The position numbers and the translations under genes are program-made. The notes under the pieces were generated by a model that did no database searches, had not been told where the DNA came from, and saw only the letters and a program-made list of their open reading frames with translations. From Teichococcus aerophilus (GTDB lineage Bacteria > Pseudomonadota > Alphaproteobacteria > Acetobacterales > Acetobacteraceae): a stretch of DNA of 64,000 nt. Shown one piece after another: positions 1 through 64,000 of the stretch (position 1 is its first letter; each line of letters begins with the position of its first letter). The DNA is taken from NCBI RefSeq assembly GCF_014490485.1, contig NZ_JACTVA010000020.1:1-64000 (forward strand), in the 5' to 3' direction.

Positions 1-295
1 CGACCGCCAGCGCGCGCCGCGCGACGACGACCGCCAGCGCGCGCCGCGCGACGACGCCCGCGCGCCGCGCGAGGAGCGTGGCCCGCGTGACGACCACCGT
101 GTTGCACGCGATGACCGCGGCCGTGGCCGGGACGAATCCCGCCGCGACGAGTACCGGCGCGAGCGGCGTGACCGTGACGACCTTGGCCCGTCGGTGCTGG
201 GCTTCGGCGACGCGGTGCCTGCCTTCATGCTGATCCCGATCCCTCGCCCGAAGCGGGATTCCCGCCCGGCCGAGGCCGACGCCGAAGCGGCCTGA
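1..295 (+). CDS. C-terminal tail of a probable DEAD-box RNA helicase (5' end outside window)
   Basis: An open frame enters from the window edge (first codon at base 2) and stops at 293-295. The visible 97 residues are an Arg/Asp-rich disordered tail. It opens with two copies of a nine-residue unit, DRQRAPRDD, encoded by a 27-bp tandem repeat at 1-54. It ends with a short hydrophobic segment, VLGFGDAVPAFMLIPIP, and an acidic end. RD-rich tails that bind RNA non-specifically are common on RhlE-like DEAD-box helicases of alphaproteobacteria, and the GFGD-PAFM ending resembles those proteins. No catalytic motif lies inside the window, so the family assignment is inference from tail composition. 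Another RNA-binding protein with an RD-rich tail is possible. Confidence 0.45.
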   Translation, partial: DRQRAPRDDDRQRAPRDDARAPREERGPRDDHRVARDDRGRGRDESRRDEYRRERRDRDDLGPSVLGFGDAVPAFMLIPIPRPKRDSRPAEADAEAA

Positions 296-302
296 TCCGC
301 AC

Positions 303-336
303 GGGCGGGGCGCTGCCACCTGGCATCGCCCCGCCC
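303..336 (+). terminator. Hairpin downstream of the helicase-like gene
   Basis: A perfect 10-bp stem (GGGCGGGGCG at 303-312 with CGCCCCGCCC at 327-336) encloses a second small stem, TGCCA/TGGCA. It starts 7 bases after the stop codon. No T-tract follows, so it is a terminator-like or RNA-stabilising hairpin rather than a textbook intrinsic terminator. The rest of the gap to 518 shows nothing recognisable. Confidence 0.5.
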
Positions 337-518
337 GGCGCCTGTGCGTGATGCACGCGCACCTGGGGCTCTACGGCCCGGGCGCCCACGCCCCGCCACC
401 CCGGTGAATGCAACACGGGGCCGGCTTGCCGCATGAGGCGGAGGGCGTCACTCTCTGTCTGCTGAGCTGCGCGGCCGAAGGTCTCCGCGACCGCCGGCCG
501 ACCGAGGAGGAATACCCA

Positions 519-1706
519 ATGAACGTCGTCACCCAGTCCGCCCGCCCGTCCTTCAGCTGGGAAGACCCGCTGCTGCTGGAGGACCAGCTCAGCGAGGACG
601 AGCGGATGATCCGCGAGGCCGCGCACCAGTACTGCCAGGAAAAGCTGTTCCCGCGCGTGCTGGAAGGCAACCGGCACGAGATCTTCCACCGGGAGATCAT
701 GAACGAATTCGGTGAGATGGGCTTCCTGGGCGCGACGCTGGACAGTCACGGTTGCGCCGGCGTCAACTATGTCTCCTATGGCCTGATCGCCCGTGAGGTC
801 GAGCGCGTCGATTCCGGCTACCGCTCCGCCTTCTCGGTGCAGTCCTCGCTCGCCATGTTCCCCATCTGGGCCTATGGCACCGACGCGCTGAAGGACCGGG
901 TGCTGCCCGGCATGCAGCAGGGCCAGCTGATCGGCTGCTTCGGCCTGACCGAGCCCGATGCCGGCTCCGACCCCGCCTCCATGCGCACGCGCGCCAAGAA
1001 GGTGGATGGCGGCTACCTGCTCTCCGGTTCCAAGACCTGGATCACCAATTCCCCCATCGCCGACATCTTCGTCGTCTGGGCGAAGGACGAGGCCGGCGAC
1101 GTGCGCGGCTTCGTGCTGGAGAAGGGCGCCAAGGGCCTGACCGCGCCGAAGATCGAAGGCAAGTTCAGCCTGCGCGCCTCCACCACCGGCATGATCATGA
1201 TGGAAGAGGTGTTCTGCCCGGAGGAGAACAAGCTGGACGTGAAGGGGCTGAAGGGCCCGTTCTCCTGCCTCAACCGCGCCCGCTACGGCATCGCCTGGGG
1301 CGCGCTGGGCGCCGCCGAGTTCTGCTGGCACGCCGCGCGTGACTACACCATGAACCGCCAGATGTTCGGCCGCCCGCTGGCGCAGACCCAGCTGATCCAG
1401 AAGAAGCTGGCGGACATGCAGACCGAGATCACCCTCGGCCTGCAGAGCGTGCTGCGCCTCGGCCGGCTGTTCGACGAGCACCGCGTGGCGCCGGAGATGA
1501 TCAGCCTGTGCAAGCGCAATTCCTGCGGCAAGGCTTTGGACATCGCCCGCGTGTCGCGTGACATGCACGGCGGCAACGGCATCGCCGACGAATACCACGT
1601 CATCCGCCACGTGATGAACCTGGAAGCGGTGAACACCTACGAAGGCACCCACGACGTGCACGCCCTGATCCTGGGCCGGGCGCAGACGGGGCTGAACGCG
1701 TTCTGA
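519..1706 (+). CDS. gcdH: Glutaryl-CoA dehydrogenase
   Basis: Flavoprotein of the acyl-CoA dehydrogenase family. It oxidises and decarboxylates glutaryl-CoA to crotonyl-CoA in lysine, tryptophan and aromatic catabolism. The 395 residues match the family length. The substrate/FAD-binding segment [17 protein letters not shown] lies near residue 143. The C-terminal signature includes [16 protein letters not shown] and NTYEGTHD, whose Glu (about residue 375) is the catalytic base. NTYEGTHD with the ending [12 protein letters not shown] is typical of glutaryl-CoA rather than straight-chain acyl-CoA dehydrogenases. The start at 519 follows a strong GAGGAGG ribosome site at 504-510; the frame extends further upstream but has no such site. 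The gene stands alone. Its 3' side runs into a repeat element that would separate it from the convergent efflux operon. Confidence 0.93.
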
Positions 1707-1720
1707 ACTAGAGCGAGGGA

Positions 1721-2102
1721 GAAGGCCGGGGGAAGGAATTTCCCCGGAACCCCCATCTTTTTTCTTCGAGTTTAAGACAGGGCTTTGGTGGCAGCGGTAG
1801 CGCTGGCATCGAAGCCCTTTTTGTATTCTGGATGCCACGCGCGCGGGGGCATTGGTCGCCGGATGTCCTGCTTTCGGCGCCAGACTGTAAGGGCGTCCTT
1901 TAGGGAGGCGGGCTCGGGTTACGCTGGGCCGATGTCCTCCCAACCCTTTCCCTTTTATTTCAATAAACTCCGCTGCCGTGCGTGCCTCCGCCACAGCTTC
2001 GACGGCGGTCACTGCCCTGGAACAACCCGCCCTCAGCTCGTCCCCAAAAACTAACAGAAAAAAGGAGGGGGTTTGGGGGAGTTCACTCCCCCAGCCTTTG
2101 CT
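1721..2102. repeat. Family A repeat, long divergent copy (A0)
   Basis: The element fills the gap between convergent gcdH and the efflux operon. The left end has the family hairpin in a G-rich variant followed by CCCCCATCTTTTTTCTTCGAG. The right end is a matching hairpin, GGGGGAGT/ACTCCCCC, preceded by a tract that reads as CTCCTTTTTT on the minus strand. The 280-bp interior does not align with the standard copies. It is AT-richer in part, around 1950-1970. No gene is supported inside. Confidence 0.6.
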
Positions 2103-2131
2103 CCCCCAAACACACTAAGGCATGCCCACGG

Positions 2132-3226
2132 TCATCCCGGCGGAACAGCAGCCCCCGGGTCCAGCGACACGGTGGCGCGAGCGGCGGGCCCCGAGGCCGT
2201 GTCGATGCTGACGACGACGGACATGCCGGGCGCAAGGTGCTCGACCTGCGGCTGGTCGGCGTCGATGGCGATCCGCACCGGCAGGCGCTGCGCCACCTTG
2301 GTGAAGTTGCCGGTGGCGTTGTCCGCCCGCAGCACGCTGAATTCGGAGCCGGTGGCAGGCGAGAAGGCCTCGATGCGGCCGCGCAGGACGGTATCGGGCA
2401 GCGCATCCACGGTGAAGCTGACGGGCTGGCCGACGCGCATGCCGTGCAGCTGGCCTTCCTTGAAGTTGGCGATCACCCATTTCCGCTCCGGCACCAGCGC
2501 CGCCAACTGGCTGCCGGCGGCGACGTACTGGCCGAGGCGGACGCCGATCTCGCCCAGCCGGCCATCCTGCGGCGCGACGATGCGGGTGTTCTGCAGGTCG
2601 ATCTCGGCCAGGTGCACCGCGGCCTCGGCGTTCTCCACCGCCGCCTGCAGGGAGGTGCGGTTGACGATGATGGTCTGCAGGTCCTGGCGGGAGACCTCCA
2701 GCGAGGCTTCCGCCTGATGCACGGCCGAGCGCGCCTGGGCGAGGCCGGAGCGCGCCTGATCCGCCGCGCTCTGGGTGGAGATGCCGCGCCCGGCGAGGGA
2801 GCCGATGCGACGGGCATTGGCCTCGGCGGTGTCCAGCGCGCTGCGGGCGGCGTCCAGCTGCGCCTCCCCGGCGCCGATGCGCGCCTCGGCGGAGCGGCGG
2901 CTCTGGTCGGCATTGCCGAGGTTGGCGCGCTGGATGTCCAGCGTGGCGCGGGCCTGCAGCAGCTTCTGGGCGTAGATGCGGTCGTCGATGCGCGCGACCA
3001 GTTCCCCGGCCCGGACGCGCTGGAAGTCCCGCACCGGGACCTCGGTGACATAGCCGGCCAGCTGGGGGGCAATGATGGTGACCTGGCCACGCACATAGGC
3101 GTTCTCGGTGGTCTCGACCGCGCTCTGGAAGGGCGGCAGGCGCCAGGCATAGAGGACGGTCAGGGCCCCGGCGAGGCCGACCATCAGGGCGGCGGCGAAG
3201 CGGACGATCTGGGCGGCTTTGGGCAT
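2132..3226 (-). CDS. HlyD/EmrA-family membrane fusion protein of a drug efflux pump
   Basis: Periplasmic adaptor of 364 residues that would link the inner-membrane MFS pump encoded just upstream to an outer-membrane channel. It has an N-terminal membrane anchor (residues about 10-27), then the barrel/lipoyl half with VRGQVTIIAPQLAGYVTEV and GELVARID. A long coiled-coil hairpin rich in Ala, Arg, Gln and Glu follows (about 75-190). The second lipoyl half, IVAPQDGRLGEIGVRLGQYV, and a C-terminal beta-barrel close the protein. The frame opens earlier, but MPKAAQIV at 3226 is preferred because it follows the pump stop codon by 17 bases. It is the last gene of marR-MFS-hlyD. No outer-membrane factor is encoded nearby, so a shared TolC-like protein is inferred. 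Confidence 0.88.
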   Translation of the reverse strand: MPKAAQIVRFAAALMVGLAGALTVLYAWRLPPFQSAVETTENAYVRGQVTIIAPQLAGYVTEVPVRDFQRVRAGELVARIDDRIYAQKLLQARATLDIQRANLGNADQSRRSAEARIGAGEAQLDAARSALDTAEANARRIGSLAGRGISTQSAADQARSGLAQARSAVHQAEASLEVSRQDLQTIIVNRTSLQAAVENAEAAVHLAEIDLQNTRIVAPQDGRLGEIGVRLGQYVAAGSQLAALVPERKWVIANFKEGQLHGMRVGQPVSFTVDALPDTVLRGRIEAFSPATGSEFSVLRADNATGNFTKVAQRLPVRIAIDADQPQVEHLAPGMSVVVSIDTASGPAARATVSLDPGAAVPPG

Positions 3227-3243
3227 GGTTCCCGCGATCCGGG

Positions 3244-4875
3244 TCAGGCGGCCGTGGCAGGATGGCGGGCGGAGAACCGCGCGCGCCACCAGCCATAGCC
3301 GGAGTGGAGGAGGATGAAGGCGAGCGCGGCGACGGCCAGGGCGGCGATCAGCAGGAAGGCGTCGTTATAGGCCAGGATGTTGGCCTCCCGCGTCGCCTGC
3401 TGCGCCAGCAGGGCCAGGCCTTCAGCGCTCAGCAACTGGCCGTCGGTCAGCACGCGGCCATAGGCGGCGGAGAGCTGGTGCACACGCTCGGCCACCACCG
3501 GGTTGGTCAGGGTGATGTGCTCGACGATCTGGGAGGAGTGGAACTTCTCCCGCAGCGTGACGAAGGTGCCGAAGAAGGCCGAGCCCATCAGGCCGCCGAT
3601 GCTCTGGGTGAACAGGAACACCAGCAGGAAGCTGGTCATGTAGGCCGGCCCCTGCCGCATGGTCTTGGTCAGCCCCACCAGCAGGGCCGGCGGCAGGAAC
3701 AACGCGCCGCCGAAGGCGATGAGCGACTGGCTGAGATACATGTCCCCCGGCCGGGTCAGGTTGGTGGCGTGGCCGTCCATCCAGGCGCCGGCGGCGATGA
3801 ACACCAGCGCGACGGCATGCAGGGTGTTCACCCGCTCCGGCCGCGTCAGCAGGGCGCAGACAACGCCGCCGAGGAAGGTGGCGGCCAGGATGGCGAGGTA
3901 GAGCAGCCGGCTCTGCTCGTTCATCAGGCCGAGGGTCTGGAACAGGCCGATGGCGCCCGCGGTCTGCTCTGCCAGCACGATGCGGAAGGCCAGCAGGATC
4001 AGCGTGAAGTGCACGATCTCCGGGCTGGTGAGCCACTGGATGTTCATCAGCGGCGTCTGCCGGTTCAGCTCGATCGCGGCGGCCAGCCCGATGGCGAGGG
4101 CGGCGATGGCCAGGCAGGCGCCGATCCAAGGCGCTTCGAACCACCAGTAGTAGCGGCCTAGGGCCAGCACCACGGCCAGTAGTCCGAAGCCGAGCGCGAC
4201 CAGCGGGTAGCTGATGAAATCCAGCCAGTGCAGCACCTTGGCGCGTGGCACCGGCGTCAGCGGCAGCAGGTAGACGACGCAGAGCGCCACCAGCGCCAGC
4301 CCGACCTCCAGCAGGTAAAGCCCGTGCCACAGGCCGATATCCAGCAGCCCGGGGGAGAGCAGCCGTGCCACCATCGGCGTGGCGGAAGAGCAGGCCAGCG
4401 CCATGCTGAGCCCCCAGCTCATCTTCCGCGCCGGCGGGAAGGCATCCAGCATGTAGAGGAAGGCGAGCGTCGACATGGGCGAGGCCGCGGCACCGGCGAA
4501 GAAGCGCACCACCACCGCCGAGTGCAGGTCGAACACAAACAGGTGCAGCAGGGAGACGGCGACGAAGATGGCGATGCTGATCTCGGCGAAGCGGCGCAGG
4601 CCGAACTGGGTGCGCACCTTGGTCAGCAGGATCGTCAGGCTGACATTCGGCGCCATGTAGGCGGCGACCAGCCAGGTGGATTCGTTCAGCGTGGCGCCGA
4701 GCGCGCCCTGGATCTGCTGGGTATTGACCGCGATCAGGTTCATCCCCAACCCCTGCGTCAGCCACAGCAGCACCGAGGCCGCGATGCAGGCCAGCATGCG
4801 CGGCAGCGGCACCGTATCCGGCGCGGGTGCGGGCGCGGCCGGTGGCGCGGGGGCCGGCGTCTCAGCGCCGCTCAT
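3244..4875 (-). CDS. EmrB/QacA-type (DHA2) MFS multidrug transporter
   Basis: Proton-driven drug exporter of 543 residues, the usual length for the 14-helix DHA2 family. A proline/alanine-rich cytosolic N terminus precedes the first membrane helix at about residue 27. Motifs of the group include ESTWLVAAYMAPNVSL in helix 2 and the PERVNTLH loop. A large periplasmic loop near residues 440-510 follows the last-but-one helices. Its start overlaps the end of marR by 14 bases, so the two are translationally linked. With hlyD it forms an EmrAB-like pair; the substrate cannot be read from sequence. The MarR protein upstream very likely represses the operon. Confidence 0.9.
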   Translation of the reverse strand: MSGAETPAPAPPAAPAPAPDTVPLPRMLACIAASVLLWLTQGLGMNLIAVNTQQIQGALGATLNESTWLVAAYMAPNVSLTILLTKVRTQFGLRRFAEISIAIFVAVSLLHLFVFDLHSAVVVRFFAGAAASPMSTLAFLYMLDAFPPARKMSWGLSMALACSSATPMVARLLSPGLLDIGLWHGLYLLEVGLALVALCVVYLLPLTPVPRAKVLHWLDFISYPLVALGFGLLAVVLALGRYYWWFEAPWIGACLAIAALAIGLAAAIELNRQTPLMNIQWLTSPEIVHFTLILLAFRIVLAEQTAGAIGLFQTLGLMNEQSRLLYLAILAATFLGGVVCALLTRPERVNTLHAVALVFIAAGAWMDGHATNLTRPGDMYLSQSLIAFGGALFLPPALLVGLTKTMRQGPAYMTSFLLVFLFTQSIGGLMGSAFFGTFVTLREKFHSSQIVEHITLTNPVVAERVHQLSAAYGRVLTDGQLLSAEGLALLAQQATREANILAYNDAFLLIAALAVAALAFILLHSGYGWWRARFSARHPATAA

Positions 4876-5338
4876 CGGCTGCGTCGCCAGCGAGGCTGCC
4901 GGCAGGCTGGGCCTCGATATTGCGGATGATGCGGCCGAGGACGCGGCTGGCGACCGCCAGCTCCTCCTCCGTGATGTCGTGCAGCAGGGTGTCGCGCAGG
5001 GCAGCGACCAGATCGTCCAGCTGGGCGGCCTGGGCGCGACCGGGGGCCGTCAGCGTCACCTGCTTCGCACGCCGGTCGCCATCGACGGCACTGCGCAGGA
5101 TCAGGTCCTGCTTCTCCAACCCATCTAGCAGGCGGACAATGGTCGGGTGTTCCAGCTCCAGCATCGCCGCCAGTTCGGTCTGGTTGACCGGCTCGTGCTT
5201 GCCGAGTTGCAGCATCAGCCGGGCCCGGGCCAGGTTCAGCCCACGCTCCCGTACCACCCCATCGAACAGCGTCCGCATCTTGCGGCCGGCCACGGACAGC
5301 TCCGTCAGGAAGCCGCTGCGCAGGGTGGAGGGGGGCAT
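4862..5338 (-). CDS. MarR-family transcriptional regulator of the efflux operon
   Basis: Winged-helix regulator of 158 residues and first gene of the efflux operon. The HTH-wing core is readable: LMLQLGKHEPVNQTELA, then MLELEHPTIVRLLDGLEKQDLI, then the wing RSAVDGDRRAKQVTLT. Dimerisation helices flank it at both ends. MarR proteins usually repress their own operon and release DNA when a drug or phenolic ligand binds. A 21-bp inverted repeat 23 bases upstream of the ATG is a good candidate operator. No Shine-Dalgarno sequence is visible before the ATG, and the likely -10 element is very close, so the mRNA may be nearly leaderless. Confidence 0.88.
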   Translation of the reverse strand: MPPSTLRSGFLTELSVAGRKMRTLFDGVVRERGLNLARARLMLQLGKHEPVNQTELAAMLELEHPTIVRLLDGLEKQDLILRSAVDGDRRAKQVTLTAPGRAQAAQLDDLVAALRDTLLHDITEEELAVASRVLGRIIRNIEAQPAGSLAGDAADERR

Positions 5339-5360
5339 GTGTGTTGGCGCCTTATATATA

Positions 5361-5381
5361 GCCAGCTAACTATTAGGTGGC
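5361..5381. promoter_or_regulatory. Candidate MarR operator
   Basis: Imperfect 21-bp palindrome of the form GCCA-N-CTAA-N3-TTAG-N-TGGC, the size and symmetry typical of MarR-family sites. It lies directly upstream of a TATATATAAG tract (minus strand, 5360-5351) that can serve as the -10 region of marR. A bound repressor would block RNA polymerase. Assignment to this MarR protein is by position only. Confidence 0.6.
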
Positions 5382-5481
5382 CATCATATGGACTTTGGAG
5401 GGACGGAGCGGCAAGCGCGTTGTGCGCAGGTCTCCTGCGATGTCTGAGATGGCTGGCTGGGGTGGACGAGCAAGGGAAGCG

Positions 5482-5729
5482 GAAGACCGGGGAAGGAATT
5501 CCCCGGACCCCTTCTTTCTCTTCTGCGAGTTTGGCGAAGCGCTGCAGGACTGAGAGCGGCGCTGCTTGATGATTTTAAATGGGGCCACCAGGGCTGAACC
5601 CTCAGTCGCCGGAGGTCCTAGACCTCCGGCGCACCCCGGCCATCTCCCAAGACCGCCCCCTCAGCAGCCACGCCCGGAAAACTCGAAAGAAGAAAAGATG
5701 GGGTCCGGGGAATTCCTTCCCCGGCCTTC
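5482..5729 (+). repeat. Family A repeat, standard copy (A1, forward)
   Basis: A 248-bp element. Both ends carry the 20-bp hairpin CCGGGGAAGGAATTCCCCGG (or its complement), followed inward by ACCCC and a T-rich tract. A third palindrome, CGCCGGAGGTC-C-TAGACCTCCGGCG, lies in the middle. It sits immediately downstream of the peroxiredoxin gene (minus strand), where the right end would terminate transcription. Forward orientation is defined by the inner left text GGCGAAGCGCT. Confidence 0.85.
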
Positions 5730-5791
5730 CGCCAACGCTTCTTGCGCCAGCGCCGATACGGGGCAAGGCCTTTCCTGCCCCATGTCGTTCG

Positions 5792-6274
5792 TCAGAGGGC
5801 CGCGAGGACCGTCTCGGCCTTCGAGACTTCGAATGCGCCGGATTCCTCGATGCCGAGGTAGGTGACCTTGCCGTCCTTCGCCACCAGGGCGAAGCGCTTG
5901 CAACGGACGCCCATGCCGCGCGGCGTCAGGTCCAGTTCCAGCCCCAGCGCCTTGGTGAACTCGGCCGAGCCGTCGGCCAGCAGCACCACTTCATCCGTGA
6001 TGCCCTGGTCCTTGCTCCAGGCCTGCAGCACGAAGGCGTCGTTCACCGCCATGCAGGCGATGGTGTCCACACCCTTGGCCTTCAGGGCGCCGGCCAGCTG
6101 GACGAAGCCGGGCAGGTGCTTGGCGGAGCAGGTCGGGGTGAAGGCGCCTGGCACACCGAACAGCACCACTGTCTTGCCGGCGAACAGTTCGGCGGAGGGC
6201 AGCTCGCGCGGCCCTTCGGCGCCGGCCTGGGTCAGCTTGGTGGCGGGGATGGTATCGCCGATCTGGATGGTCAT
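5792..6274 (-). CDS. Prx5-type peroxiredoxin
   Basis: Thiol peroxidase of 160 residues that reduces hydrogen peroxide and alkyl hydroperoxides, probably with glutathione or glutaredoxin as reductant. The family signature PGAFTPTCS places the peroxidatic cysteine at residue 49. Other features of the Prx5/AhpE-like thioredoxin fold are the N-terminal VGDTIP-like strand (QIGDTIPATKL), KGVDTIACMAVND, and the conserved Arg in TPRGMGVRCKRFALV. Length matches bacterial Prx5. The gene is transcribed divergently from yqgE and is monocistronic, with a family A repeat behind it. Confidence 0.92.
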   Translation of the reverse strand: MTIQIGDTIPATKLTQAGAEGPRELPSAELFAGKTVVLFGVPGAFTPTCSAKHLPGFVQLAGALKAKGVDTIACMAVNDAFVLQAWSKDQGITDEVVLLADGSAEFTKALGLELDLTPRGMGVRCKRFALVAKDGKVTYLGIEESGAFEVSKAETVLAAL

Positions 6275-6382
6275 GGGGTGCGTTCCTCGCAGCCTGTGGT
6301 GCAGCCTGAGTTTACGACATCGGGGTTGCTGTCAACCGCGGTGCTTGCACGGCGCCGCTGCTGCCGCCATCTTCGTTGAACC

Positions 6383-7054
6383 ATGCCCAAACGTGCGCGC
6401 GATCACGAATTCACCGACGCCCGCCTCACCGCTTCACAGGATGGACCGGGCGATGACAGCCGCCCGATCACCGCGCGGGAGGCACCCCCGGTCCAGCAGG
6501 AAGGCTATCTTGGCGGCCAGCTGCTGGTGGCCATGCCGGGACTGAACGACCCCCGATTCACCCGCGCCGTCATCTGCGTCTGTGCCCACTCGCCCGATGG
6601 CGCGATGGGCATCGTGCTGAACAAGCCGCTGGAGACGCTGAGTTTCGAGGACCTGCTGAAGCAGCTGGAGGTGGAGCCGGTGCCGCCGCAGCGGCAGATC
6701 CGCCTGCTGACCGGCGGTCCGGTGGAAGGTGGCCGCGGCTTCGTGCTGCACACCGCGGACTGGGAAAGCGATGCCAGCCTGAAGGTGGCCGGCAACCTGG
6801 CGCTGACCGCCAGCGTGGATATCCTGAAGGCCATCGCCGGCGGCGGCGGCCCGCGCCAGGGTCTGCTGGCGCTGGGCTATGCCGGCTGGGGCCCCGGCCA
6901 GCTGGAGGAAGAGATCCAGCGCAATGCCTGGCTGAACGTGACGCCCGACGAGGGCCTGCTGTTCGAGGGCGAGGCTGAGAGCAAGTGGCGCCAGGCTCTG
7001 GCCAAGCTGCGGATCGACCCGCTGCTGCTCTCCGCCAGCGCCGGACACGCCTGA
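6383..7054 (+). CDS. YqgE/AlgH family protein (UPF0301)
   Basis: Conserved cytoplasmic protein of the UPF0301/DUF179 family with unsettled biochemical function. Signature segments are GQLLVAMPGLNDPRFTRAVI, AMGIVLNKPLE, LLTGGPVEGGRGFVLHT and LLALGYAGWGPGQLEEEI. The chosen start at 6383 gives 223 residues, about 40 more than usual. The extra N terminus (DARLTASQDGPGDDSRP) is hydrophilic and may be real or may reflect a start further in. No good ribosome site is visible before 6383, so the start is uncertain. The gene is monocistronic and is followed by a large hairpin. Confidence 0.85.
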   Translation: MPKRARDHEFTDARLTASQDGPGDDSRPITAREAPPVQQEGYLGGQLLVAMPGLNDPRFTRAVICVCAHSPDGAMGIVLNKPLETLSFEDLLKQLEVEPVPPQRQIRLLTGGPVEGGRGFVLHTADWESDASLKVAGNLALTASVDILKAIAGGGGPRQGLLALGYAGWGPGQLEEEIQRNAWLNVTPDEGLLFEGEAESKWRQALAKLRIDPLLLSASAGHA

Positions 7055-7069
7055 CTGACGTCATCCTGA

Positions 7070-7112
7070 CCGCCGCGGGCTTCGCAGGCCCGCCGTTTCG
7101 CGCCAGGATGAC
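7070..7112 (+). terminator. Nested inverted repeat between yqgE and the dehydratase gene
   Basis: GTCATCCTG at 7070-7078 pairs perfectly with CAGGATGAC at 7104-7112, and an inner CGGGC/GCCCG stem extends the structure. It lies between the yqgE stop and the ribosome site GGAGGA of the next gene. It may terminate the first gene, or act as an operator or leader structure for the second. Confidence 0.4.
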
Positions 7113-7135
7113 CGACCCTGGAGGAAACAAAAACG

Positions 7136-8668
7136 ATGGATATCGCGGTCGATACGCCCTTCATCCGCCTGCACCCGGAGGACACGGTGCTGATCGCCCG
7201 GCGCGCGGCGCCGGAGGGTACGCCGGTCGCCCCGGGCATCACCGCCGCCGCCCGCATCCCACCCGGCCACAAGGTGGCCATCCGCGCCCATGCGGTGGGC
7301 GACGTGGTCAAGCGCTACGGCCAGATCATCGGCTTCGCCACCCAGCCCATCGCCCCGGGCGACTGGGTGCATGTGCAGAATTGCGGCATGGGCGAGTTCA
7401 CCAAGGATTACGCCTGGGGCGTCGATGCCAAGCCGACGCTGTATGTGCCGCAGCCTGCCACCTTCATGGGCATCGTTCGCCCGGATGGGCGGGTGGCCAC
7501 GCGCAACTACATCGGCATCGTCACCAGCGTGAACTGCTCGGCCCACGTCGCCTCGATGATCGCGGATGCGTTCAAGCGCAACCCGTTCATCGGCAACGAC
7601 CCGCTGGCCGAGTACCCGAACGTGGACGGCGTGGTGGCGCTGACGCACAAGACCGGCTGCGGCATGGGCGACAATGACGGGCTGCGCATCCTGCGCCGCA
7701 CGCTCGCCGGTTTCGCCCGGCACGTGAATTTCAGCCACGTCATCGCCATCGGCCTGGGCTGCGAGGTCAACCAGATCTCCGGCCTGCTGGAGGAACAGAA
7801 CCTCGCCGGGCGGCTGCGGAACATGGACATCCAGTCCATGGGCGGCACCCGCAAGACGGTCGAGGCCGGCATTGCCTTCGTGCGCGAGGTGCTGGACGAA
7901 TCCAACAAGGTGCACCGCCAGCCGGTGCCGGCCAGCCACCTGACCGTCGCCCTGCAATGCGGCGGCTCGGACGGCTATTCCGGCATCACCGCCAACCCGG
8001 CGCTCGGCGCGGCGTCCGACCTGCTGGTGCGCAACGGCGGCACCGTCATCCTCTCCGAGACCCCGGAGACCTATGGCGCCGAGCACCTGCTCACCCGCCG
8101 CGCCACCTCCCGCGAAGTCGGCCAGAAGCTGGTGGATCTGATGCGCTGGTGGGAAGAATACGCCGAGCGCGGGCAGGCGGAGCTGAACAGCAACCCCTCC
8201 CCCGGCAACAAGGCCGGCGGGCTGACGACCATCCTGGAAAAGTCCCTCGGCGCCATGGCCAAGGCTGGCACCACCAACCTGACCGCCGTGTACGACTACG
8301 CCGCGCCCGTAACGGACAAGGGTTTCGTCTTCATGGACACGCCGGGCTACGACCCGGTGGCCGCCACCGGCCAGGTGGCCGGCGGCGCCAACCTGGTCTG
8401 CTTCACCACCGGGCGCGGCAGCGTGTTCGGCTGCAAGCCCGCTCCCTCCATCAAGCTGGCGACCAACAGCGCCATGTACGAACGGATGGAAGAGGACATG
8501 GACGTGAACTGCGGCACCATCCTCTCCGGCCGCGAAAGCGTGGAGGAATGCGGGCAGCGGATCTTCGAACTGATCCTGCGCGTCGCCTCCGGCGAACACA
8601 CCAAGAGCGAAAGCTTCGATTTCGGCGCGGCGGAATTCGCGCCCTGGCCGATCGGCGCGACGATGTGA
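7136..8668 (+). CDS. UxaA/GarD-family altronate (or related sugar-acid) dehydratase
   Basis: Dehydratase of 510 residues combining both UxaA domains in one chain. The N-terminal SAF-like domain spans about residues 1-100 (DTVLIARRAAPEGTPV, IPPGHKVAIRA, VGDVVKRYGQIIG, VHVQNCGM). The larger domain begins at FMGIVRPDGRVATRNYIGIV. Conserved Cys/His motifs suggest the metal site: THKTGCGM, GLGCEVNQ, LQCGGSDGYSGITANPA and a C-terminal CKPAPSIKLATNS. The family removes water from D-altronate or D-galactarate to give 2-keto-3-deoxy acids; the actual substrate cannot be fixed from sequence. A strong GGAGGA site precedes the ATG. It stands alone, away from the other sugar-acid genes at 35-38.6 kb. Confidence 0.88.
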   Translation: MDIAVDTPFIRLHPEDTVLIARRAAPEGTPVAPGITAAARIPPGHKVAIRAHAVGDVVKRYGQIIGFATQPIAPGDWVHVQNCGMGEFTKDYAWGVDAKPTLYVPQPATFMGIVRPDGRVATRNYIGIVTSVNCSAHVASMIADAFKRNPFIGNDPLAEYPNVDGVVALTHKTGCGMGDNDGLRILRRTLAGFARHVNFSHVIAIGLGCEVNQISGLLEEQNLAGRLRNMDIQSMGGTRKTVEAGIAFVREVLDESNKVHRQPVPASHLTVALQCGGSDGYSGITANPALGAASDLLVRNGGTVILSETPETYGAEHLLTRRATSREVGQKLVDLMRWWEEYAERGQAELNSNPSPGNKAGGLTTILEKSLGAMAKAGTTNLTAVYDYAAPVTDKGFVFMDTPGYDPVAATGQVAGGANLVCFTTGRGSVFGCKPAPSIKLATNSAMYERMEEDMDVNCGTILSGRESVEECGQRIFELILRVASGEHTKSESFDFGAAEFAPWPIGATM

Positions 8669-8847
8669 CGCGACTGGAAGATCGGGGAGCATCCCTTCCC
8701 GGTCTTCCCGCTTACCGCTTTTCTTTTTTCGCTGGCTTTGATGCGTGGTGTTGGCGGCCTGTCGAGTGTCGACCGCCTACTGCGTGGCGGTACCGCGCTC
8801 TCGCTTCGCTACCTGATGAACAGATTTTTGGAGGCTGGATGGAAGGG

Positions 8848-9094
8848 GAAGGCCGGGGAAAGAATTCCCCGGACCCCATCTTTTTTTCTGCGAGTTTGGC
8901 GAAGCGCTTCAGGACTAGGAGCGGGCGCTGCTTGATGATTTTAATAATGGGCCACGCGGCTGAGCCCTCAGTCGCCGGAGGTCTAGGACCTCCGGCGCAC
9001 CCAGCCGTGTCTCAGGCGCGACTCATCAATAGCCACGCCCGAAAAACTCGAAAAAAGAAAAGATGGGGTCCGGGGAATTCCTTCCCCGGCCTTC
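8848..9094 (+). repeat. Family A repeat, standard copy (A2, forward)
   Basis: A 247-bp element between convergent genes, with its right end 15 bases from the stop codon of the enoyl-CoA hydratase gene. Both terminal hairpins with inward T-tracts and the central CGCCGGAGGTC/GACCTCCGGCG palindrome are intact. The 180 bp before it (8669-8847) contain no gene. Confidence 0.85.
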
Positions 9095-9108
9095 CCCTTC
9101 CCCTACCC

Positions 9109-9900
9109 CTACCCTTTAAACACTGGCTTACGTTTCTCCGCGAAAGCGCGCTGGGCTTCCTTGGTGTCGTCCAGCCCGGCCAGGGCCACGGTCTGGGTTT
9201 GCTCGTAGCGGTAGCCGTCGCGCAGCGGCATTTCTTCGGTCAGGCCGAAGGAGCGTTTGGCGGCCTGAACGGCGGAGGGGCTTTTTGCCGCGATTTCGTG
9301 CGCGATGCCGAGTGCGGTGGGCAGCAGGTCGTCCGGCTTCACGCAGGCGGAGGCGGCGTTCATCCGCAGCAGCTCCGGCCCGCTGATGCGCCGGGCGGTG
9401 TAGATCATCAGCCGGGCGTCGGACTGGCTGAAGGCGCGCATGATGTGACGCACGCCGCCGGCGAGGCCGACATCGACCTCGGTCATGGCCAGGAAGGCGG
9501 TGTCGGACACGACCAGGATGTCGCAGCACAGGGCCAGGACGCAGCCGGCGCCGATGGCGGCGCCGTTGACGGCGGCGATGACCGGCTTGCCGCATTCCAT
9601 GACGGCGTCGAAGGCGGCGCGCACGGTGCGGTTGTGGCGCGGGTAGGCGCCGGCTTCACCGGCCAGGTTGGGGCGCTCGCGCAGGTCGGCGCCGGCGGAG
9701 AAGGCGCGGCCATCGCCGGTCAGCACCACGGCGCGCACTTCGGGCAGGTCATGCAACAGGTCGAACAACCGGATCAGTTCCTCGCGGAACAGCCGGTCCT
9801 GCGCGTTCACCGGGGGGGCGTGCATGGTCACGGTGGCGACGTGGTCCTGCAGCGTCACGCGGAAACGTTGCAGGTCCTGCAAGGCGGGAAGGGTTGCCAT
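9109..9900 (-). CDS. Enoyl-CoA hydratase/isomerase family protein
   Basis: Crotonase-fold enzyme of 263 residues, the normal length. It contains VVLTGDGRAFSAGADLRERPN, the oxyanion-hole loop, then KPVIAAVNGAAIGAGCVLALCCDILVVSDTAFLAMTEVDVGLAGG, where the Glu of MTEVDVGL is in the position of a catalytic glutamate. This is consistent with hydration of a 2-enoyl-CoA, although crotonases catalyse many related reactions. It is the last gene of a four-gene minus-strand run, three bases after the CMD gene, so the substrate is probably a CoA thioester made by the CaiB-type transferase upstream. Confidence 0.87.
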   Translation of the reverse strand: MATLPALQDLQRFRVTLQDHVATVTMHAPPVNAQDRLFREELIRLFDLLHDLPEVRAVVLTGDGRAFSAGADLRERPNLAGEAGAYPRHNRTVRAAFDAVMECGKPVIAAVNGAAIGAGCVLALCCDILVVSDTAFLAMTEVDVGLAGGVRHIMRAFSQSDARLMIYTARRISGPELLRMNAASACVKPDDLLPTALGIAHEIAAKSPSAVQAAKRSFGLTEEMPLRDGYRYEQTQTVALAGLDDTKEAQRAFAEKRKPVFKG

Positions 9901-9903
9901 GGC

Positions 9904-10509
9904 TCAGCCGGCCACCTGGGTGGTGCGGGCGGGCGGCAGGGGCGCCAGGCCGTCCTCCACGTCGCGCAGCGGCTCGGCTACGCCATCCGGCAGCGGGATC
10001 TCGTGCGCGTTCAGCGTCATGGAGACCATGGTGTAGTAGCCGATCACCGCCGTCAGCTCGACCACGCCGCGCGCGCCCCAGCGTTGCTCGACGGCACGGT
10101 AGAGCGGCAGGGGTACGCGGCCGGTTTCCTGCAGCGCCCTGGCGAATTCGTAGATCTCGGCATCCTCCGGTGCATCCAGCTGCGGCGGCTGGCCGGTGCG
10201 GATGGCCTCGATGGCGTCGGCGGGCAGGCCGGCCTCGGCGGCGGCGCGGGCATGCACCCACCATTCGATCTGGCTGCCCCAGCGGCGGCCGGTGACGATG
10301 ATGGCCAGCTCGTTCAACCGCTTGGGCAACACCGTGTCGAAGCGCAGGATCTCGCCCAGGCTGGACCAGCGCGCGGCGAGTTCGGGGCTGTGGATGACAG
10401 CGCGCAGCGGGCCGATCATGGCGCCACGCGGGCCGGCGAGGACGGCATCGTGCACGCGGCGCTGTTCGGGTGACATCTCATCCGGGCTCGGCAGCGGGAT
10501 GCGGGCCAT
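9904..10509 (-). CDS. Carboxymuconolactone decarboxylase-family protein
   Basis: Alpha-helical CMD-fold protein of 201 residues. The core VLPKRLNELAIIVTGRRWGSQIEWWVHARAA carries Glu and His but lacks the CxxC of AhpD-type peroxidases. It therefore resembles the CMD-like proteins often found with acyl-CoA and aromatic-acid genes rather than an alkylhydroperoxidase. The start at MARIPLP (10509) is chosen because GAAAGGAC lies at the right distance before it; an ATG 15 bases upstream is possible. It is third in the GST-CoA transferase-CMD-hydratase operon. The reaction is unknown. Confidence 0.78.
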   Translation of the reverse strand: MARIPLPSPDEMSPEQRRVHDAVLAGPRGAMIGPLRAVIHSPELAARWSSLGEILRFDTVLPKRLNELAIIVTGRRWGSQIEWWVHARAAAEAGLPADAIEAIRTGQPPQLDAPEDAEIYEFARALQETGRVPLPLYRAVEQRWGARGVVELTAVIGYYTMVSMTLNAHEIPLPDGVAEPLRDVEDGLAPLPPARTTQVAG

Positions 10510-10533
10510 GGCGGGTCCTTTCATATCCGGCGT

Positions 10534-11772
10534 TCAGACGACGCCACGTTCGGCGAGGCTGGCGCGCGCGGTGGCATCGATGCCCAGCGCCTCCAGGATC
10601 TCGTCGGTATGCTGGCCCAGGGTGGGCGGCGCGCGGTCGTAGCGCAGCGGTGACTCGGCGAAGCGCAGCGGGCTGACCACCTGCGGCACGGTGCCGGCCA
10701 GCGGGTGCGGCAGGTGGCGCAGCATCTCCCGGTGGCGGATCTGCGGGTCATCGAAGACCTGTGGCACGGTGTTGATGGGCGCGCAGGGCACGCCGGCCGC
10801 ATCCAGCCGCGCGATCAGCTCGGCCTGGGTGAGACGGCCGAACGCCTCGTGCAGCAGCGGCGTCAGCTCCGCATTGTTGCGGACACGGCCGGCATTGGCG
10901 GCGAAGCGCGGATCGGTGCCCCAGCCGGGCTGGCCGATGGCCTCACACAGCTTGCGGAACTGGCCGTCATTGCCCACCGCCAGCACCAGGTAGCCATCGG
11001 CACAGGGGAACACGTCCTGCGGCTGGATGTTGGGGTGGCGGTTGCCGCCACGCTGCGGCGTCTTGCCGCCGACCAGCCAGTTCATCGCCTGGTTGGCCAG
11101 GAACGCGGCGCCGACATCCAGCATGGCGAGGTCGATCGTCTCGCCCTGCCCCGTCTCCGCCCGCCGCGCCAGGGCGGCCAGCACGGCGACGGCGGCGTAC
11201 ATGCCGGTCATCAGGTCGATGATCGGCACGCCGACCTTCTGCGGGCCGGCGCCGGGCATGCCGTCGCGCTCGCCGGTCACGCTCATCAGCCCGCCCATGG
11301 CCTGGATGGCGAAGTCGTAGGCCGCCTGGTCCCGCCGCGGCCCGTCCTGGCCGAAGCCGGTGACGGAGCAGTAGATCAGCTTTGGGTGCGCGGCGCGCAG
11401 GGTGGCGGCATCCAGCCCGTACTTGGCCAGCGCGCCGGCCTTGAAGTTCTCGATGACAATGTCGGATTCGGCGGCGAGCCGGCGCAGCACCGCCTGGCCC
11501 TCCGGCTGCGCCATGTCGATGGTCAGCGACCGCTTGCCGCGATTGACCGAGAGGAAGTAGCCGGCCTCCTTCGTCGGGTTGCCGTCCCGGTCCTGCAGGA
11601 AGGGCGGGCCCCAGCCGCGGGTGTCATCGCCGGCGCCCGGGCGCTCCACCTTGATCACGTCGGCGCCCATGTCGGCCATGATCTGCGTGGCCCAGGGCGC
11701 GGCCATGATGCGGCTGAGGTCCAGCACCCGCACATGGCTCAGCGGGCCGCTGCGGGGCGCGTCCTCAGCCAT
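10534..11772 (-). CDS. CaiB/BaiF (class III) CoA-transferase
   Basis: Class III CoA-transferase of 412 residues that moves CoA between carboxylic acids through an aspartyl-CoA intermediate. Family marks are VRVLDLSRIMAAPWATQIMADMGADVIKVE at the N terminus, RGKRSLTIDM, NFKAGALAKYGLD, and IIDLMTGMYAAVAVLAAL, whose Asp is the expected catalytic residue. The C-terminal half has GYLVLAVGNDGQF and the lid segment AGVPCAPINTVPQVFDDPQI. The start at 11772 overlaps the GST stop by 8 bases. The frame opens further upstream but that part lies wholly within the GST gene. Substrate unknown; the neighbours suggest organic-acid catabolism. Confidence 0.9.
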   Translation of the reverse strand: MAEDAPRSGPLSHVRVLDLSRIMAAPWATQIMADMGADVIKVERPGAGDDTRGWGPPFLQDRDGNPTKEAGYFLSVNRGKRSLTIDMAQPEGQAVLRRLAAESDIVIENFKAGALAKYGLDAATLRAAHPKLIYCSVTGFGQDGPRRDQAAYDFAIQAMGGLMSVTGERDGMPGAGPQKVGVPIIDLMTGMYAAVAVLAALARRAETGQGETIDLAMLDVGAAFLANQAMNWLVGGKTPQRGGNRHPNIQPQDVFPCADGYLVLAVGNDGQFRKLCEAIGQPGWGTDPRFAANAGRVRNNAELTPLLHEAFGRLTQAELIARLDAAGVPCAPINTVPQVFDDPQIRHREMLRHLPHPLAGTVPQVVSPLRFAESPLRYDRAPPTLGQHTDEILEALGIDATARASLAERGVV

Positions 11773-12376
11773 CGACCGCTTCCGTCGCCTGGAAGGACGG
11801 GCGGGCCCGGATGGCCGCGTGCCAGGCCGCCAGCTTCGGGTGCCCCGCCCGCCAATCCAGGTCCGCGAAGCGGAAATCGAGATAGGACAGCGCGCAGCCG
11901 AGCGTGACGTGGCCAATGTTGAACGGCGCGGCGTCCAGCGCCGAAGTCTCGCTTTCCAGCCGATCCAGCGTCTTGCCGGTCTTCACGGCGAAGGCGTCCA
12001 TCCAGGCCTGGGTCTGCCGCTCCACCGGCTTCTCCCGCTCGTTGCGCCACAGGATCAGCGCATCGAGGAAGCCATTGCCGAGGGACTGCCAGGTCAGCGC
12101 CTGCCACCGTGCAGCACCCGCCGCCGGGAACAGCCGGCCGCCTGCCAGATGATCCAGATACTCGCAGATGGTCAGCGAGTCGTAGAGGACGGTGCCGTCC
12201 TCCAGCACCAGCGTGGGGATCTTGCTGAGCGGGTTGTCTTCCAGCAGTGCCGCGTTCGGCGTGTTCATCGCCGCGACGGTGCGGATGGTGGTAATGCGAT
12301 CCGCCAGGCCCAGCTCCTGCGCCGCTACCATCACCTTACGCACGAACGGCGAGCGGGGAGACCAGTGCAGCTTCAT
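11765..12376 (-). CDS. Glutathione S-transferase family protein
   Basis: GST-fold protein of about 203 residues. The thioredoxin-like N-terminal domain has SPRSPFVRKVMVAAQELGL, where the serine probably activates glutathione. NPLSKIPTLVLEDGTVLYDSLTICEYLD is the glutathione-binding cis-proline and SN-type loop. The C-terminal helical domain ends with GHPKLAAWHAAIRARPSFQAT. The ATG at 12376 is preferred; a GTG at 12391 is an alternative. First gene of the acyl-CoA operon. It may detoxify an electrophilic intermediate, but that is inference. Confidence 0.85.
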   Translation of the reverse strand: MKLHWSPRSPFVRKVMVAAQELGLADRITTIRTVAAMNTPNAALLEDNPLSKIPTLVLEDGTVLYDSLTICEYLDHLAGGRLFPAAGAARWQALTWQSLGNGFLDALILWRNEREKPVERQTQAWMDAFAVKTGKTLDRLESETSALDAAPFNIGHVTLGCALSYLDFRFADLDWRAGHPKLAAWHAAIRARPSFQATEAVDG

Positions 12377-12550
12377 GGCCGGGAGCGCCACTTCGTGGCA
12401 GCGGGACGGTGCATTGGCATGGCGGTGTCTCCCCGGATGGCCACGCCCTGCGGCACGGCGTCCAATATTCTTTAGGTCAGCTTTATGTCCTTTTAAAAGG
12501 GGTGGTGTGGTGGCGTCAAGCGGCGGGTCTGGGTGTGGCTGGACAGGGGA

Positions 12551-12794
12551 GAAGGCCGGGGAAGGAATTCCCCGGTCCCCTTCTTTTACTTTTTCGAGTT
12601 TTCAGGCGGGGCTGTTGATAGGTCGGCCTACGAGACGGCTGAGCGCGCCGGAGGCCTGAGACCTTTGGCGACTGAGGGTTCAGCCCGCGTGGCCCATCAT
12701 CGAAATGATCGAAAGGCGCCCGCTCTCAGTCTGAAGCGCTTCGCCAAACTCGCAGAAAAAAAAAGGGGTCCGGGGAAGCCTTTCCCCGGCCTTC
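12551..12794 (-). repeat. Family A repeat, standard copy (A3, reverse)
   Basis: A 244-bp element in reverse orientation: on the plus strand the left arm leads into TTCGAGTTTTCAGGCGGGGCTG and the right arm into the GAAGCGCTTCGCC text. It lies 20 bases downstream of the GntR gene stop on the minus strand. The right hairpin is altered (GGGGAAGCCTTTCCCC), a change that keeps partial pairing. The stretch 12392-12550 before it holds no gene. Confidence 0.83.
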
Positions 12795-12813
12795 CCTTCC
12801 CCTGCCAAGGACC

Positions 12814-13590
12814 TCAGGCCAGGCTATCCGTCGATAGCTTGATATCGATCCGCACCACGTCCCCACGATAGATGCCATCCGCGATCAGGATCAGCGTGCC
12901 GCTGGCATCGGCGGCGGCGCGGCGCACATAGGCCACGGGTGCGTTCAGCGGCATCTTCAGTTGCTCCGCCACTTCCACGTCGGCGGAGCCGATGGTCAGC
13001 ACCTGCCGCGCGTCGGCGATGGTGACGCCGGGCAGGCTGGCGGCCAGGTTGAGCGCGGTGCGGGTACGCAGGTCGTGCGCCTTCACCTTGGGCCACAGAC
13101 GCTCATCCAGATACACGTCGGCCAGCAGGAAGGGCTGGCCATCGCGCCAGTGCCGGCGCCGCAGGTGGCGGTAGGAGGGTGCGGCACCGCCCAGCTCGGC
13201 CGGCAGGTTCGGCGGGGTCGCGCCGCCCTGGCTGCTGAGGATCTCGATCTCCGCCCCTTCGCGGGACCGCAACAGGCCGGACCAATCGGTCTGCACCTCG
13301 CACCACAGCGGGTTGCGGGTCTGGCCGCGGACGAAGGTGCCCTTGGCGCGGAAGCGCTCGATCAGCCCCTCCGCTTCCAGCTGGCCGAGGGACTGGCGGA
13401 TGGTGGCGCGCGCCACGCCGCATTCGGCCGCCAGTTCCTCCACCGTCGGGATCTGCGCGCCCAGCTTCCAGGCGCCGGAATTCACCCGGCTGCGGAACAG
13501 CGTCGCCAGCTGCAGGTAGCGCGGCACGGCGCTGCGGTTGAGATCGACCGCGCCCTTCGGGGTCCGCGCGGCAGGGGACGACTTCATCAT
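12814..13590 (-). CDS. GntR-family regulator with UTRA (HutC-type) ligand domain
   Basis: HutC-subfamily regulator of 258 residues. The winged helix spans about residues 20-85 and includes YLQLATLFRSRVNSGAWKLG, TVEELAAECGVARATIRQSLGQLEAEGLIERFRAKGTFV. A UTRA domain follows from about residue 100 to the end (YRHLRRRHWRDGQPFLLADVYLDERLWP; PVAYVRRAAADASGTLILIADGIYRGDVVRIDI). The start at MMKSSP (13590) follows AAAGAGA at good spacing. It is divergent from a Bug-type binding-protein gene 123 bp away, so it probably controls uptake of the ligand that protein binds. A GCCTTAAGGC palindrome in the gap is a possible site. Confidence 0.88.
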   Translation of the reverse strand: MMKSSPAARTPKGAVDLNRSAVPRYLQLATLFRSRVNSGAWKLGAQIPTVEELAAECGVARATIRQSLGQLEAEGLIERFRAKGTFVRGQTRNPLWCEVQTDWSGLLRSREGAEIEILSSQGGATPPNLPAELGGAAPSYRHLRRRHWRDGQPFLLADVYLDERLWPKVKAHDLRTRTALNLAASLPGVTIADARQVLTIGSADVEVAEQLKMPLNAPVAYVRRAAADASGTLILIADGIYRGDVVRIDIKLSTDSLA

Positions 13591-13682
13591 GCTGTCTCTT
13601 TGCGGCAAGCGGCCGGGCCCGCCAAGCCTTGCCATCGGCCGGGCACACCCCGCACTATAAAGCCCAAAAGATCAATTCTACG

Positions 13683-13692
13683 GCCTTAAGGC
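13683..13692. promoter_or_regulatory. GCCTTAAGGC palindrome in the gntR/Bug divergent gap
   Basis: Perfect 10-bp palindrome just before the GGAGGA ribosome site of the Bug gene. A TATAAA box lies about 25 bases upstream at 13656-13661. Position suits a GntR operator, but the match to known HutC sites is weak. Confidence 0.3.
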
Positions 13693-13713
13693 TGATATGG
13701 AGGACATCGGACC

Positions 13714-14691
13714 ATGACACCACCCCCGACCAGACGGGCCATCATCGGCGCCAGCCTGGCCCTGCCGGCCCTGCTCGCCCGCCCAGCCCGCGCCCAGGGC
13801 GGCCGCCCGGCACGGATGATCGTGCCCTACCCGCCCGGCGGCATCACCGATCTCGTCGCCCGCCGCGTCGCGGATGCGTTGGCGACCCTGCAAGGCCGAC
13901 CTTTCGTGGTGGAAAACCGCCCCGGCGCCAGCGGTAACCTGGCGGCGGAAGTGGCCGCGCGCGCGGCGCCGGATGGCAACACCCTCTACATGGGCTTCGC
14001 CGGCACCCATGCGATGAATGTCAGCCTGTTCCCCAAGCTGGGCTACGACCCAGTGAAGGACTTCACGCCGATTTCCCTGCTGATCGAATCGCCACTGGCG
14101 CTGACCGTGCATCCCTCCCTGCCCGTCCGCTCCCTGGCCGAGCTGACGGCCTACGCCAAGGCGCATCCGGACGCGTTGGCCTTCGGCTCCTCCGGCAATG
14201 GCGGCGCATCGCACCGGGCGCTGGAACTCTACAAGGCGGCGGCGGGGGTGCAGATCCTGCACGTGCCGTATCGCGGCGCCGCGCAATCCAACACGGACCT
14301 GCTGGGCGGCAAGATCCAGGGCATGTTCGATACGCTGATCACCGCCATGCCCAACATCACTGGCGGCACCGTGCGCGTCCTGGCCGTGACCGGCCGCGGC
14401 CGCGCCGCCCTGCTGCCAGACACACCCTCCATGGCCGAAGCCGGGTTGCCCGGCTACCTCTTCGTCACCTGGCTGGGCCTGCTGGCGCCCGCCGGCCTGC
14501 CCGACGCGCAGCGGGACCGCCTCAACGCCGAACTCCACCAGATCCTCGCCGATCCCGCCATGGCACGCTGGTGCGCCGAGAACGGCCTGGAACCCCGCCC
14601 CGGCACGCCACAGGACTTCGCCACCTACATGACAGACGAAACCACTCGCTTCGCCCAATTCGTGCGCGAGACAGGCATGCGGATCGAATAA
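13714..14691 (+). CDS. Bug/TctC-type periplasmic substrate-binding protein
   Basis: Extracytoplasmic binding protein of 325 residues from the Bug (TTT transporter TctC) family, which bind carboxylates such as citrate, nicotinate or terephthalate. A twin-arginine-like signal (RRAIIGASLALPALLARPARAQ) ends near residue 28. Typical motifs follow: IVPYPPGGITDLVAR, VENRPGASGNLAAE, DGNTLYMGF, FGSSGNGGASH and LHVPYRGAAQSNTDLLGGKI. No tctA or tctB membrane genes are nearby, so it is an orphan binding protein, as is common in Acetobacteraceae and Burkholderiales. Divergent GntR/UTRA regulator upstream. Confidence 0.9.
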   Translation: MTPPPTRRAIIGASLALPALLARPARAQGGRPARMIVPYPPGGITDLVARRVADALATLQGRPFVVENRPGASGNLAAEVAARAAPDGNTLYMGFAGTHAMNVSLFPKLGYDPVKDFTPISLLIESPLALTVHPSLPVRSLAELTAYAKAHPDALAFGSSGNGGASHRALELYKAAAGVQILHVPYRGAAQSNTDLLGGKIQGMFDTLITAMPNITGGTVRVLAVTGRGRAALLPDTPSMAEAGLPGYLFVTWLGLLAPAGLPDAQRDRLNAELHQILADPAMARWCAENGLEPRPGTPQDFATYMTDETTRFAQFVRETGMRIE

Positions 14692-14848
14692 CGCCACCAC
14701 GCCGGGACGGGACCCGCAACGCACGATGGAGAGGTGGTCTTACCTCTTTCGTCGTTCCTTCTAGATTGGCGCAGACAATGTGGAATGATCCTTCCGGACC
14801 CGTCGTGCTGAGAAATCCTTGATATTCTCGAAGGCGAAGAGAAGCGGT

Positions 14849-15095
14849 AAAGGCCGGGGAAAGAATTCCCCGGACCCCTTCTTTTCCTTTTTCGAGTTTT
14901 CCGGGCGGGGCTGTTGAGGGGTTTGCCCGGAAAGACGGCTGGGTGCGCCGGAGGTCCGAGACCTCCGGCGACTGACGGTTCAGCCCGCGCGGCCTATTTT
15001 AAAATCATCAAGCAGCGCCCGATCTCAGCGCAGAAGCGCTTCGCCAAACTCGCAGAAAAAAAGAAGGGGTCCGGGGAATTCTTTCCCCGGCCTTC
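14849..15095 (-). repeat. Family A repeat, standard copy (A4, reverse)
   Basis: A 247-bp element between two convergent Bug genes, in reverse orientation. Both terminal hairpins, inward T-tracts and the central GCGCCGGAGGTC/GACCTCCGGCG palindrome are present. The internal ATTTTAAAAT stretch seen in most copies is clear here near 14997. Confidence 0.85.
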
Positions 15096-15148
15096 CTCCG
15101 CCTCTTCATCAGGCGTGCACGCCCGAAGTTCCAGATAAATCGTCAATC

Positions 15149-16123
15149 TTATTCGATGGTGATCTTCGCCTCGCGGATCAGCGCGGCCCACTTCTCCGAT
15201 TCCCGTTTCAGCATGGCGGAGAAGGTGGCGGCATCGGAGCCGACGATGCGGACGCCGAGGTCGGTCAAGCGCTTGCGCGCTTCGCTTTCGGCCAGGGCGG
15301 CGAGGATGCCGGTTTGCAGGCGGGCGATCCGGTCGGCCGGTGTGGCGGCGGGGGCGATGACGCCGTACCAGTTTTCCACATCGACGCCGCGGATGCCGGC
15401 TTCGTCCACGGTCGGCAGGTCTGGGAGGACGGCGGAGCGTTCGGCGCTGCCGACGGCCAGGGCCTTGATGCCGCCGTCCCGGGCCGGGCCGACCATGGCT
15501 GGCAGGTCGGCGAACATCAGGTCGACCCGCCCGGCCATCAGGTCGGTGATGGCGGGGGCAACGCCGCGATAGGGCACGTGGATCAGTTCCATGCCGGAGC
15601 GGAGCGCCAGGGAGGCCATGGCGAGATGCGGGGAAGTGCCGTTACCGGAGGATGCGTAGGTCAGTGTGCCCGGCTTGGCCTTCGCCTTCGCCACCACCTC
15701 GGCCAGGCTGCTGGCGCCCAGCTTGTTGCTGCAGGCCAGGAGTTGCGGCACGCCCACCACCTGTGCCACCGGCGCCAGGTCGCGCGCGACGTTGTAGGGC
15801 ATGTCCGGCAACAGGTGGGGCGAGACAGTCATGCTGCCAACGCCGACGAGGCCGATCGTGTAGCCATCCGCCGTGGCCTTGGCCACCGCGTCGGTGCCGA
15901 TGACGCCGCCGGCACCGGAGCGGTTCTCGACGATGGTGTTTTGGCCGAGATGCTTGTCCAGCGCACTGGCGAGGATGCGGCCGATCGGGTCGGCCGAGCC
16001 GCCGGGCGGGAACGGGATGATCAGCCGCACCGGACGGTTGGGGAAGGCGTCGGCGGCGCTTGCGCCACGGGCGGCGGCCAGCCCGGCGAGGCCGGCAAGA
16101 ATCATCACGTCGCGTCGCAGCAT
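15149..16123 (-). CDS. Bug/TctC-type periplasmic substrate-binding protein (second copy)
   Basis: Second Bug-family binding protein, 324 residues, with signal peptide to about residue 24 (ILAGLAGLAAARGASAADA). Ligand-loop motifs are LIIPFPPGGSADPIGRIL, VENRSGAGGVIGTDAVAKA, TYASSGNGTSPHLA and IHVPYRGVAPAITDLMAGRVDLMF. The start follows a GGAGAC site. It is convergent with the first Bug gene and clearly diverged from it, so it probably binds a different carboxylate. It is divergent from a flavin reductase. No membrane partners are encoded nearby. Confidence 0.9.
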   Translation of the reverse strand: MLRRDVMILAGLAGLAAARGASAADAFPNRPVRLIIPFPPGGSADPIGRILASALDKHLGQNTIVENRSGAGGVIGTDAVAKATADGYTIGLVGVGSMTVSPHLLPDMPYNVARDLAPVAQVVGVPQLLACSNKLGASSLAEVVAKAKAKPGTLTYASSGNGTSPHLAMASLALRSGMELIHVPYRGVAPAITDLMAGRVDLMFADLPAMVGPARDGGIKALAVGSAERSAVLPDLPTVDEAGIRGVDVENWYGVIAPAATPADRIARLQTGILAALAESEARKRLTDLGVRIVGSDAATFSAMLKRESEKWAALIREAKITIE

Positions 16124-16198
16124 GGCCTTGTCTCCTCATCGCCGGATCGGGAGGGCGCCGGCGTTTGCGCGGAGCCTGCTCGACGCGGGGCCTAAAAG

Positions 16199-16214
16199 TC
16201 AATAAGCTGATTGA
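16199..16214. promoter_or_regulatory. TCAAT-N6-ATTGA inverted repeat in a divergent gap
   Basis: A 5-6-5 inverted repeat in the AT-richer centre of the 130-bp gap between the second Bug gene and the flavin reductase gene. Position suits a regulator site for either gene, but the arms are short and no cognate regulator adjoins. Confidence 0.25.
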
Positions 16215-16253
16215 TAAGATGAACGGCCTCCGCAGGCCGCCACGGGGAGGACG

Positions 16254-16910
16254 ATGCCCATGCTGTTCGATTTCGCGACCCTGCCGCGGGACAAGCGCGC
16301 CAAGCTGCTGCTTTCCACCGTCGTGCCGCGCCCGATCGCCTGGGTCACCACCCAGGACGAGGCCGGGCAGTTGAACGCCGCCCCCTTCTCCTTCTTCAAC
16401 CTGCTGTCGACGGAACCGCCGGTGCTCGGGCTCGGCATCGCGCCCCGGGGGGCGGGGCGGAAGGACACGGCGGCCAACATCCGCGCCGGCGGCGAGTTCG
16501 TGGTCAACCTGGTCAGCGCCGCGCTGGCGCAACCAATGAACGTCACCGCCGTGGATTTCGAAGCCGGCACCGATGAGCTGGCGACCGCCGGGCTGCACCC
16601 CGCCGCCTCCGACACCGTGGCGCCACCACGCATCGCCGAGACGCCGGTCGCGCTGGAATGCCGGGTCCTCAGCCTCACCGAGTTACCCAGTGGCAGCCTG
16701 ATCGTGCTGGGCAGCATCCTGGCGCTGCATATCGACCCGGCGCGGCTGCTGGATGCCGAGCGGTGCCACGTGGATACCCCGTCGCTGGACCTGATCGGCC
16801 GCATGCACGGCGCCGGCTGGTACGCCCATACCCGCCCGGCCGGACTGTTCGAGATGCCACGCATCCAGCCCGCCGCCCTGGCGCCGGCACAGACACCAGG
16901 GCCCCGGTAG
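16254..16910 (+). CDS. Flavin reductase-like protein (FMN-binding split barrel)
   Basis: Split-barrel flavoprotein of 218 residues from the flavin-reductase-like family. The core RPIAWVTTQDEAGQLNAAPFSFFNLLSTEPPVLGLGI binds FMN, and NIRAGGEFVVNLVS is also conserved. Members of this branch have been linked to aromatic-acid catabolism, but activity is rarely shown. It is followed 137 bp later by an MBL-fold hydrolase on the same strand, possibly co-transcribed. The start at MPMLFDF follows GGGGAGGA. Confidence 0.85.
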   Translation: MPMLFDFATLPRDKRAKLLLSTVVPRPIAWVTTQDEAGQLNAAPFSFFNLLSTEPPVLGLGIAPRGAGRKDTAANIRAGGEFVVNLVSAALAQPMNVTAVDFEAGTDELATAGLHPAASDTVAPPRIAETPVALECRVLSLTELPSGSLIVLGSILALHIDPARLLDAERCHVDTPSLDLIGRMHGAGWYAHTRPAGLFEMPRIQPAALAPAQTPGPR

Positions 16911-17047
16911 CACCGCCGCCCAGCCACCGCGCATTCCCGCGCGACACGCCGGCGGAACACGGCTATGGACACACCGTTCCGCCCGGTTCTCCCAGCCATT
17001 CATCTCAGCCGCACGGGCCCGGCCCGGGCCAGCCGCAGGATACCCCC

Positions 17048-17935
17048 ATGGCACAATTGCCGCAGACCCAGGTGCCCGGAGTCTACCACCGCCGTGTCGG
17101 CGACATCCTGCTGACGACGCTGGAAGACGGCTTTCAGGACGCGCCGATGGCCAGCGTCGTCAACATCCCCGCCGACGAAGCCGTGGCGATGATGCACGCC
17201 GCCTTCCGCCCCGTGCCGCGCCGCACGCCCGTGCAGTGCTTCCTCATCCGCTCCGCCGGGCGCATCGCCCTGGTCGATACCGGCTACGGCCCGGTCAAGC
17301 CCACCGTGGGCAAGCTGGCCGCCAACCTGGCCGCCGCCGGCATCGCGCCGGAGGAGATCGACACCATCCTGATGACGCATCTGCACCCGGACCATTTCGG
17401 CGGCCTGCGCGACTCTACCGGCCAGGCGGCCTACCCGCACGCCACCCTGCACCTGGCGGCCGAGGAACACGCCTACTGGCACGACGACCGCGCCGCCGCG
17501 GCCGAGCCGGACGCCACGCGCCGCGCCGCCTTCTTCACTCAGGCGCGCCTGGCCCTGGCCGCCTATGCCGGCCGAACCCAAACTTTTAACGGCGTGCAGG
17601 AGGTCTTCCCCGGCGTCACCACCATGCCCCTGCCCGGCCACACGCCCGGCCATACCGGCTACCTGATCGAATCCGCCGGGGAAACGCTGCTCATCTGGGG
17701 CGATATCGTGCACGTACAGGAAATCCAGGTCGCCCGGCCCGAAGCCGGCATGGCCGTGGACGTACAGCCCCTGCAAGCCGAAGACACCCGCCGCGCCATC
17801 CTGGAACGCGCAGCCCGCGAACGGCTCACCGTGGCCGGCATGCACCTGCACTTCCCTGCCATCGCTCACGTCGCGCGCTCCGGCGAAGGCCATGCGCTGG
17901 TGCCGGAAGCGTGGTCCTCGGCGGCTCTCGTTTGA
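17048..17935 (+). CDS. Metallo-beta-lactamase-fold hydrolase
   Basis: MBL-superfamily hydrolase of 295 residues. The dinuclear metal motif appears as MTHLHPDHFGG; further metal ligands are in MPLPGHTPGHTGYLI, LLIWGDIVHV and AGMHLHFPA. The family resembles quorum-quenching lactonases and related small-molecule hydrolases. Substrate not identifiable. The frame is open for 390 bases upstream, but a typical N terminus (MAQLPQTQVPGVYHRRVGD) and an AGGA site support 17048. It is convergent with urtE across a family A repeat. Confidence 0.85.
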   Translation: MAQLPQTQVPGVYHRRVGDILLTTLEDGFQDAPMASVVNIPADEAVAMMHAAFRPVPRRTPVQCFLIRSAGRIALVDTGYGPVKPTVGKLAANLAAAGIAPEEIDTILMTHLHPDHFGGLRDSTGQAAYPHATLHLAAEEHAYWHDDRAAAAEPDATRRAAFFTQARLALAAYAGRTQTFNGVQEVFPGVTTMPLPGHTPGHTGYLIESAGETLLIWGDIVHVQEIQVARPEAGMAVDVQPLQAEDTRRAILERAARERLTVAGMHLHFPAIAHVARSGEGHALVPEAWSSAALV

Positions 17936-17955
17936 GAGGTGTTTGTTCGGTTGGT

Positions 17956-18201
17956 GAAGGCCGGGGAAGGAATTCCCCGGACCCCATCTTTTTTCTTCGA
18001 GTTTGGCGTCACGCTGCAGGGTTGAGAGCGGGCGCTCCTTGACGATTTTTATAATGGGCCACAAGGGCTGAACCGTCAGTCGCCGGAGGTCTAGGACCTC
18101 CGGCGCACCCGGCCGTGTCTCAAGCGCACCGGCCCAAAAGCCACGCCCGGAAAACTCGAAGAAAGAAAGAAGGGGCCCGGGGAATTCCTTCCCCGGCCTT
18201 C
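17956..18201 (+). repeat. Family A repeat, standard copy (A5, forward)
   Basis: A 246-bp element separating the MBL hydrolase from the convergent urt operon. It starts 20 bases after one stop codon and ends 17 bases before the other, so it occupies almost the whole gap. All three palindromes are intact. Confidence 0.86.
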
Positions 18202-18218
18202 TCTTCCCCGCCGCCGCG

Positions 18219-18911
18219 TCAGACCGTCAGCAAGCGGCGGACAGCGTCCTCGTCCAGGCTGCCGGCGGTGCCGGCGAGGGCGACTTCGCCGCGCACCATG
18301 ATGGCCAGCTGGTCGCCCAGCGCGCGGGCGAATTCGTAGTATTGCTCGACCAACACCACGGCCATGTTCCGCTCCTTCGCCAGCAGGCTGATGACGCGGG
18401 CGATATCCTTGATGACGTTGGGCTGGATGCCCTCGGTCGGCTCGTCCAGGATCAGCAGGCGGGGGCGTGCGGTCAGGGCGCGGGCGATGGCGAGTTGCTG
18501 TTGTTGGCCACCGGAGAGGTCGCCGCCGCGCCGGCGGAGGAACTGCTTCAGGATGGGGAACAGCTCGAACAGGTCGTCCGGCACCTTGGAGCCGCGTGGG
18601 GCGGCGGCGAGCGCGGTTTCCAGGTTCTCGCGCACGGTCAGGAACGGAAAGATCTCTCGCCCCTGCGGTACATAGCCGATGCCGGCACGGGCGCGGCTGG
18701 CGGCGGAGAGGCCGGCGACGTCCTGGCCTTCCCACAGGATGCGACCGGCTTTCACCCGTTCCAGCCCGACGATTGCGCGCATCAGCGAGGACTTGCCCAC
18801 GCCGTTGCGGCCGAGGACGCAGGTGATGTGCCCCGGGTCCGCCGCGAGGGAGACGCCGCGCAGCGCCCGGCTGGCGCCGTAGAACAGATCGATGCCTTCC
18901 ACCCGCAACAT
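18219..18911 (-). CDS. urtE: Urea ABC transporter ATP-binding subunit UrtE
   Basis: LivF-like ATPase of 230 residues and last gene of urtABCDE. Walker A is GRNGVGKSSLM, the Q-loop region PQGREIFPFLTVRENLE, the signature LSGGQQQQLAIARAL, and Walker B LLILDEPTEGIQ, followed by the switch region VVLVEQY. DEPTEGIQPNVI is characteristic of UrtE within the branched-chain/urea transporter group. It pairs with UrtD to drive urea import through UrtB-UrtC. Confidence 0.93.
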   Translation of the reverse strand: MLRVEGIDLFYGASRALRGVSLAADPGHITCVLGRNGVGKSSLMRAIVGLERVKAGRILWEGQDVAGLSAASRARAGIGYVPQGREIFPFLTVRENLETALAAAPRGSKVPDDLFELFPILKQFLRRRGGDLSGGQQQQLAIARALTARPRLLILDEPTEGIQPNVIKDIARVISLLAKERNMAVVLVEQYYEFARALGDQLAIMVRGEVALAGTAGSLDEDAVRRLLTV

Positions 18912-18914
18912 GCT

Positions 18915-19649
18915 TCAGCGCCCCAGATAGACTTCGATGACGCGCTGGTCGTTCTGCACGTGGTCGATGCTGCCTTCGGACAGCACGGTGCCCTCGCACA
19001 TCACCGTCACCTTGGCGCCAAGGGCGCGGACAAATTCCAGGTCATGCTCGACGACGACGACGCTGCGCTGGCCGGCGATGCGGCGCAGGAGGGCAGCGGT
19101 GTGCTCGGTCTCCTGGTCGGTCATGCCGGCCACCGGCTCGTCCACCAGCAGCAATTGCGGTTCCTGCATCAGCAGCATGCCGATCTCCAGCCATTGCCGC
19201 TGCCCGTGGGAGAGGATAGCGGCGCGGTCATGCGCCCGGTCCGCCAGGCCGATCTCGGCCATCGTGGCTTCGATGCGCCGCTGGTAGTCGGCGCCCAGCA
19301 CCCAGCGCAGGCAGGACCAGGGGTCGCGCGGCGCCTTCAGCGCCAGTTCCAGGTTCTCGAACACCGTCAGTGCATCGAACACCGTGGGCTTCTGGAACTT
19401 GCGGCCGATGCCGAGATTGGCGATGGCGGCTTCGTCCAGCCGGGTCAGGTCGTGGTCGGCGAACTGCACGGTGCCGGCGGTGGGGCGGGTCTTGCCGGTG
19501 ATGATGTCCATCATCGTCGTCTTGCCGGCGCCGTTGGGGCCAATGATGGCACGCAGCTCGCCCGGCTCGATGATCATGGACAGGTTGTTCAGCGCCTTGA
19601 AGCCGTCGAACACGACTGAGACGCCATCGAGGTACAGGACGCCGCTCAC
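18915..19649 (-). CDS. urtD: Urea ABC transporter ATP-binding subunit UrtD
   Basis: LivG-like ATPase of 244 residues. Walker A is GPNGAGKTTMMD and Walker B LLLVDEPVAGMTDQE. The signature region reads LSHGQRQWLEIGMLL; LSHGQ in place of LSGGQ is usual in UrtD. A GTG start at 19649 overlaps the urtC stop in a GTGA arrangement; the frame is open upstream but only within urtC. Overlapping starts across urtB-C-D show tight translational coupling. Confidence 0.93.
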   Translation of the reverse strand: MSGVLYLDGVSVVFDGFKALNNLSMIIEPGELRAIIGPNGAGKTTMMDIITGKTRPTAGTVQFADHDLTRLDEAAIANLGIGRKFQKPTVFDALTVFENLELALKAPRDPWSCLRWVLGADYQRRIEATMAEIGLADRAHDRAAILSHGQRQWLEIGMLLMQEPQLLLVDEPVAGMTDQETEHTAALLRRIAGQRSVVVVEHDLEFVRALGAKVTVMCEGTVLSEGSIDHVQNDQRVIEVYLGR

Positions 19650-20743
19650 CGGCCTTCTCCCTTCCTGAGTAGGCCGACCAGGCCGCGTGGCAGGAACAAC
19701 GTGACGGCGACGAAGAGGCCGCCCAGGACGAACAGCCACAGATCCGGCGCGAAGGAGGTCAGCCAGGTCTTCAGCGCATTGACCGAGAAGGCACCGAGCA
19801 GCGCCCCCACCAGCGTGCCGCGCCCGCCGACCGCCACCCAGATCACCGCCTCGATGGAGTTGCCAGGGCTGAACTCGCCGGGGTTGATGATGCCGATCAG
19901 CGGCACGTAGAGCGCGCCCGCCAGCCCCGCCAGCATGGCGGAAAGCACGAAGACGCTCAGCTTCACGCTGGTGGTGTTGTAACCAAGGAACCGCACCCGG
20001 CTTTCCGCGTCCCGCACCGCCACCAGCACGCGGCCGAGCTTGGATTGCGTGACCAGGCGGCACAGCAGCAGGGACACGCCCAGCGCCACCAGCGCCGCAT
20101 AGAACAGCGCCGCCCGCGCGCCGGCCGTATTCAGTGGAACCCCCAGCAACTCCTTGAAGTCCGTAAAACCGTTATTGCCGCCGAAGCCCATGTCGTTGCG
20201 GAAGAACGCCAGCATCAGGGCGTAGGTCATCGCCTGGGTGATGATGCTGAGATAGACGCCGGTGATGCGGCTGCGGAAGGCCAGCCAGCCGACGATGCCG
20301 GCCAGCGCGCCAGGCACCAGCAGCGCCATCAGCATGGCATAGGGGAAGCTCGAGAATCCCCACCACGGCCAGGGCAGTTCCGTATAGCCCAGGAACACCA
20401 TGAAATCCGGCAGCACCGGATGGCCATAGACGCCGCGCGGGCCGATCAGCCGCATCAGGTGCATGCCCATGGCGTAGCCGCCCAGCGCGAAGAAGGCACC
20501 GTGGCCGAGCGAGAGGATGCCGGCATAGCCCCAGGCGAGGTCGATCGCCAAAGCCAGGATGCCGTAGCAGATCCATTTGCCCGAAACGGCGACGACGAAG
20601 TCCGAGACATAGAGTACGGATTCCGGCGGCAGGCGGTTCAACACCGGCAGCATCGCCAGGATGGCCAGCCCGGCCAGCAGTAGCCCGCGCAGGATGGTGC
20701 CGCCCTGGATGCGCGGCGCCGGGGTGATCGTGGTGGCGCTCAT
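19646..20743 (-). CDS. urtC: Urea ABC transporter permease UrtC
   Basis: LivM-like inner-membrane permease of 365 residues with about ten membrane helices. Family segments include GKWICYGILALAIDLAWGYAGILSLGHGAFFALGGYAMG and GYNTTSVKLSVFVLSAMLAGLAGALYVPLIGIINPGEFSP. The long loop with MGFGGNNGFTDFK is typical of UrtC. The ATG at 20743 overlaps the urtB stop (ATGA). Confidence 0.93.
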   Translation of the reverse strand: MSATTITPAPRIQGGTILRGLLLAGLAILAMLPVLNRLPPESVLYVSDFVVAVSGKWICYGILALAIDLAWGYAGILSLGHGAFFALGGYAMGMHLMRLIGPRGVYGHPVLPDFMVFLGYTELPWPWWGFSSFPYAMLMALLVPGALAGIVGWLAFRSRITGVYLSIITQAMTYALMLAFFRNDMGFGGNNGFTDFKELLGVPLNTAGARAALFYAALVALGVSLLLCRLVTQSKLGRVLVAVRDAESRVRFLGYNTTSVKLSVFVLSAMLAGLAGALYVPLIGIINPGEFSPGNSIEAVIWVAVGGRGTLVGALLGAFSVNALKTWLTSFAPDLWLFVLGGLFVAVTLFLPRGLVGLLRKGEGR

Positions 20744-22293
20744 TGCTCGGCCGCCCTGCCCTTGAGTGCGAACAGGCCCTTCGGCCGCCGCTGGATGAAC
20801 AGCATGATGCCAACCAGCACGGCGATCTTCGCCAGTACCGCGCCGGCCCAGGGTTCCAGCAGCTTGTTGACGAGGCCGAGCGTAAACGCCCCGATCATGG
20901 TACCGGCGAGCGAGCCGACGCCGCCGAAGACGACGACCATGAAGCTGTCGATGATGTAGCCGGTGCCGAGATTGGGCGAGACGTTGTCGATCTGGCTCAG
21001 CGCCACCCCCGCCATGCCGGCGATGCCGGAACCGAAGGCGAAGGTCATCGCATCCACCCGCCCGGTGCGGATGCCCATGGTGCTGGCGATGCGGCGGTTC
21101 TGCACCACGGCGCGCATTTCCAGCCCGAAGCGGGTGAAGCGGATGGCGGCGACGGTCAGCCCCAGCACCAGCAGGGAGAAGATGATGATCCATAGCCGGT
21201 TCTGCGTGACCTCCACGCCGCCCGGCAGGGTGATGACGCCCTGCATCCAGGCCGGGCTGATCACCTCCCGGTTCTGGGCGCCGAAGGCCAGCCGCACCGC
21301 CTGCTGCAGGATCATGCCGACGCCGAAGGTCATCAGCAGCGTCTCCAGCGGGCGGCCATACAGGTGGCGGATCAGCCCGCGTTCCAGCCCCGCGCCGACG
21401 GCGGCGGTGACCAGGAAGGCGGCGGGGACGGAGAGCGGCAGCGCCCAGGGAAACAGCCAGGGAATGCCGCGGAAGGCTTCCTGCACCACCACAGTGGTGT
21501 AGGCGCCCAGCATCACCATCTCGCCATGCGCCATGTTGATGACGCCCATGACGCCGAAGGTGACGGCCAGCCCCAGCGCCGCCAGCAGCAGCACGGAGCC
21601 GAGCGAGAGGCCCTGGAAGGCGGTTTCCGCTACCCGGCGCAGTTGCAGCCGCTGGTCGATGGCGGCGACGGCGGCATCGATCTCGGGCGCCAGGTCCGGG
21701 CTGGCGGTGCGGGCTTCCAGCAGCAGGCCGCGTGCCTCGGGCGAGGCGGTGCCGCCCAGCATCAGGATGCCCTGGCGCCGCACGCCGGCATCCGGCGCGG
21801 CGAGGCGGGAGGCCGCCAGGGCGCGCTCCATCGTCGCGCGCACACCGGGGTTGGCCTCGCGGCCCAGCGCGTCCTCCAGGATCTGGATGTTCTCGGGGCT
21901 GCGGGCGCGGAACAGGCCGGCGGCGGCGGCGGCCCGCTCGGCATCGCTGGCGGAGGCCAGCTCCAGCCGGCCGAAGGCGCCGCGCAGGGCGCCACGGACG
22001 CGGTTGTTGATACGGATGGCCTCGGTGGCCGTGGGGGCGGGCGCGCCGGTCAGCGCGTCCCGCCCATCGATCGCCAGCGCACCCTCGGGGGATTTCTGCA
22101 GCCGCCCTTCGGAGAGTGCGCGGAGGATCGGCACCGCGCGCGGGTCCCCCAGGGCACCGAGGCGCTCCACCGCCTCCGCCTGGGCCGCGAAGCCGCCGGC
22201 GAGGCCGGCGACCACAGCCTCAAATCCCTCCTGCGCCCGCAACGGTGCCGCGAACAGCAGGAACACCGCCAGCAGGCGCAGGAAGCGCGTCAT
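20740..22293 (-). CDS. urtB: Urea ABC transporter permease UrtB
   Basis: Permease of 517 residues. It has a signal peptide (FLRLLAVFLLFAAPLRAQ), then a periplasmic helical-repeat domain of about 200 residues (LGALGDPRAVPILRALSEG and similar units), then a LivH-like membrane domain from about residue 225 (FQGLSLGSVLLLAALGLAVTFGVMGVINMAHGEMVMLGAY). This fusion of a soluble domain to LivH is diagnostic of UrtB. The ATG overlaps the urtA stop (ATGA). Confidence 0.94.
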   Translation of the reverse strand: MTRFLRLLAVFLLFAAPLRAQEGFEAVVAGLAGGFAAQAEAVERLGALGDPRAVPILRALSEGRLQKSPEGALAIDGRDALTGAPAPTATEAIRINNRVRGALRGAFGRLELASASDAERAAAAAGLFRARSPENIQILEDALGREANPGVRATMERALAASRLAAPDAGVRRQGILMLGGTASPEARGLLLEARTASPDLAPEIDAAVAAIDQRLQLRRVAETAFQGLSLGSVLLLAALGLAVTFGVMGVINMAHGEMVMLGAYTTVVVQEAFRGIPWLFPWALPLSVPAAFLVTAAVGAGLERGLIRHLYGRPLETLLMTFGVGMILQQAVRLAFGAQNREVISPAWMQGVITLPGGVEVTQNRLWIIIFSLLVLGLTVAAIRFTRFGLEMRAVVQNRRIASTMGIRTGRVDAMTFAFGSGIAGMAGVALSQIDNVSPNLGTGYIIDSFMVVVFGGVGSLAGTMIGAFTLGLVNKLLEPWAGAVLAKIAVLVGIMLFIQRRPKGLFALKGRAAEQ

Positions 22294-23537
22294 CAGCCGC
22301 GGCGCCGGCTGGCGTTCTCGGGGATGAAGGGCGACCAGTTCTCCGCCTTGATGGCGGTGGGCGTCTTGTAGACGATGTTGAACTGGCCATCGCCCTGGAT
22401 CTCGCCGATCATCACTGGCTTGGAGAGATGATGGTTCTCCCACATCTGCTCCTCGTAGCCGCTCGGCGCCATCACCTTCTGGCCGTACATGGCGGTGCGC
22501 ACCGCATCCACCGCCGTGGTCTTCGCCTGGGTCACCGCCTGCGCCCACATGGCGAAGCCGGTGTAGGTGGCCTCCATCGGGTCGTTGGTCACGCGCTTGT
22601 CGTTCTTGATGTAGGCATGCCACATCTTCTTGAATTCGTCGTTCGGCGCGCCCGGCACGCTCATGAAGTAGTTCCAGGCGGCCAGGTGGCCGACCAGGGG
22701 CTTGGTGTCGATGCCCGCCAGCTCCTCCTCGCCCACCGAGAAGGCGACGGAGGGGATGTCCTCCGCCTTGATGCCCTGGTTGCCCAGCTCCCGGTAGAAC
22801 GGCACGTTGGCGTCGCCGTTGATGGTGGAGACGATGGCGGTCTTCTTGCCCTCGCCGGCGAAGCGCTTCACGCGGCTGACGATGCCCTGCCAGTCGGAAT
22901 GGCCGAAGGGGGTGTATTCTTCCATGATGTCGGCATCGGCGATGCCCTTGCTGTTCAGGAAGGCGCGCAGGATGCGGTTGGTGGTGCGGGGGTACACGTA
23001 GTCGGTGCCCAGCAGCGCGATGCGCTTGGCGCCGCCGCCATCCTCGCTCATCAGGTACTCGACCGCCGGGATGGCCTGCTGGTTCGGCGCGGCGCCGGTG
23101 TAGAAGACATTCTTGCTCTGCTCCTCGCCCTCATACTGCACGGGGTAGAACAGCAGGCCGTTCAGCTCCTCGAACACCGGCAGGACGGATTTGCGGGAGA
23201 CCGACGTCCAGCAACCGAAGGTGACGTCCACCTTGTGGACCTGCAGCAGCTCCCGCGCCTTCTCAGCGAACAAGGGCCAGTTGGAGGCGGGGTCGACCAC
23301 CACGGCCTCGACCTTGCGGCCCAGCAGGCCGCCCTTGGCGTTGATGTTCTCCACCATCATCAGCACCGTGTCGCGCAGCGCGGTCTCGCTGATCGCCATG
23401 GTGCCGGAGAGGGAGTGCAGCACGCCGACCTTGATGGGCGCGCCCTGGGCGAAGGCGGGGCGGATGGCCGGCATGGCCAGCGCGCCGGCGGTGCCGGCCA
23501 GCAGGGCCCGGCGGGAGAGTTGGAACCTGGCGGTCAT
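22293..23537 (-). CDS. urtA: Urea ABC transporter substrate-binding protein UrtA
   Basis: Periplasmic urea-binding protein of 414 residues. A twin-arginine signal (LSRRALLAGTAGALAMPAIRPAFAQG) ends near residue 31. The mature protein starts IKVGVLHSLSGTMAISE, a UrtA/FmdD-type opening, and contains FGCWTSVSRKSVLPVFEELNGLLFYPVQYEGEE and GTDYVYPRTTN, which are characteristic. The start follows AGGAG. It is first gene of the urt operon, divergent from the transporter-kinase gene, with a 16-bp perfect inverted repeat 77 bases upstream. Confidence 0.94.
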   Translation of the reverse strand: MTARFQLSRRALLAGTAGALAMPAIRPAFAQGAPIKVGVLHSLSGTMAISETALRDTVLMMVENINAKGGLLGRKVEAVVVDPASNWPLFAEKARELLQVHKVDVTFGCWTSVSRKSVLPVFEELNGLLFYPVQYEGEEQSKNVFYTGAAPNQQAIPAVEYLMSEDGGGAKRIALLGTDYVYPRTTNRILRAFLNSKGIADADIMEEYTPFGHSDWQGIVSRVKRFAGEGKKTAIVSTINGDANVPFYRELGNQGIKAEDIPSVAFSVGEEELAGIDTKPLVGHLAAWNYFMSVPGAPNDEFKKMWHAYIKNDKRVTNDPMEATYTGFAMWAQAVTQAKTTAVDAVRTAMYGQKVMAPSGYEEQMWENHHLSKPVMIGEIQGDGQFNIVYKTPTAIKAENWSPFIPENASRRRG

Positions 23538-23613
23538 GGGTCGTTCTCCTGGCGGCGGCCGGGGCCGCGCTGCATGATGGCGCCAGTGTCGCGACGATCC
23601 TTGCGGAAGCGTA

Positions 23614-23629
23614 TACGTCAAATGACGTA
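23614..23629. promoter_or_regulatory. Perfect inverted repeat TACGTCA-N2-TGACGTA between urtA and the sensor kinase
   Basis: Seven-base arms with a 2-base centre, placed 77 bases before urtA and 69 bases before the kinase start. The arms resemble sites bound by LuxR/NarL-type response regulators, and such a regulator is encoded downstream of the kinase. It could control both divergent transcripts. Binding by that protein is inference. Confidence 0.6.
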
Positions 23630-23697
23630 GGCGGGGCGTGCTTGACCGCCCCAGCCATGGCACCTCACTCTGCCAGCCGTTGGACAGGGGTTTCCGC

Positions 23698-26600
23698 ATG
23701 GCGACACGCCAGCGCATCATGCGGATCCGGCGCGACTACAACCGCTGGGTGGCCGATGAGACGATGGAGGACTACGCCCTCCGCTTCACGGCGGAGAGCG
23801 CGCGCAAATGGTCCGCCTTCCGGGTGGCCAACACCGCGCTCGGCTCCATCTCCTTCCTGGCGCTGGAGGCGATCGGCGGCGCGCTGACCGTTGCCCACGG
23901 TTTCACCAACAGCGTCTCCGCCATCCTGTTTGTCTCGATCCTCATCTTCGCCGCCTCGCTGCCGATCTGCCTGAATGCCGCGCGGTCCGGCGTGGATGTG
24001 GACCTGCTGAGCCGCGGCGCCGGCTTCGGCTATATCGGCTCCACCATCACCTCGCTGATCTACGCCAGCTTCACCTTCATCTTCTTCGGCATCGAGGCCG
24101 TGATCCTCGCCGCGATGCTGGACAGCTTCTTCGGCGTTCCGCTCTGGGTGGGCTACATCCTCTGCGCCGTGGTGGTGGTGCCGCTGGTCACGCACGGCAT
24201 CACGTTCATCAGCCGCGTGCAGACCTGGACGCAGCCGGTCTGGCTGGTGCTGAACATCCTGCCGCTGGTGGCCCTGCTCGTCGCCAACCCGCAGTGGATC
24301 GAAGGCTGGACCGGGTATGGCGGCCAGCATGGCGACAACAGTTTTAATCTATTGGCCTTCGGCGCGGCGGCGTCCGTTCTCTTCGCGCTGATCACGCAGA
24401 CCGGCGAGCAGGTGGACTACATCCGCTTCATGCCGCCACGGCGCACGCAGAAGCGTTGGGTCTGGTGGGGCGCATTGCTGGCCGGCGGCCCGGGCTGGAT
24501 CGCCTTCGATGTGCTGAAGCTGCTGGCGGGCTCGTTCCTGGCCTATGCGGCGTTGCAAGCCGGCCTCACGATGGCCCAGGCGGTGCAACCGGCGGAAATG
24601 TACCGTCTGGCCTACAGTGCGCTGATAGCCTCGCCCACCTTGGTCCTGGTGATTACCAGCATCTTCGTCGCGCTGTCGCAAATAAAGATCAACGTCACCA
24701 ACGCCTATGCGGGGTCGCTAGCCTGGTCCAACTTCTTCTCCCGCATCACCCACAGCCACCCGGGGCGCGTGGTCTGGCTGGTGTTCAACATCGCCGTGGC
24801 GCTGCTGCTGATGGAACTCGGCGTCTACAACACCATCGAGCAGGTGCTGTTCATCTACTCCAACGTCGCCGCGGCCTGGATGGGCGCGCTGGTGGCGGAC
24901 CTCGCCATCAACAAGCCGCTCGGCCTCAGCCCGCCGGGCATCGAGTTCAAGCGGGCGCATCTGTACGACGTGAACCCGGTCGGCGTCGGCAGCATGGCGC
25001 TCTCCGTCGCCGCGTCCTTCCTGGCCTATTACGGCGTGCTGGGGCCGCTGGCGCAGGCGATGTCCACCTTCATCGCCTTCGGCGTCGCCTTCGCCGCCGC
25101 GCCCGCCATCGCCTGGGCCACCGGCGGCCGATATTACCTGGCCCGCAAGCCGCGCGCCGCCTGGGCCGACAAGCCTTCCCTGCAATGCGTCATCTGCGAG
25201 CATGATTTCGAGCCACGCGACATGGCCTATTGCCCTGTCTATACCGGTCCCATCTGCTCGCTCTGCTGCACGCTGGATGCGCGCTGCGGCGATGGCTGCA
25301 AGCCGCATGCCCGCCTCGCCGCCCAGGTGATGACGCCGCTGCGCGCCGCGTTGCCAGAGGCGGTGATCCGCGCGCTGGTCACGCCCGTCGGCTCCTTCCT
25401 GGTGGTGTTCCTGCTGTTCGCCGCGACGGTCGGGCTGGTGTTCCTGGGCATCCGCGCACAGGCACCGGGCAGCGCCGACCTGGATGCCGCGTTCTGGAAG
25501 GCCTTCTTCGTCCTCGCTGTCCTCGGCGGCATCACCGCCTGGGCCCTGGTGCTGGCGCGGCAGAGCCGGCTGGTGGCGCAGGAGGAGACGCGGCGGCAGA
25601 CCAGCCTGTTGATGAGCGAGATCCGTGCCCACCAGCGCACCGACGCCGCCCTGCAAAAGGCCAAGGAAACCGCCGAGGCCGCCAACATCGCCAAGAGCCG
25701 CTACGTCATCGGCATCAGCCACGAATTGCGCTCCCCGCTGAACGCCATCCTCGGCTACGCCCAGTTGCTGGAGCGCGACGCCGCCATCCCCGAGCGCAAG
25801 CGGGACGGCGTGCGCACCATCCGCCGCAGCGGCGAGCATCTGGCCGCGCTGATCGAAGGGCTGCTCGACATCTCCAAGATCGAGGCCGGGCGCATCGAGT
25901 TGTACCGGGACGAAGTGCGCTTCCCCGAGTTTCTCGACCAGCTGGTGCAGATGCTGCGCCTGCAGGCGGAGGCCAAGAGCATCGGCTTCAGCTTCGACGC
26001 ACCGCCCCGCCTGCCCGGCATCGTCCATACCGACGAGCGGCGGCTGCGGCAGATCCTGATCAACCTGCTCTCCAACGCCATCAAGTTCACCCGCACCGGC
26101 AGCGTCACCTTCCGCCTGCGCTTCCGCTCCGAGGTCGCGGAGTTCGAGGTCATCGACACCGGCATCGGCATCGCCGAGGACGATCTCGGCCGCATCTTCG
26201 AGCCCTTCCAGCGCGGCGGCAATTCGCACGCCCCCTCCACCCCCGGCGTCGGCCTCGGCCTGACCATCACCAAGATGCTGACCGAGGTGATGGGCGGCGA
26301 GATCAGCGTCACCAGCCGCCTGGGCGAGGGCAGCCGCTTCCGCGTCCGCCTGCTGCTGTCCGGCAAGGGCGAACTTCCGGCGGTGGTGGAGCGTCCGGTC
26401 ACCGGCCGGGTGCAAAGCAGCCGCCCGTTGCGCGTGCTGGTGGCCGATGACGATGCCGACCACCGCGCCCTGCTGGCGGACCTCCTGCAGCCGCTGGGCT
26501 TCGCCGTGCGCCTGGCCGCCGATGGCGCCGAGTGCCTGGCCCTGGCCGAGGCGGAGCCGCCCGACCTGTTCCTGCTGGACATCGCCATGCCCCGCATGAC

Positions 26601-27018
26601 CGGCTGGGAACTCGCCCGCCGCCTGCGGGAGGAAGCGGGCCACCGCGCCCCCATCCTCATCGTCTCCGCCAACGCGCTGGAACTGGCCCCGCCCGGTGAG
26701 GGCCAGCACCATGACGACGTGCTGCCCAAGCCGGTCTCCCTCACCGCGCTGCTGGAGAAGATCGGCCAGCTCCTCGGCGTTACCTGGACGTTCTCGGACC
26801 CCGCCCCCGCCGCACCCAGCCAGCGGCTGACCCCCACCCAGGCGGCCAACCTGCGGCAACTGGCCGCCATCGGCTATGTCGGCGGCATCCGCGAACGGCT
26901 GGACGCGCTGGAGGCCGAGGACCCCGCCGCCGCCGCCGCCATCGCCGAGTTGCGCGGCTACATCTCGGAATACCGGCTGGACGCCTTCGTCGCCGCCCTG
27001 CCGGAGGAGGAAGGCTGA
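23698..27018 (+). CDS. NCS1-type transporter fused to a hybrid histidine kinase (probable nitrogen-source transceptor)
   Basis: A 1106-residue membrane sensor. Residues about 10-480 form a full NCS1 (purine/cytosine/allantoin permease-like) transporter domain, opening with NRWVADETMEDYALR. A linker at 497-534 has eight cysteines (CVICE, YCPVYTGPICSLCC, ARCGDGCK), likely a metal site. Two more helices (about 560-625) follow. Next come a HisKA domain with ISHELRSPLN (phosphorylatable His about 675), a HATPase with LLSNAIKF, DTGIGIAEDDLG and GVGLGLTI, and a receiver with Asp about 961 (LLDIAMPRMTG). A short helical tail ends the protein. The start at 23698 follows AGGGG. It overlaps the response-regulator gene by one base. 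Its place between urea import and urease genes points to sensing urea or a urea precursor; the ligand is not shown by sequence. Confidence 0.85.
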   Translation: MATRQRIMRIRRDYNRWVADETMEDYALRFTAESARKWSAFRVANTALGSISFLALEAIGGALTVAHGFTNSVSAILFVSILIFAASLPICLNAARSGVDVDLLSRGAGFGYIGSTITSLIYASFTFIFFGIEAVILAAMLDSFFGVPLWVGYILCAVVVVPLVTHGITFISRVQTWTQPVWLVLNILPLVALLVANPQWIEGWTGYGGQHGDNSFNLLAFGAAASVLFALITQTGEQVDYIRFMPPRRTQKRWVWWGALLAGGPGWIAFDVLKLLAGSFLAYAALQAGLTMAQAVQPAEMYRLAYSALIASPTLVLVITSIFVALSQIKINVTNAYAGSLAWSNFFSRITHSHPGRVVWLVFNIAVALLLMELGVYNTIEQVLFIYSNVAAAWMGALVADLAINKPLGLSPPGIEFKRAHLYDVNPVGVGSMALSVAASFLAYYGVLGPLAQAMSTFIAFGVAFAAAPAIAWATGGRYYLARKPRAAWADKPSLQCVICEHDFEPRDMAYCPVYTGPICSLCCTLDARCGDGCKPHARLAAQVMTPLRAALPEAVIRALVTPVGSFLVVFLLFAATVGLVFLGIRAQAPGSADLDAAFWKAFFVLAVLGGITAWALVLARQSRLVAQEETRRQTSLLMSEIRAHQRTDAALQKAKETAEAANIAKSRYVIGISHELRSPLNAILGYAQLLERDAAIPERKRDGVRTIRRSGEHLAALIEGLLDISKIEAGRIELYRDEVRFPEFLDQLVQMLRLQAEAKSIGFSFDAPPRLPGIVHTDERRLRQILINLLSNAIKFTRTGSVTFRLRFRSEVAEFEVIDTGIGIAEDDLGRIFEPFQRGGNSHAPSTPGVGLGLTITKMLTEVMGGEISVTSRLGEGSRFRVRLLLSGKGELPAVVERPVTGRVQSSRPLRVLVADDDADHRALLADLLQPLGFAVRLAADGAECLALAEAEPPDLFLLDIAMPRMTGWELARRLREEAGHRAPILIVSANALELAPPGEGQHHDDVLPKPVSLTALLEKIGQLLGVTWTFSDPAPAAPSQRLTPTQAANLRQLAAIGYVGGIRERLDALEAEDPAAAAAIAELRGYISEYRLDAFVAALPEEEG

Positions 27019-27911
27019 TGGAACGCCGCGACATCGTGCTGGTGGTGGACGACGCGCCCGGCACGCTCGGCCTGCTGAACGACACGCTGGAAGGCGCCGG
27101 CTACATGGTGCTGGTGGCGCAATCCGCCGCCGCCGCCATGACCATCATCGAGCGCATCACCCCCGACATCGTGCTGATGGACGCGGTGATGCCCGGCATG
27201 GATGGCTTCGAGGCCTGCCGGCGGATGAAGCGCAACGCCAACCTCATCTCCGTCCCCGTCATCTTCATGACTGGACTGACGGAGAGCGAGGACGTGGTGC
27301 GCGGCTTCGATGCCGGCGGCGTCGACTACGTCATCAAGCCCGTGGCGCCGGACGAGGTGCTGGCCCGCATCAGCGCCCATCTGGCCAATGCCCGCCTGAC
27401 CCGCAGCGCCCACGCGGCGCTGGACGTCGCCGGCCGCTTCCTGCTGGCGGTGGACCGCGAGGGCACGCTGCTGTGGGCCACCCCGCAGGCGGCCGCCCTG
27501 CTGCGCGCCGCCAGCCCGCCCGATGCCGCCGATGCCGGCCCCTCCGGCCTGCGCCTACCCGGCTGGTCTTCCGCCGAGGCGCGCCTGGCTCCTGTCCCGC
27601 TCGCCGATGGCCGCCACATCGAGTTCCACCATGTCGGGCAGATCGAGCAGGAGGAACTGCTGCTCCGCGTCACCACCAGCGACCCGGCGCGGGAGGAGAC
27701 GGTGCTGCGGGACCGGCTGGGCCTGACGGCGCGGGAGGCCGAGGTGCTGCTGTGGCTCGGCCGCGGCAAGTCCAACCGCGACATCGCGGAGATCCTGGTG
27801 CTCAGCCCACGTACGGTGAACAAGCATCTGGAAGGCGTGTTTTCGAAGTTGGGCGTGGAGAACAGGGCTTCGGCTGCCGCGTTGTCGGTGCGGGTGCTGG
27901 GGGGCGGTTAG
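27018..27911 (+). CDS. LuxR-type DNA-binding response regulator
   Basis: Response regulator of 297 residues. The receiver (about 1-125) has DD at 11-12, the phospho-acceptor Asp 55 in VLMDAVMPGMDG, and the conserved Lys in YVIKPVAP. A middle region of about 85 residues (ALDVAGRFLLAVDREGTLLWATPQAAALLRA) looks PAS-like. The LuxR/GerE HTH is at about 235-290 (LTAREAEVLLWLGRGKSNRDIAEILVLSPRTVNKHLEGVFSKLGV). It is coupled to the kinase gene by TGATG, so it is the likely partner. Its probable target is the inverted repeat in front of urtA. Its stop codon touches a family A repeat that precedes ureD. Confidence 0.88.
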   Translation: MERRDIVLVVDDAPGTLGLLNDTLEGAGYMVLVAQSAAAAMTIIERITPDIVLMDAVMPGMDGFEACRRMKRNANLISVPVIFMTGLTESEDVVRGFDAGGVDYVIKPVAPDEVLARISAHLANARLTRSAHAALDVAGRFLLAVDREGTLLWATPQAAALLRAASPPDAADAGPSGLRLPGWSSAEARLAPVPLADGRHIEFHHVGQIEQEELLLRVTTSDPAREETVLRDRLGLTAREAEVLLWLGRGKSNRDIAEILVLSPRTVNKHLEGVFSKLGVENRASAAALSVRVLGGG

Positions 27912-28152
27912 AAGGTCGGGGGAAAGAATTCCCCCGAACCCCCATCTTTTTTCTGCGAGTCTGGACTTGGACCTGAGGCCGACGGTCGACGCAACAGGCG
28001 AAGCCTGATTGGATCCTATGAGGTCCGCGGGCTGGAGCGTCAGTCTTCGGCGCAACCGGATCGTTTCATAAAGCGAGCGGCAGCAGCAGCCACATCGCGA
28101 AGACTGGCAGAGAAAAGATGGGGGGCTGGGGGAATTCCTTCCCCCAGCCTGC
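27911..28152 (+). repeat. Family A repeat, G-rich variant (A6) between the response regulator and ureD
   Basis: A 242-bp element that begins at the last base of the response-regulator stop codon. The end hairpins are the G5 variant (TCGGGGGAAAGAATTCCCCCGA on the left, CTGGGGGAATTCCTTCCCCCAG on the right), with CCCATCTTTTTTCTGCGAG inside. The interior differs from the standard copies. It ends 38 bases before the ureD start, so the urease operon either has its promoter inside the element or depends on readthrough. Confidence 0.7.
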
Positions 28153-28189
28153 TTCCCCGCCCACCCCCACCTTGGCAGACTGGAGCCTG

Positions 28190-29017
28190 ATGTCCCTCCC
28201 CCTCCCCCGCCACCAGCGCGCCCACGGTCGGGCGGAGCTGGGCTTCGTCCACACCCAGCGCGGCACGGTGCTGAAGCACCTGTACAATGCCGCGCCCCTG
28301 CGGGTGCTGTTCCCGACGCCGGAGCCGGATGACGTGCCTCTGGCCGCGCTGGTGAATGTTGGCGGCGGCCTGGCTGGCGGCGATTCGCTGGAAGTCTCGG
28401 TGCGGCTGGAGGCCGGCGCCGGCGCCACTGTCACCACCCCGGCGGCGGAAAAGGTGTATCGCAGCGCCGGCGACATCACGCGGCTGGACACGGCGCTGGA
28501 GATCGGCCCCGGCGCCACGCTGGAATGGCTGCCGCAGGAAACCATCCTGTTCGACGGTGCGCGGCTGGAACGGCGGATGCAGGCGAGGCTGGCCCCCGGC
28601 GCGCGGCTGCTGGCGGCGGAGATGCTGGTCTATGGCCGCGTTGCGCGCGGGGAGCGGCTGGGGCACGGCGCCCTGTTCGATTCCTGGCGCCTGTGGCGGG
28701 ACGGGCGGCTGCACTGGGCCGATGCGATGGAATTGGGCGGAGATCTCGCTACGCCCCTGCGATCGCCCTTCGGCTTTGGCGGCGCCGAGGCCTCCGCCCT
28801 GCTGCTGCTGAGCGCGGGGCAGGATGCGGCGCTGGCGGCGCGGGACCTGCTGCGCCAGCAGGGGTTCGACGCCACCCTCCCCCGGCCTGGCCTGATGCTG
28901 GCCCGCTGGCTGGGCCCCGCCGGCGCGGTGCGGGAAAGCGTGGCCCGGGCATTGCCCATGTTGCGGGCAGACGCTCTCGGCCTGCCAGCCCGCCTGCCCC
29001 GACTCTGGACGAGTTGA
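28190..29017 (+). CDS. ureD: Urease accessory protein UreD
   Basis: Urease maturation scaffold (UreD/UreH) of 275 residues that binds apo-urease and forms the complex with UreF and UreG for nickel delivery. Typical segments are RAHGRAELGFVHTQRGTVLKHLYNAAPLRVLFP, LVNVGGGLAGGDSLEVSV, TTPAAEKVYRSAG, EWLPQETILFDGARLERRM and GRVARGERLGHG. The start at MSLPLPRH follows TGGAG; the frame is open 72 bases further up, inside the repeat. First gene of ureDABCEFG. Confidence 0.93.
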   Translation: MSLPLPRHQRAHGRAELGFVHTQRGTVLKHLYNAAPLRVLFPTPEPDDVPLAALVNVGGGLAGGDSLEVSVRLEAGAGATVTTPAAEKVYRSAGDITRLDTALEIGPGATLEWLPQETILFDGARLERRMQARLAPGARLLAAEMLVYGRVARGERLGHGALFDSWRLWRDGRLHWADAMELGGDLATPLRSPFGFGGAEASALLLLSAGQDAALAARDLLRQQGFDATLPRPGLMLARWLGPAGAVRESVARALPMLRADALGLPARLPRLWTS

Positions 29018-29056
29018 ACGCCTTCGCGCCACAATGGACTCGAAAAGGATGGCCCG

Positions 29057-29359
29057 ATGCACCTGACGCCGCGTGAAAAGGACAAGCTGTTGATCGCCAT
29101 GGCGGCGGAGGTGGCGCGCAAGCGCCTCGCCCGCGGAGTGAAGCTGAACCACCCCGAGGCCATCGCCCTGATCAGCGACTTCGTGGTGGAAGGCGCCCGG
29201 GACGGCCGCAGCGTGGCCGAGCTGATGCGCGACGGCGCCACGGTCCTGACGCGGGAGCAGGTGATGGAAGGCCTGCCGGAGATGATCCACGACATCCAGG
29301 TGGAGGCCACCTTCCCGGACGGCACCAAGCTCGTCACCGTCCACAACCCGATCCGCTGA
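29057..29359 (+). CDS. ureA: Urease gamma subunit
   Basis: Urease small structural subunit of 100 residues, exactly the family length. It begins [23 protein letters not shown]. The conserved end is [18 protein letters not shown]. An AAGGA ribosome site is present. It lies 40 bp after ureD and 10 bp before ureB. It assembles with UreB and UreC into the cytoplasmic (alpha-beta-gamma)3 enzyme. Confidence 0.97.
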
Positions 29360-29369
29360 GGAACGCGCC

Positions 29370-29675
29370 ATGATTCCGGGTGAAGTCATCGTCGCCGCCG
29401 GCGAGATCGAGCTGAATGCGGGCCGCGCGGGCGTGGAGATCGAGGTCGCCAACACCGGCGACCGGCCGATCCAGGTCGGCAGCCACTACCATTTCTTCGA
29501 GACCAACCCGGCGCTCTCCTTCACCCGGGCCGAGGCGCGCGGCAGGCGGCTGGACATCGCCGCCGGCACCGCCGTGCGATTCGAGCCGGGGCAGAGCCGC
29601 AAGGTGCGCCTGGTGGATTTCGGCGGCGACCGCGTCGTGCACGGTTTCCGTGGTGAGACGGAAGGGAAGGTCTGA
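29370..29675 (+). CDS. ureB: Urease beta subunit
   Basis: Urease beta subunit of 101 residues. Family marks are [43 protein letters not shown] and [25 protein letters not shown]. It lies between ureA and ureC with gaps of 10 and 3 bases. Confidence 0.97.
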
Positions 29676-29678
29676 GCC

Positions 29679-31388
29679 ATGGCAACGAGAATTTCCCGAA
29701 CCGCCTATGCCGGCATGTATGGCCCCACGGTGGGCGACAAGGTGCGGCTGGCGGACACGGAGCTGTTCGCGGAAGTCGAGCGCGACCTGACCACCTATGG
29801 TGAGGAAGTGAAGTTCGGTGGCGGCAAGGTCATCCGCGACGGCATGGGGCAGAGCCAGCGCACCCGGGCCGAGGGCGCGATGGACACCGTCATCACCAAC
29901 GCGCTGATCATCGATCACTGGGGCATCATCAAGGCGGATGTCGGGCTGCGGGACGGGCGCATCGCCGCCATCGGCAAGGCCGGCAATCCCGATACACAAC
30001 CCGGCGTGGACATCGTCATCGGCCCAGGAACGGAGATCATCGCCTGCGAAGGGCGCATCCTGACCGTCGGCGGCATCGATCCGCATATCCACTTCATCTG
30101 CCCGCAGCAGATCGAGGAGGCTTTGGCCTCTGGCATCACCACCATGTTCGGCGGCGGCACCGGGCCGGCGCATGGCACGCTGGCCACCACCTCCACGCCC
30201 GGCCCGTGGCATATGGCGCGGATGCTGCAGGCGGCGGAAAGCTTCCCGATGAATCTCGGCTTCCTCGGCAAGGGCAACGCCGCCCTGCCGCAGGCGCTGG
30301 AGGAGCAGATCCGCGGCGGCGCCTGCGGGCTGAAGCTGCACGAGGACTGGGGCACCACCCCCAAGGCGATCGATACCTGCCTGCGCGTGGCAGACGAATT
30401 CGACATCCAGGTCGCCATCCATTCCGACACGCTGAACGAGAGCGGCTTCGTCGAGGAGACCATCCGCGCCATCGGCGGCCGCGCCATCCAGGCCTTCCAT
30501 ACCGAGGGCGCCGGCGGCGGCCACGCGCCGGACATCCTGCGTGTCATCGGCGAGCCCAATTTCCTGCCGAGCAGCACCAACCCGACCATGCCCTATACGG
30601 TGAACACCGTGGACGAGCATCTCGACATGCTGATGGTCTGCCACCACCTCGACCCTCGCATCGCCGAGGACGTCGCCTTCGCGGAATCCCGCATCCGGCG
30701 GGAGACGATCGCGGCGGAGGATATCCTGCACGACCTCGGCGCCATCTCCATGATGTCGTCCGACAGCCAGGCGATGGGGCGCGTCGGCGAGGTGATCATC
30801 CGCACCTGGCAATGCGCGCACAAGATGAAGGTGCAGCGCGGCCGCCTGCCCGGCGAGCAAGGCCAGAACGACAATCTTCGCATCCGCCGCTACATCGCCA
30901 AGTACACCATCAACCCCGCCATCGCGCAGGGCATCGCCGAGCATGTCGGCAGCCTGGAGGTCGGCAAGCTGGCGGATCTGGTGATGTGGAGCCCGGCTTT
31001 CTTCGGTGTGAAGCCGGAGATGGTGCTGAAGGCCGGCACCATCGCCATGGCGCCGATGGGCGACCCCAATGCCAGCATCCCGACGCCCCAGCCGGTGCAT
31101 TACCGGCCGATGTTCGGCGGCTTCGGCCGCGCCATGCAGGCCAGCGCCATCACCTTCGTCTCCGGCGTGGCGCTGGAGCGCGATTTGGCCGGGCAGCTTG
31201 GCCTGAACCGCACGCTGCTGCCGGTGCGCAACACCCGCAACATCGGCAAGAAGGACATGGTGCTGAACGACGCGCTGCCCCGCATCCAGATCGACCCCGA
31301 GACCTACGAGGTGCGCGCGGATGGCGAGCTGCTGATCTGCGAGCCGGCGCAGACCCTGCCGATGGCCCAACGCTACTTCCTGTTCTGA
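29679..31388 (+). CDS. ureC: Urease alpha (catalytic) subunit
   Basis: Nickel enzyme of 569 residues that hydrolyses urea to ammonia and carbamate. Nickel ligands are visible: His pair in [12 protein letters not shown], the carbamylated Lys in [12 protein letters not shown], His in [10 protein letters not shown] and [10 protein letters not shown], and Asp in [13 protein letters not shown]. The mobile flap contains [12 protein letters not shown]. The full chain runs from [21 protein letters not shown] to a C-terminal RYFLF. No disruption is seen, so an active enzyme is expected. Confidence 0.98.
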
Positions 31389-31396
31389 GCAACACG

Positions 31397-31915
31397 ATGA
31401 CCGATTCCCCCCTGCCCCGCGCCACCCAGGTCCTGCCCGCCGGCCAATGGCAGGCCCGCACGGCGAAGGACACCGTCACCGCCGGGTTCGACGACCGGCA
31501 CCGCCGCCGTCGCCGCTACACCGGCGAGAGCGGCTTCAGCTTCCTGCTGGATCTTCCCGAAGCCGTGGCGCTGCGCGACGGCGACGGCCTGTTGATCGAG
31601 GGCGGCGGCGTGGTGCTGGTGCGCGCGGCGCCGGAACCGCTGATCGAGGTGCGTGGGCAAAGCGCCGAGCATCTGCTGCGGCTGGCCTGGCATCTCGGCA
31701 ACCGGCACCTGCCGACGGAGATCGACGGCACGCGCATCCTGATCCGTGAGGACCACGTCATCCTGCGCATGTTGCAGGGGCTGGGCGCCACCGTCGCCAG
31801 GATCGACGCCCCCTTCAACCCGGAAGGCGGCGCCTATGGCGAGCACAACCGCCACACCGGCCACCGCCACGGCGAGTTGCACGACCATGGCGATGGCCAT
31901 GTCCACGCCCACTGA
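31397..31915 (+). CDS. ureE: Urease accessory nickel chaperone UreE
   Basis: Nickel metallochaperone of 172 residues. The peptide-binding domain ([35 protein letters not shown]) is followed by the metal-binding domain with [16 protein letters not shown]-terminal tail carries about ten histidines among its last 25 residues and would store nickel. The frame is open well upstream inside ureC. The ATG at 31397 lies 9 bases after the ureC stop. It overlaps the start of ureF. Confidence 0.93.
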
Positions 31916-32624
31916 CGCAGCCGCGCCGCCCCCCACAGCCGGAGCCGCCACCGATACCGCCGCGCTGCAACGGCTGCTGACCTGGCTCTCCCCGGCCTAC
32001 CCGGTCGGCGCGTATACCTACAGCCACGGGCTGGAACGTGCGGTGGAGGACGGCGCGGTGCGGGACCGCGCCACCCTGGCCGCGTTTGTCGGCAGCGTGC
32101 TGCAGGCCGGCGCTGGCCGCATCGATGGTGCCCTGCTGGTGGCCGCCTACCGCGCCGCCGGGGATGGCCCGGCGCTGGATGCGGTGGCCGACCTTGCCGC
32201 CGCCTGGCGCGGCACGGCGGAGACGGCGCTGGAGACCATGGCCCAGGGCACCGCCTTCCTGCGCGTCACCCGCGCCGCATGGCCGGATCAGCGGCTGGAT
32301 GCATTCGCCGCGCGGCACGGCAACGCCATCGCTCACCCGGTGGCGCTGGGCGCCGCCGCCGCCTGGCAGGGCGTGGACCTGCGTCTGGCACTGTTCGGCT
32401 TCCTCTCCGCCTTCGCGGCCAACATCGTCTCAGCCGGCGTACGGCTGGTGCCGCTGGGGCAGACGGATGGGCAGATCGCCACCGCCACGCTGCTGCCGGC
32501 ACTGGAAGCGGCGACAGCCGCGGCCCTCGACGCCGACCTCGACCGCATCGGCACCGCCGCCCCGGTGCTCGACCTGTTCTCCCTGCGTCATGAGACGCAA
32601 TATACGAGGCTCTTCCGCTCATGA
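31887..32624 (+). CDS. ureF: Urease accessory protein UreF
   Basis: All-helical urease activation protein of about 245 residues that acts with UreD and UreG. Recognisable segments are [82 protein letters not shown] and [20 protein letters not shown]. Three in-frame ATGs (31887, 31893, 31899) are possible starts, all within the end of ureE. The stop overlaps the ureG ATG (ATGA). Confidence 0.92.
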
Positions 32625-33280
32625 ATGCTGACGATCAGGCTCGCCCCCTCGCGCCCGGCAACCGTGCGGCCACCAACGGCCCCTTCCGCGTCGGCATCGG
32701 CGGCCCCGTCGGCTCCGGCAAGACGGCGCTGACCGACCGGCTGTGCAAGCACCTGCGCGACGCCCACAACATCGCCGTCATCACCAACGACATCTACACG
32801 CGCGAGGATGCCGAGTTCCTCACCCGCTCCGGCGCGCTGGAGCCCGAGCGCATCATCGGCGTCGAGACCGGCGGCTGCCCCCACACCGCCATCCGCGAAG
32901 ACGCCTCCATCAACCTCGCCGCCGTCGATGAGATGACCGCCCGCTTCCCCAACCTGGAAGTGCTGTTCATTGAAAGCGGCGGCGACAACCTGGCCGCCAC
33001 CTTCAGCCCCGAGCTGGCGGACCTGACCATCTACGTCATCGACGTCTCCGCCGGCGACAAGATCCCCCGCAAAGGCGGCCCCGGCATCACCCGTTCCGAC
33101 CTCCTGGTCATCAACAAGACCGACCTCGCACCCCTGGTCGGGGCCGATCTCGGCGTGATGGACCGGGATTCGAAGAAGATGCGTGGCGAACGGCCCTTCA
33201 TCTTCACCAACCTGAAGGCCAACCAGGGGGTCGCGGAGATCGCCGCGTTCGTGCTGCGGCAGGGGGGGATCGTGGCGTAG
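32621..33280 (+). CDS. ureG: Urease accessory GTPase UreG
   Basis: SIMIBI-class GTPase of 219 residues that powers nickel insertion. The P-loop is [17 protein letters not shown], the metal/G2 region [15 protein letters not shown] contains the conserved CPH nickel-binding motif, the G3 region is [16 protein letters not shown], and [13 protein letters not shown] is the guanine-binding motif. Last gene of the urease operon; a family A repeat starts on the next base after its stop codon. Confidence 0.96.
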
Positions 33281-33637
33281 GAAGGCCGGGGAAGGAATTC
33301 CCCCGGACCCCTTCTTTTATTTCTTCGAGTTGGGAACAGCGGAGAGGTCGGTCTGGCGTGGCGATGGGGCAGTGCTTTCGCTGCCGGCGAGTAGCAAGCC
33401 CGCCTCGGATTCCGATGGATTAAGCCTGCGGCGCTCACCCACCCAAATCGTCTGCTTCCGCCTCGGCGCCGAGGTTGCGCCCACCAGCGCAGTTGCGGCG
33501 ATCCATTCGCAAAAATGCCCTGAAGTATCGACCAGAGTCCCTCCGGCCACTCTCGCAAGCGAACATCGTCAGCACCGCAAACTCGAAGAAAGGAAGAAGA
33601 GGGGGAGCGGGGGAGAATTCATTCTCCCCCGCTCTTC
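33281..33637. repeat. Family A repeat, long divergent copy (A7)
   Basis: A 357-bp element between ureG and a convergent hydrolase gene. The left end is a near-standard hairpin starting directly after the stop codon of ureG. The right end is a G5 variant (CGGGGGAGAATTCATTCTCCCCCG). The interior differs from standard copies and contains, at 33414-33435, a 22-bp stretch nearly identical to one inside the family B element at 47789-47810. Confidence 0.7.
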
Positions 33638-33675
33638 CCTTTCAAAAGCCACAGCGCGGACCGTGCCCCCCCAGC

Positions 33676-34776
33676 CTACTCCAGGCTCTCCACGAACCGC
33701 CGCAGATCCTCCGCGTAGAAGCTGGCGGTCCCGGTGGTGCCGTGGCCCAGGGTTTTCTCGCTGGCCGGGATCAGCAGCATCTGCGCGTTCGGGATGCGCG
33801 CCATGGCGGCCTGCATCAGCCCCGTCTCGGGCGGGTTACGCTCGTCGTCGGCGGCGTTGATGGCCAGCACGCGCGCCTTGATACGTTCGAGCTGCGCCGA
33901 GGGGTCGTAGTCGCGCGAGGCGTCCCACTGATAGATGAAGTCATTGGCGTCCAGCGGCGGCGGCGCCGCCAGCCGTGCGTCCACCAGCTTGTCGGCGGCG
34001 GCGCGGTCGGGCGCGGCGGCTTGCAGGAACAGCGTGCCGCCGCTGGTGCCGAGCGAGTAGAAGACGTTCGCCATCCGCAGGCTCGGCGGTTGCTCGGTGT
34101 AGTTGCCGCCCTGGTAGGCCGGGTCGCGGCGGATCAGCTCGATCTGCATCCGGCGCATGATCCAGTTACGGCCGGCCATGGCTGTGGGCTGCGATGCCAT
34201 GGGCACGATGGCGTCCATCGCATCGGGGTACATCACGCCCCAGAGCCAGGCGTGCATGCCGCCCATGGACTGGCCGAGGATCAGGCGCAGGTGGGGAATG
34301 CCCAAACCCTCCGTCACCAACCGGTACTGCGCCCGCACCATGTCGTCATAGGTGTAGCGGGGAAAGCTGGCGCGCATGCCGTCCGAGGGCTTGGCGGACT
34401 GCCCGGCGCCGAGCGAGTCGGGGATGATGATGTAGTAGCGGCTGGCATCCAGCGGCTGCCCGGGGCCGAAGAGCTGGCCGGCGAAGATCGGCGTCAGCAG
34501 GCTGCGGGCGGAGCCGCCGGTGCCGTGCAGCACCAGGACCGGGATGCCGGTACGCGCACCGATGGTGGTGTAGGCCAGCGGCAGTTCCGCCATCGTCTCG
34601 CCGGTGCTGAAGCGGAAGTCGCGGGCAACCCAGCGCCCCTGGACCGGTGCGATGGCTTGGCCCGACGTGGCGGGCTGGGTCGCGGGCGCCTGGGCGGCGG
34701 CGGGCGGGGTGCTGGCGGCAAGGGCCGCCGTCGCCGCCAGCCCGAAGGCCGCGCGGCGGGAGAACTGGGATGGCAT
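33676..34776 (-). CDS. Exported alpha/beta hydrolase of the MetX-like (homoserine acetyltransferase) group
   Basis: Alpha/beta-hydrolase of 366 residues with a twin-arginine-like signal (SRRAAFGLAATAALAASTPPAAAQA, cleavage near 28). It follows the MetX fold rather than simple lipases: LPLAYTTIGARTGIPVLVLHGTGGSA, RYYIIIPDSLGAGQSAKPSDG, nucleophile elbow GQSMGGMHAWLWG, IKARVLAINAADDERNPPETG and a late His in TLGHGTTG. Cytosolic MetX enzymes have no signal peptide, so this exported relative is probably a hydrolase, not a methionine-pathway acetyltransferase. The start follows GGAGGAGG. Monocistronic. Confidence 0.82.
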   Translation of the reverse strand: MPSQFSRRAAFGLAATAALAASTPPAAAQAPATQPATSGQAIAPVQGRWVARDFRFSTGETMAELPLAYTTIGARTGIPVLVLHGTGGSARSLLTPIFAGQLFGPGQPLDASRYYIIIPDSLGAGQSAKPSDGMRASFPRYTYDDMVRAQYRLVTEGLGIPHLRLILGQSMGGMHAWLWGVMYPDAMDAIVPMASQPTAMAGRNWIMRRMQIELIRRDPAYQGGNYTEQPPSLRMANVFYSLGTSGGTLFLQAAAPDRAAADKLVDARLAAPPPLDANDFIYQWDASRDYDPSAQLERIKARVLAINAADDERNPPETGLMQAAMARIPNAQMLLIPASEKTLGHGTTGTASFYAEDLRRFVESLE

Positions 34777-34924
34777 GGGACGCCTCCTCCGGCCGGTTGA
34801 TCCGGCGCTGTCGACCTTGGACGAGGCGGCATTCTCGGTCCGGCGCGCGGCGCCGGTCAACGCCCATGCGCAGGACTATGCGCGCGAGGCCATACGCGGG
34901 GCCACGGGGCCCCGCGCGGCGGCG

Positions 34925-35767
34925 TCAGGCGGAGACGGTCTTCTGCGTCTGCTCGCCCAGCCCGGCGATGCCCAGGCGAATGGTCTGGCCCGCCTTCAGG
35001 TACAAAGGCGGCTTCTGGCCCATGCCGACGCCCGGTGGCGTGCCGGTGGTGATGACGTCGCCCGGATGCAGCGTGATGAACTGGGAGACGTAGGAGACCA
35101 GCTTCTGCACGCCGAAGATCATCGTGCGGGTGGAGCCATCCTGGTAGCGCTTGCCATCGACCTCGCAGAACATCGCCAGATCCTGCGGGTCCGGCACCTC
35201 GTCCTTGGTCACCAGCCAGGGGCCGAGCGGGCCGAAGGTGTCATGGCCCTTGCCCTTGTCCCAGGTGCCGCCACGCTCGATCTGGAATTCACGCTCGGAG
35301 ACGTCGTTGCAGACGGCGTAGCCGGCGACGTGGTCCATCGCCTCGGCCTCGGAAACGTTCTTGGCGCGGGTGCCGATGATCACCGCCAGCTCGACTTCCC
35401 AGTCGGTCTTCTGGCTGTTCTTCGGGATCTGCACATCGTCGTTCGGGCCGCTCAGGGCGCCGAGCGACTTCAGGAAGATGATCGGCTCCTTCGGAATCGC
35501 CGCGCCGGTCTCGGCCGCGTGGTCCGCATAGTTCAGGCCAATGCACACGAAGTTCTTCATATGCGCGATGGGCGAGCCGATGCGCGGGCTGCCGGAGACC
35601 GCCGGCAGGGAGGTGGTGTCCAGCGCCGCCAGCCTGGCCAGCCCGGCGGGGGAGAGCGCCTCACCCGAGAAGTCGGGCAGGACGCCCGACAGGTCGCGGA
35701 TGGTGCCCTGGGCGTCGAGCAGGCCCGGCTTTTCCTGGCCCGGCGGGCCGAAACGCAGCAGCTTCAT
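34925..35767 (-). CDS. Fumarylacetoacetate hydrolase-family protein, probable diketo sugar-acid hydrolase
   Basis: FAH-fold enzyme of 280 residues. The metal-site motifs are NFVCIGLNYADHAAETG, DWEVELAVIIG (Glu ligands), NDVSEREFQIERGGTWDKGKGHDTFGPLGPWLV and TTGTPPGVGMG. Length and N-terminal 60-residue cap resemble 2,4-diketo-3-deoxy-L-fuconate hydrolases. The next two upstream genes encode an SDR like 2-keto-3-deoxy-L-fuconate dehydrogenase and an IlvD/Edd-type aldonate dehydratase, which fits a non-phosphorylative sugar-acid route ending in pyruvate and lactate or similar. Other FAH reactions (acylpyruvate hydrolysis) remain possible. Confidence 0.83.
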   Translation of the reverse strand: MKLLRFGPPGQEKPGLLDAQGTIRDLSGVLPDFSGEALSPAGLARLAALDTTSLPAVSGSPRIGSPIAHMKNFVCIGLNYADHAAETGAAIPKEPIIFLKSLGALSGPNDDVQIPKNSQKTDWEVELAVIIGTRAKNVSEAEAMDHVAGYAVCNDVSEREFQIERGGTWDKGKGHDTFGPLGPWLVTKDEVPDPQDLAMFCEVDGKRYQDGSTRTMIFGVQKLVSYVSQFITLHPGDVITTGTPPGVGMGQKPPLYLKAGQTIRLGIAGLGEQTQKTVSA

Positions 35768-35794
35768 GATTCAGCGATTCCTCGTTGGATGATG

Positions 35795-35857
35795 GGAGCG
35801 TGATCGCCTGCGGTGGAATCACCGAGAGGCGCGTGCTCCGTGAACGGATCGTGCTCT
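35795..35857. repeat. Family C repeat (C1)
   Basis: A 63-bp element starting GGGAGCGTGATC and ending GAACGGATCGTGCTC, so its ends can pair. The same layout of conserved blocks occurs at 48893-48988. It fills most of the 88-bp gap between the SDR and FAH genes and overlaps the SDR stop codon by two bases. Confidence 0.55.
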
Positions 35858-36605
35858 AGTTGGTCCAGCCGCCATCGATGACGATGGCCTGGGCGGTGAC
35901 GAACTGGCTCTCGGGGGCGGAGAGATACAGCACCAGCTCCGCGATCTCCCCGGGCGTGGCCAGCCGGCCCATCGCCTGGCGGCCGACGAAGGCGGCGCGC
36001 GCCGCTTCCACGCTGCCGGCCACGCCGGCATTGGCGGCGATGCGGTCGCCCAGCGAGGGTGTGTCCACCGTGCCGGGGCAGACGCAGTTGCAGCGAATGC
36101 CCTTGGTAACGAAATCCGCCGCCACGCTCTTGGTCAGCCCGACCACTGCGGCCTTGGTGGTGCCATAGGCGAAGCGGTTGGCCACGCCCTTCACCGAGCC
36201 GGCGGCGGAGGCCATGTTGACGATGGCGCCACCGCCCTGCTCCAGCATCCCCGGCAGCGCGGCCTGGATGACTTTCCACTGCGCGCGGACGTTCAGCGCG
36301 AAGGCGAAGTCCCAGTCCTCGTCCTTGCAGGTCAGCACATCGTTCTGGTGCACGAAGCCGGCGCAGTTGAAGACGATGTCGAAGGGGCCGTTGGCCTGGA
36401 TGGTGGCCGTCACGGCCGCGTCGTCCAGCACATTCAGCGCCAGGGCGGTGATGCCGGCCTCGGCCAGCCCCGCCAGCTTGGCGGCGTCCAGGTCGGTGGC
36501 CACCACCGTGGCGCCTTCCCGCGCATAGGCCAGCGCGGCGGCGCGGCCGATGCCCTGGCCCGCGGCGGTGACGAAGCAACGCTTTCCTTGCAGCCTTCCG
36601 GCCAT
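35856..36605 (-). CDS. SDR-family dehydrogenase, probable 2-keto-3-deoxy-aldonate dehydrogenase
   Basis: Short-chain dehydrogenase of 249 residues. The nucleotide motif is FVTAAGQGIGRAAALAYAREGATVVATD, with the final Asp favouring NAD. NCAGFV is present, catalytic Ser lies in NMASAAGS and Tyr/Lys in YGTTKAAVVG. RCNCVCPGTVDTPSL resembles the BDH2/2-keto-3-deoxy-L-fuconate dehydrogenase branch. The start at MAGRLQG is preferred because AAGGGG lies 9 bases before it. It sits between the IlvD/Edd and FAH genes in a minus-strand cluster, matching the oxidation step between dehydration and cleavage. Confidence 0.83.
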   Translation of the reverse strand: MAGRLQGKRCFVTAAGQGIGRAAALAYAREGATVVATDLDAAKLAGLAEAGITALALNVLDDAAVTATIQANGPFDIVFNCAGFVHQNDVLTCKDEDWDFAFALNVRAQWKVIQAALPGMLEQGGGAIVNMASAAGSVKGVANRFAYGTTKAAVVGLTKSVAADFVTKGIRCNCVCPGTVDTPSLGDRIAANAGVAGSVEAARAAFVGRQAMGRLATPGEIAELVLYLSAPESQFVTAQAIVIDGGWTN

Positions 36606-36809
36606 CCTTGGAATCCCCTTCATGGAAGCGAAGGCCAGGCGAACAGCATCCACCCGGCCCCAGTCTCTGCCACCCGCCCGGTGTCCCCTGGCAGGGCGGC
36701 ACCTGAACGCGCCGGGCGGAGGGGCGGAAGATGCTTCCCCCGTCCCCTCCGCCCCAGCCGGCTAGACGCAGTCTATAGCCGAGTTGTCGGACATCCTACA
36801 GCCACCCGT

Positions 36810-38591
36810 TCAGTGGTTGTGGCGGCTCTCGCCCCGTGTCTCCAGGATGTTCAGGTACAGTGTCGCCGGCTCCAGGCAGCCGCCGGTGCCAAGCTGACCG
36901 ACCATGGAACGGTAGATCTCCTCCCACGGCGTCTTGTTCAGCAGCTTGGGCGGCGTCCAGGCGGCGCGGCGGGCGGCCATCTCCTCCTCGGAGATCAGCA
37001 GGTCCACCTTGCGGGTCTTCAGGTTGATGCGGATGCGGTCGCCCGAGTTCATCAGCGCCAACCCGCCGCCGACCGCGGCTTCGGGGGAGACGTTGAGGAT
37101 GGAGGGGGACGCTGACGTGCCGCTCTGCCGGCCATCGCCCATGGTGGGCAAGCTGTGCAACCCGGCTTTGATCATCGCGCCCGGTGGCTGCATGTTCACC
37201 ACCTCGGCGCTGCCGGGGTAGCCGACGGGGCCACAATTGCGGATGACCAGCACGGTGTGGTCGTCCACGCCGAGATCCGGGTCCTCGATGCGGTCGTGGT
37301 AATCCTCGGGCCCCTCGAAGACGATGACCTTGCCTTCGAAGATATCCTCGGGGTCGGAGAGGAAGCGCTTGCGGAAATCGGCGTCGATGACGCTGACCTT
37401 CATGACCGCGCTGTCGAACAGGTTGCCGCTGAGCACGACGAAGCCAGCCTGCTCCAGCAACGGCTTCTCGTAGGGGCGGATCACCTCGCGGTCCGGCAGC
37501 GGGGCCAGGGCCAGGTCCTCGGCCAGCGTCTTGCCGGTGACGGTGCGGACGGTGGTGTGCAGCTTGCCGGCCTCGGCCAGCTCCTTCATCACCGCCTGCA
37601 CGCCGCCGCCGCGATAGAACATTTCGCCGAGGAAGCGCCCGGCCGGCTGGCAATCGACCAGCAGCGGAATGTCGGCGCCGATCGTCTGCCAGTCCTCCGT
37701 GGTCAGCTCCACGCCCATGTGCCGGGCGATGGCCACCAGGTGCGGCGGGCAGTTGCTGCTGGCACCGATGGCGCTGGCCAGCACGATGGTGTTCTCGAAC
37801 GCCTCGCGCGTCATGATGTCGGAGGGGCGCAGATTCTCCTTCACCATGTCGACGATCCGCATGCCAGTGGCGTGCGCCATCTGGCCACGCTCCCGGTAGG
37901 CGGCGGGAATGGCGGCGCAGCCGGGCAGCGACATGCCCAGCGCCTCGGCCAGCGAGTTCATGGAGAGGGCGGTCCCCATGGTGTTGCAATGGCCGACGCT
38001 GGTGGCGGAGGAGGCCACCATCTGCATGAAGCCGTCATAGTTGATTTCGCCGGCGGCGAGCTGCTTGCGCGCCTCCCAGACGATGGTGCCGGAGCCGGAG
38101 AGGCGGCCCTTCCAGTGCCCATCCAGCATCGGGCCGCCGGAGAGCACCAGGGCGGGAATGTTCACCGTGGCGGCGCCCATCAGGCAGGCGGGCGTCGTCT
38201 TGTCGCAGCCCGTGGTCAGCACCACGCCATCCAGCGGATAGCCGTGCAGGATTTCGACCAGCGAGAGATAGGCCAGGTTGCGGTCCAGCGCGGCGGTGGG
38301 GCGCTTGCCGGTTTCCTGGATGGGATGGATCGGAAATTCCAGCGGGATGCCGCCGGCGTCACGGATGCCGGCCTTCACCCGCTCGGCCAGCGCCAGGTGG
38401 TGGCGGTTGCAGGGGGCGATGTCGCTGCCGGTCTGGGCGATGCCGATGATCGGCTTGCCGGATTGCAGCTCGCCCCGCGTCATGCCGAAATTCAGGAAGC
38501 GCTCGATATACAGCGCCGTCATCCCCGGGTCTTCCGGGTCATCGAACCAGCGCTGGCTGCGCAGCCGGAAATGCTTCTTGGTTTGGTCCAT
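36810..38591 (-). CDS. IlvD/Edd-family aldonate dehydratase (arabinonate/xylonate type)
   Basis: Iron-sulfur dehydratase of 593 residues. Cluster and Mg ligands are visible: GSDIAPCNRHHLALAERVK, VVLTTGCDKTTPACLMGAATV and SATSVGHCNTMGTALSMNSLAEALGMSLPGCA. The C-terminal domain has NLFDSAVMKVS and VIRNCGPVGYPGSAEV. Sequence style and N terminus (HFRLRSQRWFDDPEDPGMTALYIERF) match sugar-acid dehydratases such as L-arabinonate or D-xylonate dehydratase rather than branched-chain amino acid IlvD. The start at 38591 follows GAGGACG. First gene of the sugar-acid cluster; no dedicated regulator or transporter adjoins it. Confidence 0.85.
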   Translation of the reverse strand: MDQTKKHFRLRSQRWFDDPEDPGMTALYIERFLNFGMTRGELQSGKPIIGIAQTGSDIAPCNRHHLALAERVKAGIRDAGGIPLEFPIHPIQETGKRPTAALDRNLAYLSLVEILHGYPLDGVVLTTGCDKTTPACLMGAATVNIPALVLSGGPMLDGHWKGRLSGSGTIVWEARKQLAAGEINYDGFMQMVASSATSVGHCNTMGTALSMNSLAEALGMSLPGCAAIPAAYRERGQMAHATGMRIVDMVKENLRPSDIMTREAFENTIVLASAIGASSNCPPHLVAIARHMGVELTTEDWQTIGADIPLLVDCQPAGRFLGEMFYRGGGVQAVMKELAEAGKLHTTVRTVTGKTLAEDLALAPLPDREVIRPYEKPLLEQAGFVVLSGNLFDSAVMKVSVIDADFRKRFLSDPEDIFEGKVIVFEGPEDYHDRIEDPDLGVDDHTVLVIRNCGPVGYPGSAEVVNMQPPGAMIKAGLHSLPTMGDGRQSGTSASPSILNVSPEAAVGGGLALMNSGDRIRINLKTRKVDLLISEEEMAARRAAWTPPKLLNKTPWEEIYRSMVGQLGTGGCLEPATLYLNILETRGESRHNH

Positions 38592-39113
38592 AGACGTCCG
38601 TCCTCTTCTCCCGCATGCCAGCCTCCGCCCGGGGTCGGCGGCTGTCAATCCGGCGGGGACGGGCTTTTCGGCGGGCTTCCAGGCCGAGGCACGAACCGGA
38701 AAATCAGGGCCACGCCAAAGCTACAGGATCAGGGAAATGCCATGCCCCGAACGCCTGATGATCCATGGGAGTGAAGTTCGGACAGAGGCTGCGGCGCCGC
38801 GCCTGTCGGGCCGCTCAGCGCGCCCTTGAGCATGACGGCTTGAGGGGGGGATCGCCGAAAGCCTGGATCACACGGCAAGTCACAGGCAGAGACCATGGTG
38901 TGCGAACGAATATGAACGCATCACGCTCTCATGCAGCGCGAGGCAGAGTCCGGGGAATTCCTTCCCCGGCCGTCTCCACCGTGATCGCAAGACCCAGCCG
39001 CCACGCCGTGACGATGCTGGGAATCACGGCCTCACCGTCCGGCATAAAACGCCGAACGGCCAGGCCGCGTGGCAAAGACCCGTGACGCTGCCCGGAAAGG
39101 CAGCGCTCAGGGT
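38592..39113. other. Gene-free stretch with a solitary family A hairpin
   Basis: No coding region is supported. At 38943-38976 a single family A end (TCCGGGGAATTCCTTCCCCGG context, preceded by GCAGAG) stands without a partner arm, apparently a decayed or solo copy. A poly-G run lies near 38841. The rest shows no motif. Confidence 0.5.
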
Positions 39114-39284
39114 TCAGCCGCGGGCTTCGTCCTCAGGCTCCGGCGCAGGCTCATCGCCCGGTTCGGTGGACATGGTCTTCTCAGCCTTGCGCTGATCACG
39201 CTCACGCTGCTTGGCATCGGCCTTGGCCTGCTTGGCCCGGTCGCGGTCAGCGCGCTGTTGATTATAATTGGGGGCTCGCGCCAT
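39114..39284 (-). CDS. Small highly charged protein (56 residues)
   Basis: Short protein starting MARAPNYNQQRADRDRAKQ, very rich in Lys, Arg, Asp and Glu, with an acidic C terminus. Small KR-rich proteins with an APNYNQ-like start recur in alphaproteobacteria as conserved hypotheticals. The start at 39284 follows GGGAG at good spacing, while the extra upstream residues of the frame have no such site. Predicted to be an extended or helical cytosolic protein, perhaps nucleic-acid or ribosome associated. Function unknown. Confidence 0.6.
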   Translation of the reverse strand: MARAPNYNQQRADRDRAKQAKADAKQRERDQRKAEKTMSTEPGDEPAPEPEDEARG

Positions 39285-39478
39285 GGCGGTACTCCCTTCC
39301 ATCGAGGTCTGGGATATCGCGGGGCGAAGGGCACTGGCGGCAGGGCTGCGAAGCACCTGGCCGCATGGACCTGGGCCGAAAGGACCTTGCGGGTCCCGGC
39401 AGGCTCCAAGGCGTCAGTACCAAAGCCGCCCCGGAAGAAGGCCCTGCATGCCCAAAGGCATGCAGGGCCATTCGTCAC

Positions 39479-39685
39479 TTAGGCGCGGCGCAGGTTGCCG
39501 GCGGAAACCTTGCCGTCCTTGCCACGCTGCAGCTCGAACTCGACGCGCTCGCCTTCGTTCAGGCCCTGCATGCCGCCGCGCTGAACGTCAGAGATGTGCA
39601 CGAACACATCCTTGGAGCCGTCTTCCGGCTGAATGAAACCAAAACCCTTGGTCGTGTTGAACCACTTGACGGTACCGATGGCCAT
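39479..39685 (-). CDS. CspA-family cold shock protein
   Basis: Single cold-shock domain of 68 residues. RNP1 is KGFGFIQP and RNP2 is VFVHISDV, preceded by GTVKWFN. It binds single-stranded RNA/DNA as an RNA chaperone. The paralogue type ([30 protein letters not shown]) is common in alphaproteobacteria. A long leader of about 130 nt is likely, as in other csp mRNAs. Confidence 0.95.
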
Positions 39686-39819
39686 CGGGGTGCTCCGTTA
39701 AACGAATGTTGCCACCACGCGACATGCGCGGCGGATCAACCTGTGGAACGAGCACCAGGCACGATGCGCGCAGGCCGGGCGCGAGGCACGCGGCCAAAAC
39801 CAAATCAGTCGACGCATCG

Positions 39820-39848
39820 TATCTAGGGATAGCCGGGCGACGCCGCAA
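39820..39848 (-). promoter_or_regulatory. Candidate csp promoter
   Basis: On the minus strand TTGCGG (39848-39843) and TAGATA (39825-39820) are separated by 17 bases. This would give a leader of about 130 nt, typical for cold-shock mRNAs. The -10 match is weak. Confidence 0.3.
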
Positions 39849-39866
39849 CAACAACCTGACAAAAGG

Positions 39867-40907
39867 TCAACCGGTCAAGGCTTCCTCCAGGAACACCTGT
39901 ACCGCCTGGAACAAAGCGCCACGGTTCCGCTCCAGCATGATGCCGTGCGTTCCCTCCCCCAGCACCACCAGACGCTTGGCCGTGACGCCGGCCAGGGACT
40001 GGAACAAGGCCAGGGCCTGGGCGGGCGGCGTCTCCCGGTCCCACTCGCCCAGCGTGACCAGGGTGGGGACCGTCACCTTCGCCGCGTCGAACAAGGGCTT
40101 ACCGGCCGCGGCATCCGCCAGCGGGCCGTTCGGCACGCGCAGGACGGAGGGCACCTGGCGTGCCCCTTCCGGGTCGGTGGCGAAGGTCGTGTCGGCCCAG
40201 TGCTCGTACCAGCCGGCAGGGAACAGGGCGGCGCGGCGGTTGTCCGGCACCCCTTCCACCCAGCGCGTGCGCACGTCCGCCCGCGTCAGGCTGCGGTAGG
40301 ACGGCAGCGGGGCCGCGCCGTTGGCGGGAGCGGCGGGCGCCGCGCCTTCCTTCGGCCATTCCGGCGCGTAGAGCACCACGCGGTCCACCAGCGCCGCATT
40401 GTCGGCGGCGAATCGGGCCGCCAGCGCCCCGCCCCAGCCCCAGCCCAGCAGCACCAGCTTGGGCACGCCGCGCTTCTCCCGGATGAAGGCGGCGGCGGCG
40501 GCGATATCCGCCAGCGCGTCCGGCGCCCGTGTCAGCGGCGCGCCGCCCGGCGGCTGGCCCATCGCGGCTTCCCGCGTCGAACGACCGAAATTCCGCAGGT
40601 CCACCGTCCAGACGTCGAAGCCCCGCCCGGCCATGTAGTCCATCCAGGACACGCCGCCGGCCGGCAGGTCGAAGCTGGTGCTGCCGGGGAAGGTGCCGTT
40701 GTGGATGCACAGGATCACCCGGTCCGCCCGCGCGGCGGTCGCGCCATCCTGCCGCTTGTTGCGCAGGTAAAGCTGGATGCCGGTGCCGGACGGCACCTGG
40801 AACTCCTCCAGCACCACGCCGGCCGGCTGGGCCTGGGCCCCGCTTATGGCTGGCAGCATCAGGGGGGCGGCAAGCAACGGTGCGGCGAGCAGCACACGGC
40901 GGCGCAT
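39867..40907 (-). CDS. Secreted alpha/beta hydrolase
   Basis: Alpha/beta-hydrolase of 346 residues with a signal peptide (RRVLLAAPLLAAPLMLPAISGAQAQ). The chain has ILCIHNGTFPGSTSFDLP, FDVWTVDLRNFGRSTREA, a nucleophile-elbow-like GWGWGGALAARFAADN in which the nucleophile position is Trp/Gly rather than Ser, LVTLGEWDRETPP (acid) and LGEGTHGIMLERNR (His). The lack of a clear GxSxG is odd and may mean loss of hydrolase activity or a different nucleophile. Lone gene with no operon partners. Confidence 0.75.
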   Translation of the reverse strand: MRRRVLLAAPLLAAPLMLPAISGAQAQPAGVVLEEFQVPSGTGIQLYLRNKRQDGATAARADRVILCIHNGTFPGSTSFDLPAGGVSWMDYMAGRGFDVWTVDLRNFGRSTREAAMGQPPGGAPLTRAPDALADIAAAAAFIREKRGVPKLVLLGWGWGGALAARFAADNAALVDRVVLYAPEWPKEGAAPAAPANGAAPLPSYRSLTRADVRTRWVEGVPDNRRAALFPAGWYEHWADTTFATDPEGARQVPSVLRVPNGPLADAAAGKPLFDAAKVTVPTLVTLGEWDRETPPAQALALFQSLAGVTAKRLVVLGEGTHGIMLERNRGALFQAVQVFLEEALTG

Positions 40908-41259
40908 GGCATTCTCCGGCCAGGATGTTCTTCAGCGGCGGCAGCTCCGCTCCCCCACAGCATAGGCCGGATTCGGCGCGGCGGTCAGGGGGTTCGGAGC
41001 CTTCCCGGCTGTTTCAAAAACTTGCGGCGGTGCCGGGCTGTCACCACCGCATCGTATCGCGGACAAAGCCTCGCACGCCCGCCGGCCTGGCCACAGTGAA
41101 GAGCCCCGCGCCAGCCAGCGGCGTCACCAACTCACCAACGCAAAAATCTCCGCGTACCCCTCAGCCAGCAGGCGCTTCATGGCTTTGCTTGGGCGCGTGA
41201 TTCAGGCTTCCGGTGATTCCCCCTCCAGCCATCACACTCCAGACACGCTCAAGCGCTGC
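40908..41259. other. Gene-free stretch between hydrolase and htpX
   Basis: About 350 bases with no supported coding region, no family A or B repeat and no clear hairpin. It contains the promoter region of the hydrolase gene by position and the region downstream of htpX. Confidence 0.4.
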
Positions 41260-42315
41260 TTACCCCCAAGGGTTGCGGCGCGGCGGTGCGCCGGGGCGGG
41301 ACCACGGCCCCGCAGGCGCGCTGCCGCCCGGCCCCCGGTTGCCGGGGACCTGGTTGCTCGGAACTTGGTTGCCCTGGGTCCGGCTCCCGGGAACCCGGCC
41401 GCCCGGCCCGCGCGAGCCGGCCATCGGGGGCGCCACCGGCGCGCCCTGCTGCCAGCCGCCCGTGCCCGTGCCGCCCTGCCCCGCCAGCGCCATCAGCGCC
41501 GCCACCCGGTTCTCGGTTCGTGGGTGGGTGGAGAACAGCCCGTCCATCCGCTGCCCGTTCAATGGGTTGATGATGAACATATGCGCCGTCGCCGGATTGG
41601 CCTCCGCCGCCTGGTTCACATGCCCCAGCTTGCCCTGCTCCAGCCGCATCAGCGCCCGCGCCAGCCCAGCCGGGTTGCCGGTGATCTCCGCCGCACCCCG
41701 ATCCGCCTCGTATTCGCGGGAGCGGCTGACCGCCATCTGCACGATGGCGGCGGCGATCGGCGCCAGCACCATCAGCAGCAGCCCGACGATCGGCCCCGGC
41801 CCCCGCTCCCGGTCCCGCCCGCCGAACAGGAAGCCGAACTGCGCCAGCATGCCGATGGCACCCGCCAGACAGGCCGTGACCGTCATGATCAAGGTGTCGC
41901 GGTTGCGGATATGCGCCAGCTCATGCGCCACCACCCCGGCCACCTCCTCCTCCGTCATCAGGTCCAGCAGGCCGGTATTCACCGCCACCGCCGCGTTCTG
42001 CGGGTTGCGCCCGGTGGCGAAGGCATTCGGCTGGTCCTCATGGATCAGGTACAGCGCCGGCATCGGCAGGCCGGCCCGCGCCGCCATCGCCTGGGTCATC
42101 CGGTACAGCTGCGGCGCATCCTGCGGCCCGATGGGCTGCGCGTTGTGCATCCGCAGCACCATCCTGTCACTGTTCCACCACGCGAACAGGTTGGTCACCA
42201 CCGCGACGCCCAGCGCCACCAGCATGCCGCCCCGCCCGCCAATGGCGCCGCCCACAGCGACGAACAACGCCGTCATCGCCGCCAGAAGGATTGTCGTCCG
42301 CAGATACCCGCCCAT
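41260..42315 (-). CDS. htpX: HtpX-type membrane zinc metalloprotease
   Basis: M48-family protease of 351 residues in the inner membrane that helps degrade misfolded membrane proteins. Two N-terminal helices ([33 protein letters not shown]) are followed by [31 protein letters not shown]. The zinc site is [13 protein letters not shown], with a downstream Glu in [13 protein letters not shown]. Two further helices lie between these sites. The C terminus carries an unusual 55-residue Pro/Gly/Asn/Arg-rich tail with repeats of GNQVP and PGN units. The start follows GAAGGGG. Divergent from the DUF1674 gene. Confidence 0.92.
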
Positions 42316-42348
42316 GCACCCCTTCCCAGTCGCACCGTTCGCTCTCAG

Positions 42349-42540
42349 ATGGGGAGGATGACAAAGCCTGGACAAGAGGCCGCGACGCCGGCCGACGAAA
42401 CCCCCGCCCCCCCGGCCCAGCCGGATGGCACCCCGAAACCCAAACCCACGCCCATGCCACCCGAGATCGGCGGCCCCACCGGGCCGGAACCCACCCGCTT
42501 CGGGGACTGGGAACGCAAGGGGCGCGTGAGCGACTTCTAG
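42349..42540 (+). CDS. DUF1674 protein (succinate dehydrogenase assembly factor 4-like)
   Basis: Small protein of about 63 residues with a proline-rich N terminus. The diagnostic C-terminal motif is [25 protein letters not shown], split here as [11 protein letters not shown] and KGRVSDF. The eukaryotic homologue SDHAF4 helps flavinylated SdhA assemble. The start is uncertain: ATG at 42349 has no ribosome site, while ATG at 42358 has GGGGAGG directly touching it. It is divergent from htpX with only 33 bp between. sdh genes are not in the window. Confidence 0.85.
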
Positions 42541-42588
42541 CTTTTGCACCCTGGCGGGGCTGCCCCCTTCGCAGGTGGTGGCCAGCAT

Positions 42589-42849
42589 GAAGGCGGGGAA
42601 AGAATTCCCCGGACCCCTTCTTTTTTTCTGCGGATCTGGCGGAGCGCTGCCGGACTGAGAGCGGACGCTCTTCGACGATGTTTGAAATGGGCCAGGCTGG
42701 CTGAACCGTCAGTCGCCAGAGGTTCTAGACCTCCGGCGCACCAGCCGCCTCTCAAGCATGCCCTCTCAACAGCCACGCCCGGAAAACCTGAAGAAAGAAA
42801 AGAAGGATCAAACCTATAGGTTTGATGGGGAATTCCTTCCCCGGCCTTC
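42589..42849 (+). repeat. Family A repeat with an inserted 20-bp palindrome (A8, forward)
   Basis: A 261-bp element between the convergent DUF1674 and tadA genes. It is a standard forward copy except that the GGGGTCC part of the right arm is replaced by a perfect palindrome, ATCAAACCTATAGGTTTGAT, at 42807-42826. The other hairpins and T-tracts are normal. Confidence 0.83.
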
Positions 42850-42869
42850 CTGCCTCACCCTGGCAACCT

Positions 42870-43310
42870 TCATCGCCGCGCCACGAAGAAGGCCCGCAGC
42901 AAATCCGCGCATTCGCCTTCCCGCATCCCGCCGATGACGTCCGGCGCATGATGGCAGGACGCTGCGTTGAAGATCCGCGCCCCATGTTCCACCCCGCCGC
43001 CCTTGGGATCGTAGGCGCCGAAGACCACACGTTTCACCCGAAAGAAGCTCGCCGCCTGGGCGCACATCGGGCAGGGCTCCAGGGTGACGGTCAGGGTGCA
43101 GTCCGGCAGGCGCGGGCTAGCGCGCAGGCTGGCGGCGGCGCGCAGGGCCAGGATTTCGGCATGCGCGGTCGGGTCGTGCAGTTCCTCCACCCGGTTGCCG
43201 GCACGGGACAGGACGGTGCCGGCGGCGTCGGTCACCACCGCGCCCACCGGCACTTCGCCCCGTGCCGCGGCGGCACGGGCTTCCTGCAATGCGATTTCGA
43301 TCGGCGTCAT
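42870..43310 (-). CDS. tadA: tRNA-specific adenosine deaminase TadA
   Basis: Zinc deaminase of 146 residues that converts A34 to inosine in the anticodon of tRNA-Arg(ACG). Zinc and catalytic motifs are DPTAHAEILALRAA (His, Glu) and TLEPCPMCAQAA (two Cys). VVFGAYDPKGGGVEHG is the usual substrate-loop region. The start at 43310 follows GGAG; a second ATG lies 12 bases upstream. Convergent with DUF1674 across repeat A8. Confidence 0.93.
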   Translation of the reverse strand: MTPIEIALQEARAAAARGEVPVGAVVTDAAGTVLSRAGNRVEELHDPTAHAEILALRAAASLRASPRLPDCTLTVTLEPCPMCAQAASFFRVKRVVFGAYDPKGGGVEHGARIFNAASCHHAPDVIGGMREGECADLLRAFFVARR

Positions 43311-43418
43311 GACCACTCCCATAGCGGGGGAATCACACCGCCGCGACAGGGCCAGGACCAGGGCTTGGTGAGGCCCGCCGCAGCCGCCATACCCATACCA
43401 GCCTGTATCGGATGCCTC

Positions 43419-44195
43419 ATGCCACTCCTGCCGTCACGTCTCCTGCCGATGTTGCCGCTGCTGGCCGCCCTGCTGGCGCCACTGCTGCCAGCCCCGGCCG
43501 CCCAGGCCCAGGTGGCGCCGGAGGCGGTGCGGCAAGGGACCGACGCGGCGCGGGAACTGGCCCGCCTGGCACCGGAAGGCAGCCCGGCCACCGCGCTGCC
43601 CCGCCTCTCCGACCCCCGCGCCGCGCCGCTGCTGAACGCGCTGTGGAACAGCCAGGCCGTGGTGGCCGGCCGGCCGCAGCCGGAAGCCGGCACGCCCGAG
43701 CTGCAGCGCTGGGGCGACGGCGCCGCGCGCGTGCTGCGGGTGTACCTGACCGCCTTTGCCGCCAACACCGCCAACCCGGCGGAGGCCGAACGGCGCATGG
43801 CCGCCTTCCAGGACGAGACCACCCGCGCCTTCACCTTCCTGCTGCGCATCGGCACCACCCTGCAGCAAGGCGCGCGGGACCGCGTGCGCCGACTGCCCCC
43901 CGCCCAGCGCCAGGCAGAGCAGGCGCAGATCGACCAGGGCCTGCGCCGGATGAGCCTCGGCCTCGCCCAACTCAGCCAAGGCATCCTGGTGCAGCTCGGC
44001 CAGCCCGTGCTGAAGCCGGAGAACGCCCGGCTGCTGGCCACGGCCGTGGCCGAGGACCTGCCGCTCTTCGCCTCCTCCCTGCCCACCGAAGCCCGGCAGG
44101 AACTGCGCCAGACCACCACCCGCCTGCTGCCCACCCTGCGCGACCCCGCCACCCGGACCCAGGTAGAGCGAATCCGCCAGGCCGTTGGAAGCTGA
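43419..44195 (+). CDS. Exported hypothetical protein
   Basis: Protein of 258 residues with a long signal peptide (LLPMLPLLAALLAPLLPAPAAQAQ, cleavage near residue 30). The mature part is predicted to be almost entirely alpha-helical and is rich in Ala, Leu, Arg and Gln (RLPPAQRQAEQAQIDQGLRRMSLGLAQLSQGILVQLG). No domain is recognised. Periplasmic location is expected. The start is chosen to begin the signal peptide; an earlier in-frame start is possible. Monocistronic, followed by repeat A9. Confidence 0.65.
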   Translation: MPLLPSRLLPMLPLLAALLAPLLPAPAAQAQVAPEAVRQGTDAARELARLAPEGSPATALPRLSDPRAAPLLNALWNSQAVVAGRPQPEAGTPELQRWGDGAARVLRVYLTAFAANTANPAEAERRMAAFQDETTRAFTFLLRIGTTLQQGARDRVRRLPPAQRQAEQAQIDQGLRRMSLGLAQLSQGILVQLGQPVLKPENARLLATAVAEDLPLFASSLPTEARQELRQTTTRLLPTLRDPATRTQVERIRQAVGS

Positions 44196-44307
44196 GGATC
44201 GGGAAGCCGTCTTGGGCGCCAGGCTGGGTCTTCACTTCGCCAATCCGCCATCGCGGCCCTCTGCCGGAAGAGGAGCTACTGATTAGTGGCGACAGGACAG
44301 GCAGAGG

Positions 44308-44557
44308 GGAGGCCGGGGAAGGAATTCTCCGGACCCTTTCTTTTCTTTTTTCAAGTTTTTCGGGCGTGGCTGCTCAGGGCTCGGCCTTGGAAGACGGCAG
44401 GGTGCGCCGGAGGTCCTGGACCTCTGGCGACTGACGGCTCAGCCCGCGTGGCCCACTATTAAAACCATCCATGAAGCGTCCGCTTTCAGTCCTGAAGCGC
44501 TTCGCCAAACTCGAAGAAGAAAAAGAAGGGGTCCGGGGAATTCTTTCCCCGGCCTTC
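44308..44557 (-). repeat. Family A repeat, standard copy (A9, reverse)
   Basis: A 250-bp element downstream of the exported protein gene and about 100 bp before the next plus-strand gene. The left hairpin has one mismatch (GGAATTCTCCGG). The central palindrome CGCCGGAGGTC-C-TGGACCTCTGGCG also has one change. The flanking bases to 44657 contain the upstream region of the next gene. Confidence 0.84.
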
Positions 44558-44657
44558 CACGTCTCTCTCCCCTGAGCCGCCCGGTGTGTCCCGCGCACGA
44601 ACCCACCATGGCCGAATAACATTTGTCGCCGCCTGCGGGCCGGTCTAGCAACGGCCC

Positions 44658-45371
44658 ATGCGTAAGCTTCCCCTGATTGGCGTGACACTGGATGCGGAGC
44701 CGGCCGGCGGCTGGTCCAAGCTGCCGTGGTACGCCATCCGCCAGAATTACTTGTCCGCCATTGCCGCTGCCGGTGGCCTGCCGGTCGCCTTGCCGCATGA
44801 GCCGGAGCTGGCGGAAGCCTATCTGGAGCGGATCGACGGCCTGCTGGTCACCGGCGGTGCGTTCGACGTCGACCCGGCGCTGTACAATGGCGGCCCGGCG
44901 CATGCGACCGTCTCGCTGAAATCCGGCCGCACGGCGTTCGAGCTGGCGGTGACGCGCGGTGCCCTGGCGCGGGACATCCCCGTGCTCGGCATCTGCGGTG
45001 GGGAGCAGTTGCTGGCGGTCGCCTTCGGCGGCACGCTCATCCAGCATATCCCGGACAGCATCGCCAATGCCCTGGCGCATGAGCAGCCCAACCCGCGTAC
45101 CGAGCCGGGGCATGAGGTCGCCATCGCCGCCGATACGCTGCTGGCGCGCATCACCGGCGCCGCGCGCATGGCGGTGAACTCGGCGCACCACCAGGCGGTG
45201 GAGCGCCCCGGCAACGGCGCGCGGGTCAATGCCGTGGCGCCGGATGGCGTTATCGAGGGGATCGAGCACCCCGGCCACCGCTTCGCCCTGGGCGTGCAGT
45301 GGCACCCGGAATACACGGTGGACCCGGCCGACCACCGCATCTTCGACGCCTTCGTGGAAGCCGCCCGATGA
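44658..45371 (+). CDS. Class I glutamine amidotransferase-like peptidase (PuuD/C26 family)
   Basis: C26-family hydrolase of 237 residues, related to gamma-glutamyl-GABA hydrolase. The catalytic Cys is in VLGICGGEQLLAVAFGG, His and Glu in FALGVQWHPEYTVDPADHRIF, and the substrate loop is VNSAHHQAVERPG. GLLVTGGAFDVDPALYN is a typical family segment. In puu pathways it releases GABA or similar from gamma-glutamyl conjugates; no polyamine genes lie here, so the substrate is open. It overlaps rluB by four bases (ATGA). Confidence 0.86.
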   Translation: MRKLPLIGVTLDAEPAGGWSKLPWYAIRQNYLSAIAAAGGLPVALPHEPELAEAYLERIDGLLVTGGAFDVDPALYNGGPAHATVSLKSGRTAFELAVTRGALARDIPVLGICGGEQLLAVAFGGTLIQHIPDSIANALAHEQPNPRTEPGHEVAIAADTLLARITGAARMAVNSAHHQAVERPGNGARVNAVAPDGVIEGIEHPGHRFALGVQWHPEYTVDPADHRIFDAFVEAAR

Positions 45372-46411
45372 ACGATGACCTCCCCGACGATCTGCCCCCG
45401 GGCGACGACGACGACATCATCGATCCCACCACGGACGCCGGCGGCTCAGCCGCGCCGGAGGACACCGAGGCCGGCCCGCGCGGCGAGCGCATCGCCAAGT
45501 GGCTGGCCCGCGCCGGCATCGCCAGCCGTCGGGATGCCGAGAAGCTGATCGAGGAAGGCCGCGTCGCCCTCAACGGCCAGCGGGTGGACACGCCCGCCAC
45601 CTTCGTCGCGATGGGGGACAGCGTCTCCGTCGGCGGCAAGCTGGTCTCGGCGCCGGAGCACACGCGCCTGTTCCGCTACCACAAGCCCGATGGGCTGGTG
45701 ACGACCCACAAGGACCCCGAGGGCCGCAAAACGGTGTTCGAGGAACTGCCGGTGGGGCTGCCGCGCCTGGTCTCCGTCGGCCGGCTGGATCTGACCAGCG
45801 AGGGCCTGCTGCTGCTGACGAATGACGGCGCGCTGTCCCGCAAGCTGGAACTGCCGGGCAATGCCTGGACGCGCCGCTACCGCGCCCGCGTGCATGGCCA
45901 TGTGGATGAGCGCGCCCTGGCCTCGCTCGCCCGTGGCATCACCATCGAGGGCGTGGCCTATGGCGCCATCGAGGCCGGGCTGGATTCCCGCCAGGGCACC
46001 AATGCCTGGCTGACCGTCAGCCTGAAGGAAGGCAAGAACCGCGAGGTTCGCCGCGTCCTCCAGCATCTCGGCCTGACCGTGACGCGGCTGATCCGCACCG
46101 CCTATGGCCCCTTCCAGCTTGGCACCCTGCCCAAGGGCGCGGTCGAGGAAGTGAATGCCAAGGTGATGCGTGACCAGCTGGGCCTGGACGCCGCGCCGCG
46201 GGTGAAGCGCGGCACCGTCGTCGCCGCCGAGGAAGCCGCCGCCAGGAGCGCCGAGCCGTTGCCGGAGGCGATCGCCCGCACCCGCCCGGCCAAGCCGCCG
46301 CGCGCCCGCAGCGCCGGCGATGATTTGCGCCGCCCCTGGGGCGCCCCGGTGAAGACGCGGGACTCCTTCGGCCCCGGCCCGCGCTCCACCCGGCGTACCC
46401 GCGACAAGTAG
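45368..46411 (+). CDS. rluB: RluB-type 23S rRNA pseudouridine synthase
   Basis: Pseudouridine synthase of 347 residues. An acidic N terminus precedes an S4 RNA-binding domain (ERIAKWLARAGIASRRDAEKLIEEGRVALNG). The RsuA/RluB catalytic domain follows, with VSVGRLDLTSEGLLLLTNDG containing the catalytic Asp and SLKEGKNREVRRVLQHLGLTVTRLIRTAYGPF. A basic, disordered C-terminal tail of about 75 residues is typical. It modifies U2605 of 23S rRNA in E. coli. Followed 15 bases later by rsmD, so rRNA-modification genes are paired. Confidence 0.9.
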   Translation: MNDDLPDDLPPGDDDDIIDPTTDAGGSAAPEDTEAGPRGERIAKWLARAGIASRRDAEKLIEEGRVALNGQRVDTPATFVAMGDSVSVGGKLVSAPEHTRLFRYHKPDGLVTTHKDPEGRKTVFEELPVGLPRLVSVGRLDLTSEGLLLLTNDGALSRKLELPGNAWTRRYRARVHGHVDERALASLARGITIEGVAYGAIEAGLDSRQGTNAWLTVSLKEGKNREVRRVLQHLGLTVTRLIRTAYGPFQLGTLPKGAVEEVNAKVMRDQLGLDAAPRVKRGTVVAAEEAAARSAEPLPEAIARTRPAKPPRARSAGDDLRRPWGAPVKTRDSFGPGPRSTRRTRDK

Positions 46412-46426
46412 GGCTGCGTCTCAGCG

Positions 46427-46984
46427 ATGAGGATCGTCGCCGGCCGCCATCGCGGCCGCAAGCTGGTGGCGCCCGAGGGCGCCACCACCCGCCCGACCGG
46501 CGAGCGGATGCGCCAGGCGCTGTTCGACATGCTGTGGCACGCCCCCTGGGCCGGCCGCGCGGCCATCGAGGGCCATGCGGTGCTGGATGCCTTCGCCGGC
46601 ACGGGTGCGCTGGGCCTGGAAGCCCTCTCCCGCGGCGCCGCCACCGCCTGCTTCATCGAGCAGGACCGCGCCGCGCTGGCCGCCTTGCGCGCCAATATCG
46701 CCGCCTGCCGGGAGGATGCCGCCAGCCAGGTCCTGCCGGTGGATGCCACGCGCCCGCCGCGCGCCAAGGCGCCGTGCTCGTTGGTCTTCCTCGACCCGCC
46801 CTATGCGAAGGATCTGGTGCCGCGCGCCCTGGCGGCGCTTGGCGCGGCGGGCTGGATCGCCCCCTCCGCCCTTATCTGCGCCGAGACGGGGCGGGACGAG
46901 GACCCTGCCCTGCCCGATTTTACCCTGCTGGCGGAACGCACGCACGGCGCCGCGCGTATCCTGGTGCTGCGCGCACCGGGCTAA
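46427..46984 (+). CDS. rsmD: 16S rRNA (guanine966-N2)-methyltransferase RsmD
   Basis: SAM-dependent methyltransferase of 185 residues. The opening MRIVAGRHRGRKLVAPEG and RPTGERMRQALFDML are family hallmarks. The SAM site is LDAFAGTGALGLEALSRGA and the catalytic motif VFLDPPYAKDL. The last gene of the plus-strand run PuuD-rluB-rsmD. Confidence 0.94.
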   Translation: MRIVAGRHRGRKLVAPEGATTRPTGERMRQALFDMLWHAPWAGRAAIEGHAVLDAFAGTGALGLEALSRGAATACFIEQDRAALAALRANIAACREDAASQVLPVDATRPPRAKAPCSLVFLDPPYAKDLVPRALAALGAAGWIAPSALICAETGRDEDPALPDFTLLAERTHGAARILVLRAPG

Positions 46985-47115
46985 GGGACGGCTTCAGCCG
47001 CCTCCCGGCTGAGGCGCATAGCCAGGATGTTGCGCGTCGGCCGGGAAACGTAGTGAACCGCCGGCACAGCCCAGGCCGCCTTGGCCGGCCTTCCTGAAGC
47101 GAGCTCTTGGGGCCC

Positions 47116-47523
47116 TTACTGCTGCAACGCCTGCCGCAGCTCGGCCAAGGTGGATTGCAGGGCGGCATGCGCGGCCACCACCTCCGGCCGCAGCACGAAG
47201 CGGGTCTGGCGCTCATGAAACTCTTCGTCCTCGCCGTCGGCCAGCGCCGTCGCGGTGGAGAGGAAGCCCTGCATCGCTTCCGGCGACGGCTTGGCGCCCT
47301 TGGCGTTGGCCTCGTCGATGCGGACCATCAGGTCGCTGACCTTGCGCAGCCAGGTGAATTCCGGGTCGTGCATCACGGCCTGCAGCAACGCATAGGGATT
47401 GCCACCCGCCGGGTGGCCCGCCGCCTGCGCATTGAGCAGTGCGCGGTGCCAGCCCGCCAGGGCGGCCGCCAGCTTGCGTGACGGATGCGACACGGCCGCG
47501 CGCGGGGTTGGGGTCACAGTCAT
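47116..47523 (-). CDS. Hypothetical protein, small helical
   Basis: Cytosolic protein of 135 residues with no recognised domain. It is predicted helical, with LAGWHRALLNAQAAG, FTWLRKVSDLMVRIDEANAKG and the ending VVAAHAALQSTLAELRQALQQ. The start at 47523 follows AGGAG. It lies alone downstream of a family B repeat. Function unknown. Confidence 0.6.
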   Translation of the reverse strand: MTVTPTPRAAVSHPSRKLAAALAGWHRALLNAQAAGHPAGGNPYALLQAVMHDPEFTWLRKVSDLMVRIDEANAKGAKPSPEAMQGFLSTATALADGEDEEFHERQTRFVLRPEVVAAHAALQSTLAELRQALQQ

Positions 47524-47600
47524 GCGGCGGTTCTCCTGCTGCGGGCGGCCGTGCGGTCGGGCACGGGCCGGAAGGCGTTGTAGCTCAAGGGGAAGGTAAG

Positions 47601-48101
47601 GCCAGGGGCGCTGCCCCTGGAACCCCGCCGGGGTGGAAAGTCCACCCCGGACCCCGCTGGGCATTTGTCGAGAGGATGGGGGGTTGGGTTAGCGGCGCGT
47701 TGGCATTGGCTGGATGTCAAAGAGGTGTGCCGTAGCGAGATGCCGGCGGGCCAGCGCCGGGTTTGGCTGGCGGAGTGCCTTCTGCCCGGATGGGTTGAGC
47801 CTGCGGCGCTTGGGGGCCACGCTGGATGGCAGCGTCCTCAAGGACATCTGGGATTGTCCGGAAACCTGTTGGCTGAGGGCGCGGGGGGAATTCTTATGCC
47901 GACAGGGGCGGCGCAGACCAGATGCAGGAACATTGGGCCAAGCTGCCGGAAAATACGGGCCCAGAAAGGGGCGCCGAGCCCGGCCCAGCAGGGTCTCGAA
48001 ACAGTCTCTTGGAGTAAATCTCATCAGACTGATGGCGGGGGCCTGGGGTAACCCTGTCACCCCAGCGGGAGAGTCCAGACGGGGCAGCGCCCTCTCTGGC
48101 C
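47601..48101. repeat. Family B repeat, long copy (B1)
   Basis: About 500 bp between trmB (3' side) and a small gene. The left end has hairpin CCAGGGGC-GCT-GCCCCTGG, then CCGGGGTGGAAAGTCCACCCCGG. The right end has CTGGGGTAACCCTGTCACCCCAG and GGGGCAGCGCCC. The middle contains the 22-bp stretch shared with family A copy A7. No gene is supported inside. Confidence 0.7.
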
Positions 48102-48118
48102 CCGGCCCACAACTCCTC

Positions 48119-48832
48119 TCAGACCCGGCGCCACACCCAGTACATCGGCTGGCGACCCTCGCGCAGGGCCTTGGCCTCGTAGCGCGTGCCTGGCCAGCCT
48201 GCCGGCCGCTCCAGCTCCAGCGAGACGCGCTCGAACAGGCTCTGGTTCCCCATCACCTCGGTCACCCAGGCCTGGTAGGTCGGATCATCGCTGGCGATGC
48301 GCCATTCGCCGCCCGGGCGGATGGCGGTGGCCAGCGTCTCCAGGATGGAGGGATGCACGAAGCGGCGCTTGGCATGGCGCGCCTTCGGCCAGGGGTCCGG
48401 AAACATCAGGAACAGGCGGGCCAGGCTGCCGGCCGGCAGGGCGCGGATCAGGTGCCGCGCATCCTTCGTCCACAGCAGCAGGTTGGGCGGCAGCGGCGCG
48501 GTGGCCTCGCCCCCTTCCGGCACGACCTTGCCGAGCAGCGAGCAGATGCCGTTCTCGAACACCTCGGAGGCGATCAGCCCGACCTCCGGGTTGGCCTGGA
48601 TCTGCGCGTAGCTGTGCTCGCCGCCGCCGAAGCCGACTTCCAGCCAGACGTCCTTGACCGGGGCCGGGAAGGCGCCGGCCGGGTCGGTCGCGGCCGCCTC
48701 GGCCGAGAGGTGCAGGCGGGGCAGCGTCACTTCCAACAGGGCCTGCTGGCGCGGGCGCAGCGGGTGGCCCCGGCGGCGGCCATACAGGCGGTCGGGGACT
48801 GGCGGCGGGCTGTCGTGCGTTTCGTCGGTCAT
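48119..48832 (-). CDS. trmB: tRNA (guanine46-N7)-methyltransferase TrmB
   Basis: SAM-dependent tRNA methyltransferase of 237 residues. Family motifs are RLYGRRRGHPLRPRQQALLE, VWLEVGFGGGEHSYAQ (SAM site), LLLWTKDARHLI, LFLMFPDPWPKARHAKRRFVHP and RIASDDPTYQAW. The start at MTDETHD is preferred over an ATG-containing extension upstream that lacks family similarity. It lies downstream of metK on the same strand, separated by a terminator-like hairpin and a family C element. Confidence 0.94.
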   Translation of the reverse strand: MTDETHDSPPPVPDRLYGRRRGHPLRPRQQALLEVTLPRLHLSAEAAATDPAGAFPAPVKDVWLEVGFGGGEHSYAQIQANPEVGLIASEVFENGICSLLGKVVPEGGEATAPLPPNLLLWTKDARHLIRALPAGSLARLFLMFPDPWPKARHAKRRFVHPSILETLATAIRPGGEWRIASDDPTYQAWVTEVMGNQSLFERVSLELERPAGWPGTRYEAKALREGRQPMYWVWRRV

Positions 48833-48855
48833 CGTGCGGCCATCAATACCACAAA

Positions 48856-48879
48856 GGGCGGTGCCAACCGGCACCGCCC
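48856..48879 (-). terminator. Intrinsic terminator-like hairpin between metK and trmB
   Basis: Perfect 10-bp stem GGGCGGTGCC/GGCACCGCCC with a four-base loop, followed on the minus strand by TTTGTGG. It lies about 180 bases after the metK stop and 24 bases before the trmB start. It may terminate metK or act in the trmB leader. Confidence 0.5.
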
Positions 48880-48892
48880 CCGTGAAGGTCGT

Positions 48893-48988
48893 CGGAGCGT
48901 GATCTGCCTGCGGCGGAGTAGCCGAAGGCGTCCATCACGTGGTCAAGCCAAGGCCCGGAGCGTGCTTCGCGAACGGATCACGCTCCGG
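48893..48988. repeat. Family C repeat (C2)
   Basis: A 96-bp element starting CGGAGCGTGATC and ending GGATCACGCTCCGG. Its right part forms a perfect 10-bp hairpin CCGGAGCGTG/CACGCTCCGG (48955-48964 with 48979-48988). It shares ordered blocks with C1: GCCTGCGG, CCGA, and GAACGGATC. Located between metK and trmB. Confidence 0.6.
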
Positions 48989-49057
48989 CATGAGATCCGC
49001 CGGGGCCTTGTCAGCCCCCGGCGTGCCTCACGCATTTATGCCCGGGGGGCAGGTCGA

Positions 49058-50245
49058 TCAGCGGTTGAAGGCGCGCTTCAGCTCGTCCGCCAGATCGGTC
49101 TTTTCCCAGGTGAAGGTGCCCAGCTCGGCATCCGGCGTGCGGCCGAAATGGCCGTAGGCGGAGGTCGGCACGTAGATGGCGCGGTTCAGGTGCAGATGCT
49201 CCCGGATGCCGCGCGGGGAGAGGTTGACCATGCCGTTGACGACCTTGGCCAGCTTCACCTCATCCACGTCGCGCCCGGTGCCGTGCAGGTCGAAATAGAC
49301 CGACAGCGGCTTGGACACGCCGATGGCGTAGGACACCTGGATGGTGCACTTCTCGGCCAGGCCGGCGGCGACCACGTTCTTGGCGAGGTAGCGGCAGGCA
49401 TAGGCGGCCGAGCGGTCCACCTTGGTGGGGTCCTTGCCGGAGAACGCACCGCCGCCATGCGGGGCCGCGCCGCCGTAGGTGTCCACGATGATCTTGCGCC
49501 CGGTCAGACCGCAATCGCCATCGGGGCCGCCGATGACGAAGGTGCCCGTCGGGTTCACGTACAGCTCGTCATCCGGCACCGTCCAGCCATCCGGCAGGGA
49601 GGTGGCGACGATCGGCTGCACCAGCGCGCGGACCTGGTCCTGGGTCAGGCCTTCCTCGTGCTGGGTGGAGACTACCACGGAGGTCACACCCACCGGCTTG
49701 CCGTCCACATAGCGCAGCGTCACCTGGGACTTCGCGTCCGGCAGCAGGCCGGCGACGGTCTTGTCCTTGCTCCGGCGCAGCTCGGAGATGCGGCGCAGGA
49801 TCAGGTGGGAATAGTACAGCGGCGCCGGCATCAGGTCCGGCGTCTCGGTGCAGGCATACCCGAACATGATGCCCTGGTCGCCGGCGCCTTCATCCTTGTT
49901 GCCGGCCGCGTCCACGCCCTGCGCGATATGCGCGGACTGGGCGTGCAGGTGCACGGAGATGTCGGCATTGCGCCAGGAGAAGCCTTCCTGGTCGTAGCCG
50001 ATATCCTGCACCGCCATGCGGGCCAGGTGCGCCAGCAGCTCATGCGTCACGCTGCCGGGGCCGCGCGTCTCGCCGGCGAGGACGATGCGGTTGGTCGTGA
50101 CCAGAGTCTCGCAGGCCACGCGGGCATACGGATCGGCTTCGAGGAACGCGTCCAGCACCGTATCGCTGATACGGTCCGCGACCTTGTCGGGGTGGCCCTC
50201 GGAAACACTCTCCGAGGTAAACAGGTATTCGCCCTTGTCGCGCAT
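49058..50245 (-). CDS. metK: S-adenosylmethionine synthetase
   Basis: Enzyme of 395 residues making SAM from methionine and ATP. Signature motifs are [90 protein letters not shown] and [22 protein letters not shown]. It is complete. The start at MRDKGEY is the family start. The 118-bp leader has a CCCGGGTTGCCGGG hairpin but no riboswitch that I can recognise. Confidence 0.97.
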
Positions 50246-50363
50246 GGCCTTATCGTCCTCTTGTCGCGATGGCGACCGGTTCGCCCCGGCCTGGCTATCC
50301 CCCGGCAACCCGGGCGCAGCTGTTTCGCAGTCGCGGAAAGGGGGGTCAAGCCACGATCAGAAG

Positions 50364-50996
50364 TCAGGAGCCCTGCGCAGGCTCGATAGGTCGTGATGCC
50401 ACGAGCGCAACAGGCGCGTCCGGTATGGCGTAGGGAACGACCACTTCCACCACCGGTTTGCCATCGGGCCGAGGATACGCCGCCAGAGGTTGAAAGGTGC
50501 CCTCGCCCCGCGCGGCAGGGTTGCCGCCGAAAGGCGCACCGCTGTTCAACGGCGTCGTCATCGCAGCATTGGCCCAGGAGGCCAGCAGGCGGGCGGTGTC
50601 GAATTCCAGCAGGACCTGCGGCTGGGCAAGGCTAGCGGCATGCAACCGCTGCACCCGGCGGGGATCTGCCCATAAGAAGGTGTAGCCGTTCAATAGCGCC
50701 CGCCACGCACGGGGCTGCCCCTCATAGCTGCCCGTCAAACAGCGCCGCAGCACATGGTCCGGCAGCAGCTGGTCGCGCAGCGTAATGGCCGGCAGGCCAG
50801 GGGCAGCGAGCACTGCGAAGTTGCCCTTGCCGCGATCCTCCTCCAGCAACGCCACGCGCTCCGCCGCCGGGACAGCATAGAGGTCGCACAGGGCGCGGGC
50901 AGAAAGCAGCCCGTGCTTCTGAAAGGAATCCCAGGACGCCGCCGGCAACAGATGGAACAGGCGTGGATGCCTGATAGTGAACTGAGACAGGTCCAC
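50364..50996 (-). CDS. DUF7002-like hypothetical protein
   Basis: Cytosolic protein of 210 residues. The N terminus (IRHPRLFHLLPAASWDSFQKHGLLSARALCDLYAV) resembles the HLT/ASW-x-x-I-x-x-HGLLS pattern of DUF7002 proteins, a group of unknown function. The middle LLNGYTFLWADPRRVQRL and VLLEFDTARLLA fit the same pattern. A GTG start at 50996 lies three bases after the dapB stop, so it is translated from the dapB transcript. A link to lysine synthesis is not evident. Confidence 0.6.
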   Translation of the reverse strand: MDLSQFTIRHPRLFHLLPAASWDSFQKHGLLSARALCDLYAVPAAERVALLEEDRGKGNFAVLAAPGLPAITLRDQLLPDHVLRRCLTGSYEGQPRAWRALLNGYTFLWADPRRVQRLHAASLAQPQVLLEFDTARLLASWANAAMTTPLNSGAPFGGNPAARGEGTFQPLAAYPRPDGKPVVEVVVPYAIPDAPVALVASRPIEPAQGS

Positions 50997-50999
50997 GCC

Positions 51000-51767
51000 T
51001 CAGGCGATCCCCATCACTTGCCGCATCGAATACAGCCCTGGCTGCTGCCGCGCCGCCCACACCGCCGCTTGCACCGCACCTGTGGCATAGACCCGGCGGT
51101 CGAAGGACCGGTGCGTCAGGCTGACATGCTCGCTGCGCCCGGCGAACAGCAACGTGTGCTCGCCCACCACCTGGCCGCCTCGCAGCGCCGCGAAGCCGAT
51201 GGGGCCGGTGGCGCGTGGGCCGGTATGGCCGTCCCGGCCACTTTCCATGCCCACCTCCGCCAGCGTCTTGCCCCGCCCGCGCGCCACGGCCTGGCCCATC
51301 ATGACGGCGGTGCCGGACGGCGCATCGACCTTCTGCCGGTGATGCATCTCCACGATCTCGGCATCGAACTGCTCCGGCGGCAGAGCCGCGGAGAACTTCT
51401 CGATCAACGCGAACAGCACCGTCGCCGCCGGCGCGAAGTTAGAGGAATAGACCAGCGGCACCGACCGCGCCGCCACCTCCACCGCCGCCTCCTGCGCCGG
51501 GGAGAGCCCGGACGTGCCGAGGATGAACGGCTTGCCCGCCCGCGCCGCCGCCGCCGCATGCCCTTCCGCCGCCGCGGCAATGGTGAAGTCGATCACCACA
51601 TCGCTGGCAGCGAACAACGCATCGGCATCCGGAAACACCGTCACGCCCGCCGCGCCCCGCCGTGCCGTGCCGCCGGACAGCTCAGCCCCCGCCGCCGCGA
51701 TCTCCTCCACCAGCAACTGACCCATGCGGCCGGAAATGCCGGCAATGCCGATGCGGAGCTTGGTCAT
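51000..51767 (-). CDS. dapB: 4-Hydroxy-tetrahydrodipicolinate reductase
   Basis: Enzyme of 255 residues in lysine and diaminopimelate synthesis. The nucleotide site is RIGIAGISGRMGQLL and the catalytic segment VEMHHRQKVDAPSGTAVMMG. SSNFAPAATVLFALIEKF and TLTHRSFDRRVYATGAVQAA-like segments are standard. The start at MTKLRIG follows the family. It heads a short minus-strand pair with the DUF7002-like gene. Other dap genes are not in the window. Confidence 0.95.
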   Translation of the reverse strand: MTKLRIGIAGISGRMGQLLVEEIAAAGAELSGGTARRGAAGVTVFPDADALFAASDVVIDFTIAAAAEGHAAAAARAGKPFILGTSGLSPAQEAAVEVAARSVPLVYSSNFAPAATVLFALIEKFSAALPPEQFDAEIVEMHHRQKVDAPSGTAVMMGQAVARGRGKTLAEVGMESGRDGHTGPRATGPIGFAALRGGQVVGEHTLLFAGRSEHVSLTHRSFDRRVYATGAVQAAVWAARQQPGLYSMRQVMGIA

Positions 51768-51889
51768 GGGGAAAGGCCGTCCTGCGCTGAGATGGAAGAA
51801 TGCGCAGTGTCGTGGGGATGCGCCCGGCGTCAAGCCGGCGGGCTGGGCGATGGCCTTTGGTGCTTTGGCCGCGCCGTGTGGAAGAGAAG

Positions 51890-52135
51890 GAAGGCCGGGG
51901 AATGAATTCCCCGGACCCCTTCTTTTTTTCTGCGAGTTTGGCGTTGGCGCTGCAGGATTGAGGGGGGACGCTGCTTGATCATATGTAAAATAGGCCGCGC
52001 GGGCTGAACCGTCAGTCGCCAGAGGTCCAGGACCTCCGGCGCACCCAGCCGTATCTCAGGTTCACCCCCTCAACAGCCCCGCCCCAAAACTCGAAAAAGA
52101 AAAGAAGGGGCCCGGGGAATTCTTTCCCCGGCCTT
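51890..52135 (+). repeat. Family A repeat, standard copy (A10, forward)
   Basis: A 246-bp element between rho and dapB (both minus strand), about 110 bases after the rho stop codon. All three palindromes are present, with small changes (CAGAGGTC-C-AGGACCTCCGGCG). Its right end would act as a terminator for rho. Confidence 0.85.
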
Positions 52136-52245
52136 CCTCCCCACCCATCAGACCCCAGACGCAGCAACGGCTGGCGCACCTTTCGGTGGCCAGCCGCGGG
52201 AAGAGATGAAACGGGACCAGGGTGATGCCCCTAGCCAAGTCTCCG

Positions 52246-53520
52246 TCAGGTATTCATCGCGTCGAAGAAATCCTGGTTGGTCTTGCTGTACTTCAGCTTG
52301 TCCAGCAGGAACTCCATCGCATCCTGCGTCCCCATCGGGTTCAGGATACGCCGCAGCACCCACATCTTGGACAGCGTGGCGCGGTCCACCAGAATTTCTT
52401 CCTTACGGGTGCCGGACTTGGTGATGTCGATCGCCGGGAAGACGCGCTTGTCGGAGAGCTTGCGGTCCAGGATCAGCTCGGAGTTACCGGTGCCCTTGAA
52501 CTCTTCGAAGATCACTTCGTCCATGCGGCTGCCGGTATCGATCAGCGCGGTCGCGATGATGGTCAGCGAGCCGCCTTCCTCGATGTTGCGCGCCGCGCCG
52601 AAGAAGCGCTTGGGGCGCTGCAGGGCGTTGGCGTCCACACCACCGGTCAGCACCTTGCCGGAGGACGGCACGACCGAGTTGTAGGCACGGCCGAGGCGGG
52701 TGATGGAGTCCAGCAGGATCACCACGTCGCGCTTGTGCTCGACCAGGCGCTTCGCCTTCTCCAGCACCATCTCGGTGACCTGCACGTGGCGGGTCGCCGG
52801 CTCGTCGAAGGTGGAGGCCACGACTTCGCCGCGCACGGTGCGGGCCATGTCGGTGACTTCTTCCGGCCGCTCGTCGATCAGCAGCACGATCAGGAAGACG
52901 TCGGGGTGGTTGGCGCTGATGCTGCGGGCGATGTTCTGCAGCATCACGGTCTTGCCGGTGCGCGGCGGCGCCACGACCAGGGCGCGCTGGCCCATGCCGA
53001 TCGGGGCCACCAGGTCAATCACGCGGGGCGTGTTGTCCTTCTGCATGCCCTTCGGCGGCGGCTCGGCGTTCTCGTTCTCCATCTTCAACCGGCGCGTCGG
53101 GTAGAGCGGCGTCAGGTTGTCGAAGTTGATACGGTGGCGGAGCGCCTCGGGCGGCTCGAAATTGACGGTGTTGACCTTCAGCAGCGCGAAGTAACGTTCA
53201 CCGTCCTTCGGCGCGCGGATCTGGCCTTCCACCGTATCGCCGATGCGCAGGCCGAAGCGGCGCACCTGGGCGGGGGAGACGTAGATGTCGTCCGGCCCCG
53301 GCAGGTAGTTCGACTGCGGGGACCGCAGGAAGCCGAAGCCGTCGGGCAGGATTTCCAACGTGCCGTCGCCGTGGATCGCCTGGTCGTTCTCGGCGAGCTG
53401 CTTCAGGATCGCGAACATCATGTCCTGCTTGCGCAGGCTCGAAGCGTTCTCGATCTGGAGGGACTCGGCGAAACCCAGCAGGTCGGCGGGGCTTTTGGCC
53501 TTGAGTTCAGAAAGATGCAT
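52246..53520 (-). CDS. rho: Transcription termination factor Rho
   Basis: Hexameric RNA helicase of 424 residues. An N-terminal helical domain is followed by the RNA-binding OB fold ([30 protein letters not shown]) and the ATPase: Walker A is [12 protein letters not shown], Walker [17 protein letters not shown], the Q-loop and R-loop segments [20 protein letters not shown] and [23 protein letters not shown]. Complete and without the long Asp/Asn-rich insert seen in actinobacterial Rho. rho is commonly near the replication origin in alphaproteobacteria, which matters for the DnaA-box region at 63 kb. Confidence 0.97.
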
Positions 53521-53810
53521 GGGCGGGACGCGTTCCGTTCCGGCGTAGAGCAGGGGACACTCCCAAAGGCGCGGCCAGATGGCTTGCCCATGTGCGGCCG
53601 CAGCCCGAGGGCGCCTGGCCGTCTAATGTCCCGTATAGGATCAAGGAGGGGAGTCTAGGCGGTATGCCAAACCGGCAAGGTCCGGTACGCCGCCAAGGAC
53701 GAGGAGCGCCGCAACGCTAGGGTCGCAGCCACTTCGTCGTCAATGGGCAAATAGTGCATTCCGGCGGTTCTTCAAGGAGTTCGCGCGGATTTTTCCGGGA
53801 TTGATGCGTG

Positions 53811-54070
53811 GGCCAAGGGGCTTTGCCCCTGGCCCCCCACCGGGGTGGAAAGTCCACCCCGGACCCCGCTGCGAGTTTTTCAGGGCTTTCGGTGCTTAGG
53901 TGCCTCGCAAGCCGGCAGCGCATTCAACCTGTTCTAAAGGCTACTGGACTGAACGCTCAGCCGGCAGCAGCCATGGCCTTCCCTGCAAGATCCGCCATCA
54001 CTTAAACTGATGGCAGGGCCTGGGGGGATACTATCCCCCCAGGTTGGGTCCAGGGGGCAGCGCCCCTGGT
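53811..54070. repeat. Family B repeat (B2)
   Basis: A 260-bp element ending 9 bases from the dnaJ stop codon. The left end is GGCCAAGGGGCTTTGCCCC then CCGGGGTGGAAAGTCCACCCCGG context. The right end is CTGGGGGGATACTATCCCCCCAG followed by CCAGGGGGCAGCGCCCCTGG. The 290 bp between it and the rho start (53521-53810) hold no gene. Confidence 0.72.
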
Positions 54071-54079
54071 GACGGGACC

Positions 54080-55225
54080 TTACCGCCCCAGCCCCTCCCA
54101 GAAGTCCCGCACCTTGGCGAAGAAGCCGTCGCTATCCGGGCTGCTGCGGGCATGCTCGCCCGCCTCGGCCTCAAACTCCTCCAGCAATTCGCGCTGGCGG
54201 GCCGTCAGATGGCGCGGGGTTTCTACCGCGACCTGCACGTACATGTCCCCCCGCGCGGCGGAGCGCAGCACGGAGAAGCCCTTGCCGCGCAGACGGAACT
54301 GGTCTCCCGACTGCGTGCCGGCCGGGATGGTCACCCGCGCCCGCCCGCCATCGATGACCGGCACCTCCACCGCATCGCCCAGCGCGGCCTGGGACATCCG
54401 CAGCGGCACGCGGACGAAGATATTCGCCCCGTCCCGCTGGAAGATTTCATGCGGCTGCACGCCGATATCGACATACAGGTCGCCTGCGGGGGCGCCCCGC
54501 AACCCGGCCTCGCCCTCGCCGGTCAGGCGAATGCGGGTGCCGTCCTCGACGCCGGCGGGGATGGTCACGTTCAGGGTGCGCTCGCGGTGCACGCGGCCAG
54601 CGCCGTTGCACACCTTGCAGGGGTTCTTCACCACCCGGCCGCTGCCGCCACAGGTGGGGCAGGCGCGCTCGATCAGGAAGAAGCCCTGCTGGGCGCGCAC
54701 CTTGCCGGCGCCGCCGCAGGTCGGGCAGGTCTGGTTGGCGGTGCTGCCCGCCTCGGCGCCGGAGCCGTTGCAGGCATCGCACTGCACGCTGCTCTGGACG
54801 CGGATATTCTGCTTGGCGCCGGCGAAGGCCTCCTCCAGGGAGATCTCCACCTCGGTGCGCAGGTCGGCACCCCGGCCGGCCGCCTGGCCGCGCTGGCGCC
54901 CGCCACCGCCGCCAAAGCCGAACATCTGCTCGAAGATGTCCTCGAACCCACCGCCGCCGAAGGGGTTGCCGCCGCCACCGCCGCCGCCGCCCATGCCACC
55001 CTCGAAGGCCGCGTGGCCGTAGCGGTCATAGGCGGCGCGCTTCTCGCCATCCTTCAGGACCTCATAGGCCTCGGAGCATTCCTTGAAGTTGGCTTCCGCT
55101 TCCTTGTCATCCCGGTTGCGGTCCGGGTGATACTTCATGGCGAGCTTGCGATAGGCCTTCTTCAGCTCATCGTCGCTGGCGCCCCGGGCGACGCCCAGCA
55201 CTTCATAGTAATCCCGCTTGGCCAT
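54080..55225 (-). CDS. dnaJ: Chaperone DnaJ
   Basis: Hsp40 co-chaperone of 381 residues. The J domain has the HPD motif ([16 protein letters not shown]). A Gly/Phe region with a run of glycines near residues 75-95 follows. The zinc domain carries four CxxCxGxG repeats: [24 protein letters not shown] and CKVCNGAG. The C-terminal substrate domains are intact. Third gene of grpE-dnaK-dnaJ, 96 bases after dnaK. Confidence 0.97.
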
Positions 55226-55321
55226 GGCCGGGTCAGTCCCCCGCTATACAGTCAACAAGGCTGCGCCCGGTCCCCTCGCGGGGCCGGGCGCGACGCTTCA
55301 GTCAGGTCGGAAACCCGGCGT

Positions 55322-57256
<1,935 letters not shown>

Positions 57257-57385
57257 CCGAATTCTCCTTTTGGCGGACGGGGGCGGCCCATATCGAGAGG
57301 CGCCGCGCCCATCCCCGGCTTGCTTACGTAGCGGATGGGGTGGGGGCCGGCCCTTCCAGACCCGGAAAGGCGGCTCGGCCCCCGA

Positions 57386-57413
57386 TGTATTGGTCCGCAC
57401 GCCGCCGGACAAG
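57386..57413 (-). promoter_or_regulatory. Candidate RpoH (sigma-32) promoter of dnaK
   Basis: On the minus strand CTTGTCC (57413-57407), a 13-base spacer and CCAATACA (57393-57386). The layout matches heat-shock promoters (CTTG..., CCNAT-like -10) and equals the spacing in front of grpE. Confidence 0.45.
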
Positions 57414-57508
57414 GGCGGCATGCGGGCCATGCGTAAAAATTGTGCAGCCCGAGCGACTGCACCCGGATCAGGCGGCGCCCAAGCCCAGGCTTGGGGCCAC
57501 CTGGGCCG

Positions 57509-58084
57509 TCAGGCGGTCTCGGAGACGCCCTCGCCCGCCACCACCACCATGGCCGGCTTCAGCAGGCGGCCATTCAGCGTCCAGGCCGGGGTCCAGGCCT
57601 GGATGACGGTGCCGGCGGCCACGCCCTCCGGCGGCGGCTGCTGCGCCATTGCCTGGTGCAGCTCAGGGTCGAAAGGCTGGCCGGCGGGGTCGTGCTTCGC
57701 CACGCCATTGCGCTCCAGCACGGAGACGAAGGCGCGCTCCACACCCTCGAAGCCGCCGCGCAGCTTGGCCAGCAGCTCCGGCTCATCGTCCTGCGGCGCC
57801 GGCAGGGCATCCAGGCCACGGCGCAGGTTCTCGGCCGCTTCCACCACGTCGCGCGCGAACTTCGTCACGGCATATTGGCGGGCCTCGTCCACCTCCCGCT
57901 TCGTGCGGGTGCGCAGGTTCTGCATCTCGGCCTCCGAGCGCAGCCAGCGATCCTTCAGCTGCGCCACCTCGGCCTCCAGCTCCGCAATGCGGGCCAGGGT
58001 GTCGGCGGGCTGCTGCGGCTGCGCTTCGGTGGCCTCCGGCGGGGTCGTATGCTCGTTCATCAGGTGATCATTCTTCATGGTCAT
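57509..58084 (-). CDS. grpE: Nucleotide exchange factor GrpE
   Basis: DnaK exchange factor of up to 191 residues. The long coiled coil (ARIAELEAEVAQLKDRWLRSEAEMQNLRTRTKREVDEA) precedes the four-helix part (YAVTKFARDVVEAAENLRRGL) and a beta-domain ending GRLLKPAMVVVAGEGVSE. Three ATGs (58084, 58078, 58060) are possible starts. First gene of the minus-strand chaperone run. No hrcA lies upstream, which fits RpoH control. Confidence 0.93.
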   Translation of the reverse strand: MTMKNDHLMNEHTTPPEATEAQPQQPADTLARIAELEAEVAQLKDRWLRSEAEMQNLRTRTKREVDEARQYAVTKFARDVVEAAENLRRGLDALPAPQDDEPELLAKLRGGFEGVERAFVSVLERNGVAKHDPAGQPFDPELHQAMAQQPPPEGVAAGTVIQAWTPAWTLNGRLLKPAMVVVAGEGVSETA

Positions 58085-58116
58085 GGGGGGTCCGGGCAGA
58101 CCCGGTCAGGCACGAC

Positions 58117-58145
58117 ACCTAGGGGCTGCAACGCCCCGGAACAAG
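58117..58145 (-). promoter_or_regulatory. Candidate RpoH (sigma-32) promoter of grpE
   Basis: On the minus strand CTTGTTC (58145-58139), a 13-base spacer and CCCCTAGGT (58125-58117), about 33 bases before the grpE ATG. It has the same spacing as the dnaK candidate, which supports both. Confidence 0.45.
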
Positions 58146-58217
58146 TTATGCGAGCCACGCGCGGAAGGGGAGATGCCCTGTGAACGCGTGACCCCCGCTG
58201 GAGATCGGTGGGAGAAG

Positions 58218-58469
58218 GAAGGCCGGGGAAGGAACTCCCCGGGTCCCAATCTTTCTGTTTTCGAGTTTTGCGGCGGTGGCTGCCGGAGGACGCGGTCCTC
58301 GGAGACGGCTGGATACGCCGAAGGTCCTGGACCTCCAGCAACTGAAGGTTCAGCCCGCGGGACGCCATATTGAAAACCATAAAGCCGCGTCCGCTCCCAG
58401 CCCGGCAGCGCCAACGCCAAACTCGCAGAAAGAAAACAAGGGGCCCGGGGAATTCCTTCCCCGGCCTTC
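58218..58469 (-). repeat. Family A repeat between divergent genes (A11, reverse)
   Basis: A 252-bp reverse copy located between divergently transcribed grpE and hemH. It is the only family A copy not downstream of a gene. The left hairpin has a changed loop (GGGGAAGGAACTCCCC) and the central palindrome has decayed. It lies 110 bases upstream of the hemH start. Confidence 0.82.
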
Positions 58470-58577
58470 CCTTCCTCATCCGCGCAACCCCATGCATCCA
58501 CCAATTGCATCCCCAGGCGATGCCAGCGGCATGCGGCACCTTGACCCGGGCGCCTCCGGTGTCATTTCCACCCCATC

Positions 58578-59690
58578 ATGCAGCTCTCCTCCGCCCCCCG
58601 CCCGCGTGTTGCCATCGTGCTGTTCAACCTCGGGGGGCCTGATTCCCCCGAGGCGGTGCGCCCGTTCCTGGAAAACCTGTTCATGGACCCGGCCATCCTG
58701 CGGATGCCCGGCTTCATCCGGAAGCCCCTGGGCAAGTTCATCGCCTACCGCCGCACCAAGGCCGCGAGCGAGAACTATGCCATCCTCGGCGGCCGCTCCC
58801 CGCTGCTGCCGCTGACGGAGGAACAGGGCGCCGCGCTGCAGGACGCCCTGGCGCGGGACATGCCTGAGGCCGAGAGCCGCTGCTTCGTCGCCATGCGCTA
58901 CTGGCATCCGTTCTCGGACGCCGCGGCGCAGGCGGTGCAGGCATGGGGGGCGGACGAGGTGGTCTTGCTGCCGCTCTACCCGCAATTCTCCACCACCACG
59001 ACCGGCTCCTCCATCACCGCCTGGAACGATGCCTGCGCCAAGATCGGCCTGTCCCTGCCCACCCGCACACTGTGCTGCTGGCATTCGGACGACGCCTTCG
59101 CCGCCGCCACCGCCGCCATGCTGCGCAAGGCGTATGACGAGGCGCTGCCGCAGGTGCAGGGCGGCAAGAAGCTGCGCATCCTGTTCTCCGCCCACGGGCT
59201 GCCGGAGACGATCGTTAAGCAGGGCGACCCCTACCAGTGGCAGGTGGAGCGCAGCGTGGCCGCCGTAGCGGCGCAGCTGGGGATCGAGGGGCTGGACCAC
59301 CAGCTCTGCTACCAGTCCCGCGTCACGCCGCAGAAATGGCTCGGCCCCTCGACCGAGGAGGCGCTGGAGAAGGCGGCGAACGACAAGGTGGCCGTGCTGG
59401 TCCACCCCATCGCCTTCGTCTCCGAGCATTCGGAGACGCTGGTGGAGCTGGATGTCGAGTACAAGGAACTGGCCCACAAGCTGGGCGTACCCGGCTATTT
59501 CCGCGCCCCGGCGCAGAACAGCGACCCGGCCTTCATCAGCGCCCTCTCCGGCTTGGTGCTGCGGCTACGGGATGCGGGGGCGCGCACGCTGTGCTCCTTC
59601 GCCGGCGGGCGGCAATGCCCGAAGGTGCATTCCGGCTGCCCGCATACCGGGGTAAAAGCGCCGGCCACGCCCCGGAAGGTCGCCGCATGA
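58578..59690 (+). CDS. hemH: Ferrochelatase
   Basis: Terminal heme enzyme of 370 residues inserting iron into protoporphyrin IX. Motifs are VAIVLFNLGGPDSPEAVRPFLENLF, LLPLYPQFSTTTTGSS, ILFSAHGLPETIVKQGDPYQ (catalytic His), YQSRVTPQKWLGPSTEE and VLVHPIAFVSEHSETLVELD (Glu). The C terminus carries three cysteines (CSFAGGRQCPKVHSGCPH), a pattern that in some ferrochelatases binds a 2Fe-2S cluster. It overlaps the HAD gene by four bases (ATGA), forming hemH-HAD-hemJ. Confidence 0.96.
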   Translation: MQLSSAPRPRVAIVLFNLGGPDSPEAVRPFLENLFMDPAILRMPGFIRKPLGKFIAYRRTKAASENYAILGGRSPLLPLTEEQGAALQDALARDMPEAESRCFVAMRYWHPFSDAAAQAVQAWGADEVVLLPLYPQFSTTTTGSSITAWNDACAKIGLSLPTRTLCCWHSDDAFAAATAAMLRKAYDEALPQVQGGKKLRILFSAHGLPETIVKQGDPYQWQVERSVAAVAAQLGIEGLDHQLCYQSRVTPQKWLGPSTEEALEKAANDKVAVLVHPIAFVSEHSETLVELDVEYKELAHKLGVPGYFRAPAQNSDPAFISALSGLVLRLRDAGARTLCSFAGGRQCPKVHSGCPHTGVKAPATPRKVAA

Positions 59691-60346
59691 ACCACCCCCG
59701 CCCCGCCGCCGTGCTGTTCGACTGCGACGGCGTCCTGGCCGACAGCGAAATGCTGGTGAACGCCCTGGTGGCCGAGGACCTGACCGCCCGCGGCTGGCCC
59801 CTCAGCGCCGAGCAGTGCAAGGGTATCTTCCTCGGCCGCTCCATCCCCGACATGGTCCCGGTGGTCGAGCAGCAGGTCGGCCCCCTGCCGCGCGAGTGGG
59901 GGAACGAGCTCTCCCAGCTCATCGCCCGCCGCATGAAGCAGGAAACGCCACCGATGCCGGGTGCCGTGGCCGTGGTGCGTGCCCTGGTGGCCGCCGGCAT
60001 CCCCGTCGCCTGCGCCAGCAACTCGGGGCGGGAGGAGCTGGCGGCCAAGCTGGCCGGGCTCGGCCTGACCGAGGTGTTCGGCCCGCGCGTGTTTTCCTGG
60101 CAGGACGTGCCGCGCCCGAAGCCGGCGCCGGATATGTACCTGGCCGCCGCCGCCGCCTGCGGCGCCGCCCCGGCCGATTGCGTGGTGGTGGAGGACAGCG
60201 CCCTCGGCGCCCGCGCCGGCATCGCCGCCGGCTGCCGCGTGATGGGCTTCGCGCATGAGACGCCGCCCGCCCTGCTGGAAGCGGAAGGCGCCCGCCCCTT
60301 CCACAGCATGGCCGAGTTGCCCCGCCTGCTGGGCATCGCCGCATGA
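59687..60346 (+). CDS. HAD-superfamily phosphatase/phosphoglucomutase-like hydrolase
   Basis: HAD hydrolase (subfamily IA) of 219 residues. Motif I is LFDCDGVLADSE, motif II ACASNSGREEL, motif III RPKPAPDMYL and motif IV VVVEDSALGARAGIAAG. A helical cap lies between motifs I and II. These enzymes dephosphorylate small metabolites; the substrate is not visible. It is locked between hemH and hemJ by four-base overlaps on both sides. Confidence 0.88.
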   Translation: MNHPRPAAVLFDCDGVLADSEMLVNALVAEDLTARGWPLSAEQCKGIFLGRSIPDMVPVVEQQVGPLPREWGNELSQLIARRMKQETPPMPGAVAVVRALVAAGIPVACASNSGREELAAKLAGLGLTEVFGPRVFSWQDVPRPKPAPDMYLAAAAACGAAPADCVVVEDSALGARAGIAAGCRVMGFAHETPPALLEAEGARPFHSMAELPRLLGIAA

Positions 60347-60795
60347 CGATCGACGCGCTGGCCGGCGTCTATCCCTGGGTCAAGGCGCTGCACCTGATCT
60401 CGGTGATCGCCTGGATGGCAGGGATGTTCTACCTGCCGCGCCTCTACGTGTACCACACGCCCGCCCCCGCCGGCTCCGACCGCAGCGAGATGCTGAAGGT
60501 GATGGAGCGCCGCCTGCTGCGCGCCATCATCAACCCGGCGATGGCCGCCACCTGGCTGCTTGGCCTGTGCCTGGTGCTGACGCCCGGCGTCATCGACTGG
60601 TCGGCCGGCTGGTGGCACACCAAGCTGCTGAGCGTGCTGCTGATGTCCGGCCTGCACGGCCACCTCGCCGCCGCCCGCAAATCCTTTGAGCGGGACGAGC
60701 GCAAGCACTCGGAGCGCTACTGGCGCTTCGCGAACGAAGTGCCGACGGTGCTGATGGTGGTGATCGTGATCATGGTAATCGTTCGCCCGTTCTGA
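60343..60795 (+). CDS. hemJ: Protoporphyrinogen IX oxidase HemJ
   Basis: Membrane heme-synthesis enzyme of 150 residues with four predicted helices. The conserved heme-ligand region is WVKALHLISVIAWMAGMFYLPRLYVYH, with RRLLRAIINPAM, WHTKLLSVLLMSGLHG and RYWRFANEVPTVLMVVIVIMVIVRPF completing the family pattern. It makes protoporphyrin IX, the substrate of the ferrochelatase encoded two genes upstream. HemJ replaces oxygen-dependent HemY in many alphaproteobacteria. Confidence 0.94.
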   Translation: MTIDALAGVYPWVKALHLISVIAWMAGMFYLPRLYVYHTPAPAGSDRSEMLKVMERRLLRAIINPAMAATWLLGLCLVLTPGVIDWSAGWWHTKLLSVLLMSGLHGHLAAARKSFERDERKHSERYWRFANEVPTVLMVVIVIMVIVRPF

Positions 60796-60808
60796 GGGGC
60801 GTTGCGCT

Positions 60809-61215
60809 CCGGGGGCGCTGCCCCCGGCCCCCGCCGGGGTGGAAAGTCCACCCCGGACCCCGCTGGGTGTTTTTGCCTTTGGTCTGGACGGTTTCTTCTG
60901 CGCCGAGCTGTTGCTTCGCAGTCGGTTGACATGCCCCTGGCACTTTCCGCCCGGCTCCTGGCCACCACTTCCGGCGCACCGATTCTTCTATAAACTATTA
61001 TAAAACAGCATCTTGATGCATGCACGCCGCAGCTATTTTTAGCTGCCGTGCTTCAACCATGTCCGACCGCACGATGAACATCGTTGGTCGATCCAGCCTG
61101 CGACGATCACACTGTCAAACACAGCGACAAACCCCGCCAAGGCACTCCTGAAAATGGGTTCCCAAAGGCCTCAGGCCTGCGGCAGGGCGAGTTTGAGAGG
61201 GGCAGCGCCCCTCTC
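60809..61215. repeat. Family B repeat, long copy (B3)
   Basis: About 407 bp between convergent hemJ and DUF2125 genes. The left end is CCGGGGGCGCTGCCCCCGG, then CCGGGGTGGAAAGTCCACCCCGG context and a TGTTTTTGCC tract. The right end is a perfect hairpin GAGAGGGGC-AGC-GCCCCTCTC at 61195-61215. The AT-rich middle (60985-61015) holds TATAAA-like boxes and a stem-loop. Confidence 0.68.
61022..61051. other. AT-loop stem-loop inside B3
   Basis: GCACG-CC-GCAGCTA-TTTT-TAGCTGC-CGTGC: a 12-bp stem with a two-base bulge and a TTTT loop. It follows an AT-rich tract with two TATAAA-like boxes. It could be an unrecognised small RNA or an inner part of the repeat. Confidence 0.35.
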
Positions 61216-61245
61216 AATCAACGGCCGGGCAAGAAGACCCGCCCC

Positions 61246-62280
61246 TCAGCGCCACTCCACCGTCTGAAGCTGCATCAGCGGAAAGCGGGCCACCGAAAGG
61301 GTCCGGTCCTGCACCGCCACCGGTAGTTCGATCACCGGGGAGCCCCCGCCGGGGTCCAGACGCGTCAGCAGCGGCAGCACGCGGCGCACCGTGTAGGCGG
61401 TCCGGGTGGGGATGGCGCCGCTGGCGGTCAGGGCATCCAGCGTCGCGGTGGGGTTGGCCACGCGCACGGTGCCGGCGCCGCTGGGCTGCAGGGCGTCGTC
61501 CAGCGCCAGGCTGGCGGCGGCGCTGACGGCGGTGGGGCCCCAGCGCAGCGTCAGGCCTTTCACCTCTACCCGGCCGCCGGCATCGCGCCACAGCGCGACG
61601 CGGCGGGGCAGCGGGCCGGCTGCGTCCAGCGGGCCGGAAATGGCGGCATCCAGCGTCAGGTCATCGATGCGGGGGCCGAAGGCGGGGCTGGGGGGCAGCA
61701 GGTGATCCGGCAGCGTCAGGCCGCGTATCCGCAGCGTCAGCCCCAGCGGCTGGCCGGCGGGGGCATCGAAGCCCAGTTGGGCGGTGGGGAGCAGGATGGT
61801 GCCGATGGACGTCTGCAACTCCGCCGACTCGGCCCGGACGCTGCCGGCGGTGGGAGGGGCCTGGCCGTTCAGCAGCACCTCGCCTTGCAGGCTGGCGGTG
61901 CGCAGCGGCATGGAGGGCCCGGCCAGCGCCAGTTGCTGCGCGCCCTCGGCCGACCAGTGCAGCAGGTTCAGCGCCCGGGGCGAGACCGAGAGCGTCACCG
62001 CCTCCGCCTGCCAGGCCACGGAGCCGGTGGCGAGGCCGAAGCCCGGCAGGCGAAGGCTGGCCGCCCAGGGCCAGCCGCCGCGCTGGGGCGGGCCGTATTC
62101 CACCTGCCAGCCCTGGGCGCGGCGCTGGGCCGCCCAGGCCTCCAGCCCTTGCTGGATCTGCCCGGCCATCCAGGACAGCGCCGCCGCGTGGGCGCCGGCC
62201 AGGGCCACCACCGCCAGCAGCAGGAACAGGGGCCAACGGCGCCGGCGGCGCGGCTGATGTGGGATCGCGGGGGCCGACAT
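61246..62280 (-). CDS. DUF2125 domain protein
   Basis: Alphaproteobacterial protein of 344 residues with one N-terminal membrane helix (WPLFLLLAVVALAGAHAAALSW) after a basic stretch HQPRRRRR, so it is anchored in the inner membrane facing the periplasm. The DUF2125 body is beta-rich (LRLPGFGLATGSVAWQAEAVTLSVSPRALNLLHW). Function unknown; the fold may resemble AsmA-like lipid-handling proteins, which is inference. Divergent from the ChaC-like gene by about 50 bp. Confidence 0.82.
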   Translation of the reverse strand: MSAPAIPHQPRRRRRWPLFLLLAVVALAGAHAAALSWMAGQIQQGLEAWAAQRRAQGWQVEYGPPQRGGWPWAASLRLPGFGLATGSVAWQAEAVTLSVSPRALNLLHWSAEGAQQLALAGPSMPLRTASLQGEVLLNGQAPPTAGSVRAESAELQTSIGTILLPTAQLGFDAPAGQPLGLTLRIRGLTLPDHLLPPSPAFGPRIDDLTLDAAISGPLDAAGPLPRRVALWRDAGGRVEVKGLTLRWGPTAVSAAASLALDDALQPSGAGTVRVANPTATLDALTASGAIPTRTAYTVRRVLPLLTRLDPGGGSPVIELPVAVQDRTLSVARFPLMQLQTVEWR

Positions 62281-62329
62281 GCCCGCTTGCGGCTTCCGGG
62301 TGCTCACGCCTGGGGATATAGCGCGTGAC

Positions 62330-62977
62330 ATGCCCGCGCGCATGGCTCCGCTGACGAACCCGGCCACACCGAACCAGGACCCGCTTCCACAGGCGCCGCT
62401 GGAGCCTGTCTGGCCCGGCCTGTCCGCCTCGGACGCCGCGCTGCTGGACCCGGACGGGCATCTCTACGTGTTCGGCTACGGCTCGCTGATCTGGAAGCCG
62501 GGCTTCGCGCATGTGGGCCAGCACCCGGCGCTGCTGCGCGGCTTCCACCGGCGCTTCTGCATCTGGTCCCGCTCCTACCGCGGCACGCCGGAGGCACCGG
62601 GGCTGGTGCTGGGCCTGGCAAAGGGCGGCGCCTGCCGTGGCGTCGCCTTCCGCGTGGCGGCCGCGCAGGCGGCCGAGGTGCTCGCCTACCTGGATGAGCG
62701 GGAGATGACCGGCGGCGTGTATCACCGCCGCCGGGTGCCCCTGCGGCTGTTGGACAGTGGTGAGACCAGGCAGGCCGTCGCCTTCGTGGCCGACCGCCGC
62801 GCCGCCGCCTACTGCGCCAGCCTGACGCCGGAGGCGATGGCGGCGGCGATCGCGCGCGGCCATGGCATCATGGGGCCGAACCGCGAATACCTGCTGAACA
62901 CGGTGGCGCATCTGCGCGAGATGGGTGTGCGCGATGCCGGGCTGGACCGCGTCGCGGCCTTGCTGCCGGTGAGGTAA
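62330..62977 (+). CDS. ChaC-type gamma-glutamylcyclotransferase
   Basis: Glutathione-degrading enzyme of about 215 residues that releases 5-oxoproline. The substrate loop is VFGYGSLIWKPGF, followed by FCIWSRSYRGTPEAPGLVLGL. The catalytic Glu lies in YLDEREMTGGVYHRR. MGPNREYLLNTVAHLREMGVRD is the family C terminus. Start at 62330 or 62342; the first is used. Its 3' side faces the DnaA-box region. Confidence 0.9.
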   Translation: MPARMAPLTNPATPNQDPLPQAPLEPVWPGLSASDAALLDPDGHLYVFGYGSLIWKPGFAHVGQHPALLRGFHRRFCIWSRSYRGTPEAPGLVLGLAKGGACRGVAFRVAAAQAAEVLAYLDEREMTGGVYHRRRVPLRLLDSGETRQAVAFVADRRAAAYCASLTPEAMAAAIARGHGIMGPNREYLLNTVAHLREMGVRDAGLDRVAALLPVR

Positions 62978-62989
62978 GCGGCTGGTTGG

Positions 62990-63265
62990 GCACAATTTTG
63001 CCCACAGGCCGGTTGGAGCGGGAAAATTATCCACATCGGCTTCCGCCCTTCCCTGTGGCCCGGGCGACACACTGCGACCCATCCACAGGAACGAAGGATG
63101 AAAATCCTTATTTTCTAATGAGTTAGAGAAAAAATCGTCTCGCTGCGGCTTGGTTTTTCAGGCTTTCGCACCGCAGGAATCGAAGCGTTGCAGGGCTTTA
63201 GGACCTGTCCTTGCAAAGGCCTGCCAATGCCTTCCGCGCGTTATCCCACAGAATTATCCACAAGC
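62990..63265. other. Candidate chromosomal replication origin (oriC)
   Basis: AT-rich gap with two perfect DnaA boxes, TTATCCACA at 63027-63035 and 63254-63262. Near-boxes are TTGCCCACA (62998-63006) and CCATCCACA (63079-63087), and TTATCCCACA lies at 63241-63250. Between them is the AT-richest part (63088-63140) with AAGGAT-GAAA-ATCCTT and a TTTTCTAA/TTAGAGAAAA partial inverted repeat, a plausible unwinding element. The neighbourhood (rho, hemH, hemJ) resembles alphaproteobacterial origins, although hemE, parAB and dnaA are not in view. Confidence 0.5.
63093..63118 (+). terminator. Small hairpin in the AT-rich part of the DnaA-box region
   Basis: AAGGAT-GAAA-ATCCTT followed by ATTTTC. It could terminate the ChaC-like transcript about 115 bases after its stop, or be part of the unwinding element. 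Confidence 0.35.
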
Positions 63266-64000
63266 CGGGCATAACCCGGCGGCAGCAGCCTTTCGCTCTC
63301 CGTCTCGATCACATCCTGCATCCGTGCCAGCAGCACGGCACGCGGCAGGCCCTGCGGCAAAGGCGGCAGGATGGCCACCGTCAACGTGCCCGGGCGCTTG
63401 GCGAAGGCGCGCTTGCCCCAGAACATGCCGCTATCGGTCGCCACCGGCACGATCGGCCGGCCGACCGCCGCGCCCAGCGCCACCACGCCGGGGAGGTACG
63501 GCACGCGCTGGCCAGGGGCGGTGCGGGTGCCCTCGGGGAAGATGATGATCTGGGAGCCCTCGGCGGCGGCGGCGCTGGCTTCCCGCACCATCCGCTTCAG
63601 CGCGCTGGCGCCGCCGGCACGGTCCACCGCCACGGCGCCGTATTTGCGCGCCAGGGTGCCCCACACCGGAATCCGCAGCAGCTCCTGCTTCAGCACGTAG
63701 ACGGGGTCCGGCAACAGCGCCAGCCAGACGACGGTATCGAAGGCCGACTGGTGCTTGGCCGCGATCACCGCCGGGCCGGGCGGCAGGTTCTCCATCCCCG
63801 TCACCCGCAGGCGGATGCCGCAGACCACGCGCAGCACCCACAGGATCAGGTACGCCCATCCCTTCACGTAGCGGCGCGCCCAGCGCCGGGGGAAGGGCAG
63901 CAGCAACATGCCGCCCAGCACGCACAGCGCGGTCAGGACGAAGAACAGCGCGTTGAACAGCGCCGAACGCAACAGGGTCAGCAGGCCCGTCGGTGCAGGG
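63241..64000 (-). CDS. 1-Acylglycerol-3-phosphate acyltransferase (PlsC-like), 5' end may lie outside window
   Basis: Membrane acyltransferase converting lysophosphatidic acid to phosphatidic acid. The HX4D motif is AKHQSAFDTVVW, the substrate-binding motif FPEGTR, and VPVATDSGMFWGKRAF is also typical. An N-terminal membrane segment (ALFFVLTALCVLGGMLLLPF) is present. A TTG codon at 63972 is the first usable start inside the window, but the frame stays open to the edge (PTGLLTLLRSALFN), so the true start may be upstream. The last codons overlap a perfect DnaA box. Confidence 0.88.
   Translation of the reverse strand, partial: PAPTGLLTLLRSALFNALFFVLTALCVLGGMLLLPFPRRWARRYVKGWAYLILWVLRVVCGIRLRVTGMENLPPGPAVIAAKHQSAFDTVVWLALLPDPVYVLKQELLRIPVWGTLARKYGAVAVDRAGGASALKRMVREASAAAAEGSQIIIFPEGTRTAPGQRVPYLPGVVALGAAVGRPIVPVATDSGMFWGKRAFAKRPGTLTVAILPPLPQGLPRAVLLARMQDVIETESERLLPPGYARLVDNSVG

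Follow-up and report, generated by a model that had tools for sequence, protein, structure and literature searches.

A gene pair of Teichococcus aerophilus most probably encodes a urea/short-amide transceptor two-component system, to which we give a probability of about 0.7; in sister loci, formamide or another short amide would take the place of urea. In our best reading, the system is analogous to CbrA and CrbS, but it appears to be built on an NCS1 scaffold with a private cysteine module. The pair lies in a window of 64,000 nucleotides, by which we mean the whole stretch of DNA that was analysed. The sensor is encoded by a single, uninterrupted frame. An alternative GTG start at 23638 is possible and would yield a longer kinase; nevertheless, the ATG at 23698 is preferred, since the homologue from Roseomonas haemaphysalidis, whose sensor part is 84% identical, is annotated from the equivalent ATG. 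The order of domains that the earlier note had proposed is reproduced by the frame, Pfam, AlphaFold2 and Foldseek:

23698..27018, plus strand: hybrid histidine kinase NCS1-Cys8-2TM-HisKA-HATPase-REC, 1106 residues (frame, Pfam, AlphaFold2, Foldseek)
23698..25137, plus strand: predicted NCS1-fold sensor domain, residues ~1-480 (AlphaFold2 model, Foldseek, 41% identity to a PF02133-positive standalone permease)
25186..25299, plus strand: eight-cysteine module, residues 497-534 (sequence, alignments, module profile)
25384..25560, plus strand: two extra predicted helices, 563-588 and 593-621 (AlphaFold2 secondary structure)
25693..25890, plus strand: HisKA, residues 666-731, phospho-acceptor His675 in ISHELR (Pfam; residue number counted from the alignment)
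26029..26358, plus strand: HATPase_c, residues 778-887 (Pfam)
26434..26763, plus strand: C-terminal receiver, Response_reg 913-1022, Asp961 (Pfam; residue number counted from the alignment)

H675 and D961 are conserved across a 25-row alignment of kinases. No HPt domain was found by Pfam in the kinase or the regulator up to E=1. The fold of the AlphaFold2 model (mean pLDDT 82.6, pTM 0.83) is helical and resembles a transporter; the cysteine region forms a small beta-hairpin and a helix, and the two long helices listed above follow.

Frames, Pfam and NCBIfam also bear out the gene context first noticed in the letters, namely a LuxR-type regulator beside the kinase, with the pair standing between urtABCDE and ureDABCEFG. 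The regulator gene overlaps the kinase stop codon, and a palindrome lies between the divergent urtA and kinase genes:

18219..18911, minus strand: urtE (TIGR03410 above cut-off)
18915..19661, minus strand: urtD, start approximate (TIGR03411 above cut-off)
19646..20740, minus strand: urtC, start approximate (TIGR03408 above cut-off)
20740..22303, minus strand: urtB, start approximate (TIGR03409 above cut-off)
22293..23537, minus strand: urtA, urea-binding protein (TIGR03407 above cut-off)
23613..23630, no strand: predicted regulator site, palindrome ATACGTCAAATGACGTAG (motif comparison)
27018..27911, plus strand: LuxR-type response regulator, REC 7-118 with Asp55, GerE 236-288 (REC and GerE domains)
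28118..29017, plus strand: ureD, true start probably further in (PF01774)
29057..29359, plus strand: ureA (PF00547)
29370..29675, plus strand: ureB (PF00699)
29679..31388, plus strand: ureC (TIGR01792 above cut-off)
31388..31915, plus strand: ureE, start approximate (UreE models, below their cut-offs)
31929..32624, plus strand: ureF, start approximate (PF01730)
32621..33280, plus strand: ureG (TIGR00101 above cut-off)

The assignment of the sensor domain to NCS1 kin draws on a predicted structure and on a relative. In a Foldseek comparison with the PDB, the predicted model matched NCS1 chains (Mhp1 and CodB) at ranks 1 to 5, with TM-scores on the target of 0.66-0.75 and a best E of 1.3e-9, above NIS, SiaT and other SLC5-type proteins. 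Moreover, a standalone permease 41% identical to the kinase sensor passes PF02133 (E=1.1e-9). By contrast, profile evidence on the kinase itself failed: PF02133 did not match it up to E=1, nor at E 0.001 in a search of its own genome, and searches of the PDB gave no match either with the kinase-family profile (up to E=1) or with the standalone permease. Consequently, the NCS1 label is carried by the fold and the standalone relative. An SSF (SLC5) domain is absent from the kinase in Pfam up to E=1.

The linker (480-660) has no Pfam match and consists of the cysteine module followed by helices that AlphaFold2 places at 540-551, 554-561, 563-588 and 593-621. Its cysteines stand at residues 497, 500, 512, 520, 523, 524, 530 and 534, and all eight are invariant both in the alignment of 25 kinases and in another of 60 rows. 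The module is probably a two-metal zinc-knuckle fold.

Transceptors that combine a transporter with a kinase and have experimental data are reported to be uncommon, and those characterised have an SLC5 domain, at least in the portions of the literature drawn on here. In those same portions, CbrA, CrbS and RpuS (SLC5/STAC) resemble the window kinase in joining a complete N-terminal transporter to a histidine kinase in one chain, and CrbS and RpuS share the C-terminal receiver as well. As in the SLC5/STAC kinases, HisKA and HATPase stand in one chain and the cognate regulator is encoded adjacently. CrbS and RpuS are described as SLC5 kinases of the hybrid type, and their regulators, CrbR and RpuR, as dependent on a conserved repeat (PMC5715377 and PMC9100948, in part). 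CrbR, for instance, is a LuxR-type partner with a conserved repeat in its target promoters, and the known targets of such kinases are genes for uptake or use of the sensed compound; on both counts, the excerpts describe a situation like that of the window system. The differences are that the transporter is of the NCS1 and not the SLC5 type, that the neighbours are urea and formamide genes, and that the linker holds an eight-cysteine module and two helices, which are not a recognised STAC domain. Mhp1 and CodB share the predicted fold of the sensor but, unlike it, are scored by PF02133, carry an aromatic sandwich and have no fused kinase. No description of an NCS1-kinase fusion was found among the open-licence PMC papers listed in our searches.

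The architecture is widespread in alpha-, beta- and gammaproteobacteria; 26 of the 385 genomes sampled from the class have it, and a scan of genome contigs gave at least 577 relatives. Since sampling of close relatives might bias the neighbours, reliance is placed first on two evenly drawn samples, one of the class (385 genomes, 25 loci counted, the window's own locus left out) and one of the phylum (398 genomes, 58 kinase places, 40 examined, some of the other 18 being already in the class sample). A third sample, the best 80 loci among the matches listed, is rich in Bradyrhizobium. In these samples, urea or formamide genes adjoin the kinase at 20/25, 39/40 and 76/80 loci, respectively, and the regulator does so at 25/25, 37/40 and 79/80. 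Formamidase stands beside the kinase at 11/25, 23/40 and 56/80 loci, and urease at 2/25, 11/40 and 8/80. Thus, the conservation of urea-related context that the earlier note had put forward as a check is upheld, although the commonest partner is formamidase with a urea-like ABC transporter and not urease. In the class sample, the 26 genomes that carry the kinase (about 134 Mb) have 60 matches to the UrtA family, so that a random 20-kb stretch would hold one in about 1% of cases. Because binding proteins linked to formamidase also score above the urea cut-off of the NCBIfam UrtA model, this model cannot separate the two transporter types. Loci without such neighbours number 5/25, 1/40 and 4/80; among the last four, two have less than 400 bp upstream, and the other two (L110, L140) have full flanks and still none.

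The two kinds of neighbourhood, urt/urease and urt-like/formamidase, alternate on the kinase tree, which was built, like the motif analysis, on a set reduced at 80% identity (148 sensor sequences giving 83 rows plus the window; L051, with split reading frames, was dropped, and the distant L206 was excluded from later counts). In the sampled urt-like/formamidase clusters, the kinase pair stands divergent. Clusters of this type are already on record: in Bradyrhizobium japonicum, urt-like permeases adjoin FmdA and AmiE (blr0968-blr0973), and acetamide or formamide has been argued to be the substrate (PMC3098086), while fmdA, urtABCDE and a LuxR-family two-component pair have consecutive locus numbers in Ectopseudomonas guguanensis G3 (PMC13296017). 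The available portions of these two papers do not mention the transporter domain of the kinase, and the fusion is likewise unmentioned for the urt/fmd clusters in the portions of PMC13296017 and PMC13209695, the latter of which annotates one.

Standalone relatives of the sensor provide a further comparison. Of the four examined, those on a Klebsiella chromosome and an Acinetobacter plasmid adjoin urease, that on a Moraxella plasmid adjoins formamidase, and the fourth adjoins neither; the Klebsiella permease (P0004) is 38-48% identical to kinase sensor domains. They resemble the kinase in their neighbours (3/4) and in two C-terminal C-x2-C knuckles, and differ from the window protein in lacking the kinase and the second cysteine set. 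Glu57 in TM1, invariant in the kinases, is Phe in the standalone relatives. These proteins are currently labelled cytosine or allantoin permease, or hypothetical.

The nature of the ligand may be approached through the pocket. In a remote alignment (HHalign probability 26%, E 7e-4), the TM1, TM3 and TM6 segments of CodB align with the kinase, including the D-x-x-R-F of TM6; residues of TM8 and the sodium site were left out, as a gap in the helix prevents confident mapping onto CodB. According to both MAFFT and HHalign in this remote comparison, Trp108 and Phe204 of CodB correspond to F129 and L231, so the two aromatic residues, on TM3 and TM6, between which CodB and Mhp1 hold their ring ligands are replaced and a stacked ring would fit the pocket poorly. 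This bears on the view that what the domain detects is a nitrogenous ring compound (allantoin, hydantoin, purine or pyrimidine) that releases urea, with the urea genes as downstream steps. Other characterised bacterial NCS1 proteins do take ring compounds, according to the part of the MetT paper available (PMC13390362), the relatives are annotated as cytosine or allantoin permeases, and one locus (L053) has a cytosine permease near an aliphatic amidase, together with a polysaccharide deacetylase. Nevertheless, at nine loci with annotation, of kinases or of permeases, no gene bears an allantoinase, hydantoinase or purine-degrading label; one of them, L060, does have a molybdopterin-binding oxidoreductase subunit about 10 kb away. 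A ring ligand also leaves formamidase unexplained as the commonest partner. Ring-shaped ligands are therefore disfavoured, and we regard this account as very improbable; of the ligands suggested earlier, urea stands, and allantoin, hydantoin and purine lose support. A somewhat less remote, though still improbable, account makes the cysteine module the real sensor, of redox state or of a metal such as nickel, and leaves NCS1 as a second input or for transport. Urease requires nickel, the module profile matched only frames of these kinases in 240 genomes, and standalone permeases retain only the first four-cysteine set. However, the kinases linked to formamidase carry the same eight cysteines, and we know of no nickel enzyme at loci of that type; furthermore, one set is kept in permeases without a kinase and is thus not peculiar to signalling.

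The signal could instead be nitrogen limitation in general (ammonium, glutamine or C/N balance), with the NCS1 domain as a membrane anchor or degenerate transporter. This is unlikely, if less so than the two preceding accounts. In its favour, CbrA has been discussed as a sensor of the C/N ratio (PMC5715377, in part), and in three Tistrella genomes and at L043, despite full flanks, the kinase pair stands apart from its presumed targets. Yet the four standalone permeases all share 80 of the kinase sensor's 122 near-invariant residues, a degree of conservation that a mere anchor would not be expected to show, and the neighbours are specific to urea or formamide. Five genomes hold two NCS1-kinase genes, and in four of them one copy adjoins urease and the other formamidase. 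This last observation also argues for the urea/short-amide transceptor. At its core, the idea advanced in the earlier note, of an NCS1 counterpart of CbrA-type transporter-kinases beside genes for nitrogen compounds, holds.

The output of the system may be traced in the promoters. The palindrome, ATACGTCA-N2-TGACGTAT, marks the majority of urtA-kinase promoters: TACG-N8-CGTA occurs in 41 of 61 such intergenic regions, whereas six first-order randomisations gave 0.5 on average. The window copy is the sole match in its own 5.66-Mb genome at up to two mismatches. The three Tistrella genomes keep the pair away from urt/fmd; there, the kinase and the distant urt-fmd operon each have one site upstream. 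The palindrome is convincing at 52 of the 61 loci; among these, the half-site letters show their strongest association with the regulator column of the recognition-helix residue N268 (Fisher 1e-4, uncorrected for multiple tests), and both halves read ACGT in 33 of 44 loci with N268 and in none of eight with other residues. Placed on the tree, this covariation has only three independent pairs, of which a mean of 2.6 run in the expected direction and none against it, which is not significant. For 38 of 78 kinases, the 600 bp upstream lack the exact core; near variants are present in some of these cases, and others, including L174, L189 and L195 (divergent from urease), have no palindrome there. 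Genome-wide, the full palindrome with up to two mismatches is present in 11 of 26 kinase genomes, six of the 14 places lying elsewhere, and a reversed control gave five places. One genome (G041) has an exact copy of the window palindrome with none of the reference genes in the surrounding 15 kb, which is taken as chance. In the window, no good palindrome was found upstream of ureD. A hairpin-forming repeat lies between the regulator and ureD, and it could make ure independent of the kinase transcript.

How might such a transceptor work? A small amide would bind the NCS1 domain within the membrane and shift it between transporter-like states, perhaps with transport. The cysteine module and then the hairpin of two helices would relay this shift to the HisKA/HATPase core. 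From His675, the phosphoryl group would reach the LuxR-type regulator, the C-terminal receiver of the hybrid acting as an intermediate or a brake. The phosphorylated regulator would then bind the palindrome at 23613-23630 and presumably activate the divergent urtABCDE and kinase-regulator transcripts, favouring urea uptake and urease supply; ure itself may come under its control too. Kinases linked to urea and to formamide differ, among others, at 129, 229 and 233, equivalents of substrate-site positions in CodB, an enrichment that ignores phylogeny and has no significance on independent pairs. A more tentative proposal, to which we lean slightly less than to its negation, is that one NCS1 scaffold, gated by the private two-metal cysteine module, has repeatedly moved from one of the two ligands, urea and formamide, to the other through these few positions, and that the standalone relatives are unrecognised NCS1 uptake transporters for urea or formamide.

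If the main reading is correct, a second transporter family would serve as transceptor in alpha-, beta- and gammaproteobacteria, and nutrient carriers would have become receptors more than once. The standalone carriers, which have the same neighbours, allow a direct comparison of sensor and carrier. The system would also provide a dedicated bacterial sensor of urea and formamide whose promoter site is named, and current annotations, cytosine permease and allantoin permease among them, would need correcting.

The earlier note had described a fusion of HisKA, HATPase and receiver domains at 23698-27018, partnered by a LuxR-type regulator and placed between urt and ure genes, and each part of this description agrees with the present analysis. 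The kinase is a single open frame with three Pfam domains. The five genes on the opposite strand are UrtA-UrtE, all above model cut-offs, and ureDABCEFG are the genes downstream of the kinase-regulator pair. A search of the organism's own genome at E 1e-60 gives a single match to UrtA and none to formamidase.

23698-27018, + strand: hybrid kinase, uninterrupted frame, 1106 aa
Kinase residues 666-731: HisKA (Pfam)
Kinase residues 778-887: HATPase_c (Pfam)
Kinase residues 913-1022: Response_reg (Pfam)
27018-27911: LuxR-type regulator with REC and GerE domains, overlapping the kinase stop

The island also holds copies of a palindromic repeat of ~250 bp (core GGGGAAGGAATTCCCC) that is interspersed throughout the genome, with 431 forward matches at one mismatch and 0 for the reversed control. 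Of 566 candidates, 40 were scored, all near full length.

17950-18205: repeat copy after urtE
27901-28162: related copy between regulator and ureD, 260 bp, hairpin-forming (folding z-score -8.4)
33281-33323: partial copy after ureG

For the N-terminal part, a Pfam search of residues 1-660 returned no family at a credible score, and none of the profiles searched recognised the NCS1 part of the kinase directly. AlphaFold2, given 60 aligned natural sequences, produced a model with mean pLDDT 82.6 and pTM 0.83. Against the PDB, NCS1 carrier chains (Mhp1 and CodB) take the first five ranks for this model, ahead of two SLC5-type proteins, NIS and DUR3, a urea carrier of plants. In addition, P0004, a standalone permease of Klebsiella pneumoniae, passes PF02133 (E=1.1e-9) and, across its residues 20-534, shares 41% identity with the window protein. 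Together, the model ranking and this relative indicate that the NCS1-like permease domain proposed earlier is a sound assignment, though the profiles searched miss the kinase itself.

The eight linker cysteines were found at the positions previously claimed and show no variation in the kinases aligned. A profile of this module gives 14 matches in 240 genomes, only in these kinases (frames of 1130-1241 aa). C497, C500, C520 and C523 are kept in 4/4 standalone permeases, while the second set is absent from all four, except for one residue in one protein. Glu57 in TM1 is invariant in kinases and is Phe in the four standalone relatives; Glu57 and the second cysteine set are the features that most clearly mark the kinases. 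In the model, this region forms a hairpin, plus a helix beginning at the second C-x2-C. We infer that the module folds as a zinc knuckle and that the kinases have a second metal site; an iron-sulphur or redox role may also be considered.

Among 385 genomes of the class, 26 encode the sensor part, the own genome included; the frame exceeds 1100 aa in 25 and is a fragment in one. In the phylum sample, searched with P0004, it occurs in 52 of 398 genomes, at 58 places. A scan of genome contigs gave at least 577 loci, the best 80 of which include names from alpha-, beta- and gammaproteobacteria. Moreover, 530 plasmid records match the sensor domain, 342 of them from Klebsiella; in one Klebsiella plasmid (locus L057), the kinase is accompanied by formamidase and urtABCDE, and resistance and IS genes are close by.

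The neighbourhood survey proposed by the earlier note, with neighbours called at identity thresholds of 50-55% to urt-, ure-, fmd- and amiE-type references, found at least one urea or formamide gene near 20/25 class loci, 39/40 fetched phylum loci and 76/80 of the best contig-scan loci (best 80 of at least 577). The regulator is present at 25/25, 37/40 and 79/80, respectively. By chance, a UrtA-family gene is expected in ~1% of random 20-kb stretches (60 matches in ~134 Mb of the 26 kinase genomes). Loci lacking such neighbours are three from Tistrella, L043 and the broken L051 in the class sample; L206, a 28% relative without kinase, in the phylum sample; and L066, L110, L132 and L140 among the best contig-scan loci. 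At L066 and L132, the sequence upstream is shorter than 400 bp. The three Tistrella genomes do carry an operon of urt-like and formamidase genes, but elsewhere, and in the annotated Tistrella record neither neighbour type adjoins the kinase-regulator pair. In the genome of L043 (G051), UrtA is on the contig of the kinase, at a distance of ~60 kb. At L051 (genome G326), the kinase gene is broken into separate frames beside an intact regulator, and the genome has no UrtA or FmdA match at E 1e-60; the split may reflect either decay after target loss or an assembly error.

Two types of neighbour can be distinguished, and most annotated records examined agree with them. One, to which the window belongs, is true urtABCDE with or without urease. 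The other is a urt-like transporter, ~40% identical to true urt, accompanied by the formamidase FmdA, the zinc-ribbon protein FmdB and, in many cases, an aliphatic amidase. The NCBIfam UrtA model accepts proteins of both. Five genomes carry two NCS1 kinases: in G520, G584, G605 and G725 one gene lies by urease and one by formamidase, and in G460 both lie by formamidase, and one of the two sensors belongs to another type of kinase.

A predicted regulator site was found at the shared promoters. The core TACG-N8-CGTA occurs in 41 of 61 urtA-kinase intergenic regions from an identity-reduced set; six first-order randomisations gave 0.5 on average. The sites have the consensus ATACGTCA-N2-TGACGTAT, and best sites match at least 12/16 consensus positions in 49/61 regions. 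An exact core lies within 600 bp upstream of 40/78 kinases, in a set overlapping the discovery set, against 0.56 expected from the remainder of the same loci.

23613-23630: palindrome ATACGTCAAATGACGTAG, best site in the window

This site is the sole match at up to two mismatches in the 5.66-Mb genome, and no good palindrome was found upstream of ureD in the window. Across the 26 kinase genomes, such matches occur in 11, at 14 places (7 kinase-urtA, 1 regulator-urtA, 6 elsewhere), and the reversed pattern, used as a control, matches at 5 places with two mismatches. The palindrome of the window recurs without mismatch at L215 7244-7261 in genome G041, which has no kinase match and lacks the reference urea genes in the 15 kb read around it; this copy is possibly due to chance. 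In Tistrella, one core site precedes the orphan kinase and another the distant urt-like operon, and since the three genomes are close relatives, these count as one observation.

Among the 52/61 loci usable for covariation, the regulator column with the strongest association to half-site letters is residue 268, within the recognition helix: both halves are ACGT in 33/44 loci with N and in 0/8 with D, Q or T (Fisher 1e-4, uncorrected). On 3 independent pairs, an average of 2.6 go in the expected direction and 0 against. This association links the regulator with the palindrome.

The nearest working model is CrbS/CrbR, a hybrid SLC5 kinase and a LuxR-type regulator that requires an inverted repeat in order to activate (PMC5715377); RpuS/RpuR is a further model of this kind (PMC9100948). 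By analogy, the NCS1-kinase family would work like these systems but stands outside their class, because the SLC5 feature was looked for in the window kinase and not found. As no HPt domain was detected in the pair, the regulator would either be phosphorylated by His675 without an intermediate, or the kinase would be modulated by the hybrid receiver.

Relatives of the sensor also occur alone or on other proteins. Standalone permeases adjoin urease in K. pneumoniae and on an Acinetobacter lwoffii plasmid, and formamidase on a Moraxella osloensis plasmid; beside a Streptomyces copy, in a record without annotation, no urea gene was found. Three permeases are annotated as cytosine/allantoin permease or hypothetical:

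L056 8941-10548: standalone NCS1 permease
L171 8959-10566: standalone NCS1 permease
L172 8959-10602: standalone NCS1 permease

Each lies by urease or formamidase and ends in half of the cysteine module, and they are candidate urea/formamide carriers. The 28%-identical permease at L206 8249-9742 lacks the module, and the genes after it encode a nitrilase-type protein and a binding protein resembling AmiC/UrtA; the permease is possibly another amide or nitrile carrier. At L187 9999-12656 (- strand) and at L208, the NCS1-Cys8 sensor sits on a different kinase, without receiver or LuxR-type partner, still adjoining formamidase and FmdB, which indicates that the sensor has passed to another kinase.

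What we infer about function draws on sequence and structure prediction. According to PMC9379551, Trp108 and Phe204 of CodB sandwich the cytosine, and this pair is conserved in the family. Both MAFFT and HHalign place F129 and L231 of the window kinase at these positions. Residue 129 is F in 52/52 kinases of formamide-type loci (fmdA, urt-like or amiE), and F in 13/23 or L in 10/23 at urea-type loci (ure or true urt). Positions 229 and 233 (CodB Gly202 and Ser206) are also within the top six discriminating of 350 variable positions, in a ranking that ignores phylogeny and with independent pairs not significant. Non-ring compounds are possible for NCS1 proteins, as MetT takes metformin (PMC13390362), and a Bradyrhizobium japonicum urt-like cluster by FmdA was earlier argued to move acetamide or formamide in the SIMBAL paper (PMC3098086). 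Pocket residues and neighbours together favour a small non-ring amide as the ligand. When 84 sensor domains are placed on a tree, the urea and formamide labels fall into clusters and require at least six changes, so the family has switched between the two labels several times.
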